DNA of 64,000 bases from Tetracentron sinense (lineage: Eukaryota > Streptophyta > Magnoliopsida > Trochodendrales > Trochodendraceae), in assembly GCA_015143295.1 (NCBI GenBank), contig CM026559.1:21528826-21592825 (forward strand). Reading direction: 5' to 3'. The translations under genes and the position numbers were made by a program. This document shows positions 1 to 64,000 of this stretch, piece by piece. A model generated the notes under the pieces. It was not told where the DNA came from, searched no databases, and saw only the letters and a list, made by a program, of their open reading frames with translations. Position 1 is the stretch's first letter; every line of letters begins with the position of its first letter.

Positions 1-59
1 CTACTAAGCATAATGACCCTAATATCATACCAGTTGGAGGAGGAACCAAATACTCTACC

Positions 60-631
60 GTTATAACTGGATTCTGGTGAATCCGGTTATGCCCCTGAGG
101 TCACTATGTGTCCCCTTTGACACCCCTTAACTGTGGTTAAGATTCACCCACCTAGGGGCGGAGCCAGGATTCTCTTGTGGGGGAGGGGGGGCCTAACAAT
201 GGGGGTTCGGGGGTGTAGGCCCGATTTATGTTTTTGGGGCCTAGTCATGGGACATCGCCTCTGTTTGTGTCCGTTTTGTAAAGAAAATCTTTTCTTCTCA
301 AAAATTCGCCCAAGGGGGCTAGAGCTCCCCGTCCTCCGGCTCCAGCTCTACTTCCAGCTCCACCCCTTTCCCAGGCTACACCCTTATTATTGCTATAGTA
401 AAAAAAAAATTCAAAATTTCAGGGGGGTTTGAAGCCCCCCCGGGCCCCATGTGGCTCCGCTAGTGCACCCAACCATCCTTGTTTTATAGAAAAAAATATT
501 ACAAATATTAAAAATTATGTTTTTCTAAAAACTAAGGATGGGTGGGTGAATCTTAACCACAGTTATGGGGTGTCAAAAGGGACACGTAGTCACCTCGGGC
601 ATAACTCAGATTTGCCAAGTCCAGTTATAAC
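60..631. mobile_element. Foldback MITE, unit A copy
   Basis: Two arms of about 90 bases are inverted copies of each other, starting GTTATAACTGG at 60 and ending CCAGTTATAAC at 631. They also share the inner motif around TTAACTGTGGTTAAGATTC. The short AT-rich loop lies near 485-530. No clear target-site repeat flanks it, so the superfamily is unassigned. The left arm is interrupted by a hAT-type MITE (153-465). The unit B copy lies at 35995-36179 plus 50104-50168, split by the Tekay element. The element at 5827-6169 shares the inner arm motif, so the two may be related subfamilies. Confidence 0.75.
153..465. mobile_element. hAT-type MITE nested in the foldback MITE
   Basis: A 313-base element with ends TAGGGGCGGAGCCA and, on the other strand, CACTAGCGGAGCCA. 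The GGGGCGGAGCCA-type terminus is characteristic of plant hAT elements. The flanks carry an 8-bp target-site repeat, CACCCACC (145-152) and CACCCAAC (466-473), with one mismatch. Unit B has a single uninterrupted CACCCACC at the same place (about 36070), which is the empty site. There is no coding capacity; open frames here run through the MITE ends by chance. Confidence 0.85.
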
Positions 632-1695
632 CATAGAGGATTTGGTTCAATTGGAGTATCGAAATGGTCCAAATTGTAGAACAGCCATAGCTTCATTGCA
701 AAATGAACTGACTGGACAGATACGGTCCGTGTCTCGGACCTAGTGCTAAGCTATCAATTTGGGGCTCAAAATAATACTGAACCAAGAAGCACCAAAGGAA
801 AGAGCATTTAGATCCAGAAACCTAGCGTAGACTAGTGCACCACATAGAATAAAAGAGATCGAAATGACCATGAAAAAAAATAGAAACCTCGGATCAGATG
901 AGCAAGTATTCAATGAAGAATGTCAAGAAGTCGTAAACTACAAATACACTAAACAACTACGGCAATAGATAGTTTTTTAGCCCAAGAACAAGACTCATGC
1001 AGTCATGAGAATGGGACTGTAAAATCTTTGTTAGTTTTTGAAAGAGGTATCTGTCAATCCACATGCTTCCCATGATGTCAATTCATATTCTACCTTGACA
1101 AACTCAAAATCTAATTGAGACAAAGACAGTTTCTAAAATGTCTCCAGGTATTTGTCTATCAGCTTCTACTTGTTTTGATTGGTTTCCAAAAATCCTTCAC
1201 CGTGTGAAAATTGATCAATACTTGGAGGAAATTCATAATTATCTTGTATAAATGAAAACTTTAAATTATTATCTTCTATAAATAGAAAGTAGTAATAAGT
1301 ATTCTCTCTAAATGGAAAGTAGTAATAATTATCTTCTCTAAATGGAAAATTATCTTTCCATTAGGTGGCAGGAGGATTTTGCCCTCAAATGGTTTCTTCT
1401 AAATGCTGAGTATTCTACCAGTCTATAAATCTTCCAAATGAAATGGAGCTAGATGACTCTAATAAAGTCTCTTTCAGTTGGGCTTTATCTTATTATGTCT
1501 TCTATCATTTCTGTTTCTTCCAACTCATATGGAGGGGTGGGGGTTAAGTTTGGTTTTCTCTACCAAAAATACAAGATGGAAGAGAATCTTGGCGTGCACG
1601 ATCGGATCAATGATTTACCAACGGTTGACTCCTTTGGAGGGAACTCTGAAGCAAAGCAAGACAAGCAGAGGTGCAACGAAACATGCGATAGGGTT
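632..1695. other. Non-coding duplicated DNA, left flank of the LARD
   Basis: It is about 96% identical by eye to 50169-51220. I recognise no gene. Around 1240-1350 there are three or four imperfect copies of a short unit containing TCTCTAAATGGAAAGTAGTA. Two overlapping frames near 1453-1782 run on into the LTR that begins at 1701 and are not credible genes. Confidence 0.5.
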
Positions 1696-1700
1696 ATGGC

Positions 1701-2298
1701 TATTGGATTTATTTTATATTTGTGTTTCAAATTTTTGTCTTTTAAATCTTTAATTTTGTACTTGTTTTTATTTTTATTTTAGATGACTTTTATTTTTTGT
1801 AACTCATTTCATTAGTGGGCTGTTTCATGGGTTATGAATGCTTATTATCATCATGGTAGAGAAATCTCTATTATAAAAGGAGTTTAATCTCTAAGGTTTC
1901 TTGTAAGGAAGGTTTTCATCTCTAAGATTTTTGTAGAGAAAAGTGTCTTTTTATCTTTTATCTTTCATTTTTTGAGTTTAGTTTTCTTGAGTTGGGTGTC
2001 ATATCAGAAGTTCATTAGTGAGTCTAATTTGCGAGTACACGCTATTAGACCCCGCGACTGTTAAATCCTGGAGATCGGCCACCATAACCCGTTTGCATAA
2101 ATGAGATACTCCAAGGGGGGTGAAATCGGTCTTAAGGACAGAGATTTTAGTATCGTGCCTCAGCTGAAATTCTAATCGATAAGTTTTTTCAGGATTTTGT
2201 TAAATTGATATTGACAAAATACTTTTATTTTATATACAATCTTTAAATTTCATTTTCATATCTGTTAGAATGTTTAATAAGCTCTAATTTTTGTAACA
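1701..2298 (+). repeat. 5' LTR of the LARD-like element
   Basis: Aligns over its whole length with 11951-12567 and with 57778-58394. Shared features are a CTATTATAAAAGG-type TATA region near 1870, a GGAGATCGGCCACCATAAC block and CTCCAAGGGGGG near 2110. It is diverged from the 3' copy by clearly more than 5%. The corresponding LTR is missing from unit B. Confidence 0.7.
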
Positions 2299-2722
2299 AT
2301 CTGAAGACCGATTTGTTATTGAACATGACGATAGATGAATAATACTATAAATAAGTATGATCAATAATCTTAAGCTGCTTAAATAAGGGTGGTGATAGGT
2401 GCAAACCAACTTTTGGTGTTATATACTAAATATAAAGAAATTTTCAATTAAACAAGAAAAAGGCAAAACTACCCTTGATCTCTTCTTCTTCATCCTTAAT
2501 AGTGTCTATATCCAAAAGAGACGAGAGATGTAGCAAAGAAAGAAGAGAGTCTCGATCTCTGAAAAAATGGGCACTTGTTGGCATAGAGTGTTCTGCACAT
2601 GACCCTTCGACACCGAGATGCCACGATAGCCGAGAAGCGACAGCCCCAAAGCTGATACCCAAACAGTAAAAAGTTAAAATCCATAACGGAAGACACGCAA
2701 ACATAAAGCCACTTTCAAAGTA
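2299..2722. other. LARD interior before the Helitron
   Basis: Non-coding AT-rich sequence following the 5' LTR. Short overlapping frames on both strands (2444-2704) mirror each other and show no family signature. I see nothing else assignable. Confidence 0.35.
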
Positions 2723-4944
2723 TCTATTACCTACTACTAAGGCAGAGTTTCTCCTCTCCTTCTACCACATAGGACTACACCTTCATGCCACTTGTCAAGC
2801 CACATAGGATTCTAAATTCCTATCATTCCATCTTTCCAAATAGTCTTTACGTCTTCATGAATAGGCTTTACATTTATCAAAAAAACGTTTTACCAGTCGT
2901 TCATGTCTTTACTCTTTACATCTTCCCATAATGTAAACGGTTACGTGTTTGATTGTTATTTAGATTAGAGCGTGACACTCGGGAGGTAGAGAAGGGTTAT
3001 ATGTGATTTGATGAAACGTTTACTTGATTTCAATGTTAACGGTTTAAAATCTCTAAAATATTCCTATCATGTGGTGTTGGTAATTCACACCGAGTCTGTA
3101 ACGTTCCTCCCAGCTTTTAACATCTTACACGACTCATCTGCCTCTCTCAGTTACATTCTATTCCATTAAACTTTCACTTATTTCATTTTAATGTCCCATA
3201 GGCCTGTTGATGACAGAATGGTCTGCTGCGTCTGGTTTTCTCCCTTCTGCATCAATGGAATTGGATCTTCAAGAACTTACGTAAGTTTCAAAGCTTTAGT
3301 TTATATTTTACATATATCTTTTACTTTCTGTTTAGGAGGTTTAAAAGTAATAGCCACCACCACCCATGACTGTAACACCAAGCTCTTACTCATCATGGTT
3401 AGTATAATACTAATCTCTAGACTATTTCAACCTTTCCAATTCTCATTTTCCCCTAAATTATTATCACATACACATCTAATAAACACCATATATCAATTAA
3501 AAAATCTGACTCTTTCTCTCCCCAGTGATCTATCAAAGTCGCAAAGAAAATATTTTCTTGGGTTTTCAGATTTCATTGGGTCCTCCATTCGTCCCTTTTT
3601 CAGTTTCGAAAATTTAGATTAACATTATTACGTTTTGAAAATCTTTCTTCTTATTATCAAATACGCCTCCTTTTATTTTAGCTACTCCATCCCATTCTCT
3701 TTCTTCATTTTTATTTTTTTTGATCTGTGTATTCTTTTCTGAAAAAATACCAACAAATTAAAGGTCCTCTATTTCACCATTTTAATATCAACTTTGAATC
3801 CTCCAAGTGGATTCAATTCAACGAGAATTGGGCATGTTACAACATTTGTGTTGTCCCTTTTTTTTCTCATTTATACGCTGTCAAAGCTTTTCCCTATTTA
3901 TTTATTTTCTTTATTTCCAATTCAGTAAATGCAGTTAACAATTTCCTTTGTATTAAGCATCATCTGTGCTTTGTGGTTTTATAGTAGATGCGTATCTCGA
4001 TCCGTATTGGACGATAGCAATCTTCTCGACCATCTATTCCAAGGTAAGATCTGCACATTGAAACCTATGAACAAAAAATTAATAACATATTAATACTTGG
4101 TGGATTTTAATGTGTTTGCAATTGTTTTCTCCCCTTGGAGGAGGAGGCTCTATCCGCGTGATCCTTATCCCTAAAGCCAAACTTCCGAAAATCATGGTTC
4201 CAGTGGTTTTCAAGTCATCATATTTTCTTCTTAAGTTAGGGTGTCTTTGGTTACTGATTGTGATTGTTGAGGATGCTAGGGAAAGGTGGTGATTGAGCTA
4301 TATAAGATTAAAGGGATAGCTATATTGTAGCGAGTACCAATTAACCTAAGCATGGTGAAGAGGTTTGATATGGAGTGTGGTTGTGGCTATTCAAAAAGAC
4401 ATTTATTTAATAACTAAAAAAATGAACCATGTAATACCATATCATATTCCGAGAAAACCCAGTTCTTTATCTTCGAAACGCATAAAAAGATATTAAAAAG
4501 AATAGTCTGTATAACGAACTATCGTTCATTTTATAGACTAGAAGTAATTTGAACGAGAAGTTAAACATGCATGCCCTGAGAAGGTTTTCTTTTTATTCTG
4601 GACGACATTCTAACATCATCTTAATATCTTCTTTGGTCACCAATTATTCTTAGAAGAAAACTCAATTATATTCTCTTGAGATTCGAATCTTATTTCCCAT
4701 TGCTGAAAGCTGGGAGCAGAATCATGCTTGCATATTGGTGTTTGTTGCTCTAAAATAGCAACAAAAAATCATTTTCTTAGGTGGTTGCTACTCCAAGGTG
4801 GCAACAAAGATCATGGGTGATTGGTGCTCCAATATGGTAGAATAATATATTGTCCTTTCTTAGTTGTGTGGTGGCTGTTCTAACTTCGAAAGAACCAGAT
4901 TCTTTTCTTCCTACAACTCGTGCATCGCACGGGCCGTTTGCTAG
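2723..4944 (+). mobile_element. Non-autonomous Helitron
   Basis: The 5' end is TCTATTACCTACTACTAAGG preceded by A. The 3' end is CTAG (4941-4944) followed by T, as expected for insertion between A and T without a target-site repeat. About 11 bases before CTAG lies a short hairpin, CGTGC-ATC-GCACG (4919-4931), the typical Helitron 3' signal. At 2.2 kb it shows no Rep/helicase motif and is presumably mobilised in trans. Inside are two exon-like patches followed by splice-donor-like bases: one ending at about 3280 before GTAAGT, the other about 3986-4043, which could read DAYLDPYWTIAIFSTIYSK between AG and GTAAG. These may be captured gene pieces, but I could not name a parent. Confidence 0.75.
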
Positions 4945-5826
4945 TATGCACTATACAGATCTTAATCTTTACAAGTTATTATATAGAAAACAGGAAAAAA
5001 AACAGAGAGTCTTCAAGGCTATTGAGCACTATTATTTGATTTGATGAAATCAATTTTAAGACGAATCCATTGTGATCACTGCGTATTGGTAGATCACTGC
5101 GGATTGGTTGATTGAAGCATAACTAGCAATCCAATTAGGATAGAGAACGTGTTTGTCGCAACTGGCAAAAATGAGATGATAGAGCAACATATTCGACATG
5201 AGCATAAGCACCCTTAGAGACCTCCCCTACTATCTTCAAAAAGTCCATCTTGCTTCATTAACAGTCTCCAAAAGGGAAGAAGACGCCATGGGCGTCCTTG
5301 TTGTGGTTATAATTTACAGTGGAGGAAGGAAGGAGGGTAGCAATGAAACCTCTAACTCGTGGTGTATGAACTTGGATTTGGAGTTCCCCAATGAGAATTC
5401 CTAAAAAGAAGCTGATCGACGCTCAAATCGATTTGGGGCATGTTGGTTCTCGGTTTTGATGAAGCGATTAAATAAATTTTCATGCCCGGTCTGAGATAAA
5501 AGCCATGCAAATTTGTTGCGATCGTGGCCGTGACATCATTCAAGGCTTCATGATGGAGATACCGTCGGGTGAGATTTCCTTTCGAAAATCTTTTGGATTG
5601 CAAAATGAATGCTTGCCGAAATAGCAGTAGGAGTGAAGAGAAAAAAAAAAAAAAAAAACCTCATTCCTTATGGTTTGTGAGTTTTTTTTTTAGGTTGAAG
5701 GAAGAGTTAATAGAGGTCTTAAATTTAAATTTAAAGGTGTTTGCTTGGAATGCTCTGAATTACCATAACGCATGGCCATTTTTATTAAGCATTGAAGCTC
5801 TCTTTGGCAAAACGTGAGCTAGAAAA
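4945..5826. other. LARD interior with a frame conserved between the duplicate units
   Basis: From about 5085 this matches 51226-51950 in unit B. A minus-strand frame (5352-5603, 83 aa) has an open counterpart at 51434-51799 (121 aa); both share the stretch NDVTATIATNLHGFYLRPGM. The frame stays open in both, but I do not recognise the protein and saw no start context or exon structure. It could be a gene fragment or chance conservation between young duplicates. Confidence 0.35.
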
Positions 5827-6169
5827 GGCTCAGGATCCTCTCGAGTTCAACTCGAAAGAATCCCTTGAGTTGGAACCCCTAGAGGTCGCCATGTGTCTCC
5901 TTTGACACCCCTTAACCATGGGTAAGGTTCACCCATCCATCCTTGGTTTTTAAAAAAAAATATTAATTCTTTTTTTTAAATTAAAAACTTTTTTTAATAT
6001 TAAAAAACTCTAAAATCAGTTTTTTAATTTAAAAAATAATAATTAATATATAAAAAAAAACCAAGGATGGATGGGTGAACCTTACCCATGGTTAAGGGGT
6101 GTTAAGGAGACACGTGGCGGCCTGTAGGGGTTCCAACTCAAGAGATTCTCCCGAGTAGAATCGTGTGCC
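5827..6169. mobile_element. MITE with long inverted arms and 9-bp target-site repeat (Mutator-like)
   Basis: About 115-base arms are inverted copies around an A/T-rich loop (5945-6060). The ends are GGCTCAGGATCC on the left and, on the opposite strand at the right, GGCACACGATTC. The flanks are GCTAGAAAA (5818-5826) and GCTAGGAAAA (6170-6179). Unit B has one GCTAGAAAA (about 51953) and no element, which gives an empty site. A 9-bp duplication fits Mutator-like MITEs. The inner arm motif around GGGTAAGGTTCACCCATCC resembles the foldback MITE at 60-631. Confidence 0.8.
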
Positions 6170-7346
6170 GCTAGGAAAAGAAAGTTGAAGATTCCTCATT
6201 AAATGCATAGTACTGAAAAGCAAAGAATGGTTAGGAGTGGTCTTTCTAATTTTTGAGAGCTTCAACTCATTTTGCCTTTTAACTCTCTATTCTTTGAGAG
6301 CTTAGTCCAAGTTGGGCCGTATGCTATAAAGCCAAGCTAAGTCACGGGCCTTTTAATGTGGTAGTTGCGTATCAAGTCTAGCCAGGCTGAGCTGAGCGGA
6401 ACCATAATTCAAGTAGACTCAAAACAAAGTTGGGCCTTTGCCGTGTGAAACATACACACAGTGTTGCTTGCCTTCGCATTTTTTTGCAGTATTGGATTTG
6501 TTATAATCTGATTTCATATCTATTTGAACCGTCATGCTCTTGAAAATTATGGGAACAAAGTAATGATTGGGTTGCAGTTAAAAAATGAAAAATCTGAGTA
6601 CAAATCTATTACGAAAACGTTACAAATAAATGGTCGGATTTTCGAAGCCCAAACTCTTTATATTATCAGTTGATTACTTGTGAAATTATATGCTATGTTT
6701 ATAGCCATATATGATTCTATGACTTGCTAAATTGTAATAGCTATAAATGGTTGGACACAAGTAAGAGAATAAAACTGATTATATGAAATTTGGAGAGTCA
6801 GATAACCTACTTTAAATTATTTTAAGATATGTGATTGTTTAGTTATGATAAGACTAAATAATTTTTAAAATAATAAAATTAGGACATGGATTAAGGAGAT
6901 GTGCCTTATTGCTTTTATCATAAACAATAAGATATATAAAAAAAAATACAAAAAATTTAGATCTTGATAATAATGTGATAATAGAATTGAGGAAGCGGAA
7001 AATTCTTTTCCTTCAATTCTGATTAATGTGGGGGTTTATAAAAAAAATCAAGATCTAAATGAAATTAGTATTTATAATCTCAGTGTACCATCTTCAAATG
7101 AAGGAGATAATGTAAGGTAGAATGACATGCTAGTGTAATGGGTAATTTGCTCGAATATTGCATATGCAATTGGAGATATAAGTATATACTAAAGTAAGCC
7201 TAGTAATGAGCATTGGAATGCAATTAGCAGAATTCTGGAAAAAAAAGGAAAACTATTGAATATAAAGTTACTAATTGGCTTGAGGTGATGCACTGTTGGA
7301 GAATAGCATTCTTTAAGTTCCATCCTATGATGTGGATAATGCATAA
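6170..7346. other. Non-coding AT-rich LARD interior, shared with unit B
   Basis: Closely matches 51955-53133. No frame, RNA gene or repeat array is recognisable. Poly-A and poly-T runs differ in length between the copies. The 3' part near 7030-7130 continues across the solo LTR into 10032 onward. Confidence 0.45.
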
Positions 7347-10031
7347 TATAAGCACCCAATTTTTATACCCTGCTTAACCATGGTTAACCACCCTTAACCA
7401 TGGTCGTCCCCAGCTAAGTCCCTAACCAAACCGTAGACCGAACTCTACGTGAACCACAGGCCAAACCCTAGCTAAACCCTAGGTATACCCTAAGCCCTTG
7501 CTAAAACCCTAGGTATGCCCCAAACCCCAGATAAACTCTAGCTATACCCTATACCCTAAATCTTAGGCAAACCCTAGAACCAAAACCATTCGGGCTCAAG
7601 GCCCATTAGCAATCCCTAAGCCTCAACCCTAGGCTAACCCTAGCAAAACCCTAGGTCTAACCCTAAGTAAGCCCTAGACCTAACCTAACCTAGCCTAAAC
7701 CCTAGCCAAACCTAGTTATGAGTCCCATGGGCTCAAGGCCCATTAACCAAGCCAAACCCCCAAAACCTTGAGCCAAGGCCTTTGGTGGGCCCAAACTTGG
7801 GCCCACAAACACTCTAGGGTCCACTTGGGTGGGGCCCACCTTCAAAATTCAAAAATTAGGTGCCAAATACCCTAAATGGGCAAAGCCTATCTTGCTTTCA
7901 ACCCAAGTGTGCGAGGGCATGATCCATTTGAGCAAAATCAGGGATTGGCGGTAAATGGATTACCGCCATTCCCATGTTGCACTGTTATGGGAATGGCGGG
8001 AATCAGTTCAACGCCATTCCCTATTTCTGCAAGTTTGCATATCAACAGCTCCTGCACCACCTTGGGCCCACTCCCATTGGTTCCTCACGCCACCCTAAAT
8101 GCCCATACTACCCATGTGGCCTTCCCTTCCATTCTATAAAGCCACCCTCACCCTCCACGGTTTGGGCATTCCTTTTTTCTCTAGTGAAACCCTGTTTCAT
8201 TTTTTCCAGCCTTCACCGTTCATCTCAGTCAAGTCTTGGACTTTCCTTAACATCTTAGACCACCCCGAAGTCGACCCAAGCCACCCCAGGCCCTTCACCA
8301 ATCCTACAGCAGTGCACCACTGTGGAGAGCAAGCTTGGGTAGGGAATCCCCTACCCCTTTTTCATTTTTTGCAAAAAATTAATGTAAGGACCCCTGGTCC
8401 CGATTTAACCATAGGCATGGGGGAACCCCCTTGAGGCCTAACTTGGGTTAACAGCCCCCTAGCATGCATGGTTAGTCCCCACAGGATCTAGGGGTCCCTC
8501 AGTCTATGAGGGAACCCTTGGACCCTAGCTGGTACGGCCCTCGTAAGGGGAAATCATTTTTCAAACCTCTAAATAGCGGTAGAATATCTACCGCAATTTT
8601 TGATGTTCTCTGTAACCAACCTCTTAACCCTAGTTAGTTGAGGCCCTGGTCAGTTCTAGGGCCATGGTTAGGTTGCCTTGACCCTTGGCTATACCCCTGC
8701 AAAAAATTTGAGACCCTAACTCAACTCTTAACCAGGGTTAGTTTTGCTTTAAACCAAGTCAGTCATCTGGGCAGTAAACTATTTACCGCTAGACCAGAAA
8801 ACCAAAGCTTTCAGGTTGGCGGTAATATGTTTACCGCCAATACAGGCTTTCTTGGCAGTGTCTTTATGCCCCTATGGGGCCTACACCTCTCATACTTTTG
8901 GACCCACACCAGGTCAATTGGATTCCCTGCACTCCAGACTATCTATCTTTGGTTTCGTTTTTCCCTGGGTCAGTCCTTAGCCTCAGTTAAAACGCCTGCA
9001 AAATTGGTTTAAAATGTGATAGAATGGAGGTAATCCGATTATCTCCATTTTTTATTTTCATTTTTAATGGGCTTTGTGTAGGGCTCAGACCTGGTAGGAG
9101 ACCATTCTAGGCGCTGCTATACCCTCCGGGCCTATTCTTGACCAAACTGAACCCTTAACCATGGTTAAAACTATATTGGGTTAACTTTTAACCATGGTTA
9201 AGCACTCCTTAACCCCAAAAATTCTGAAAATATCATTAAAAAATCAGAAATATTCATTGGATCCCAGATATGTCCTCCGTGACCATTTTCACCTTGGCTA
9301 GAATGCTTAACTATGGTTAAACCCTATGTCTGGTTAACTTTTAACCATGGTTAAACATTTCTTAACTAACAAAAAATCTGGAAAAATAAAAAAAAATATA
9401 AAAAGACAAAAAAATCATTTCCTGGACTTTTTACCATGGTTAGCAGTCCTAACCATGGTTAACCCCCATTTAACCTCGGTTCGCAAACCCTAACCTTGGT
9501 CAAACTCCTTTTTGGGCCTACCGAGCCTAAACCCTAGTTACCGGACTAAACCTAAACCTATCGGGCTCATACCTTGCACTTGACCACCCTCAGTCAACCA
9601 AACCCTAGTTTACCGGACTAGCTTGTTAGTCACCCTTGGTGCATAAACACACACCCCTTAGCCTTAGCACGGGCTCATGTGCTAGAATTATGCTCGGTCT
9701 GATCTCACCCCTATGTGAGTACGTAGGCAACCCAACCCGAGTTCGACCCTAGTTAGCTCTTATTTATTAGATTAGTATCACTTTAAACACTTATGCATTT
9801 TTATCAAACTTGACAGCAATTGGCTTAATCTTAGGGAGTAGGTAATAATTGAAAAATGGAAGCCTGGGGGTGCCTAACACCTTCCCCAGACTTAACCGAA
9901 CCTCTTACCCGGATCTTAATAGTAAACTAAGACCTTATCCAACTTCCCGGGCACTTATCCCTTTTGAATGAATAGGTGCTGACTCGAAACCCACCCGTGA
10001 GATTTTTAGGGAGTGAAATCCTGTGTCCACA
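7347..10031 (+). mobile_element. Solo LTR of a Tat/Ogre-like gypsy element, unit A
   Basis: A 2,685-base LTR begins TATAAGCACCCAATTTTTA and ends GTGTCCACA, between CATAA (7342-7346) and CATAG (10032-10036), a likely 5-bp target-site repeat with one change. Its last 250 bases (CTTAGGGAGTAGGTAA, GGTGCCTAACACCTTCCC, ACCTTATCCAAC) match in order the same region of the Tat-like LTRs at 12937-18611, placing it in the same broad group. The U3 portion is rich in AACCCTAG-type runs (7440-7720) and in TTAACCATGGTTAA palindromes. Since unit B has it too (53134-55859), it inserted before the duplication. Confidence 0.7.
7440..7720 (+). repeat. Degenerate telomere-like AACCCTA-rich stretch inside the solo LTR
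   Basis: Many AACCCTAG and AAACCCTAGG runs at irregular spacing, interspersed with GTATACC and GCTAAA. The counterpart is at 53220-53490. The irregular spacing and the position inside an LTR suggest retroelement sequence rather than an interstitial telomere. Confidence 0.6.
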
Positions 10032-11950
10032 CATAGGATATGTGATGTTTAGAGATTGAGGATTTCCTTTTAATGAGATCTATAGCTCTTCCGAGTGGGA
10101 TATATGGTCACATAGATATCCTTGATAGACTCACCTTTATAATTGTATGTTAAGGAGACATATAAGACGTAGTGTATCTTAACTAGAGTTAGAGACTCTT
10201 AATATCATGGTCTAGACTTTGCCATTATATTATAAGAATGTAAAATAATGGCTAGACCTCATTTTCAAATGGGATGATATTTGCAAATGAATTTTGTTTC
10301 ACTAACAAGAGTGAATCAAACTCATGAAATTATGATTATGCATGATTTATCTTTTTGATGCATGTGAAAATCATAAAGAATATAGTTTCTAGTTCATTAT
10401 TAGAAATAATAATATACATGATTTCAACACTAGAATGTGTGAAGTACCATAAATTTTATGTGGGGGAACCTATCATTTCTACACGTTGTATGATTAAAAT
10501 AGCTTAAGCAAGACTCCGTATGAGGTATTAAAAAACAAAAAAAAAACTTTGCATATTTGGAAGGGTGGGGGTATCTTGCTAAGTGGTACAATTTAATTGC
10601 TTTTGTTAGTCATGTTAAAACATATACTGTGACTCAAGTGAGGAAGATGAGAATATTAGACTTGGGTAAATAGCTAAAGGAGTGTGGCTATCTATTGTTA
10701 CCGGTTCCTTAACCGACAAATTTGATAAGTGTCGATATGTGTATATAATGGGTTTCCAAGCAGCCTAGTAAAACATATGTTTATATGTCAATGATATGTT
10801 ATGAGAATAAACCTAAAGTTTAGTTATAACCTAGAGTTATGAGAATTATATGTCAATGATTTAGTCATATAAATTTGACATGGTAGAATCAAAATGTAAA
10901 TTTGGTTGTGATAACAAAAATTTATATATTTGAGGATATTATTATCTTTATGAGATCAAAAATTTCAGGTGGATTTATTCAGCCTTGTTGGTGGCGATAT
11001 CTCTTGGAAATCATCCTAGCAGACAAATCTCATTCCACTATAAAGCTTGAATTGCATGCTTGTAGAGTGGAGATCAAAAGAAGGTGAATGGTTTAGAATC
11101 TTATTTGTTGCAAAAATAAGAATAAGATCCACTTTGGAAAAGAATTATATTTATAATGAGAATCTTGACATATCCGTCAAATAAAGTATTATGTTAGTCA
11201 TTTTACAAGTGAATATCATGTATATGGTTGTACTGCAAATGATTATCTTGCAGGTGATTATCCTGTAGATTTTTATCCTACAGGTGGTTAGTTAATTACT
11301 CTAGGAGAGAGTAATTTCAGTGCGGATTCATAATTTGTTGGACTAGCTGATAAATGAACATCGAGGGGGATGGGGCATAAGCCTATTACATGAATGAAAG
11401 TGATGACAACCCAACCTATGTGAATGGAGATCCCAGGAAGTAGGTTCAATGGGTAAAAACAAGTCACTGGACCATTCGATGAAAGCACTATCATATTTGA
11501 TAGTCCCTCTCTATGGTGTAGATAGTGCTAACTGTAACAGTGTGAGGTTGAATTAAACTCTTAATGTATCCATATCCTTTATAGGTGGTGTGTTTAGTTA
11601 CAGTACACACTTGATGGATTCACCTATATGAGTGTAGAAGTGGGGCCATTTATGAGAATTCAGGCAAGTTCTGTAGAGCACTCATGAAAATCCAGGAAGG
11701 GTACAAGGCCGAAACGTACGAAACTATTAGAACTCATTTGATATAGAGATTATTGTGTGTGGCATCCGCAACCGATTTACAATAAATGCTTTTGGTTCAA
11801 AGAATATTATTTCACCAAATTCCAGTAAATCCTGTCTTGCTTACACTAAGTATTGATTCAAAATCCATAAGACATACATCAATACCAATGCACTTCATTT
11901 TCATGGCTACCAAACTCGTTTGTTTTTTAAAATTTGTATCATGAGGTGAT
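10032..11950. other. 3' interior of the LARD-like element, unit A
   Basis: Matches 55860-57777. The part from about 11340 to 11900 (GGAGATCCCAGGAAGTAGG, TACAATAAATGC, AGAATATTATTTCACCAAAT) looks like the conserved non-coding 3' section of plant LARD-type elements. No gag or pol motif is visible, and the short frames here are not conserved as frames in unit B. Confidence 0.5.
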
Positions 11951-12567
11951 TGTTGGATTTATTTTAAATTTGTGATTCAAATTTTAATGTCTTTAAAATT
12001 TTTACTTTTGTAACTGCTTTTTAAAAAAAATTTTGAATGACTTTTATTTTATGTAACTCATTTCATTAGTGGGCAGTTTCATGGGTTATTAACGCTCATT
12101 ATCATCATGGTAGAGAAATCTCTACTATAAAAGGGGTTTAATCTCTAAGGTTTCTTGTAAGAAAGATTTTCATCTGTAAGATTTTTGTAGAGAAAAGCGA
12201 GTCTGCCCATTTTTATCTTTTGTATTTTGAGTTGAGTTTTCTTGAGTTGGGTGTCATATCAAAAGTTCATTAGTGAGTCTAATTTGCGAGTGCACGCTAT
12301 TAAACCGCGACTGTTAATCCTGGAGATCGGCCACCATAACCTGTTTGCATCAGGGGAGATACTCCAAGGGGGGCGAAATCGGTCATAAGGACAGTGATTT
12401 TAGTATATTGCCTCAGTTGAAATTCTAATCCATATGTTTCTTTACATCTTATATTTTTCAGGAATTTGTTAAATTGATATTGACAAAATTATTTTGTTTT
12501 ATATGCAATGTTTAAATTTGATTTCCATATTTGATAGAATGTTCAATAATCTCTAATTTTTACAACA
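11951..12567 (+). repeat. 3' LTR of the LARD-like element, unit A
   Basis: Begins TGTTGGATTTATTTTAAATT, has an ACTATAAAAGGGG TATA region near 12124 and ends ACAACA directly before ATGGC. It pairs with 1701-2298. The unit B orthologue at 57778-58394 has the same length (617 bases) and the same right flank. Confidence 0.75.
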
Positions 12568-12572
12568 ATGGC

Positions 12573-12931
12573 AAGAAAAAATTTCTATTAGAGCGGCCCA
12601 TGAATAAAAACTCTTAGAAAATGATAGAAGAATCAAAGTGCGGAAACCATTCTTTCAAATATCAAATGTGCATACTTTTCAAAACATATACTTCACTTTG
12701 CTTTCTTTAGAAACCATAAACTTTTACAATCTTCTTTATGCCTTCTTTAGAAACCATAAACTTTTGAAAGCTTCTTTATGTCTTTTACTTTATAAGTATC
12801 ATCTTTCAGTTACTTTACACACAATTTATTATGAGAGCATACTTCGAACGCATGACTAGTGCTCGGACTATAATGGAAACTAGCATCCTTCATATACTTT
12901 AGGCCTGCCTAGCAACTGTACATATTCTGTG
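12573..12931. other. Left piece of a gypsy-LTR-like relic split by the Tat/Ogre complex
   Basis: Contains two copies of a CTTTCTTTAGAAACCATAAACTTT-type unit near 12695-12775 and the block GACTAGTGCTCGGACTATAATGG (12853). That block recurs as ACTAGTGCCCGGACTATAATGG at 34406, so it brackets the insertion. The unit B counterpart 58400-58765 is continuous. Part of a minus-oriented LTR-like relic that continues at 34344. Confidence 0.45.
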
Positions 12932-13379
12932 TATACTGTAAACACCCCAATTTTGCACCCCCCTAGTCTCTTTACATACCTTTAAAAAGCCCTCTTTTAA
13001 AACCTCTTTCCACTTGTTTCGATTTCCAAAAACACTCCTTATTTAAAAAATGACCAAAATACCCCTAGGGTGAAAAGTGACCAAAATGCCCCTGAAAAAG
13101 TGCTAAAAATTTTATTTTGTCCAAAATGATTTTACAAATTTTTTGATGAATTTTGGCTATTTTTGGGTTTAAATTGGACTTAAAATGGTAGAAAACGACC
13201 AAAATGCCCCTAGATTGCAAAATGATCAAAATGCCTCTGAAAAGTACTGAAAAATTCATGTTTTATCTAAAATATTTTTTTGAATTTTATCAATTAAATT
13301 TTGACTATTTTCAGGCTAAAAGCGGAAAAACGGCTTATCAGCGAATCGGAGATTGCCATGTGACATTTTTTAAACCCCT

Positions 13380-13631
13380 GAATAGGGGCGCTAATTCAAA
13401 CAGCACCCCTATATTAACAAAATTACCCCTCTCATCAGACGGATCAACCCCGTTGACATCGTGCTTAAAAATATCCTAAATAGGGGCGCTACTTCAAACA
13501 ACACCACCAGTAAAGTACGATTTTGCCCCTGTTTTGTCGCCCTACTATTCCTTGCGCCTACCGTTTCGGTAATATCCAAATAGGGGCGCTACATCAAGTA
13601 ACGCCCTCCTATTTTTTGACTCCTATAAATA
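13380..13631 (+). promoter_or_regulatory. LTR promoter: palindrome triplet and TATA box
   Basis: Three copies of AGGGGCGCTA(A/C)(T/A)TCAA followed by an inverted CGCCC/CACCC-type half lie at about 13384, 13482 and 13583. Then comes TATAAATA at 13624-13631 with ACCCCACCCCCTCTCC just after. The same order recurs at 15473-15720, 17250-17499 and, reversed, 33645-33880. In LTR c the element nearest the TATA box is an almost perfect palindrome, GGGCGCTACTTGAAGTAGCG. Binding by any factor is not shown. Confidence 0.6.
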
Positions 13632-13869
13632 CCCCACCCCCTCTCCTTCGTTTTCATTCATTCCACTTCCTCTTTTCTCTCTCCTCTTTCAAAAATCTCT
13701 CTTTAGGGCTCCAGATTCCCAAGAACGTCGATATCGAAGGGTCGATTCTCAGGACTTCTATTCAGAGACCCTTTTGGGTTTCCAGGAAGGTAAAGTATCG
13801 CCAAACTCTGATTTTTGCTTAGTCTTTTATTACTCTTAATTACTTATTGTTTTTAAATACTTAGACTGC

Positions 13870-14345
13870 TTACCTTGTCGAAACCTTGCCCGGTTTTATT
13901 CAAACTTAGCCTACCCTGTCGAATCTTTGCCCGAACTTCGGTTCAAACATAGCCTGCCCTATCGAAACCCTTCCCGATTTTACTTAAACATAGCTTGCCC
14001 TATTGAACCCCTACCCGGTTTTACTTAAACCTAGCCTACATTGTCGAACCTCGGTTCAAACCCTGGTTCAAACCCCACTTAGCCTACCCTGTCAAACCTC
14101 TGCCCGAACTTCGGTTCAAACTTAGCCTACCCTGTCGAACCTCTGCCCGAACTTCGGTTCAAACTTAGCCTACCCTGTCGAACCTCTGCCCAAACTTCGG
14201 TTCAAACATAGCCTACCTTGTCAAACCCCTATCCGAACCTCAGTTCAAACCCTGGTTTAAACCCCACTTACCTTAGCCGAACCTCTATCCGTACCTCGAT
14301 TCAAACCTTGATTCAAACCCTACCCACGAAGTTGAACCTCTAGTT
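13870..14345 (+). repeat. 42-base minisatellite inside LTR a
   Basis: About ten imperfect copies of a unit like CCCGAACTTCGGTTCAAACT plus TAGCCTACCCTGTCGAACCTCTG. Shorter arrays occupy 15955-16130 and 17735-17960, and a reversed array occupies 33000-33410. LTR lengths in this group differ mainly by copy number here. Confidence 0.75.
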
Positions 14346-15017
14346 CAAACCCTTACCCAACCTAGATGCTCCTTGACATGAGTTGAAACTGTCCAAATGC
14401 TTCCCGGCAAGAGCATAAAAGGCTGCGCTCCTGAATAGGACCCCAAACCATTCAAAAACACCCTAACATCCAAAGACATATCTCAGCCTATCAAACACCC
14501 ACAATCCAAATAAAATAAATCAAACAATCAACTACCCTCTGGAACTACGTGTGGCTGGATTCCACTAACAGTGGATACGTAGGCAACCCTGATTGGGTTC
14601 AGCTCACCTAGGATAGAACCCCTGTCCTATCCCTGCTTATTTCAAACTTATACATTACTGTTCAGATTATATCTGCTCTGCATATAAATGAAATTTCAAG
14701 CTTCTCTTATGGTTTTCCCACTTTAATTCAGACTTAGGGAGTTGGTAACCATCTCCGGATAGGAGTTTAGGGGTGCCTAACACCTTTCCTTGACTCAAAT
14801 GAATTCTTACCTTGAACTCTATTTCCAAACCAAAGCCTTATCCAACCTTTTAAGGGACCATATTTTCTCTCACAATCTAAACAGGTGGCGACTCTCTCTT
14901 TTCAGCATTTTTAGCACTATTCCTCATCGGATTCAATCCTGATCTGTAGGGGTTAAAATCCCTGGTCTACAGCTTAGCGACTTTGCTGGGGATCGAACCA
15001 AGAATCTCTAGTTTTGT

Positions 15018-16795
15018 AGTAAACACCCAAATTTTGCACCCCCTAGTCTCTTTGCACACCTTAAAAAACCCTTAAAAAAACCCTCTTTCCACTTGTTTCG
15101 ATTTCCGTAAACACTCGTCAGGTAAAAAATGACCAAAATATCCCTAGGGTGAAAATTGACCAAAATACCCCTAAAAAGTGCTAAAAAGATTTTATTTTTT
15201 CCAAAATAATTTTACAAATTTTTTAATGAATTTTGGCTATTTTTGGGATTAAATTGGACTTAAAATGATAGAAAATGACCAAAATGTCCCTGGAGTGAAA
15301 AATGACCAAACTGCCCCTGAAAAGTACTGAAAAATTCATGTTTCATCTAAAATATTTTTTTGGATTTTATCAGTTCAATTTAGACTATTTTCGTGATAAA
15401 AACGGGCTAAAACGGAAAAACAGCTTATCGGCGAATCAGAGAGTGCCATGTGGCATTTTTAAACCCCTAAATAGGGGCACTACTTCAAACAACCCCCATA
15501 TATTTACAAAATTGCTCATGTCATTAGACGGATCAACCCCATCGACATTGTGTTTAAAAATATCCTAAATAGTGGCGCTACTTCAAACAGCGCCCCCAGT
15601 AAAGTCCGATTTTGCCCCTGTTTTGCCGCCATACTGTTCATTGCCGCCTACTGTTTCGTAATATCCAAATAGGGGCACTACTTGAAGTAGCGCCCCCATA
15701 TTTTTTGACCCCTATAAATACCCCACCCCCTCTCCTTCATTTTTATTAATTCCACTTCCTCTCTTCTCTCTCCTCTTTCAAAAATCCCCCTTTAGCGCTC
15801 CGAATTCCCGAGAACGTCAATTGCGAAGGGACAATTCTCGGGACTTCTTTTCAGAGACACTTTTGGGTTTCCTTGAAGGTAAAGTATCGCTAAACTCTGA
15901 CTTTTGCTTGGTCTTTTATTAATCTTAATTACTTATTGTTTTTAAATACTTAGATTGCTTGCCCTGTCGAAACCCTGCCCGATTTTATTCAAACTTAGCC
16001 TACCCTGTCGAACACCTGTTCGAACCTCAGTTCAGACCTTGGTTTAAACCTCACTTACCTTAGCCGAAACTTTATCCGAACCTCGATTCAAACCTTGGTT
16101 CAAACTCTACCTACCTAGTTGAACCTCTAGTTCAAACCCTTACCCAGCCCAGATGCTCCTTGACATGAGCTAAAACTATCCAGATGCTCCTTGACATGAG
16201 CTAAAACTGTCCAAATGCTCCCAGGCAAGAGCATAAAAGGCCCAAGCGCTCCTGAATAGGAGCCCAAACCATTCAAAAACACCCTAACATCCAAAGAAAA
16301 ATCTCAGCCTATCAAACACCCACAATCCAAACAAAATAAATCAAACAATCAACTCCCCTCTGGAACTACGTGTGGCTTTATTCCACTAACAGTGGATATG
16401 TAGGCAACCTTGATCGGGTTCAGCTTACCTAGGATAGAACTCCTGTCTTGTCCCTGCTTATTTGAAACTTATACATTACTGTTCATATTATATCTGCTTA
16501 GCATATAAATGAAATTTCAAGCTTCTCTTATGGTTTCCTCACTTTAATTCGAACTTAGGGAGTAGGTAACCATTTTCGGATGGGAGTTTAGGGGTGCCTA
16601 ACACCTTCTCCTGACTCAAATGAATTCTTATCTTGAACTCTATTTATAGACCAAAGCCTTATCCAACCTTTTAAGGGACCCTATTTTCTCTCACAATCTA
16701 AATAGGTGGCGACTCACTCTTTTCAGCATTTTTAGCACTATTTGTCATCGGATTCAATCCTGATCGTGAGTAGGGGTTAAAATCCATGGTCTACA
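15018..16795 (+). repeat. Tat/Ogre-like LTR b
   Basis: The second forward LTR starts AGTAAACACCCAAATTTTGC, 46 bases after LTR a ends. It has the same internal order, a TATA box at 15713-15720 and a shorter 42-base array, and ends CTACA at 16795. It is followed by the stub CTTAGCGACTCTGCTGGGGA. By eye it differs from LTR a by roughly 6-10%. Confidence 0.75.
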
Positions 16796-16841
16796 ACTTA
16801 GCGACTCTGCTGGGGATCGAATCGAGAATCTCTAGTTTGGC

Positions 16842-18611
16842 AGTAAACACCTAAAATTTGCACCCCTAGTCTCTTTGCACACCTCTAAAAACCCTTTAAG
16901 AAACCCTCTTTCCACGTGTTTCAATTTTCATAAACGTCCATCAGGTAAAAAATGACCAAAATACCCCTAGGGTGAAAATGAACAAAAATACAAAATTTTT
17001 AATGAATTTTGGCTATTTTTGGGATTAAATTTGACTTAAAATGGTAGAAAATGACCAAAATGCCTTTGGAGTGCAAAATAACCAAAATGCCCTTGAAAAG
17101 TACTGAAAAATTCATGTTTTAAGTAAAATATTTTTCTGGATTTTATTAGTTCAATTTTGACTTTTTTCGAGATAAAAACGGGCTAAAAACGGAAAAACAG
17201 CTTATCGGCGAATCAGAGAGTGCCATGTGGTATTTTTTAAAACCCCTGAATAGGTGCGCTACTTCAAACAACCCCCATATATTTAGAAAATTGCTCCTCT
17301 CGTTAGACGGATCAACCCCATTGAGATCGTGTTTAAAAATATCCTAAATAGGGGCGCTACTTCAAACAGTGCCTCCATTAAAGTACAATTTTGCCCCTGT
17401 TTTACCGCCTTACTGTTCATTGCCGCCTACTGTTTCGTAATATCCAAATAAGGGCGCTACTTGAAGTAGCGCCCCCCTATTTTTTGACCCCTATATATAC
17501 CCCACCCCCTCTCGTTCATTTTCATTCATTCCACTTCCTCTCATCTCTCTCCTCTTTCAAGAATCCCTCTTTTGCGCTCCGGATTCCCGAGAACGTCAAT
17601 TGCGAAGGGTCGATTTTCGGGACTTCTTTTAAGAGACACTTTTGGGTTTCCTGGAAGGTAAAGTATTGCCAAAATCTGACTTTTGCTTAGTCTTTTATTA
17701 ATCTTAATTACTTATTGTGGTTAAATACTTAGACTGCTTGCCTTGTCGAAACCCTGCCCGGTTTTATTCAAACTTAGCCTACCCTGTCGAACCTCTGCCC
17801 GAAATTCGGTTCAAACTTAGCCTACCCTATCGAACACCTGTCCGAACCTTGGTTCAGACTCTGGTTTAAACCCCACTTACCATAGCCGAACCTTTATCCG
17901 AACCTCGATTCAAACCTTGGTTCAAATTCTACCCACCTGGGTTAACCTCTAGTTCAAACTCTTACCCAACCCAGATGCTCCTTGACATGAGCTAAAACTA
18001 TCTAGATGCTCCTTGACATGAGCTAAAACTGTCCAAATGCTCCCCGACAAGAGTATAAAAGGCCCAAGCGCTCCTGAATAGGAGCTCAGACCATTCAAAA
18101 ACACCCTAACATCCAAAGACAAATCTCAGCCTATCAAACACCCACAATGCAAACAAATCAAATCAAACCACCCAACTACCTTTTGGAACTATGTGTGGCT
18201 TGATTCCATTAACAGTAGATATGTAGGCAATCCTGATTGGATACAACTCACCAAAGATAGAACCCCTGTCCTGTCCCGGCTTACCTTAACATGTACATTA
18301 CTGTCCATATAACATTTGTCAAACATATAGATGAAATACAAGCTTCTCTTTTGGTTCCCCCACTTTAATTCAGACTTAGGGAGTAGGCCATCTCCGGATA
18401 GGAGTTTAGGGTGCCTAACACCTTCCCCTGACTCAAATGAATTCTTACCTTGAACTCTATTTTAAGACCAAAGCCTTATCCAACCTTTTTCGGGTCATAT
18501 TTTACCTCACAATCTAAATAGGTGGCGACTATCTCTTTTTAGCATTTTTAGTACTATTCCTCATCGGGTTCAATCCTGATCGGGAGTGGGGGTTAAAATC
18601 CCGGGTCTACA
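16842..18611 (+). repeat. Tat/Ogre-like LTR c
   Basis: The third forward LTR starts AGTAAACACCTAAAATTTGC and ends GGTCTACA. Its TATA box is TATATATA at 17492-17499. It is the LTR directly joined to the interior; the leader after it (GGGGACTTTGGTTTCGTAG) differs from the leader fragment in the two stubs (GGGGATCGAA), so more than one subfamily contributed. Confidence 0.75.
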
Positions 18612-21600
18612 GCTTGGTGACTCTGTTGGGGACTTTGGTTTCGTAGACCAGTATTCAAGCCAAAATCTAAGTTTGAACTGAACAAAGGAAATCACATAAG
18701 AAACTTTTACTTTCATCGATATGCTGTTAATATTGTACATATTCTTACTTCACTATCTTTCATCGAATCTCGGACATTTGTTTGCCAACTTAGCAACATG
18801 CCTTGGATTCCATTTTTATTCATTGCTTGATTTTGATTATTGTATTCATATTCATATTCATTGCATACTAGAATAAAAACTCTTCACCTATCTAGTTGGA
18901 TTCGGTAAGTTTACAATCGAGGGATGGTTATTCCCGATGCTGGAGCCCAAAGATCTGTGGAAAGTACTGGTTGTAGACCGAGAGATGGTTATCTCCGGTA
19001 AACGCAACTGGTCTTTCCTGCTTACACCAATTGTCTTTTTTCAGATATGTTCTATACCGGGGAGTCGCATATATGGTCAAGTGCTCATTAACCTTTTAGA
19101 CAAAAACCTTGCATACACCAGCATAAGCATATAGACTATAGGTCTTTGTTTGGGCATAAATCAAGGACACTCGTCAGGAGGGACTACCTTATCCCTATTC
19201 TGTTACTGGTTTAAGCCGCTCCTGCATCATTTGTTCAGGTATAGGGACAACTGTATCTCTATGCCTAAACCATTTTCAGAGCTTGTGTGAGCCTTCATTG
19301 CTAAATAGGTCTAACCCTAATCCATTCTTTAGCTAGCTCAATCATGTGAGGTTTAAAAGCCTAGACTCTAAAGCGAATCATATGGAGAATCCATTGATTC
19401 ATTTTGATCTTGACCCATTGGGCTCTGGCTTCCTACAACCCAGATAAGTGAAATGGACCTCTGTCCACTCACCTCATTGGATCACACGTTGAGCTGACTC
19501 ATCCCTATTTTGAGTATACTTGCTCAGTTTATTTAACTCAATTCAATTCATTCATTTCATTTGTGTGTATCAATACCATTCAACATGCTGACAATTCAAA
19601 TTTTGTGCATTAGACATCCATCATTCTTTGTATTCATGGCTAGACAAGGGGCAACATCCCATGTCAAATGCCTTTTATTAGATCATATGTCTGTATTATG
19701 ACTACATCTAACTTGACATCATTCATCTAGCATCTTGTCCAAATAGCGACAGTCATATGACTCTCCTGTACATACATTTTATTATCATCTCAATTCATAG
19801 CAGACCCTGAACGAGTGCCCGAAAAGAAACAAAGCAGCCAATTGAAGTATCTTCAGAGCTTGCCAAAGGAAGGAGGTCGAAAGCCATAATGCTAAAGCAA
19901 GATCGATCGAGACTAAGCCAAGTCTAGTCAGTCTAGCCTAGGATTTCAAAACTATCATTTTAACTTTGTCAAAAAATACATTTCAGTCAAGTCTTGTACA
20001 ATCCTTTTCACAAAACCAATACTTTTCAAAAAATTTAGTCAAGTCTTGAACAATCATTTTTTACAAAACCAATACTTTTTTAAAAACATCAGCTTTCTCA
20101 GACTTTTTACAAAATTGCTAAAACAGACTCATGATGATCGTGATCTAGTGCTTCCAAAGAGCTCTAGTGACCTAAGGCCACCAAAAACCAAAAAAAATAG
20201 TTTTCTCCTATCATGCTAACTTGGTCTGCTGGTTTACAAAGGGATCATTCAAACTGTTATTAAAATTCCAGAGTTTCCAAGGTAGCATATATCAATGGGC
20301 CGGAAGAGGAATTTCCAAAAGAAACCCTTGACCCACAGAGCCAAGTGAGAAGGAGACAAAACTCAGCAATGACCCTACGTATGCAAAAATTGGAACCTTG
20401 CTACAATGGGGGCAGAGAGAAAATGAGCTATCTCATCAAGGTCCCGCACAGTACATCAGGCCACTGTGAGAATTCGAAGTTACAAATCCTTTATACTGTT
20501 GAGCCATACAGAGCATCCATTACATACTGGGACAACATCACCCTCGCCAATACATAGGATAGGGGACAGTACCATCCTTCAAGCAAATAAAACAAAGAAG
20601 ACTGACTGGTCATCATGGAAGCATTAGTAATTCATCGCAGAGCAGGAGCAAGCTCAGTCCATCTCTTGAAGGCCTATACGGTTAAAAATGGATTTTCTAG
20701 CGATATTTTACAACTCGGCCGTATGGAGGACGAAGACCTCCTAGAGCCAGTCAATATGTATCAAATTAAGAGATCACTGTGCTTAAGATATTGTCAAGAA
20801 ATTGCTGGTACTCTCAGTTGCTGTAGGAAATGAAAGGAGGCCATTTTTGGCACATCATTTTTTCCCTATTCATTATCGATTAAGCTTATACCGATAAGAT
20901 CCGCTAGTTAGCCCTTCGAGCCTAATAGCCTTTCTTTCTTTAAAATCATACACTGGGACACCCCCTACAAAATTTTTATCACTTGCTTGAACTACGACAT
21001 GACCTAATCTTGAAAAGTGTACGTAGGCAACTTGAAAATCAGGTGCGGTCAGAACAAAACAATCATCTTTCTTGAGCAAAATACTGCTTCACAAAAAACA
21101 AGGCAAAATCCAAAAAGAAAAAATTCAAAAGAAAAGAACAAAATCAAAAGAAACAAAATCCAAAGAGAAAAGCTCAAGAGAAGCGCTCAAGAAAGCTCAA
21201 AAGTAGATAGGGTGTCCCAAATCTTCCACCCCTTATCCTATGTTTCGTCCTATCCCAAGCCCTCCTAGATCCTTCAGAGACTAAGAGTACTGGTAGACTG
21301 ACTGACAAATATCAAAAGGTATACATCTCATCCGCAAGGCAATGACGAGAGAAGATAGATCAAATTATGAGAAAATTGCAGGCCCAGTGAAAACCAGAAA
21401 GACACTGAGGCGCAAAAATAATGCAAGCCCAGCCTTGATATCATTATCAGGGGCAAAAAAGGGAAAAATTTATTCAACTACGCAGGCATGAGTGAAAACC
21501 GGAAATGGCCTAATTGCGCAAAAATTATGTGATCCTTAGACTTGGTCATTCCAAGGGCAAAAAAAAGGAAAAAAATTGAACTATGTTGGTAGCAGGATCT

Positions 21601-22052
21601 TGGTAGAAGTCAGCCTTAACCCCAACAACATCACATCTACAAGCGCTTAGAAAAGATACCAACTTGAAGCCCTCAGCTCTAAGCAAAGTCTAATCTAGCA
21701 TGCAACAAAGTCAAAACTAAGTTTGTACCTTTCTTAGCCATGACTCAAAAGCTTACAATGGCTCATTGCTATATTCTGTCTTCTAATTAAGGGACAAAAG
21801 ATCCACAATCTCAAGCAAGGGTAGACCTCTTTATGAATCAGCAGACAAAGAGAGCATCTCTACTTGTTTTCAAAAATCAAATTAAAAAACAAGCTCATCT
21901 TTAAAAGTTTTAGAGTCCTAGTATGTCTCTTGGCTTAGTCAAAAATCTATCTTCATCACTGGTGCAAAACAAATAGATCAATCGAAGCAAAAGCAGGCTC
22001 GAGCACAACTCCTTCACAACCTGGCGATAAACATCCAGACGAAGGACTGGCA

Positions 22053-22790
22053 GTGGCTCAGGGACACACTTTCACTCCTCATGCCCCGTCATTCATTTCA
22101 TTTGCTTCCTTATGGGTAAGCCACATGGCTATCCTCATTCAATTCATCTACACTTTGCATGTTATGGATAAGCCATGTAGCTCTCTCCATTTATACATAT
22201 TTGTTTGCTTATGGGCAGCCGTGTGGCTTTCCCCATTCATTCACTTAAATACTTTGCTTATTCTTGGGCCGTCGTGTGGCTATCCCCATTCATACATACT
22301 TTATTTATTCATGGGACGCCGTGTGGCAATCCCCATTCATACATCATACTTGCTTATAGATGAGCCATATGGCTATCCTTATCCTCATACATTTTGCATC
22401 TCACTCATCTGCTTGCTTGTTTCATACATGGTGAAGACGGGTGTGTAACTAATCCTCACTAAAATTACATTTTGCTTTCTCATGGGTTAGTCGTGTGGCT
22501 TTCCCCATTCATACATTTTGCTTGTAAAATGGAGCAACCACATGCCTATCTCCATTCATCATATACTCTGCTTGCTTATAAACTTTTTCATGAACTAGCC
22601 GTGCGGCTATCTCCACTTATACATCTGCTTGCTTATACACTTGCTCGTGGACTAGCCTTGCTGCTATCTCCACTTATACATCTACTTGCTTATACACTTG
22701 CTCGTGGACTAGCCGTGTGACTATCTCCACTTATACATCTGCTTGCTTACTTGTGCGAAAGTGGTCATGCGACCATTTCAAATCTGACTT
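22053..22790 (+). repeat. Degenerate 45-60-base tandem array
   Basis: About fourteen imperfect units of the type GCCGTGTGGCTATCCCCATT followed by CATACATTTTGCTTGCTTAT. Near 22570-22740 the unit becomes more regular at about 60 bases. Open frames here are a by-product of the repeat. Confidence 0.7.
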
Positions 22791-22794
22791 TATT

Positions 22795-23640
22795 CATCTT
22801 GATGGCATAGTACCCGGTAGGGCAACCATGCGGTTGTCTGCACCATAGCATCTTACCCGGTGGGGCAGTCGCGTAGTTGTCTGCACCATAGCATCTTATC
22901 CGATGGGACAACCGCGTGGTTGTCTACACCATAGCATCTTACCCGGTGGGGTAACCATGTGGTTGTTTGCACCATAACATATCACCCAGTGGGGCAACCG
23001 CGTGGTTGTCAGCACCATGGCATATTACCCGGTAGGGCAACTGTGAGGTTGTCTGCACCATAGCATTGTACCCGGTGAGGCAACCGTACGGTTACCTGCA
23101 CCATGGCATAGTACCCGGTGGGGCAACCGCACGGTTATCAACACCATGGCATCCTACCCGGTAGGGCAACCGTGTGGTTGTCAGCATCATGGCATCTTAC
23201 TCGGTGGGGCAACCGCGCGGTTGTCAGCACCATGACATCTTATCCTGTGGGGCAATCGCGCTGTTGTCAACACCATGACATCTTACCCGGTGAGGCAACC
23301 GCGCGGTTTTCTACATCATGGCATAGTACCCGATGGGGCAATCGCGTAGTTTTCTACACCGTAGCATCTTACCTGGTGAGGTAACCGCACGGTTGTTTGC
23401 ACTATAGCATAGTACCCGGTGGGGCAACCGCGCGGTTGTCTACACCATAGCATAGTACTCAGTGGGGCAACCGCGTGGTTGTCAGAACCATGGTATGGTA
23501 CCCGGTGAGACAATCGTGTGGTTGTCAGCACCATGGCATAGTATCCGGTAGGGCAACAGCGTGGTTGTCAGCACCATGGCATCTTACCCAGTGGGGCAAC
23601 CACACGGTTATCAGCACTAATTGCATCTTACCCATTTTTT
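22795..23640 (+). repeat. 43-base tandem array with an embedded palindrome
   Basis: About nineteen units of the type TACCCGGTGGGGCAACCGCG followed by CGGTTGTCAGCACCATGGCATCT. The spacing of TACCCGG is 43 bases in the first copies (22811, 22854, 22897). Each unit centres on CAACCGCGCGGTTG, a 14-base palindrome that drifts between copies. Confidence 0.8.
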
Positions 23641-24350
23641 GAAGGAGTAATTGAACAGTTGTCTGATCGACCTTCAGTTGCGGCCTCTTGTGAAGCTGGT
23701 TGTGTAACCAACCTTCACTCATTTGAATCTTTCACCGCATGTTCGCACTCACTCTTAAAGGAGTAACTGACACGGTTGTCTGATCGATCATCAGTTGCGG
23801 ATTCTTGTGAAGCCAGTCTTGTACACTTCAATGCACTGCAATACTTGTTCACTCTTCAAGGAGTAACTGACACGGTTGTTTGATCGACCATCAGTTACGG
23901 CGTCTTGTGAAGCTCTTGTACACTTCACTGCACTTCAATACTTGCTCACTCTTAAAGGAGTAACTAACATAGTTGTCTGATTGACCATCAGTTGCGGCCT
24001 CTTGTGAAGCCAGCCTTGCACTCTTCACGCACTGCACTGCGTTACTTGCTCACTCTTAAAGGAGTAACTGACACGGTTGTCTGATCGACCATCAGTTGCG
24101 GCCTTTTGTGAAACAAGTCTTGCACACTTCATACACAGCACTGCAATACTTGCTCACTCTTAAATGAGCAACTGACACGGTTGTATGATCGACCATCCGT
24201 TGCAGCCTCTTGTGAAGCTAGTCTTGCACACTTCACCGCACTACACTGAATTACTTGCTCACTCTTCAAGGAGTAACTGAAACGGTTGTCTGATCGACCA
24301 TTAGTTGTGGCCTCTTGTGAAGCCAGTTTTGCAATAATCATCACTCACTT
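23641..24350 (+). repeat. Tandem array of about 100-base units
   Basis: Seven units anchored by GGAGTAACTGACACGGTTGT at about 23645, 23761, 23861, 23958, 24062, 24165 and 24271, so spacing is 97-116 bases. Each continues with TGATCGACCATCAGTTGCGG and CTCTTGTGAAGC. Non-coding. Confidence 0.8.
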
Positions 24351-24637
24351 GCATCTCACTCACTTGCATCATGCACCTCGCTATTTGGTCGTGTGATCGA
24401 TTAGCAGGCAACTTCATACATTATAACCCTTCCTAATCCCAAATAATTGCCAACTTGGCACAAACACACCCTTTCAGTCGTCACCCTTCAGTCATCCAAC
24501 CCAGGGCAAGCCATTTAAGTAGAAATTCATTTTCTCCTCTATCTTTTCCCAGGTTTTCCTCACATATGCGTGCAAAATTGAAGCGTTATCAGCCTTTGTC
24601 ATTCACGTGCCCACACCCTCCGACAAAGTGGGGCAAC

Positions 24638-25229
24638 TGTAAACACCCCAATTTTGAACCCCCTAGTATTTTTGCACAACTCTAAAAACCCCTTAAAAAC
24701 CCTCTTTCCACGTGTTTCAATTTCCAAAAATGCCCCTCAGGTAAAAAATGACCAAAATACCTCTAGGATGAAAAATGACTAAAATACCCCTGAAGAAGTG
24801 CGAAAAAGTTTTTATTTTGTCCAAAATGATTTTAAAAAATTTGTGATAAATTTTGGCTATTTTTGGGATTAAATTGGACTTAAAATTGTAAAAAATGACC
24901 AAAATACCCTTGAAGTACAAAATGACCAAAATGCCCCTAAAAAGTACTAAAATAATTTATGTTTTATCTAAACTATTTTTTTGGATTTTATCAGTTCAAT
25001 TTTGACTATTTTCGGGCTAAAAAGGGCAAAAAACGGAAAAAGGCTTATCGGCGAATCAAAGAGTGCCACGTGGCATTTTTAAAATCCCTGAAATATTTTT
25101 TTATCCCAAGTGCTCTTGGATAGGAGCCCAAACCATTCAAAAACACCCTAACATCCAAAAGACAAATCGTAGCATTTCAAACACCCATAATCCAAATACC
25201 TAACAAATTAAACCATCAACTACCCTCTG
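24638..25229 (+). repeat. 3' LTR of the Tat/Ogre-like element, left part
   Basis: Begins TGTAAACACCCCAATTTTGA right after the purine tract. It is shortened inside relative to LTRs a-c, then cut at 25229 by the copia insertion. It continues at 31932-32369, which ends GGTCTACA and is followed by primer-site-like GCTTGGCTACTCTGCTGGGG (32370). Confidence 0.7.
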
Positions 25230-26733
25230 TGAAAAATCAATTCGGTGAACCTCAATTCAAGGGTTTGACTTGAGAATGTACAATTTCGAGGGGATGGTTA
25301 GGGCTTCCTATAAGTCTATCTACATTTTTTGATGTTTTAACAATTAAGTTATTTAAGTTAAGGGATGATGTACTTTAAGTGCGGAATAAGGAAAGCCAAG
25401 CAAACCAATACACAAGGTTTTTTACGTGGAAACCCTTTCAGGAAAAACACGGGACCTAGTCCAACCATGAGAATCCACTAAGACAAAGTAAACAAGAACT
25501 TACAAGACTCGAACTTGACTCATTTGGACTCGACACTATGATCCTTCAGTTCTTAGTCCTCCACACCTCAAAAAGTCACCACGTACCCTCAAGTCCCGTG
25601 ATTAACCGCAGCCGCTTGTACTTCTCTTTGTATTTCGAAAACAATCCATGACCTTCCGATTGATCTCCGTCAATGACAGCTTCGGATTCCACCGACCAAA
25701 TCACTCTACCACGATCTTTCTCGGATCGATCTCCTTCGTAAAGGCTCCGGAACACTCTGGCCAAGTTGTTCTATCTAGAACGGGTTAATGGTTTGATAAG
25801 AATCATCACCTAGATGGACTCCTTCAATGCACAAGTCCAAACAAGCTAATATGGAGCTTTGGGCTTACAAACTCTAGGTTTAATGCACTAACAAAGGGGG
25901 TAGAGAATATCAATTTCCATAGGTTCTATAACCTTTGGATAAACTTAGAAAACCTCTCCACACACTCCCAAGGTCGTACTCCACGAAGTAGAAGGGTTCC
26001 CCACTTATAGGGAACTCAAAACAGTACTTAGAAGTTGCTAAAAAGGTTTAAAACCAAAGAGGGAATCAAAAAAATAGATTTGGCAAGTTTCCCATATCAG
26101 GTTCGACCCTCAAGGATAGTTGAGTCGACCAAAATGTACACTTGGGTCGACCCAACTATCCTCCAGGGTCGACCCCCAAAATTTGAAGTTGCTGGAAATT
26201 TTACCCATAGTAATTTTTTGCTATTCAGGGTCGACCCTAAACGCCCAGGGTCGACCGTGAGGTTAATAACAATTTTAAAACTTCGTTTTCAGCTCTCGGT
26301 CCCTTCACAAAAGTTGTAGCTCTTTTCGATGGATTCAATTTGACATATTATAGAGGAAACTCTGAGCTATGGTTTGTGAGATATGCCTCTCGCAAGCAAC
26401 CTTGGTGTTTTGAAAAATTTCAGCATTGTTAACTTGTTTTGCACTACTTATCTCATCACCTAGGGTCCGTATGATTAGAATAGGACACTTACCACCTAAG
26501 GCATCATGTTAGGATTATTATAGGTCAAATCACACCTATGGTCACATGGTATCTAGGTCACTTACCATCCTATAAAGGAAATGATCATCCGAATGGATCA
26601 AGCGATTCTTCAACGCGCTTCAACTTCACTTGTCGTGGATGCTTGATGGCAATGACACAAGAACCACTTCTAGACACCTAGACTCACTTGTTTTGACACT
26701 GGAATATGCCAATACAAAAACATGGACTTTACA
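25230..26733 (-). repeat. 3' LTR of the copia relic
   Basis: 1,504 bases, ending ATGGACTTTACA on the plus strand. It holds a cluster of GGGTCGACCC-type palindromes at 26098-26255. Confidence 0.85.
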
Positions 26734-29049
26734 ATCTTTCCCTTTGGCAATTCCGTGGCAAAACCAAACTGAAGTACATGACGTGACACAAACTCACACA
26801 GACACATCAAAACGGTGAATTAGGACATTACATGACTCCAATACTCTTACATGACATCAATTGAAAAATCATCTTAAATTAGGACACCTAAGCTCTTGTC
26901 AAGTAAAATTAGTCTGCTGCAACCCTGCACCGGCACATGCTCATAAACAAAACACCCAGTGAAGCATGTGTGGAATATAAAAATAAATAAGCACCGGTAA
27001 TGCAAGGAATGTACTGAACTTGGGAAATAACACCCAACACTCTCCCCCTTTTTGGTACAGTTGCCAAAGGTAATCATGATGCCTATATCACAAAGAAAAA
27101 TATGCAAATTTAGCAAACGTGAAATATTAAGGCAACCACAGTACAACCAATCAAATGTAGACAATAAGGGGACATAAAGAGCAGGGAACAAAATAGAAAT
27201 ATAAAACATAAACTCCCCCTCAACAAATCAAGCACAAACTCCCCCTCAACAACTTAATTTGATCTTCTCTTCCTAAGATCAAGGAGACCACCAAAAATAG
27301 GGCACTTAAGCCAGAAAGGCCCATGACCGCCAACAAGAAAACACATAATAATATTACAAAAAAAATATCATGTGCCACACAAACAGGCATCGAAAGCATT
27401 CCAAGCAGTGGTAATTTAAAATTACAAATCCAATGAAGAACATGGTTAGTTAGTTCGACTGAGGATACCCATCTAACTAAAACTCATGGAATGCTAAAGC
27501 ATAGCCAATTCACTTAGACACATTTAGTGAACAGTTCAAAAGTGAAGCATTGTGTGTAGTGGTGGTCTGACAAGATACTAGATCAAGGTTTCTTTCCCTT
27601 TCCAAATGTATGACATTAACCACTAAGGGGACTCCTGAAGACATACATCTTAGAAGCCAAACCTAGTTAGATCCAGATATGATGATTTTTTACATTTTAG
27701 TGCTCATTTATCCATTTTATTTGACTCAATATTTTTCTTTTATTTTTGGTCAAATACCTCAAGTTTGTAAGATTTCTTTTGATGATCTTTATCTGATCAT
27801 ATTTTTTCATGCAATGATGGCTTTCACACTATCTGGGTAGGTAGTCCTAGCTATTGGCAGCAGGGGCCTTCACTCTAGTGACCCAGATAAATAGATACCT
27901 ACTGTCCGCCTAGGTAGCCATTTCATACTGTTTCCATCTAATAGTGACTTTCACACTATCCTAGTAGGTAGCCCTTTTCATTGCAACAATTTTAGCTCAT
28001 GGAGGATATAAAAAATGGGGATGACAAACAAAATGGTCATTCTAGATTGGTCATCCAAGGTCACACTATTGGAATAAGACATACACCTACAGATTGGAAA
28101 ATAGACCTCTCAATCGAATCAGTCAGAGTGCATGTGAATTTTGTGAAGCATACACACATGAATAAGTCTCCAACTGCTCAAGATAAAACCGGTCTAATTT
28201 TTAGCCTAACCAAGAGACTATGAAGGTGATATATCCTCAATCAGCAACAAACTCATGTTCAACCCTGGACAAGTATAGCAGTAAAGATCACACAAGGAAT
28301 GCAGATCATGCAAGTCAAACAAGGGCAACATGAAAAAAATCTTTTGGATTTTATGGTTTTTCAATGTTTTTGGATTTTTCAAAATAAAGAAAACAGAAAA
28401 ACATACCAAAGCAAATAAACACTAGTAAAAAAGAAAGACTACTAGTATACACAAATAGCATAGCACTAGGACAAGATAAAACACTAAGAACACACCCTAG
28501 GCTATAATAGGCACGGGCTAAGTGAAGCCCTTCAGGTCTTCCTTTCTCACCCAAACGGTTTTAGAAGTTTGATTGACCCTTTGGTCTCTAACCATTTTAG
28601 TTGAGGTAGGTATGACCTTTTGCCTCTTCCTCCTGTTCCTCCTTTTCCAGGATTGAGTCCTAGAATTATGGCGGACATTATGGTTCTCCTTGTTACCTCC
28701 TCTATATCTAGCATGAGGAGTGTCATGACCATGCCACTGTCTAGAGTTGTGAGCAATTTTCATCACATCTTCACACAAATTTCTAGACTTCTCCACTAGG
28801 ACCTCAACTCTCATTTGAAGATTCCCATTAAATTTGTTGTGGTTCTTAAAACCATGATTGGGCACTCTTCAAAGTTTAGGACATCGAGGCTTAATATGAC
28901 CCTTTACTCCACATTTATGACATGCAGGGATGAATTTCTGAGTAGAAGGGTTTTTCCCTTTCGCAGGAGGGCGCCTTTTAGCACCAGGCTCAGTGTTCGA
29001 GGTGGATAGAGTTCCCTTCACATTTCAACACCTCTGGTTTTGCTCAAGT

Positions 29050-30361
29050 TCAGCCAACTTGATTTCAAGACTTGTCTTTTAGCTGAGTCTTGGCAAGGAG
29101 GGAAGCCTTCTCTTCCTCAAGCTGTGACACAAGAGCTCTCAACCCTGAAGCCACTTGGTCTAAGGCATCTTTTTCCATTTCAATAGATTTGATCTTTTTG
29201 GACGTGAAAAACTGAACCTTTTTCAGCTTTAGGCATTCTTGAAATAGTTCATCATAGACTGCCTCAAGCTCTCCCTCAGAATCTGAGTCATTCTGACTCT
29301 CATCATCCTCCTCACCATCATTACAGTATTGGCTACTCACAGCATTTGAAGAAGATTCCTCAATTTCAGATAAGGATGCAGTGAAGGCCATATAACCCCT
29401 AGCCTCCTCACAAGAAGAACTATCTGATTCCTCATATTCAGATTCACTGTCATCCCTTGCCTTGCCCTTAAATCTTTTCTTATTAGAGCACTCAGCGGCA
29501 TTATGACCGTAGCCTTGACATTCATAGCATTGAACACCTTGTGATTTCTTGTCCACACTTTTAAACTGTTTCTTGTTTTCATAGTGGTTGAACTTGGGCT
29601 TTTCAAAAGATTTTTATCCTTTCGGATTAAATCTCTTATTAAGTTTCAAAAATTTTCTGAATTTCTTTGTAAACAAAGCCAACTCTTCTTTTCATCCTTA
29701 GAGTCACTATCCGAACCATCTATGGATTCCTTGACAGACTTCAAGACAATGGATTTTGGTTTCTTAGATGGGTTCAGATTTAACTCATAGGTTTGGAGAG
29801 AACCAACCAACTCTTCAAGTTTGAGAGCATCAACATTTTTTCTCTCCTCGATGGTGGTAACCTTAGATTGAAATCTCTCAGGTAGAGATCTCAAAATTTT
29901 CCTAACAATTTTGGACTATGGAATTCTTTTCCCTAGATTGAAGCTAGAATTGACAATGTCACTCAGATTGGCATAAAAACTATCAAAAGTTTCATTATCA
30001 TCCATTATCAACTTTTCAAACTTTGAGGTCAACAATTGAAGTTTGGAGATCTTGACAGTTGTAGTCCCTTCATGGGTGATTTGAAGAATGTCCCATGCCT
30101 TATTCGAAGTGTCACATTTAGACCCTTACTGTTCCATCTACAACTCTCAAGCTCTACATTGGTCCATTCAGAAGAAGGTTTAGGGATGGTCTGGTCATTT
30201 ATGGTCTTTGTTGGATGGGTCCAACCTTGTTCAATGGAGAATCATACTCTCTCATCTAGTGATTTTAGAAATACTCTCATTCGAGCTTTCCAATAGGCAT
30301 AATTATTCCCATCAAATAATGGGGGACAAGAGATAGATCCTCCCTCTCTTTGGAGATTCAT
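29050..30361 (-). pseudogene. Copia gag relic (UBN2-type with CCHC knuckle)
   Basis: The minus-strand coding remnants include a gag core with LPERFQSKVTTIEE and KLEELVGSLQTYE, typical of plant copia gag (UBN2 family). They also include a zinc knuckle CYECQGYGHNAAEC (about 29490-29530), followed by an acidic, serine-rich tail. A second knuckle-like CHKCGVKGHIKPRC lies near 28885-28930. The first residues after the primer site (MNLQREGG at about 30361) fit a gag start. The gene is a fossil with several breaks and no attached pol. Function in the living element would have been nucleocapsid assembly and RNA binding. Confidence 0.75.
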
Positions 30362-30424
30362 ATTCACCAAAAAGAATGAGACAAGATCACACTAAAAAGT
30401 TAGTGAACCCACTCTGATACCAAT

Positions 30425-31931
30425 TGAAAAATCAATTCGGTGAACCTCAAATCAAGGGTTTGAGTTGAGAATCTACAAGTTCGAGGGGATGGTTAGGGCT
30501 TCCTATAAGTCTATCTACCCTTTTTGATGTTTTAACAATTAAGTTATTTAAGTTAAAGAATGATGTACTTTAAGTGCGGAATAAGGAAAGCCAAGCAAAC
30601 CACAACACAAGGTTTTTTACGTGGAAACCCTTCAGGAAAAAACCACGGGACCTAGTCCAGCTATGAGAATCCACTAAGACAAAGTAAACAAGAACTTACA
30701 AGACTCGAACTTGACTCCTTTGAACTTGACACTACAATCCTTCAGTTCTTAGTCTTCCACGCCTCGAAAAGTCACCACGTGCTCTCAAGTCCCGTGATCA
30801 ACCGCAGCCGCTTGTACTTCTCTTTGTGTCTCGAAAACAATCAACGACCTTTCGATCTATCTCCGTTAATGACGGCTTCGGATTCCACCGACCAAATCAC
30901 TCTACCACGATCCTTCTCGGATCGATCTCCCTCACAAAGGCTCTGGAACACTCCGGTCAAGGTGTTCTATCCAGAACGGGTTGATGGTTTGATAAGAATC
31001 ATCACCTAGATGGACTCCTTCAATGCACAAGTCCATACAAGTTAATATGGAGCTTTGGGCTTGCAAACTCTAGGTTTAATGCACTAACAAAGGGGGTAGA
31101 GAATACCAATTTCCATAGGTTCTATAACCTCTGGATAAACTTAAAAAACCTCTCCACACACTCCCAAGGTCGTACTCCACGAAGTAGAAGGGTGTTCCCC
31201 ACTTATAGGGAACTCAAAACAGTACTTAGAAGTTGCTAAAAAGGTTTAAAACCAAATAGGGAATCAAAAAAATCGATTTGGAAAGTTTCCCATATCAGGG
31301 TCGACCCCCAAGGATAGTTGGGTCGACCAAAATGTGCACTTGGGTCGGCCCAACTATCCTCCAGGGTCGACCCCTAAAATTTGAAGTTTCTGGAAATTTT
31401 CCCCATAGTAATTTTTTACTATTCAGGGTCGACCCTCAACGCATAGGGTCGACTGTGAGGTTAAAAATGATTTTAAAACTTCATTCTCAGTTCTTGGTCC
31501 CTTCACAAAAGTTGTATTACTTTTTGACGCGGTCGATTTGACATATTATAGAGCAAAATCTAAGTTACAGTTTGTGAGATATGCCTCTTGCAAGCAACCT
31601 TAGTTTTTTGAAAAATTTCAGCATTGTTAACTTGTTTTGCACTACTTATCTCATCACCTAGGGTCCGTATGATTAGAATAGGACACTTACCATATAAGGC
31701 ATCATGTTAGGATTATTCTAGGTCAAATCCCACCTATGGTCACATGGTATCTAGGTCACTTATCATCCTATAAAGGAAATGATCATCCGAGTGGATCAAG
31801 CGATTCTTCAACGCGCTTCAACTTCACTTGTCGTGGATGCTTGACGACAATGACACAAGAACCACTCCAAGACACCTAGACTCACTTGTTTTGACACCGG
31901 AATATGCCAATACAAAAACATAGACTTTATA
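30425..31931 (-). repeat. 5' LTR of the copia relic
   Basis: 1,507 bases, pairs with 25230-26733. It also carries the GTCGACC cluster (31300-31450). It ends TAGACTTTATA before CTCTA. Confidence 0.85.
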
Positions 31932-32400
31932 CTCTAGAACTACGTGTGGCTTGATTCTACTAACAGTGGATACGTAGGCAACCCTGATCGAGTTCAGCTA
32001 ACTTAGGATAGAACCCCTGTCCTGTCCTGGTTGATTTTAATATGTACATTAGTGTTCATATAACATTTGTCAAAGCATATATATGAAATGCAAGCTTCTC
32101 TTATGGTTTCTCCCACTTTAATTCGAACTTAAGGAGTAGGTAACTATCTCCGGATGAGAGTTTAGGGGTGCTTAATACCTTCCCCTAACTCAAATGAATT
32201 CTTACCTTGAACTCTATTTTAAGACCAAAGCCTTATCCAACCTTTTAAGGGACCCTATTTTTCCTAACAATCTAAATAAGTGGCGAATCTCTCTTTTCAG
32301 CATTTTTAGCACTATTCCTCATTGGGTTCAATCCTGATCGGGAGTGGGGGTTAAAATCCCGGGTCTACAGCTTGGCTACTCTGCTGGGGATCGAACCCAG
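31932..32400 (+). repeat. 3' LTR of the Tat/Ogre-like element, right part, plus primer-site stub
   Basis: The LTR resumes at GAACTACGTGTGGCTTGATT after the copia target repeat, ends GGTCTACA at 32369 and is followed by 31 bases of primer-site leader. The stub then meets the reverse LTR at 32401 with no spacer. Confidence 0.75.
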
Positions 32401-34338
32401 AGAAAAATGCTGAAAAGAGAGAGTCGCCACCTATTTAGATTGTGAGGGAAAATAGGGTCCTTTAAAAGGTTGAATAAGGCTTTGGTCTGGAAATCGAGTT
32501 CAAGGTAATAATTCATTTGAGTCAGGGGAAGGTGTTAGGCACCCCTAAAATCCTATCCAGAGATAGTTACCTACTCCCGAAGTCTGAATTAAAGTGGGAA
32601 AACCATAAGAGAAGCTTAAAATTTCATTTATATGCTAAGCAGATATCATATGAACAATAATGTACAAGTTTGAAATAAGTAGGGATAGGACAGGGGTTCT
32701 ATCCTAGGTGAGCAGAACCCGATCAGGGTTGCCTACGTATCCACTGTTAGTGGAATCAAGCCACACGTAGTTCCAAAGGATAGTTGATTGTTTGATTATT
32801 TTTTTTTGGATTGTGGGTGTTTGATATGCTGAGCTTTATATTTGAATGTTAGGGTGTTTTTGAATGGTTTGGGCTCCTATTTAGGAGTGGTTGAGTCTTT
32901 TATGCTCTTACCGAGGAGCATTTGAACAGTTTTAGCTCATGTCAAGGAGCATCTGGTTTGGATAAGAGTTTGAACTAGTGGTTCAACTAGGTGGGTAGGG
33001 TTTGAACCAAGGTTTGAATCGAGGTTCGGACAGAGGTTCGGCTAAGGTAAGTGGGGTTTAAACCAGGGTTTGAACTGAGGTTCGGACAGGGGTTCGACAG
33101 GGTAGGCTATGTTTGAACCGAAATTTGGGCAGAGGTTTGACTGGGTAGGCTAAGTTTGAACCGAAGTTCAGGCAGAGGTTCGACAGGGTAGGCTAAGTGG
33201 GGTTTGAACCGAGGTTTCGACAAAGATTCGACAGGGTAGGCTAGGTTTAAGTAAAACCGGGCAGGGGTTCGACATGGCAAGCTAGGTTTAAGTAAAATCG
33301 GGCAGGGTTTCGATAGGGCAGGCTAAGTTTGAACCGAAGTTCGGGCAGAGGTTCAATAGGGTAGGCTATGTTTCAATAAAACCAGGCAGGGTTTCGACAG
33401 GGCAAACAGTCTAAGTATTTAAAAACAATAAGTAATTAAGACTAATAAAAGACTAAGGAAAAGTCAGAGTTTGGCGATACTTTACCTTCCGAGAAACCCA
33501 AAAGGGTCTCTGAAAAGAAGTCCCGAGAATCGACTATTCGCAATCGACGTTCTTAAAGAATCCGAAGCGCTAAAGAGGGATTTTTGAAAGATGAGAGAGA
33601 AGATAGGAAGTCGAATGAATGAAAATGAAGGAGAGGGGGTGGGGTATTTATAGGGGCTAAAAAATAGGGGGCGCTACTTGAAGTAGCGCCCCTATTTGGA
33701 TATTACCAAAACAGTAGGCGGCAATGAACAGTAGGGAGGCAAAACAGGGGCAAAATCGTACTTTACTGGGGGCACTGTTTGAAGTAGTGCCCCTATTTAG
33801 GATATTTTTAAGCATGATGTCGACGAGGTTGATCTGTTTGATGAGAGGGACAATTTTGTAAATACAGGGGCACTGTTTGAAGTATCGTCCCTATCAGGGG
33901 TTAAAAAATGCCACGTGGCACTCTCCGATTCGTTGATAAGCCGTTTTTCTGTTTTTAGCCTGAAAATAGTCAAAATTGAACTGATAAAATCCAAAAAAAT
34001 ATTTTAGATAAAACATGAATTTTTAAGTACTTTTCAGGGTCATTTTGGTCATTTTGCACTCCCTGAGCATTTTGGTCATTTTCTATCATTTTAAGTCCAA
34101 TTTAATCCCAAAATTAACCAAAATTCATCACAAAATTTGTAAAATCAGTTTGAACAAGATAAAAACTTTTTATCACCTTTTTAGGGGTATTTTGATCATT
34201 TTTCACCCTAGGGGTATTTTGGTAATTTTTTACCTGAGGGGTGATTTTAGAAATCGAAACACGTGAAAAGAGGGTTTTTTTAAAGGGTTTTTAGAGTTGT
34301 GCAAAGAGACTAGGGGGTGCAAAATTGGGGTGTTTTCA
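32401..34338 (-). repeat. Inverted Tat/Ogre-like LTR at the right edge
   Basis: A minus-oriented LTR. Read on the plus strand it begins inside the LTR (GAAAAATGCTGAAAAGAGAG, about 80 bases short of the U5 end) and runs to the U3 end GGGGTGTTTTCA, followed by TATAC. It carries a reversed 42-base array (33000-33410), a TATA box at 33645-33652 and the palindrome GGGGCGCTACTTCAAG-type motifs near 33664 and 33770. Confidence 0.8.
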
Positions 34339-34343
34339 TATAC

Positions 34344-35198
34344 TGGCACCCTTTACCAACCTCTCCACTGGCATCTTTGTACATCATTATACTTGGAATC
34401 AGATAACTAGTGCCCGGACTATAATGGAATAGAACACACTAGCATCCTCCCAATACTTTCACTTTTCCCTATATTCATCTTGCTTACTTTACTTTCCGGA
34501 TATCCGTACTTATTAAAAAACCCGATCATGATATTATATACAAGTGTTCATATGGCAATTGTGAGTGACATGGTAGACACAGAATTCAATTAAACACATA
34601 GCAATACTTCTTCAATTTCATCCATAGCAATAGCATATGCATTTACACATGTTAAGCTCATAATTTCATCAATTCCATATTTTTTTTTTTAATCAAAACC
34701 ATACATGTCATTTTATTGTTCATAATTTAAATTATAATAAGGTTAACTAGTAGACAGTATCTACCTTACAAGGCCGATTCCCTGCGGTCTATAACTTGAG
34801 AAAGACTTTGGGAAGCAAAACCAAGCTCCGCCTTGTTCACTAGCAAGAACCCTTGAAAACCCTAGCTTTTCTCTCTCTATTTCCAAAAGATCTCTCTTAG
34901 AATGTGGTAAACCCTAACCCCACGAAAATGAGGTTTATATAGGGTTTTTGTTTGCCAAAACCCTTAAACACCCTCCAAAATCTGTCAAAAACATAAAATA
35001 GGTCGGCTAAGGAAAAAATGCAGAGGAGCGGTCAACCAGTCTTTGGAGCGGTCGACTGGTCAGCTACACACCTTCTGGAAAAAAATCCCATACTAAAAAC
35101 TGCAATATCCGGTTGACCGGTTGGAGGAGCGGTCGACCGGTTGGTCAAGCGGGCGACCGGTTTGGTGTGTTTTTGCATACTTTGGAGGAGCGGTCACC
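34344..35198 (-). repeat. Gypsy-LTR-like relic tail with GGTCGACC palindrome cluster, unit A
   Basis: Continues the piece at 12573-12931 across the insertion. Its layout echoes the Tekay LTR of this window on the minus strand: a TAGTGCCCGGACTATAATGG block, a coast of ACATAGCAATACTTC, a section with CTAACCCCACGAAAATGAGG and TATATAGGG, then a palindrome cluster (34995-35195: GGTCGACTGG, GGTTGACCGG, GGTCGACCGG). The unit B copy is 58766-59620. It is an old solo-LTR-like fossil; its exact ends are uncertain. Confidence 0.5.
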
Positions 35199-35535
35199 CA
35201 TCCGCTAAGCGGATTAACATTTTCTGGTTATTTTTTGGTTAAAGGAAGGCAACACCTAACTCATACAGAAGATCAGGCCTAAGGTTACCGCTAAAGTGCC
35301 ATTAGAGTTAACCCACTCAACTACTCTAAAAGGCCCTGACCAATGGAGGGTTGTTGGACCCTTATACACCACTACGAAGTCAAGTATCCAAGCGACATGG
35401 GACTAATTACTTAAGGGGACAGTATAACCCAGCCGCTAAGTGGATTAACAATTTCTGGTTAAAGGAGACAACACCTAACGCGCCCACACGGTCAGACCTA
35501 AGGTTACTGTCAAGGTGCCATAAGGGTTTAAACAA
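35199..35535 (+). repeat. Two diverged copies of a ~110-130-base segment
   Basis: 35199-35330 and 35428-35535 share CCGCTAAG(C/T)GGATTAACA, TTTCTGGTT...AAAGGA, CAACACCTAAC and CAGGCCTAAGGTTAC/CAGACCTAAGGTTAC. Only the first copy is seen in unit B (59607-59720), because unit B is cut by the CACTA element. Confidence 0.6.
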
Positions 35536-35935
35536 GACTATTGACTAGTACGAAATTCTACTTTGTGTGTTGTGTGTGTAGGTCGCAGCACAGCTATTTA
35601 CACAATAGGGCAGGATGAGATATTATGTTGATAGATTTGCAATAAAAAAACTTGGGCTATTTTATTATGGCTTTGTTTTTTGCTCTTTTGGAAAGGAATG
35701 AGATCATACTAGTACGTCATGAGCTATTGAAGCTTTTTTTTTTTTTTTTGGGAAGGAATGAGCTATTGAAGCTAAACAATACAAAGATTGATTCATAATC
35801 TCATGGAGAATAATTGTCTTGAATTTGTGATTTCGTCTGGGACCACCATATCAGTAATGCACGTGTAGTAATGGTATGCCCATGCTTGTCATTCTTCAAG
35901 TTCAAATTGGCCATGAATAATAGATTTGGAGCATT
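35536..35935. other. Non-coding segment at the A/B junction
   Basis: Low-complexity poly-T near 35735 and a short direct repeat (GGAAGGAATGAGCTATTGAAGC and variant near 35690-35775). I see no gene. The duplication boundary is placed near 35935, where similarity to base 1 begins. Confidence 0.4.
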
Positions 35936-36179
35936 CTACTGAGCATAAAAACCCTAAGATCATACCAATTGGAGTAGGAACCAAATTGTCTACCGTTATA
36001 ACAGGATTCTGGTGAATCCGGTTATGCCCCTAAGGTTTCGACGGTCCCCTTTGAAACCCCTTAACTGTGGTTAAGAGTCACCCACCCATCCTTGTTTTAT
36101 AGAAAAAAATATTGCAAATATTAAAAATTATGTTTTTCTAAAAATTAAGGATGGGTGGGTGAATCTTAACCACAGTTCA

Positions 36180-38570
36180 TGTCACGCCCCAAAATACCCC
36201 CTAGGAGTTAAGGGATACTTTAGAGGTGACTACGTGTACCTGTCAACCATCCTGTAATGCAAGAGGCTAAACATAACATAATACAATGATAATCAGAGCG
36301 CGGAACTAAACATAAGTGCGAAAGCATAAGCCAACTTTTTCTTTTCTTTTATTACTCCATATAGTATTCCAAGTTAACATATACTAAATACAATCAAAGT
36401 AAAGGTGGACATGCCCACCTATCAAAATACAAAAAGGAACTTTCTAACACTGTCCTCTCAACAGTAGTCGAGGTATGGCCACACATCCAAGTCCCCATCC
36501 TCTTGAGACTGCCATGGGATAGGTGGCTCCCTCTCCTCTACGTACTCCTCCTCGACCCAAGGCTCGGGGTCGAGGACATCCACAGTACCTGCCGACATAA
36601 AAGTACGGCTGAGCATGGAATCCTCAGCGAGTACAAACTACTAGCTAACCATAACAATAGCGAAAGCATAACAACAGTGAGCAATACAAGATATTAATTT
36701 AAAGCAATAGTGAAAGCATAAGATACATAGCCATATCTTGACATGCGTGTATGAATGCAAAAACCTCGGTAAAACTCATGTCTCGGAAACCCTTTTCGTG
36801 TCTCGGTCAAATCATGTATGTGTATCGTGTCTTGTCTTGTACTTCATGTCTTGATTTGTTCTTGACTTGTATACTTGTGAGCCAGAGGCTAGCACCCTTC
36901 CTTGGGCTACCAACCTCCTTGTCATGTTCTTGTTCCATTTCTCTTGTGAGCCAGAGGCTAGCACCCTTCCTGGGGCTACCAACCTCCTTGTCATGTTCTT
37001 GTTTCATTTCTCTTGTGAGCCAGAGGCTAGCACCCTTCCTTGGGCTACCAACCTCCTTGTCATGTTCTTGTTTCATTTCTCTTGTGAGCCAGAGGCTAGC
37101 ACCCTTCCTGGGGCTACCAACCTCCTTGTCATGTTCTTGTTTCATTTCTCTTGTGAGCCAGAGGCTAGCACCCTTCCTTGGGCTACCAACCTCCTTGATT
37201 CATCATATACAATTACAATCTTGGAAAACCCGGTTTCATGCATGCATGTGTGGTGTGTGTAGCACTTGTAATATCATGATGAAAATATGACATGAAGAGT
37301 AGTGTATAACAATTCAATCCACAGTATAACCATATAGGAATCTGAGTAATCTACGTGGCATTTGAATAGTTCATCATTCATAAGAACACATGCGTAAGGC
37401 CTACTTTCATTTTCTTCATTTATGTCATTTATTCCTAGTTTAGGCATTTTGTCAAACACATAACATGCAAGGTTCCTTAATGGTTCATCTTCTTCTTTTT
37501 AGTGCCTACTTTCCATCCAAAAATCAAGGTATGTTCATTATTGGTGAAATGCCCATCCTCCATTTTCCATTCTTCACACCACACATTCATACACCATACA
37601 TTCGGCATCCCATCGCCTCAATCAACCTCTCATCCATGCATCCACACCATTTTTCCTCACCTTGTTTATATTTAGTGAATATGATACATTTCATAAGGGA
37701 GAAATACATAGTAGCAAAATCATATAATTCATAGAAAAACTAGGTTATTGTTAGGGGAAGTTAGTAGAGTGTACTAACCTTGAATCAAGGCTTGATCCTT
37801 GGTAGGGGCCTTGATTGAAGCTCCAACTTGAAAGATGAAGCCTTTGCTTGAAAGAAGCTTGAGTTGGGGAAGAAACCCCTTTCAAAAACGTGCTTGGGTT
37901 GCTGCCCTAGCTTGGAGAATGAGTCCCCACACGAGCTTGAGCCTTGAACTTGAAGCAACTCGAGTTGGGGTGAGCTAGGGTTCTTAAACCCCTTTAATTC
38001 CTTCTCCAAATGGAAAACCCTAGTTGCAAATCCCCTTCTCCTTTCTCTCTATCTCTCAAAATCCCTTAAGTTCTGTGAATGAAGCCCTAAAGGCTCGAGC
38101 AAGCCTTAAGGAGAAAGGGTTTAACCCCCAAAAGACGAAAAAGCCCTTAATGAAAATTCTGAAAAACACGAAGACCGAGCGATCGGTGGTTATGACCGAT
38201 CGATCGGTTGCCTACCGAGCGATCGGTGTTTATGACCGATCGACCGGTCAAAAACTCACTCTCTGGAAAATTTCCCCATACAAAATTTCTGACCGTGCGA
38301 TAGCTACCGATCGATCGGTTATGGACCGATCGATCGCTGACTGGACCGAGCGATCGGTCTTCTGTATGTCTGGACTGTTTTGACCATATCTTTTGATTCG
38401 CTCGTCGGATTTTGACGATTCAACTTGCGTTGGGTTCGTCTTTCGAAAACGAACATTTCTGACGTTTCGGAATTTCCGATTTCTCCCTTATTTATTAATT
38501 TGACTACAAAAACGGCCAATTAGCTACGAAGGTGCCATTCATTAAAGATGAAAAAGTCCGGGGTGCTACA
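36180..38570 (-). repeat. 3' LTR of the Tekay element
   Basis: 2,391 bases. Contains the 69-base array at 36879-37200 and the CCGATCGATCGG palindrome cluster at 38170-38360. It differs from the 43708 copy at only a handful of positions plus a short length change in the array. Confidence 0.92.
36879..37200 (+). repeat. 69-base tandem array in the Tekay LTR
   Basis: Five copies starting GAGCCAGAGGCTAGCACCCT at 36879, 36948, 37017, 37086 and 37155; the copies appear again at 44407-44725 and 48397-48715. Because 69 is a multiple of three, several frames stay open on both strands (up to 179 aa), which produces spurious repeat proteins. Confidence 0.9.
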
Positions 38571-38586
38571 TTCTCCCCCCCTTACA
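38571..38586 (-). other. Polypurine tract of the Tekay element
   Basis: Minus strand reads GTAAGGGGGGGAGAA directly before the 3' LTR. This is the expected plus-strand primer position. Confidence 0.8.
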
Positions 38587-38680
38587 AAAATTTCGTCCTC
38601 GAAATTTGGACAATGCGTGCTTTACAATTTAAACAACTTAGCATAACAATTTGAAACAAAATTACAAGTCATACATAAAA

Positions 38681-41600
38681 TCATTCAAACAACTCGGGGT
38701 GCTTTGCCTTGACTTCGGCCTCATGTTCCCATGTAGCCTCTTCTCGAGCGTGATGTTGCCATTGCACGAGAACTAGCGGAATAGTCTTGTTGCGAAGTAC
38801 TTGGTCTCTTCGATCCAAAATATGAACCGGCTTCTCAACCAAAGTGAGATCCTCTCGAATCTCAACCGGATCAAGCTCGATGACGTGAGAAGGATCCGGG
38901 ATGTACTTCCGAAGCTGGGAGATATGAAACACGTTGTGGACCGCCGCCATGTGAGCGGGCAAAGCAACACGGTAAGCCACCTCGCCAACTCGAGTAATGA
39001 TCTCGAACGGACCCACATATCTCGGGCTAAGCTTGCCTCTCTTCCCGAATCGCATAACACCTTTGGTCGGTGAAATCCTTACAAACACAAAATCACCGAC
39101 TCGGAATTCAAGATCCCTCCTTCGGTTGTCGGCATAGCTTTTCTGTCTATCTTGTGCGGTCTTTAACCTTTCCCGGATAAGCTTGACCCTATCCGCGGTT
39201 TGTTCAATTAACTCGGGGCCCAAAATCTTTCTTTCTCCCACTTCATCCCAATACAACGGGGATCTACAACTCCTTCCGTACAAAGCCTCGAAAGGCGCCA
39301 TTTGTATGCTTTCTTGATAACTATTGTTGTAAGCGAATTCCACCAAAGGTAGGTGATCTTCCCAACTTCCCTTGAAGTCTAGCATACATGCTCGGAGCAT
39401 ATCTTCAATAACCTGATTCACCCTCTCGGTTTGCCCGTCGGTCTGTGGGTGGAAAGCTGTGCTAAAGTCTAATCGGGAGCCCATTGCACCTTGAAAACTT
39501 TTCCAAAACCTGGATGTGAATCTTGGGTCTCTATCCGACACAATACTCACTGGCACCCCATGCAATCGGACTATTTCTTTGATGTATAGTTCTGCTAACT
39601 GGTTGGAGTTGAATGTAGTCCGGTATGGTAAGAAATGAGCGGACTTCGTGAGTCTATCAATAACTACCCATATAGCATCGGTCTTCTTGACCGTCTTCGG
39701 CAATCCCACGATGAAGTCCATAGAGATATGTTCCCATTTCCACTCGGGAATAGGGAGAGACTGCAAAAGACCCGCTGGTCTCAAATGCTCTGCTTTCACC
39801 TGTTGGCATACCAAACACCGTGCCACATACTCCGCAACCTCCCTCTTCATGTTTCGCCACCAAAAGTGACTCTTGAGGTTCCGGTACATCTTTGTCCCCC
39901 CGGGATGCACTGTATACTTAGACCGGTGAGCTTCGTCCATAATCTCTCTCCGAAGGTCTGCATTGGCTGGGACACAAAGCCTTCCCTTGAATGTAATAGC
40001 ACCTCGGCTAGTGAGAGAGAAGTCCGTACTACCCTTGGCCACTTCCTTATCCCGGAAAGCCAACAAGTCAGTGTCTGTGGCTTGATACTCCTGGATCAAG
40101 TCTATAAGGTACGGCCGAACTGTAACATTTGCCAAAACCGGACTGCGGACAGAATCGTTCACACTGATGTCTAGATTTGCCAAATCGTCTAACAGTCTCC
40201 ATTCCCGCACCAACATGTGAGCCAACAACCCCGATGGCTTCCTACTCAGAGCGTCTGCCACCACATTTGCTTTTCCCGGGTGATATTGGATAGTGCACTC
40301 GTAGTCCTTTAAGAACTCAATCCAACGCCGTTGTCGTAAGTTTAACTCTTTTTGGGAAAAGAGATACTTGAGGCTCTTGTGGTCCGTGTACACATAGAAC
40401 TCCACCCCGTACAGATAATGTCGCCAAATTTTAAGTGCAAACACGACCGCCGCAAGCTCCAAGTCGTGAGTGGGGTAGTTCTTTTCATGCTCTTTCAACT
40501 GCCTTGATGCATAGGCAATGACTTTCTTGTGTTGCATTAGGACACACCCGAGTCCGACGTGCGAGGCATCACTATACACCTCATACCCAAAAGGTCCAGA
40601 TGGCACAGTAAGGACAGGGGCTGTGGTGAGGCGTTTCTTCAACTCTTGGAAACTTACTTCACATCGGTCACTCCAACTGAACTTTGCATTTTTCCTTGTC
40701 AAGTAGGTGAGAGGTGCAGCCAAACTGGAGAATCCCTCCACAAATCTCCGGTAGTAGCCTGCCAATCCGAGGAAACTACGTATCTCCGTAACGCTCTTGG
40801 GCCTCTCCCAACTCATGACTGCCTCAACCTTGGCTGGATCTACAGAAATACCCTCGGCCGACACCACGTGTCCAAGAAATGCGACCTTCTCTAACCAGAA
40901 CTCGCACTTACTCAATTTGGCATATAGCCTATGCTCTCTCAACATCTCCAGAGCAAGGCGGAGGTCTCGCGCGTGATCTTCCCGTGTCTGGGAATACACC
41001 AAAATGTCATCAATGAATGCAATCACGCATCGATCCAAGTAAGATCGGAACACCCGGTTCATCAAATCCATGAATGCCGCCGGTGCATTCGTCAGCCCAA
41101 AAGGCATGACAAGGAACTCGTAATGCCCATACCGAGTCCTGAAAGCCGTCTTCTGAACATCTTCCGCCTTGATCCTTAATTGGTGATACCCCGATCTAAG
41201 ATCAATTTTGGAGAAGAATCTCGCTCCCTTCAGTTGGTCAAACAAGTCGTCTATCCTTGGCAAGGGATAACGATTCTTGATAGTTACCTTGTTCAACTGA
41301 CGGTAGTCTATACACATCCTCATAGACCCGTCCTTCTTCTTCACAAAGAGAACCGGAGCTCCCCACGGCGAGACACTTGGTTGGATGAAACCAAGTTGTT
41401 GTAACTCCTCAATTTGCTTCTTCAATTCTTCAAGCTCTATCGGGGCCATTCTATATGGGGCTCTTGAAATTGGAGCGGTGCCCGGAGTAAGCTCTATAGC
41501 GAACTCAATCTCCCGATTCGGAGGTAACCCGGGAAGTTTCTCCGGAAACACGTCCAAGAAATCACTCACGACCGGAATGGCCGAGGAGTTTTGTGCTTCT

Positions 41601-42007
41601 AGGTTTGTTACACTCAAGGCTGCGAGGCGAGCAATGTCCCTCTCTCTTAATCCTCGGAAGTGAAAAGGCTTACCCCCTTCCGGCTTGAAATTCACCATCT
41701 TCTCAAAACACGCAACATGCCCGTGATGGTTTGACAACCAATCCATCCCTAAGATGACATCAAAATCCAAGTCTTGAAAATCTAGGACGATGAGATCGGC
41801 TAACAGTTCATTCTCCCCCACTTGAACCACACTATCCCCGAATATCTTGTCTGTATCAACTGACTTGCCGAGTGGAGTTGCAATGGTCAACTCCTGCTTT
41901 AACGGAGTAGCCTCAGTCAAAAATCCCTTTGCGAAACTAGGCGACACAAAGGAGTGAGTGGATCCTGTGTCGATCAACACTCGGGCAAGACATTCGTTCA
42001 CTAACAA
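38681..42007 (-). CDS. Tekay pol polyprotein (PR-RT-RH-INT-chromodomain)
   Basis: One open frame of 1,108 residues. In order it has an aspartic protease with LIDTGS at residues 11-16; a reverse transcriptase (about 185-365) with FIDD at 331-334, the gypsy variant of the YxDD catalytic box; RNase H (about 475-590) with YSDAS at 478 and VADALS near 583; and an integrase with a zinc finger (H701 to C731/C734) and a catalytic triad fitting D764, D825 and E861. The C-terminal chromodomain (about 1056-1108, EEATWEHE) is of the Tekay/Del kind thought to steer insertion into heterochromatin. In the living element this makes, processes and integrates the DNA copy. It is separated from gag by about 120 bases. 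The high LTR identity and the long open frame suggest recent activity. It is a transposon gene, not a host gene. Confidence 0.95.
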
Positions 42008-42127
42008 AGCGCCTGTGCGATTAAGTGACTACTATTAGTAGATTTCAAACAACAAGCATCATACATAGGTAACCCTTAGTATAGAAACTCACAAAGCAAA
42101 CCATAGAAATTTTACACAATTTAAATT

Positions 42128-43401
42128 CTAGAATTCGTGCGTACCTTGCACGACATCGTCGGATGCACGTGCGTCTCTCTCGGATAAGGCAAAGACTCGG
42201 CCCTGTGTGGCTGGGCGAGGAGGCCGGGTAGACTGTGAGGCCCTCGAAGCCTGAGAAGAGCTAGGCTGAGATGTCTGCCTAATCGGGGGCCTGCTCCCCG
42301 AAGACTGAGCTGGCAACAGACGTCGGGGACAATCTCTAATCATGTGGCCCTGGTCGCCACAATGAAAACAGCCTCCTGTAGCCTTCTGACATTCCCCTGC
42401 TGGATGCCTCCTTCCACAAAGGGTGCAGACATCATGTGAATAAGTGGGAGGAGTATAACCCGTAGCCTGAGTCACTGCGGGGCGAGGAGCATACGAGGTA
42501 GCCGGGCGAAAAGCCGGTGGAGAAAAAGGGCGGGGGGCCTGTGGTGCCGAGTACATCCTCTGTGACTGAGCCGGCCCTGCGAACTGATAAGACATAGTCC
42601 TAGCTCTCTTCTCCCCCGAACTACTAGACTGTCCCTTCTCTATTCCTCTTCTCTTAAAGAACTCTTCGGAATTCGACTCGGCCAACAATGCTTTGTCCAC
42701 AACTTCTGAATATGTCTCATGTCGGAACATTGAGACACGATCCTTGAGGTAGGCCTTCAACCCCCTCTCAAATTTTTGGGCCTTCATAGCCTCGGTAGCT
42801 ATCATGTGTGGAGCAAATCGAGATAGCTCTGAGAACTTGGCTTCGTAAGCCGCTACAGACATATTACCTTGCTCCAAGGTAATAAATTCAATTTCTTTCT
42901 TTCTTTCATCCCAACCGGAAAGTATTTCTTGTAGAAAACGTCCAAGAATTCTCCCCATGTCCATTCTTGGCCTTGCCGGGTCAACTCTCGGGTCCGAAGT
43001 GCAGACTTCCACCAATGGTCGGCCTCGCCTTCAAGCATAAAGGCAGCCCATGTGACCCTCTCTACTTCCGTAGGTGCCAAAACCGAGAATATCTTCTCAA
43101 GTTGCCGAATCCAACCCTCGGCAACAAGTGGATCAATGCTTCCACAAAAAGTTGGAGGCCTCATCCTCCGGAAAGCTTCTATCCCGGCTTGGGCTCGGTT
43201 AGGAGGAGCCGGTATAAGTGCCGCATTAGGCGGGGTGGCCGGTTGCCTTGCCGCCAACATAGCCAAAGTCTCGGCTATGGATGCGAATGCCTGGGCAAAG
43301 TCGGGTTGATCATCACCCGATGGAGCATCACCTCCATTACCCCTCGTGTTGTACCCGCGACCCCGAGTATTGCGTCTCATGATTTCTCCTGAGAACGACA
43401 A
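42128..43401 (-). pseudogene. Tekay gag
   Basis: The minus-strand coding region has an arginine/glycine-rich start (MRRNTRGRGYNTRG), the retrotransposon gag core (WIRQLEKIFSV, AAFMLEGEADHWW, WGEFLDVFYKKYFP) and a cysteine-rich tail ending in a CCHC knuckle, CFHCGDQGHMIRDC. Gag would form the particle shell and bind RNA. The region appears interrupted about once, so it is scored as a fossil. A partial second copy lies at 46250-47391. Confidence 0.85.
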
Positions 43402-43691
43402 TACAACATGAGTCTAACTTGGATACGCATTTAGTACAATTTCGCAATTCACTTAATACATATTCATCAAGCACATTGAATAAGTACAACACAAATAATG
43501 TACACATGGTATATAACACAATAGCATAACATACAATCCGTGTTCCTAGTGTAGGACTCTATGTTCGGTTGAAGTTCAACCCATTTTGACTAAGACTAAC
43601 TTGTTAGTCTATACTTGGAATACAACTCTCTAAGGTGATTCTAATACCTTGTTCAATCATCTAAGTGACCCTAGGGACTCTAATGCCTAGA

Positions 43692-43703
43692 GCTCTGATA
43701 CCA
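43692..43703 (-). other. Primer-binding site (iMet tRNA)
   Basis: Minus strand reads TGGTATCAGAGC four bases after the 5' LTR end. This is the standard plant initiator-Met tRNA site. A copy lies at 47682-47693 in the duplicated segment. Confidence 0.9.
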
Positions 43704-43707
43704 CTTC

Positions 43708-46107
43708 TGTCACGCCCCAAAATACCCCCTAGGAGTTAAGGGATACTTTAGAGGTGACTACGTGTACCTGTCAACCATCCTGTAATGCAAGAGGCTAAAC
43801 ATAACATAATACAATGATAATCAGAGCGCGGAACTAAACATAAGTGCGAAAGCATAAGCCAACTTTTTCTTTTCTTTTATTACTCCATATAGTATTCCAA
43901 GTTAACATATACTAAATACAATCAAAGTAAAGGTGGACATGCCCACCTATCAAAATACAAAAAGGAACTTTCTAACACTGTCCTCTCAACAGTAGTCGAG
44001 GTATGGCCACACATCCAAGTCCCCATCCTCTTGAGACTGCCATGGGATAGGTGGCTCCCTCTCCTCTACGTACTCCTCCTCGACCCAAGGCTCGGGGTCA
44101 AGGACATCCACAGTACCTGCCGACATAAAAGTACGGCTGAGCATGGAATCCTCAGCGAGTACAAACTACTAGCTAACCATAACAATAGCGAAAGCATAAC
44201 AACAGTGAGCAATACAAGATATTAATTTAAAGCAATAGTGAAAGCATAAGATACATAGCCATATCTTGACATGCGTGTATGAATGCAAAAACCTCGGTAA
44301 AACTCATGTCTCGGAAACCCTTTTCGTGTCTCGGTCAAATCATGTATGTGTATCGTGTCTTGTCTTGTACTTCATGTCTTGATTTGTTCTTGACTTGTAT
44401 ACTTGTGAGCCAGAGGCTAGCACCCTTCCTTGGGCTACCAACCTCCTTGTCATGTTCTTGTTCCATTTCTCTTGTGAGCCAGAGGCTAGCACCCTTCCTT
44501 GGGCTACCAACCTCCTTGTCATGTTCTTGTTTCATTTCTCTTGTGAGCCAGAGGCTAGCACCCTTCCTTGGGCTACCAAACTCCTTGTCATGTTCTTGTT
44601 TCATTTCTCTTGTGAGCCAGAGGCTAGCACCCTTCCTGGGGCTACCAACCTCCTTGTCATGTTCTTGTTTCATTTCTCTTGTGAGCCAGAGGCTAGCACC
44701 CTTCCTTGGGCTACCAACCTCCTTGTCATGTTCTTGATTCATCATATACAATTACAATCTTGGAAAACCCGGTTTCATGCATGCATGTGTGGTGTGTGTA
44801 GCACTTGTAATATCATGATGAAAATATGACATGAAGAGTAGTGTATAACAATTCAATCCACAGTATAACCATATAGGAATCTGAGTAATCTACGTGGCAT
44901 TTGAATAGTTCATCATTCATAAGAACACATGCGTAAGGCCTACTTTCATTTTCTTCATTTATGTCATTTATTCCTAGTTTAGGCATTTTGTCAAACACAT
45001 AACATGCAAGGTTCCTTAATGGTTCATCTTCTTCTTTTAGTGCCTACTTTCCATCCAAAAATCAAGGTATGTTCATTATTGGTAAAATGCCCATCCTCCA
45101 TTTTCCATTCTTCACACCACACATTCATACACCATACATTCGGCATCCCATCGCCTCAATCAACCTCTCATCCATGCATCCACACCATTTTTCCTCACCT
45201 TGTTTATATTTAGTGAATATGATACATTTCATAAGGGAGAAATACATAGTAGCAAAATCATATAGTTCATAGAAAAACTAGGTTATTGTTAGGGGAAGTT
45301 AGTAGAGTGTACTAACCTTGAATCAAGGCTTGATCCTTGGTAGGGGCCTTGATTGAAGCTCCAACTTGAAAGATGAAGCCTTTGCTTGAAAGAAGCTTGA
45401 GTTGGGGAAGAAACCCCTTTCAAAAACGTGCTTGGGTTGCTGCCCTAGCTTGGAGAATGAGTCCCCACACGAGCTTGAGCCTTGAACTTGAAGCAACTCG
45501 AGTTGGGGTGAGCTAGGGTTCTTAAACCCCTTTGATTCCTTCTCCAAATGGAAAACCCTAGTTGCAAATCCCCTTCTCCTTTCTCTCTATCTCTCAAAAT
45601 CCCTTAAGTTCTGTGAATGAAGCCCTAAAGGCTCGAGCAAGCCTTAAGGAGAAAGGGTTTAACCCCCAAAAGACGAAAAAGCCCTTAATGAAAATTCTGA
45701 AAAACACGAAGACCAAGCGATCGGTGGTTATGACCGATCGATCGGTTGCCTACCGAGCGATCGGTGTTTATGACCGATCGACCGGTCAAAAACTCACTCT
45801 CTGGAAAATTTCCCCATACAAAATTTCTGACCGTGCGATAGCTACCGATTGATCGGTTATGGACCGATCGATCGCTGACTGGACCGAGCGATCGGTCTTC
45901 TGTATGTCTGGACTGTTTTGACCATATCTTTTGATTCGCTCGTCGGATTTTGACGATTCAACTTGCGTTGGGTTCGTCTTTCGAAAACGAACATTTCTGA
46001 CGTTTCGGAATTTCCGATTTCTCCCTTATTTATTAATTTGACTACAAAAACGGCCAATTAGCTACGAAGGTGCCATTCATTAAAGATGAAAAGTCCGGGG
46101 TGCTACA
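43708..46107 (-). repeat. 5' LTR of the Tekay element
   Basis: 2,400 bases, nearly identical to 36180-38570 and to 47698-50098. Immediately followed by GTTCA and the right flank of the target MITE. Confidence 0.92.
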
Positions 46108-46252
46108 GTTCAGGGGTGTCAAAATGGACACGTAGCGACCCCAGGCATAACTCGGATTCGCCAAGTCCAGTTACAACCATAGAGGATTTGGTTCAATTGG
46201 AGTATCAAAATGGTCCAAATTGTAGAACAGCCATAGCTTCATTGCAAAGGAA
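46108..46252. other. Duplicated copy of the insertion's right flank
   Basis: About 140 bases identical to 50099-50240: GTTCA, the remaining MITE arm and unit B sequence up to CATTGCAAA. It then joins internal gag sequence at a point where both parents share CTGA. This shows that the segment to the right was duplicated together with host flank after insertion. Confidence 0.85.
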
Positions 46253-49200
46253 CTGACTGAGATGTCTGCCTAATCGGGGGCCTGCTCCCCGAAGACTGAG
46301 CTGGCAACAGACGTCGGGGACAATCTCTAATCATGTGGCCCTGGTCGCCACAATGAAAACAGCCTCCTGTAGCCTTCTGACATTCCCCTGCTGGATGCCT
46401 CCTTCCACAAAGGGTGCAGACATCATGTGAATAAGTGGGAGGAGTATAACCCGTAGCCTGAGTCACTGCGGGGCGAGGAGCATACGAGGTAGCCGGGCGA
46501 AAAGCCGGTGGAGAAAAAGGGCGGGGGCCTGTGGTGCCGAGTACATCCTCTGTGACTGAGCCGGCCCTGCGAACTGATAAGACATAGTCCTAGCTCTCTT
46601 CTCCCCCGAACTACTAGACTGTCCCTTCTCTATTCCTCTTCTCTTAAAGAACTCTTCGGAATTCGACTCGGCCAACAATGCTTTGTCCACAACTTCTGAA
46701 TATGTCTCATGTCGGAACATTGAGACACGATCCTTGAGGTAGGCCTTCAACCCCCTCTCAAATTTTTGGGCCTTCATAGCCTCGGTAGCTATCATGTGTG
46801 GAGCAAATCGAGATAGCTCTGAGAACTTGGCTTCGTAAGCCGCTACAGACATATTACCTTGCTCCAAGGTAATAAATTCAATTTCTTTCTTTTCTTTCAT
46901 CCCAACCGGAAAGTATTTCTTGTAGAAAACGTCCAAGAATTCTCCCCATGTCCATTCTTGGCCTTGCCGGGTCAACTCTCGGGTCCGAAGTGCAGACTTC
47001 CACCAATGGTCGGCCTCGCCTTCAAGCATAAAGGCAGCCCATGTGACCCTCTCTACTTCCGTAGGTGCCAAACCGAGAATATCTTCTCAAGTTGCCGAAT
47101 CCAACCCTCGGCAACAAGTGGATCAATGCTTCCACAAAAAGTTGGAGGCCTCATCCTCCGGAAAGCTTCTATCCCGGCTTGGGCTCGGTTAGGAGGAGCC
47201 GGTATAAGTGCCGCATTAGGCGGGGTGGCCGGTTGCCTTGCCGCCAACATAGCCAAAGTCTCGGCTATGGATGCGAATGCCTGGGCAAAGTCGGGTTGAT
47301 CATCACCCGATGGAGCATCACCTCCATTACCCCTCGTGTTGTACCCGCGACCCCGAGTATTGCGTCTCATGATTTCTCCTGAGAACGACAATACAACATG
47401 AGTCTAACTTGGATACGCATTTAGTACAATTTCGCAATTCACTTAATACATATTCATCAAGCACATTGAATAAGTACAACACAAATAATGTACACATGGT
47501 ATATAACACAATAGCATAACATACAATCCGTGTTCCTAGTGTAGGACTCTATGTTCGGTTGAAGTTCAACCCATTTTGACTAAGACTAACTTGTTAGTCT
47601 ATACTTGGAATACAACTCTCTAAGGTGATTCTAATACCTTGTTCAATCATCTAAGTGACCCTAGGGACTCTAATGCCTAGAGCTCTGATACCACTTCTGT
47701 CACGCCCCAAAATACCCCCTAGGAGTTAAGGGATACTTTAGAGGTGACTACGTGTACCTGTCAACCATCCTGTAATGCAAGAGGCTAAACATAACATAAT
47801 ACAATGATAATCAGAGCGCGGAACTAAACATAAGTGCGAAAGCATAAGCCAACTTTTTCTTTTCTTTTATTACTCCATATAGTATTCCAAGTTAACATAT
47901 ACTAAATACAATCAAAGTAAAGGTGGACATGCCCACCTATCAAAATACAAAAAGGAACTTTCTAACACTGTCCTCTCAACAGTAGTCGAGGTATGGCCAC
48001 ACATCCAAGTCCCCATCCTCTTGAGACTGCCATGGGATAGGTGGCTCCCTCTCCTCTACGTACTCCTCCTCGACCCAAGGCTCGGGGTCAAGGACATCCA
48101 CAGTACCTGCCGACATAAAAGTACGGCTGAGCATGGAATCCTCAGCGAGTACAAACTACTAGCTAACCATAACAATAGCGAAAGCATAACAACAGTGAGC
48201 AATACAAGATATTAATTTAAAGCAATAGTGAAAGCATAAGATACATAGCCATATCTTGACATGCGTGTATGAATGCAAAAACCTCGGTAAAACTCATGTC
48301 TCGGAAACCCTTTTCGTGTCTCGGTCAAATCATGTATGTGTATCGTGTCTTGTCTTGTACTTCATGTCTTGATTTGTTCTTGACTTGTATACTTGTGAGC
48401 CAGAGGCTAGCACCCTTCCTTGGGCTACCAACCTCCTTGTCATGTTCTTGTTCCATTTCTCTTGTGAGCCAGAGGCTAGCACCCTTCCTTGGGCTACCAA
48501 CCTCCTTGTCATGTTCTTGTTTCATTTCTCTTGTGAGCCAGAGGCTAGCACCCTTCCTTGGGCTACCAAACTCCTTGTCATGTTCTTGTTTCATTTCTCT
48601 TGTGAGCCAGAGGCTAGCACCCTTCCTGGGGCTACCAACCTCCTTGTCATGTTCTTGTTTCATTTCTCTTGTGAGCCAGAGGCTAGCACCCTTCCTTGGG
48701 CTACCAACCTCCTTGTCATGTTCTTGATTCATCATATACAATTACAATCTTGGAAAACCCGGTTTCATGCATGCATGTGTGGTGTGTGTAGCACTTGTAA
48801 TATCATGATGAAAATATGACATGAAGAGTAGTGTATAACAATTCAATCCACAGTATAACCATATAGGAATCTGAGTAATCTACGTGGCATTTGAATAGTT
48901 CATCATTCATAAGAACACATGCGTAAGGCCTACTTTCATTTTCTTCATTTATGTCATTTATTCCTAGTTTAGGCATTTTGTCAAACACATAACATGCAAG
49001 GTTCCTTAATGGTTCATCTTCTTCTTTTTAGTGCCTACTTTCCATCCAAAAATCAAGGTATGTTCATTATTGGTGAAATGCCCATCCTCCATTTTCCATT
49101 CTTCACACCACACATTCATACACCATACATTCGGCATCCCATCGCCTCAATCAACCTCTCATCCATGCATCCACACCATTTTTCCTCACCTTGTTTATAT

Positions 49201-50098
49201 TTAGTGAATATGATACATTTCATAAGGGAGAAATACATAGTAGCAAAATCATATAGTTCATAGAAAAACTAGGTTATTGTTAGGGGAAGTTAGTAGAGTG
49301 TACTAACCTTGAATCAAGGCTTGATCCTTGGTAGGGGCCTTGATTGAAGCTCCAACTTGAAAGATGAAGCCTTTGCTTGAAAGAAGCTTGAGTTGGGGAA
49401 GAAACCCCTTTCAAAAACGTGCTTGGGTTGCTGCCCTAGCTTGGAGAATGAGTCCCCACACGAGCTTGAGCCTTGAACTTGAAGCAACTCGAGTTGGGGT
49501 GAGCTAGGGTTCTTAAACCCCTTTGATTCCTTCTCCAAATGGAAAACCCTAGTTGCAAATCCCCTTCTCCTTTCTCTCTATCTCTCAAAATCCCTTAAGT
49601 TCTGTGAATGAAGCCCTAAAGGCTCGAGCAAGCCTTAAGGAGAAAGGGTTTAACCCCCAAAAGACGAAAAAGCCCTTAATGAAAATTCTGAAAAACACGA
49701 AGACCAAGCGATCGGTGGTTATGACCGATCGATCGGTTGCCTACCGAGCGATCGGTGTTTATGACCGATCGACCGGTCAAAAACTCACTCTCTGGAAAAT
49801 TTCCCCATACAAAATTTCTGACCGTGCGATAGCTACCGATTGATCGGTTATGGACCGATCGATCGCTGACTGGACCGAGCGATCGGTCTTCTGTATGTCT
49901 GGACTGTTTTGACCATATCTTTTGATTCGCTCGTCGGATTTTGACGATTCAACTTGCGTTGGGTTCGTCTTTCGAAAACGAACATTTCTGACGTTTCGGA
50001 ATTTCCGATTTCTCCCTTATTTATTAATTTGACTACAAAAACGGCCAATTAGCTACGAAGGTGCCATTCATTAAAGATGAAAAGTCCGGGGTGCTACA
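46253..50098 (-). mobile_element. Tandem-duplicated part of the Tekay element (partial gag + LTR)
   Basis: 46262 onward matches 42271 onward with a constant offset of 3,990-3,991 bases, through partial gag (46253-47391), leader, primer site and a complete LTR (47698-50098), into the flank. It is a direct repeat of about 3.99 kb and nearly identical, so very recent. It lacks pol and is not an independent insertion. The gag part is a fossil with about two or three breaks. Confidence 0.88.
47698..50098 (-). repeat. Third Tekay LTR, product of the tandem duplication
   Basis: 2,401 bases; shares the unit pattern and nearly all bases with 43708-46107. Followed by GTTCA at 50099-50103, which pairs with 36175-36179 as the outer target-site repeat. 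Confidence 0.9.
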
Positions 50099-50103
50099 GT
50101 TCA

Positions 50104-50168
50104 GGGGTGTCAAAATGGACACGTAGCGACCCCAGGCATAACTCGGATTCGCCAAGTCCAGTTACAAC
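50104..50168. mobile_element. Right arm of the foldback MITE, unit B
   Basis: Completes the MITE begun at 35995, interrupted by the Tekay insertion. Ends CCAGTTACAAC, as in unit A's CCAGTTATAAC. Confidence 0.75.
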
Positions 50169-53133
50169 CATAGAGGATTTGGTTCAATTGGAGTATCAAA
50201 ATGGTCCAAATTGTAGAACAGCCATAGCTTCATTGCAAAATGAACTGACTGACAGATACGGTCCGTGTCTCAGACCGAGTGCTAAGCTATCAATTTGGGC
50301 CCCAAAATGATACTGAATCAAGTGGCACCAAAGGAAAGAGCATTTAGATCCAGAAACCTAGCGTAGACTAGTGCACCACATAGAATAAAAGAGATCGAAA
50401 TGACCATGAAAAAAAATAGAAACCTCGGATCAGATGAGCAAGTATTCAATGAAGAATGTCAAGAAGTTGTAAGCTACAAAGACACTAAAAAACTACGGCA
50501 ATAGATAGTTTTTTAGTTCTAGAACAAGACGCATGCAGGCATGAGAATGGGATTGCAAAATCTTTGTTAATATTTGAAAGAGGTATCTGTCAATCCACAT
50601 GCTTTCCATAATGTCAATTCTCTTTCTACCTTGACAAACTCAAATTCTAATTGAGACGAAGACAGTTTCTAAAATGTCTCCAGGTATTTGTCTATCAGCT
50701 TCTACCTGTTTTGATTGGTTTCCAAAAATCCTTCACCTTGTGAAAATTGATCAATACTCGGAGGAAATTCATAATTATCTTCTATAAATGAAAGGTTAAA
50801 ATTATTATCTTCTATAAATGGAAAGTAGTAATAAGTATTCTCTCTAAATGGAAAGTAGTAATAATTATCTTCTCTAAATGGAAAATTATCTTTCCATTAG
50901 GTGGCAGGATGATTTTGTGCTCAAATGGTTTCTTCTAAATGCTGAGTATTCTACCAGTCTATAAATCTTCCAAATGAAATGGAGCTAGATGACTCTAATA
51001 AAGTCTCTTTCGGTTGGGCTTAATCTTATTCTGTCTTCTATCATTTCTGTTTCTTCCAACTCATATGGAGGGGTGGGGGTTACGTTTGGTTTTCTCTACC
51101 AAAAAGACAAGATGGAGGAGAATCCTGGCGTGCACGATCGGATCAGTGATTTACCAATGGTTGTCTCATTTGGAGGGAACTCTGAAGCAAAGCAGGACAA
51201 TCAGGGGTGCAACGAAACACGACAACGGTTGATCACTTCAGATTGATTGATTGAAGCATAAGTAGCAATACAATTAGGACTGGACTGGCAAAAATGAGAT
51301 AATAGAGCCACTTATTTGGCATGAGCATAAGCACCCTTAGAGACATCCCCTACTATCTTCAAAAAGTCCATCTTGCTTCATTAACAGTCTCCAAAACAGT
51401 GGGATGAAGACGCCATGGGCGTCCTTCTTGTGGTTATAATTTACAGTGGAGGAAGGAAGGAGGGTAGCAATGAAACCTCCAACTCGTGGTGTATGAACAT
51501 GGATTTGGAGTTCCCCAATGAGAATTCCTAAAAGGAAGCTGATCCACGCTCAAATCAATTTGGGGCATGTTGGTTCTCGGTTTTGATGCAGTGATTAAAT
51601 AAATTTCCATGCCCGGTCTAAGATAAAAGCCATGCAAATTTGTTGCGATCGTGGCCGTGACATCATTCGAGGCTTCACGATGGAGATACCGTCTGATGAG
51701 ATTTTGTTGAGATTTCCTTTCGAAAATCTTTTGGATTGCAAAATGAATGCTTGCCGAAATAGCAGAAGGAGTGAAGAGAAAAAAAAAAAAAAACCTCATT
51801 CCTTATGGTTTGTGAGTTCTTTTTTTAGGTTGAAGGAAGAGTTAATAGAGGTCTTAAATTTAAATTTAAAGGTGTTTGCTTGGAATGCTGTGAATTACCA
51901 TAACGCATAGCCTATTTTTATTAAGCATTGAAGCTCTCTTTGGCAAATCGTGAGCTAGAAAAAGAAAGTTGAAGATTCCTCATTAAATGCATAATACTGA
52001 AAAGCAAAGAATGGTTAGGAGTGGTCTTTCTAATTTTTGAGAGCTTCAACTCATTTTGCCTTTTAACTCTCTATTCTTTGAGAGCTTAGTCCAAGTTGGG
52101 CCGTATACTATAAAGCCAAGCTAAGTCACGGGCCTTTTAATGTGGTAGTTGCGTATCAAGTCTAGCCAGGCTGAGTTGAGCGGAACCATAATTTCAAGTA
52201 GACTCAAAACAAAGTTGGGCCTTTGCCGTGTGAAACATGCACACATTGTTGCTGTCACATTTTTTGCAATATTGGATTTGTTATAAATCTGATTTCATAT
52301 TTGTTTGAACCGTCATGCTCCTGAAAATAATGGGAACAAAGTAATGATTGGGTTGCAGTTAAAAAATGAAAATTTTGAGTACACATCTATTACGATAACG
52401 TTACAAACAAATGGTCAGATTTTTCGAAGCCCAAACTCTTTATATTATCAATTGATTACTTGTGAAATTATATGCTATGTTTATAGCCATTTATGATTCC
52501 ATGACATGCTAAATTGCAATAGCTATAAATGGTTGGACACAAGTAAGAGAATAAAACTGATTATATGAAATTTGGAGAGTCAGATAACCTACTTTAAATT
52601 ATTTTAAGATATGTGATTGTTTAGCTATGATAAAACTAAATAATTTTTAAAATAATAAAATTAGGACATGGATTAAGGAGATGTGCCTTATTGCTTTTAT
52701 CATAAACAATAAGATATATAAAAAAAAAAATACAAAAAATTTAGATCTTGATAATAATGTGATAATAGAATTGAGGAAAGCTGAAAATTCTTTTCCTTTT
52801 CAATTCTGATTAATGTGGGGGTTTAAAAAAAAAATCAAGATCTAAATGAAATTAGTATTTATAATCTCAGTGTACCATCTTAAAATGAAGGAGATAATGA
52901 AAGGTAGAATGAAATGCTAGTGTAATGCGTAATTTGCCCGAATATTGTATCTGCAATTGGAAAAATAAGTATATACTAAAGTAAGCCTAGTAATGAGCAT
53001 TGGACGGCAATTAGCAGAGTTCTTGAAAAAAAAAGAAAACTATTGAATATAAAGTTACTAATTAGCTTGAGGTGATGCACTGTAGGAGAATAACATTCTC
53101 TAAGTTCCATCCTATGGTGTGGATAATGCATCC
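50169..53133. other. Unit B non-coding region left of the solo LTR
   Basis: Matches 632-1683 and then jumps, at about 51220, to the equivalent of 5085 in unit A. It continues to the solo LTR without the MITE present in unit A. The minus frame 51434-51799 is the counterpart of the unidentified unit A frame at 5352-5603. No gene is recognised. Confidence 0.5.
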
Positions 53134-55859
53134 CGTAAGCTCCCAATTTTTTACACCCTGCTTAACCATGGTTAATCACCCTTAACCATGGTCGTCCACA
53201 GCTAAGTCCCTAACCAAACCCTAGACCTAATTCTAGGTGAACCACAGGCCAAACCCTAGCTAAACCCTAGGTATACCCTAAGCCCTAGCTAAAACCCTAG
53301 GTATGCCCCAAACCCTAGCTATACCCTATATCCTAAATCCTACGCAAACCCCAAAACCAAAACCATTTGGGCTCAAGGCCCATTAGCAATCCCTAAACCT
53401 AAACCCTAGGCTAACCCTAGCTAAACCCTAGGTCTAACTCTAAGTAAGCCCTAGACATAGCCCTAGCCTAAACCCTAGCCGAACCTAGTTATGAGTCCCA
53501 TGGGCTCAAGGCCCATTAACCAAGCCAAACCCCCAAAACCGTGAGCCAAGGCCTTTGGTGGGCCCAAACTTGGGCCCACAAACACTCTAGGGTCCACTTT
53601 GGTGGGTTCCACCTTCAAAATTCAAAAATCAGGTGCCAAATACCCTAAATAGGCAAAGCCTATCTTGCTTTCGACACAAGTGTGCGAGGGCATGACCAAT
53701 TTTAGCAAAATCAGGGATTGGCGGTAAATGGATTACGGCCATTCCCATATTGCACTGTTATGGGAATGACGGTAATCAGTTCAGCGCCATTCCCTGTTTC
53801 TGCAAGTTTGCGCATCAGCAGCTCTTGCACCACCTTGGGCCTGCTCCCATTGTCCCCCGACGCCATCCTAAATGCCCATACTACCCCTGTGGCATTCCCT
53901 TCCATTTTATAAAGCTACCCTCACCCTCCACGGTTTGGGCATTCCTTTTTTCTCTAGTGAAACCCTGTTTCATTTCTTCTAGCCTTCACCGTTCATCTCA
54001 GTCGAGTCCTGGACTTCCCTTAACATCTCAGACCTCCCCAAAGTCAACCCAAGCCACCCCAGGCCCTTCACCAATCCTACAATAGTGCACCACCGTGGAG
54101 AGCAAGCTTGGGTAGGGAATCCCCTACCCCTTTTTCATTTTCTGCAAAAAATTAATGTAAGGACCCTTGGTCCCTATTTCTTGTTTGGTTGTTGTATCTT
54201 TCATTCTTAGCCAAGGACAGAGGTCCTCCCGCTTTAACCATAGGCGTGGGGGAACCCCCTTGAGGCCTAACTCGGGTTAATAGCCCCCTAGCGTGCATGG
54301 TTAGTCCCCACAGGGTCTAGGGGTCCCTCAGTCTATGAGGGAAACCTTATACCCCAGTTGGCACGGCCCCCGTAGGGGAAAATCATTTTTCTGGGCAAAT
54401 CTCTAAATGGCGGTGGAATATCTACCGCCATTTTTAATGTTCTCTATAACCAGCCTCTTAACCCTAGTTAGTTGAGGCCCTGGTCAGTTCCAGGGCCATG
54501 GTTAGGTTGCCTTGACCCTTGGCTATACCCTTGCAAAATTTTAGACCCTAACTCAACCCTTAACCAGGGTTAGTTTGGCTTTAAACCAAGTCAGTCATCC
54601 TAGCAGTAAACTATTTACCGCCAGACCAGAAAACCAAAGCTTTCAGGTTGGCGGTAATATGTTTACCGCCAATACAGGCTTTCTTGGCAGTGTCTTTGGG
54701 CCCCCTATGGGGCTCACACCCCTCATACTTTTGGGCCCACACCAGGCCCATTGGATTCCTTGCACTCCAGGCTATCTATCATTGGTTTTGTTTTTCCCTG
54801 GGTTAGTCCTAACCTCAGTTAAAACACCTGCAAAATTGGTTTAAAATATGATAGAATGGTGGTAATCCGATTAGCTCCATTTTTTATTTTCATTTTTAAT
54901 GGGCTTTGTGCGGGACCCAGATCTGGTAGGAGGCCATTCTAGGCCCTGCCATACCCTCCGGGCCCATTGTTGACTTAACTAGACACTTAACCAAGGTTAA
55001 AACTACCTTGGGTTAACTTTTAACCATGGTTAAGTACCCCTTAATCCCAAAAATTTTAGAAAAAGCATAACAAAATCAGAAATATTCCTTGGATCCTAGA
55101 AATGTCCTCCGTGACCATTTTCACTTTGGTTAGACTTCTTAACCATGGTTAAACCCCATGTCTGGTTAACTTTTAACCATAGTTAAGTATTTCTTAACCA
55201 ACAAAAAATCTAGAAAAATCAGGAAAAATATAAAAAGACAAAAAAAATTAGTTCCTAGACTTTTTACCATGGTTAGTAGCCCTAACAATGGTTAACCCCC
55301 ATTTAACCCCGGTTAGCAAACCGTAACCTTGGTCAAACTCCTTTTTGGGCCTACCGGGCCTTAACCCTAGTCTACCGGACTAACCCTAAGCCCACCGGGC
55401 TCATAACTTGCACTTGACTACCCTTAGTCAGCTAAACCCTAATCTACCGAACTAGCTTGTTAGCCACCCTTGGTGCACATACACACACCCCCTAGCCTTA
55501 GCACGGGCTCATGCTAGAACTATGCTCGGTCTGATCTCACCTCTATGTGAGTATGTAGGCAACCCAACCTGGGTTCGACCCTAGTTAGCTCTTCCTTCTT
55601 AGATTAGTATCACTTTAAACACTTAGTCATTTTTATGAAACTTGACATTAATTAGCTTAATCTTAGGGAGTAGGGAACCATTGAGAAATGGAAGCCTCGG
55701 GGTGCCTAACACCTTTCCTGGACTTAACCGAATCACTTACCTGGATCTTAATCGCAGACTAAGACCTTATCCAACTTCCTGAGGACTTATCCCTCTTGAA
55801 TGAATAGGTGGCAACTCAAAACCCGTGAGATTTTTAGGGAGTAAAATCCCGTGTTCACA
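53134..55859 (+). mobile_element. Solo LTR of a Tat/Ogre-like gypsy element, unit B
   Basis: Orthologue of 7347-10031, 2,726 bases, with the same AACCCTAG-rich and TTAACCATGGTTAA-rich U3, the same TATAAAG region near 53908, and an end GTGTTCACA before CATAG. It carries a short extra segment near 54175-54230 absent from unit A. Confidence 0.7.
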
Positions 55860-57777
55860 CATAGGATATGTGATGTTTAGAGATTGAGGATTTTCTCTTA
55901 ATGAGATCTATAGCTCTTTTGAGTGGGATATATAGTCACATAGATATCCTTGATAGACTCACCTTTATAATTGTATGTTAAGGAGACATACAAGACATAG
56001 TGTATCTTAACTAGAGTTAGAGACTCTTAATATCATGGTCTAGACTTTGCCATTATATTATAAGAATGTAAAATAATGGCTAGGCCTCATTTTCAGATGA
56101 GATGATATTTGCAAATGAATTTTGTTTCACTAACAAGAGTGAATCAAACTCATGAAATTATGATTATACATGATTTATCTTTTTGATGAATGTGAAAATC
56201 ATAAGGAATATAGTTTCTAGTTCATTACTAGAAATAATAATATATATGATTTCAATACTAGAAAGTGTGAAGTACCATAAATTTTATGCGGGGGAAGCTA
56301 TCATTTCTACACGTTGTATGATTAAAATAGCTTAAGCAAGACTCTGTATGAGGTATTAAAAAACAAAAAAAAAAACTTTGCATATTTGGAAGGGTGGGGG
56401 TATCTTGCTAAGTGGCACAATTTGATTGCTTTTGTTAGTCATGTTAAAACATATACCGTGCTCAAGTGAGGAAGATGGGAAAATTAGACTTGGGTAAATA
56501 GCTAAAGGAGTGTGGCTATCTATTGTTATCGGTTCCTTAACCGACAAATTTGATAAGTGTCTATATGTGTATATAATAGGTTTCCAAGTAGCCTAGTAAA
56601 ACATTTGTTTATATGTCAATGATATGTTATGAGAATAAACCTAGAGTTTACTTATAACCTAGAATTATGAAAATTATATGTCAATGATTTAGTCATATAA
56701 ATTTGACATGGTAGAAACAAATGTAAATTTGGTTGTAATAACATGAATTTATATATTTGAGGATATTATTATCTTTATGAGATCAAAATTTAAAGTGAAT
56801 TTATTCAGTCTTGTTGGTGGTGATATCTCTTGGAAATCATTCAAGTGGACAAATCTCATTTTACTATAAAACTTGAATTTGCATGCTTGTAGAGTGGAGA
56901 TGAAAAGAAGGTGAATGGTTTAGAATCTTATTTGTTGCAAAAATAAGACTAAGATCAACTTTGGAAAAGAATTATATCTATAATGAGAATCTTGACATAT
57001 ACGTCAAATGAAGTATTATGCTAGTCAGTTTACAAGTGAATATCATGTATATGGTTGTATTGCAGATGATTATCTTGTAGGCGATTATCCTATATATTTT
57101 TATCCTATAGGTGGTTAGTTAATTACTCTAAGAGAGTAATTTCAGTGCGGATTCGTTAATTGAGTGGACTAGATGATAAATAAACATCGAGGGGGGGGTG
57201 AGGCTTAAGCCTATTACATGAGTGGAAGTGATGGCAACCCAACCTATGTGAGTGGAGATCCCAGGAAGTAGGTTCAATGGATAAAAACAAGTCACTGGAC
57301 CATTCGATGAAAGTACTATCATATTTGATAGTCCCTCCCTATGGTGTAGATAGTGCTAACTGTAACAGTGTGAGGTTGAATTAAACTGTTAATGTATACA
57401 TATCCTTTATAGGTGGTGTGTTTAGTTACAGTACACACTTGATAGATTCATCTTTATGTGTGTAGAAGTGGGCCACTTATGAGAATTCAGACAAGTTCTC
57501 TAGACCACTCATGAAAATCCAGGTAGGGTGCAAGGCCGAAAAGTAGCAAACTGTTAGAACTCATCTGATATTGAGAATATTGTATGTGTGGCATGCACAA
57601 CCGATTTACAATAAAGACGTTTGGTTCAAAGAATATTATTTCACCAAATTCCTGTAAATCCTGTCTGGCTTATACTAAGTATTGATTCAAAATCCATTAC
57701 ACATCAATACCAATGCACTTCATTTTCATGCCTACCCAACTCGTTTGTTTTTTTAAAATTTGTATCATGTAGGTGAT
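55860..57777. other. 3' interior of the LARD-like element, unit B
   Basis: Counterpart of 10032-11950 with the same landmarks. No coding motif is visible. Confidence 0.5.
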
Positions 57778-58394
57778 TGTTGGATTTATTTTAAATTTGT
57801 GATTCAAATTTTAATGTCTTTAAAATTTTTAATTTTGTAACTATTTTAAAAAAAATTTAAATGACTTTTATTTTTTGTAACTCATTTCATTAGTGGGTTG
57901 TTTCATGGGTTATCAATGCTCATTATCATCATGGTAGTAGAGAAATCTCTATTATAAAAGGGGTTTAATCTCTAAGGTTTCTTGTAAGGAAGGTTTTCAT
58001 CTCTAAGATTTTTGTGGAGAAAAGAGGGTCTTCTCATTTTTATCTTTTATATTTTGAGTTGAGTTTTCTTGAGTTGGGTGCCATATCAAAAGTTCATTAG
58101 TGAGTCTAATTTGCGAGTGCACGCTATTAGACCATGATTGATAAGCTTGGAGATCGGCCACCATAACCCGTTTGCATCAAGGGAGATACTCCAAGGGGGG
58201 CGAAATCGGTCATAAGGACAACGATTTTAGTATCATGCCTCAGTCGAAATTCTAATCCATAAGTTTCTTTACTTCTTATATTTTTCAGGATTTTGTTAAA
58301 TTGATATTGACAAAATGCTTTTGTTTTATATGCAATCTTTAAATTTCATTTCCATATTTGTTAGAATGTTCAATAATCTCTATTTCTTACAACA
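57778..58394 (+). repeat. 3' LTR of the LARD-like element, unit B
   Basis: 617 bases, TGTTGGATTTATTTTAAATT to ACAACA, followed by ATGGC at 58395. Unlike unit A there is no 5' partner in unit B. Confidence 0.75.
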
Positions 58395-58399
58395 ATGGC

Positions 58400-59802
58400 A
58401 AGAAAAAATTTCTATTAGAGCGACCCATGAATAAAAACTCCTAGAAAATGACAGGAGAATCAGAGTGCGGATATCATACTTTCAAATATCAAATGTGCAT
58501 ACTTTTCAAAACATATTCTTCACTTTGCTTTCTTTAGAAACCATAAACTTTTACAAGCTTCTTTATGCCTTCTTTAAAAACCATAAAATTTTAAAAGCTT
58601 CTTTATGTTTTTTACTTTATAAGTATCATCTTTCAGATACTTTACACACAATTTATTATGAGAGCGTACTTTCAATACTTGACTAGTGCCCGGACTATAA
58701 TGTAAACTAGCATCCTTCATATACTTTAGGCGTGCCTAGCAACTGTACCTGGTCTGAGTATACTAGCACTCTTAACCAACCACTCCACTGGCATCTTTGT
58801 ACATCATTATACTTGGAATCAGATGACTAGTGCCCGGACAGTAATGGAATGGAACACTAGCATCCTCCCAATACTTTCACTTTTCCCTTTATTCATCTTG
58901 GTTACTTTACTTTCCGGATATCCGTACTTATTAAAAAACCCGATCATGATATACAAGTGTTCATATGGCAATTGTGAGTGACATAGTAGACAAAGAATTC
59001 AATTAAACACATAGCAATACTTCTTCAATTTCATCCGTAGCAATAGCATATGCATTTACACATGTTAAGCTCATAATTTCATCAGTTCCATATGTTTTTT
59101 TTATCAAAACCATACATGTCATCTTATTTTTCATAATTTAAATCATAATAAGGTTAACTAATAGAAAGTATCTACCTTACAAGGCTGATTCCATGCGGTC
59201 TATAACTTGAGAAAGACTTTGGGAAGCAAAACCAAGCTCCGCCTTGATCACTAGCAAGAATCCTTGAAAACCCTAGCTTTTCTCTCTCTATTTCTAAAAG
59301 ATCTCTCTTAGAATGTGGTAAACCCTAACCCCACGAAAATGAGGTTTATATAGGGTTTTTGTTTGCCAAAACCCTTAAACACCCTCCAAAATCTGTCAAA
59401 AACATAAAATAGGTCGGCTAAGGCAAAAATGCAGAGGAGCGGTCGACCAGTCTTTGGAGCGGTCGACCGCTCAGCTACACACCTTCTGGAAAAAAATCCC
59501 ATACTAAAAACTACAATATCCGGTTGACCGGTTGGAGGAGCGATCGACCGGTTGGTCAAGCGGGCGACCGGTTTGGTGTGTTTTTGCATACTTTGGAGGA
59601 GCGGTCACCCATCCGCTAAGCGGATTAACATTTTCTGGTTAAAGGAAGGCAACACCAAACTCATTCACACAGTCAGACCTAAGGTTACTGCTAGGGTGCC
59701 ATAAGGGCTAACCCACTCAACCACTCTAAAAGGCCCTGACCAATGGAGGGTTGTTGGACCCTTATACACCACTATGAAGTCAAGTATCCAAGCGACATGG
59801 GA
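58400..59802 (-). repeat. Gypsy-LTR-like relic, unit B (continuous copy)
   Basis: Uninterrupted equivalent of 12573-12931 plus 34344-35400. It has the TAGTGCCCGGAC blocks at 58685 and 58830 and the palindrome cluster at 59440-59575 (GGTCGACCGC, GGTTGACCGG, GATCGACCGG). Unit A's insertion point TATAC is single here near 58759. It ends at the CACTA element. Confidence 0.5.
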
Positions 59803-60185
59803 CACTACAAAACTTGAGCTTTTTTACGGCGGTTCTAAACCGCTGTACTTTATACAATTACCGCTGTTATAATGTATCACAGCGGTAAGTTGACCCGTCG
59901 AAGAATATGTTGCCGGGGATTCCTATTGCGGTGGGTACTGACGGCGATTCATCAGCACTGGCGTATTATATCAATACATTACGGCGGTTACTTACCGCCG
60001 TAATTTTCTTCCGCCGTCCTTTATTGATTCTATCACGGCGTTCGTCACCGCCGTTATATGTCAAAAATCTACGGTAGTTAAAACCGCAGTAATATATTAC
60101 GGCGGTTGCAACCGCCGTATTATTAATTTAATCAATTAAATTATTATTATATGCTACGGCGGTCAAAATCGCCGCCATATTGAAA
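59803..60185. repeat. CACTA terminal and subterminal repeats
   Basis: About a dozen copies of (T)ACGGCGGT or its complement, many paired into short hairpins, for example TTACGGCGGTTACTTACCGC near 59973 and TTACGGCGGTTGCAACCGCC near 60098. Such subterminal motifs bind the transposon-encoded TNPA-like protein in known CACTA elements. Binding here is inferred. Confidence 0.8.
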
Positions 60186-60629
60186 TATTTTTTTTAAAAT
60201 AATTTATTTTTGCAAAAATTTGGTTTTTTTCTCCCTGTACTATCTGTACATGTGAGCAATATATAATATAAATAAACATGTATTGTACCTGTAACAATAT
60301 CTAATACCAACTAAGAATAAAAAATTCATGTAATTAAAAAAATGCCTCGAACAAGGAATATCAAAATTATATATACATGCCCATAAAAGTGTTGTCATAA
60401 AAAGTATACATAATGAAAAAGTAAAAAAAAGAAACAAAAAGTAGCCATCTAACTCCCGCCTGGCGATAGTTGAAAACCCGATATGTGCGTGCTACCGGCT
60501 CCCTCCTACAAAAAAAAAAAATATACACAATTTATTAATCTTTTTGTAAATGAGAAAATTTGAGAATGTAATAATTAATAAATATGCAAAGATCCAAACT
60601 CATCTCAAAATATTAATAGTTTGCAGTAT
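60186..60629. other. AT-rich CACTA interior
   Basis: No gene or repeat array is recognised. A minus frame at 60240-60437 is hydrophobic by composition and has no family signature. Confidence 0.4.
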
Positions 60630-62060
60630 TACATCGGCCTAAACCTACATCATCCCGCCATTTCCAAACCGGGGGTCGGATTTCGATCCCATTTCTTCTA
60701 ATGCTTATATTTCAGTACATTCTAAGTGTTGGAGTTGGTTTTGAGCGAATCCGAGGCCGTATGCCCGATATGGGGGCCGAGACGGTCGAAATCCATACTT
60801 AGATACAATACTTCAGCCTAAACCTACATCGTCCCGCCATTTCCAAACCGGGGGTCGGATTTCGATCCGATTTCTTCTAACACGTGTATTTCAGTACATC
60901 CTAAGTGTTGGAGTTGGTTTCGAGCGAATTCGAGGCCCTATGCCCGATATGGGGGCCGAAACGGCCGAAATCCATACTTGGATACTATACTTCGGCCTAA
61001 ACGTACATCGTCCCGCCATTTCCAAACCGGGGGTTGGATTTTGATCCCGTTTCTTCTAACGCGTGTATTTCAGTATATCCTAAGTGTTGGAGTTGGTTTC
61101 TAGCGAGTCTAAGGCCGTATGCTCGATTGAGCGCCGAGACGGCCGAAATCCATACTTGGATACTATACTTCAGCCTAAACCTACATCGTCCCGCCATTTC
61201 CAAACCAGGGCTTGGATTTCGATCCTGTTTCTTTTAATGCTTGTATTTCAGTATATCCTAAGTGTTGGAGTTGGTTTCGAGCGAATCTGAGGCCGTATGC
61301 CCGATATGGGCGCCGAGACGGCCGAAATCGATACTTGGATACTATACTTCGGCCTAAACCTACATCGTCCCGCCATTTCCAAACCGGGGGTCAGATTTCG
61401 ATCCCATTTTTTCTAACACATGTATTTTAGTACATCCTAAGTGTTGGAGTTGGTTTCGAGCGAATCCGATGCCCGATATGGGGATTGAGACGGCCGAAAT
61501 CCATACTTGGATACTATACTTCGGCCTAAACCTATATCGTCCCGCCATTTCCAAACCGGGGGTCGGATTTCGATCCCGTTTCTTCTAACGCGTGTATTTC
61601 AGTACATCCTAAGTGTTAGAGTTGGTTTTGAGCGAATTCGAGGCTCTATGCTCGATATGGGGGCCGAGACGACCGAATCCAACCTTGGATACTATACTTT
61701 AGCCTAAACTTACATTGTCCCGCCATTTCCAAACCGGGGGTCGGATTTCGATCCCGTTTCTTCTAACGCGTGTATTTCAGTATATCCTACGTGTTGGAGT
61801 TGGTTTCGAGCGAATTCGAGGCTGTATGCCTGATATGGGGGCCGAGACGGTCGAAATCCATACTTGGATACTATACTTTGGCCTAAACCTATATCGTCCC
61901 ACCATTTCCAAATCGGGGGTTAGATTTTGATCCCGTTTCTTCTAACGCGTGTATTTTAGTACATCCTAAGTGTTGGAGTTGGTTTTGAGCGAATCCGAGG
62001 CCGTATGCCTAATATGGGGGCTGAGACACCCGAAATCCATACTTAGATTCTATACTTCGG
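60630..62060 (+). repeat. 178-base satellite array inside the CACTA element
   Basis: Eight units anchored by CCCGCCATTTCCAAACCGGG at 60654, 60833, 61012, 61190, 61369, 61541, 61719 and 61898. Spacing is 178-179 except one of 172. Each continues with GGATTTCGATCCCGTTTCTT, GTGTTGGAGTTGG, GCCCGATATGGGGGCCGAGA and CGAAATCCATACTTGGATAC. A decayed unit ends near 62075, and diverged fragments (GTGTTGGAGTT...GACACCGA) occur at 63236 and 62670. The open frames of 60-72 aa on both strands are by-products. Confidence 0.9.
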
Positions 62061-62160
62061 CCGAAATCCATATTTGGTTTCAGTACTAGCACTACCACTA
62101 CCATCACTCATCCACCACCAATAGATCCACCACTAACGCACCACCACCCAGCAAATCCTG

Positions 62161-62456
62161 CACTACTTATTACAACCGCATTTATGGAAGATTATACTTC
62201 ATAAATTTTCTTACTAAATGACCCTTGCAAGGTTAGGAATGTCCTCTTTCTTGGGCCGCTCATACGGGCACTCTTTACAATAAAAGGTCCGATGATGTTG
62301 AGGCTTGTGATTCCTAGATATACATTCTTTCAGAACATTTTTCTGGACCAGGCATTCACGTGCGCATGTACACGTAATCGATGATGATAACATACGGTGA
62401 CCAGAACAATACTTATACAATATTATTCACCTTTCAATTATGTCATTAACATCGTG
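62161..62456 (-). pseudogene. SUVR4-like pre-SET fragment, left arm of an inverted repeat
   Basis: The longest minus frame (62214-62420) contains LSSSITCTCARE, ECISRNHKPQHHRTFYCKECP and KKEDIP. This order matches the pre-SET zinc-binding region of plant SUVR1/2/4-type histone H3K9 methyltransferases, where CACARE and FYCKxCPxER precede CKGHLxRKFIKECW and CGNRVV. In a neighbouring frame the continuation CKGHLVRKF is still readable, so the fragment is frameshifted and ends in stops. The stretch normally between CARE and the ECIS region (TGGEFAYT in family members) is missing, as it is in the right arm. No SET domain is present. It cannot make an enzyme; it is a captured gene piece in a CACTA element. 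Confidence 0.8.
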
Positions 62457-62861
62457 GAGGAATCTGTACTACGTACTGAAGGACCACCAACATACCTGAA
62501 TTTGAATAGGCTGAAAATTTGGATTCATTTCTCGACTTATCCCTTTCACTAGTACCATTTGTGACAACTTCATTTGTCTATCCATTCGAAGAACTATCTG
62601 GAATTCAAAAATTTCCGATTTGAGCGACTATGTCTTCCACTAATTTTATACCTGGATTTAGACTAGGTTCTTGGAAGTCAGCCCGATTTGGGCACCGAGA
62701 TGTCATTTCTTCTATCTTTGAATAGTTTAGATGACCTTCATCCCAAAAAGGAAGTTGTCGGGAACGGTAATGGAAATAGGGATAAGAAGAGAACGACATG
62801 ACAAAGTTCAGGTTATTCAAATTCACGTAGTTTGGTGGTTGTTCAGTAACACGGAACCCGC
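62457..62861. other. Spacer between the SUVR-like inverted arms
   Basis: 405 bases. A minus frame (62605-62826, 73 aa, containing YFHYRSRQLPFWDEGHLNYS) is open, but I do not recognise it. A diverged satellite piece (CCCGATTTGGGCACCGAGA) lies near 62680. The spacer could be the loop of a hairpin transcript. Confidence 0.5.
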
Positions 62862-63200
62862 CACGATGTTAACGACATAACCACATGCCAATATTGTTGT
62901 TCACGTTGTTTTGTTCATTGTATGTCATCATCATCCATGTCGTGTGCATGCGCACGTGAAGGTCTGGGCAAGGACGAGGTTCGAAAGAATCTATATTTAT
63001 GAATCGCGAACCTCAACATCACCAGACTTTTTATTGTAAAGAGTGTCCGCATGAGCAGTCTAAGAATGAGGACATTCCTGACCCCTGTAAGGGTCATTTA
63101 GTAAGAAAATTTATCAAATATCTTCTTCCATAAATGCGGTTGTAATAAACAGTGCCGGAACCGGGTGGTACATCGAGGCATAACATGCAATCTGCAAGTC
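62862..63200 (+). pseudogene. SUVR4-like pre-SET fragment, right arm of an inverted repeat
   Basis: Reading on the plus strand in changing frames, it shows CCSRCF, SCACARE, then EPQHHQTFYCKECPHEQSKN, EDIPDPCKGHLVRKFIK and KCGCNKQCRNRVVHRGITCN followed by LQV. These are the cysteine-rich pre-SET core and the first SET residues of SUVR4-type methyltransferases, whose family form is KCGC-x-x-QCGNRVVQRGI-x-C-x-LQV. The arm reaches further into the SET start than the left arm. Frameshifts and stops show it is not functional. Both arms share the same departure just after KFIK (CTTCCATAAATGCGG-type), so they descend from one captured fragment that was later inverted and duplicated. Confidence 0.85.
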
Positions 63201-63358
63201 AAAGTTCATCCTTGTTCTGAATTTAGTGTTAGCTAGTGTTGGAGTTATATCTGCACATTTTGATACCTGATTTGGACACCGAAAAGACGAATTCCGGATC
63301 TGGAAGCTAACCCTTATGTTTTAACCGTAGGAAATCTCCAATTAATCTGACTAAATCT

Positions 63359-63930
63359 CAGATTTGTAGAATATAGTGTTCCAACTCACGAAAGTGAGGT
63401 ATCTCTATCACTAACACATGCTAAGCCAATCACATATATTGCAGATTTTGCAAGGTATAGAGTCCAACTCACAAAAGTAAGGTTCATCCTTCACTAACAT
63501 ACTAACTAAATAGGTATAAGATTCAGATTTTGCAAGGTAAAGTATTCCAACTTATGAAAATGAGGTATTTTTCCATTACTAGCATACTAACTAAATAGGT
63601 CTAAGATTCAGATTTTGCAAGGTAAAGTGTTCCAAATTATGAAAATGAGGTATTTTTCCATTACTAACATACTAACTAAATAGGTCTAAGATTCAGATTT
63701 TGCAAGGTAAAGTGTTCCCTAGTAATGAAAATGAGGTATTTCCATTACTAACATACTAACTAGATATGTCTAAGATTCAGATTTTGTAAGGTAAAGTGTT
63801 CCAAATTATGAAAATGAGGTATTTCCATTACTAACATACTAATTAAATAGGTCTAAGAGTCAGATTTGCAGAGTAAAGTGTTCGAAGGGCCAAAAATGAG
63901 GTATGTCCATTACTTACATACTTAACTAAA
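63359..63930 (+). repeat. 84-base tandem array in the CACTA element
   Basis: About seven units anchored by CAGATTTTGCAAGGTAAAGT at 63359, 63444, 63524, 63609, 63694, 63778 and 63861 (spacing 80-85). Each holds GAAAATGAGGTATTTCCATT and ACATACTAACTAAATAGGTC. Non-coding. Confidence 0.85.
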
Positions 63931-64000
63931 TAGAAAATAAAATATTTAAAATTAACATTTACCTACTCCGACGCGTGTGGTGCTGTCGAAGGCTCACCTG

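Follow-up and report, generated by a model that had tools for sequence, protein, structure and literature searches.

The window analysed here, a stretch of 64,000 nt, was taken as plant DNA because of the SUVR gene piece that it carries and its transposons. Self-comparison of the 64-kb window by blastn gave one inverted high-scoring pair, in which positions 62156–62575 matched 63159–62747 over 424 columns (77.8% identity, E = 6e-66). The left arm (62156–62575, 420 nt) has its gene sense on the minus strand and the right arm (62747–63159, 413 nt) on the plus strand; the two arms are separated by a 171-nt spacer (62576–62746). The inverted layout of the original prediction was recovered, with other dimensions than the arms of ~295 bases and the spacer of 405 bases given there. 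In a global alignment of the arms, 323 of 412 ungapped columns were identical (K2P 0.257, 9 gap columns), leaving 89 differing sites (∼22% divergence). The outer part of the arms was better conserved (184 of 221 identical columns) than the inner part (139 of 200; Fisher p = 0.001), which may be the reason that shorter arms were seen at first. The outer ends are unequal: the left arm ends at 62156, and the right copy extends to ∼63200 as a single-copy SUVR continuation on the plus strand that represents the end of the pre-SET region CRNRVVHRGITCNLQV (63160–63200, from the frameshift-tolerant alignment). A stretch rich in CCACCA and CACTAC (62090–62160) adjoins the left arm where the likeness to the right arm stops.

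The inverted repeat lies downstream of a CACTA 5′ terminus CACTACAAAA at 59803, ∼2.4 kb before the region in which a CACTA context had been proposed, and the border of the element is visible from a copy of its flank. The flank at 58759–59803 matches 34339–35403 and departs from it at the terminus; the copy, in which the match ends at 35403, is uninterrupted, the first C of the terminus is shared by both, and GGA precedes the terminus. Within the terminal and subterminal region (59803–60181; repeat families D7, D11, and D13), seven exact 8-mers of the type ACGGCGGT/ACCGCCGT were found in both orientations (starts 59826–60156), and none occurred elsewhere in the 64 kb. Two tandem arrays were located by tandem-repeat search on opposite sides of the inverted repeat, one of a 179-bp unit inside the element (60630–62066, 8.1 copies) and one of an 85-bp unit (63442–63933). 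The 5′ terminus and the subterminal repeats fit an element of the CACTA (CMC/EnSpm) superfamily, to which we assign the inverted repeat and the captured SUVR piece; the 3′ end of the element was not seen in the window. Neither GTAGTG after 50000 nor TTGTAGTG anywhere in the window was found. Of the sequence to the right of the empty site, three 16-mers were present in the 64-kb window at that place only, and among the blastn matches listed, the only one of that side near the element joined 35427–35526 to 59607–59707, upstream of the terminus. Because GTAGTG is missing from 59803–64000 and the sequence to the right of the empty site was not found beyond the terminus, the element (59803–64000 in the window) most likely runs past position 64000. 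It is also possible that another transposon is nested in the element.

No Pfam transposase was matched in six of the 12 frames of 59803–60640 and 63160–64000 (two unrelated matches stayed below threshold), or in any of the six frames of 62100–63300; the intervening 60641–62099 is mostly the 179-bp array. A search of 59800–64000 against Rfam (E up to 0.5) gave three matches, all below the gathering score and none inside the inverted repeat. Among the CACTA subterminal sequences, the palindromes at 60057–60125 resembled MIR2629 below the gathering score (26.5 versus 60 bits, E = 0.002), and the MIR2629 family may be derived from CACTA ends.

To compare the arms with a SUVR protein, the Arabidopsis SUVR4 (AtSUVR4) reference was a typed-in sequence, not a database record; the complete typed protein gives Pfam SET and WIYLD matches, and the PDB chains matched by a 177-residue part are of the EHMT, SUVH, and SUV39 types. 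When aligned to the pre-SET region of this AtSUVR4 with frameshifts allowed, the arms scored 247 for 62747–63250 (plus strand) and 190 for 62100–62600 (minus strand). The maxima reached by shuffles were far lower, 77 and 78 with 300 dinucleotide shuffles per arm and 83 and 87 with 200 protein shuffles per arm, and the best of 400 random 504-nt stretches from positions 1–59000 of the window scored 70. By eye, the SUVR similarity is clear over ∼62156–62430 in the left arm (aligner path 62136–62574), and in the right arm it begins at ∼62895. The SUVR4-like pre-SET similarity that had been proposed for the arms was therefore borne out against this typed reference. With 100 protein shuffles each, the z-scores against the typed AtSUVR4 were 22.7 and 15.7, compared with −0.4 to 4.6 against the PDB sequences of SUVH4, SUVH6, SUVH9, and EHMT1. 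Because of this difference, the donor is assigned on alignment to a SUVR4-type gene; the comparison took in SUVR4 as the only SUVR protein, together with SUVH4/6/9 and EHMT1, so that the assignment is to the SUVR1/2/4 class with SUVR1, 2, and 4 not told apart. Both arms are accordingly read as damaged fragments that stem from the pre-SET part of a SUVR4-like gene for a histone methyltransferase.

Domain searches were less informative. Pfam Pre-SET was matched neither in the six frames of 62100–63300 nor by five read-through or partial peptides, a negative result that says little because the complete typed SUVR4 also lacks a Pre-SET match at 1e-3. The sole Pfam match among those peptides was DUF1989, below the cut-off (E = 0.067), and SET and WIYLD were not matched in any of the six frames of 62100–63300. 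When the right copy was searched against the PDB with phmmer, all eight matches were H3K9 methyltransferases, weak (E = 0.056 to 0.89) and confined to the last 23–25 residues; the peptide KCGCNKQCRNRVVHRGITCNLQV (right copy) weakly matched EHMT1 and DIM-5 (E = 0.056–0.069). With a correct-frame right query, DIM-5 was the best match at E = 0.28, followed by nanobodies at 0.30, and the left-arm piece gave no PDB match with phmmer. The PDB search alone is no proof of a SUVR match. The sequence would allow an exon to end in phase 0 after LQ, near 63198. The spacer and the inward-facing ends of the arms were also compared with the N-terminal part of SUVR4, and no likeness was established (z = 0.01 for the left and 2.55 for the right); with it, two further candidates were dropped, namely a deletion common to both arms of a few dozen codons following a DVNDIT match and a splice site at CAG/GTATGTT in the left arm. 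The string CKGHLVRKFIK was not found printed in the open-licence full-text literature.

As had been predicted, the arms hold broken gene pieces: stops and frameshifts occur in both, and only gene fragments without an open frame are left. Ten codons of the typed SUVR4 are missing from both arms between CARE and the YCKECP block (as placed by the aligner, the gap placement being ambiguous), and a +1 step between FIK (FMK in the left arm) and KCGC is common to both. The simplest source of the shared 10-codon loss and the shared +1 step is therefore one broken ancestor. Each arm also carries single-base indels of its own.

The age of the repeat relative to that of the insertion was estimated from the two sets of copies. 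Between the two copies of the flank, 46 of 1045 sites are different (K2P 0.0455), and a block further upstream has a K2P of 0.081. Because the arms stand at a K2P of 0.257, the inverted repeat is probably several times older than the insertion at 59803 and was probably already in the element that jumped, assuming that the rates are similar and that the flank copies have not converted each other. If the hairpin predates the insertion, sister CACTA copies should exist; a search for sister elements and the parent gene in viral and prokaryotic contig collections found no relative (2 and 8 stretches carried the pattern, none of which was confirmed).

The pairing potential of the arms was examined by folding 62156–63159 as RNA. 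The predicted free energy was −503.3 kcal/mol for the plus strand and −476.7 kcal/mol for the minus strand, compared with means of −238.7 (sd 8.5) and −241.0 (sd 9.5) for 60 dinucleotide shuffles per strand (z about −31 and −25). There were 342 inter-arm pairs on the plus strand and 332 on the minus strand, with longest helices of 29 and 32 bp. According to the folding model, RNA of either strand would form one long stem, and the hairpin potential first suggested for the locus was upheld. The longest perfectly paired runs between the arms, 26 nt (63089–63114) and 25 nt (63124–63148), fall in the blocks coding for KGHLVRKFI and KCGCNK. A run of 26 nt was unexceptional, being reached in 408 of 5000 permutations, and no strand bias toward G⋅U pairs was seen, with 24 G⋅U-giving transitions for a plus-strand RNA versus 22 for a minus-strand RNA (p = 0.88). 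The sequence comparison thus gave no sign that selection keeps the pairing. The anatomy is confirmed as that of an old, probably mobile inverted repeat that derives from a silencing gene and could form a hairpin.

In the reading that we consider the most probable, with reasonable though not strong confidence, the locus is a decayed gene capture that became inverted within a CACTA lineage, and this covers its anatomy, its history, and its lack of a selected function. A CACTA lineage, probably non-autonomous and Pack-CACTA-like, would have taken up pre-SET DNA of a SUVR4-type gene. Because the arms share lesions, the damage to the captured piece probably came first and its doubling into two inverted copies second. 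The inverted pair would then have been carried along with the element, and the present copy would have been inserted at 59803 later. The better-conserved outer part of the arms counts against this reading, since it could reflect something kept. An unselected by-product of capture had been named as the alternative in the original prediction, and it is the best fit to the data. The data show the inverted repeat, its SUVR identity, the 5′ end of the CACTA element, the potential to fold, and the relative divergence; we infer the capture route, the order of events, the dicing, and the target of the small RNAs.

The decayed capture may nevertheless have an RNA output of its own. Plant Dicers are able to cut long stems of this kind. 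If transcribed, the stem of ∼340 inter-arm pairs could be cut by them into heterogeneous small RNAs, which would mainly feed the silencing of the CACTA family and have at most a weak trans effect on the parent SUVR gene. To such an siRNA step, whose products would bear chiefly on the transposon itself, we give a chance slightly short of even. The corresponding explanation of the locus as a source of self-silencing, in which the hairpin is occasionally transcribed and its siRNAs target the CACTA family, and perhaps the donor gene as well, for methylation, is about as plausible, falling just under the halfway mark; it is the mechanism step of the decayed-capture reading and is not exclusive with it. 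Excerpts of published maize data bear on it in both directions: regions of low energy have a higher density of small RNAs, by 1.5-fold for CACTA elements, but the small-RNA skew is smaller in non-autonomous than in autonomous CACTA elements (0.34 versus 0.44). Captured gene pieces are also described, in the part of a review that deals with them, as siRNA sources able to silence related transposons and the donor, with maize Helitrons, Pack-MULEs, and Sireviruses as the cases (review). Whatever probability lies beyond the siRNA and suppressor readings goes to an inert relic.

It was also considered whether two diverged SUVR-derived copies were joined head to head, instead of one piece being duplicated inversely. 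In the segment 62999–63118, of which 39 of 40 codons were counted, 8 of ∼21 synonymous sites differ between the arms versus 9 of ∼96 nonsynonymous sites (pS 0.39, pN 0.09; Fisher p = 0.0026). Such a synonymous excess is unexpected if the arms decayed freely after one inversion, and it is a hint that the arms go back to two copies of the gene whose divergence began when they were still coding. The unequal outer ends point the same way, and by analogy MIR824 and MIR846 have been proposed to result from such a joining of duplicated, related sequences. However, the segment was singled out post hoc, and the excess is missing in two other segments (pS 0.26, pN 0.28; pS 0.14, pN 0.23); the fourth has only eight codons, with a single synonymous change and no nonsynonymous one, too few to be informative. 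With all four segments pooled, the signal is weak (synonymous 15 of 54 versus nonsynonymous 37 of 225, p = 0.078), and third positions hold 15 of 35 differences across three pre-SET segments (p = 0.15). The 10-codon loss and the +1 shift shared by both arms also speak for one broken ancestor and against two joined copies, an origin that we regard as rather unlikely, at about one chance in four.

The original prediction had raised the idea of a transposon-borne suppressor of a chromatin silencer. Small RNAs from the stem would then lower the host SUVR gene and weaken transposon silencing, as miR820 does with OsDRM2 in rice. A precedent exists within the same superfamily: as described in excerpts of the published report, rice miR820 lies inside CACTA elements whose fold-back resembles OsDRM2 into the second exon and third intron, miR820 cleaves OsDRM2 mRNA, and the two have co-evolved, with a higher copy number in BB genomes (PMC3459959). 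The donor would suit such a role, in that SUVR2 is described as taking part in transcriptional gene silencing, at RdDM loci among others, and SUVR4 as depositing H3K9me2/me3; the strong stem and the perfect 26-bp run within the CKGHLVRKFIK-coding block favour it as well. Against this stand the even G⋅U counts and the unexceptional length of the longest perfect run, which lent the suppressor idea no support, and the 22% divergence of the arms, which leaves many 21-nt duplexes mismatched. An anti-silencing hairpin like that of miR820 seems improbable here. Because the hairpin looks older than the insertion, it would be copied as part of a CACTA family, and a CACTA lineage with a mobile SUVR-class hairpin that weakens transposon silencing would amount to a second, independent invention of the role of miR820, which we likewise hold to be a long shot. 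If the small RNAs of the stem do lower a SUVR gene, the same transposon counter-move would have arisen twice, once against DNA methylation (miR820/OsDRM2) and once against a histone-methylation enzyme; if no small RNAs are made, the locus is one more decayed gene capture.

Palindromic joins do occur in some assemblies, but chance or a sequencing or assembly artefact, with no real gene-derived inverted repeat, is scarcely credible given arms that are 22% diverged with independent indels, which are not expected of an assembly fold-back, and given the E value of the repeat and the SUVR z-scores of both arms.

Among known systems, rice miR820 is by analogy the nearest case. Both concern the CACTA superfamily and an internal fold-back with similarity to part of a host silencing gene, which multiplies together with the transposon, although the 3′ end was not seen in the window here. 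The donor of miR820 is a DNA methyltransferase, OsDRM2, whereas the present donor is a SUVR-type histone methyltransferase; a 22/24-nt miRNA and mRNA cleavage have been demonstrated for miR820, whereas any small RNAs of the present repeat would be hypothetical; and unlike miR820, the present stem is long (∼340 inter-arm pairs), with diverged and broken arms. The analogy first drawn was with Mu killer of maize, whose arms are reportedly derived from a transposon, which it silences. The two share an inverted duplication able to yield hairpin RNA, and they differ in origin, as the Mu killer arms reportedly come from a transposon and the present arms match a host SUVR gene. Because the CACTA-borne fold-back resembles a host silencing gene, miR820 is the closer analogue and Mu killer the looser one.

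Capture of gene pieces by CACTA elements is documented, in the extracts consulted here, for Pack-CACTA elements and for soybean Tgm-Express1 (PMC8903248, PMC1947982). With these, the present element shares a CACTA terminus and a captured host gene fragment, only the 5′ terminus being seen in the window; unlike in these, the gene piece lies twice and inverted. Arabidopsis MIR161, MIR163, and MIR824 are described in part of another report as inverted-duplication MIRNA/siRNA loci whose arms resemble a protein-coding gene family, and large new fold-backs are thought there to pass through a heterogeneous siRNA stage (PMC1790633). Here, too, both arms resemble one protein-coding gene family; unlike those loci, the present repeat sits in a transposon near a CACTA terminus and is not known to yield a small RNA. 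A search of the open-licence literature found no paper on both SUVR4 and CACTA, from which absence in print does not follow, and among five open-licence papers containing CACTA and SUVR- words, none concerned a SUVR hairpin in a CACTA element as judged by title and the start of the abstract.

Other repeats were observed elsewhere in the window. A Ty3/gypsy-type retrotransposon on the minus strand carries a polyprotein (38684–42028) with reverse transcriptase, RNase H, and integrase zinc-binding matches, together with sub-threshold matches to a chromodomain and the integrase core. Around it, within 36169–50252, a 2.4-kb block occurs three times (at 36169, 43700, and 47690; ∼99% identity), and 42266–46260 is tandemly repeated at 46257–50252 with 99.8% identity; the layout suggests that LTR-like blocks underwent unequal exchange very recently. 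Long blocks of 6170–12937 and 51954–58764 are ∼92–93% alike and belong to a patchwork of repeated blocks, to which the flank copy at 34339–35403 also belongs. A 43-bp tandem array of ∼19 copies occupies 22802–23633.
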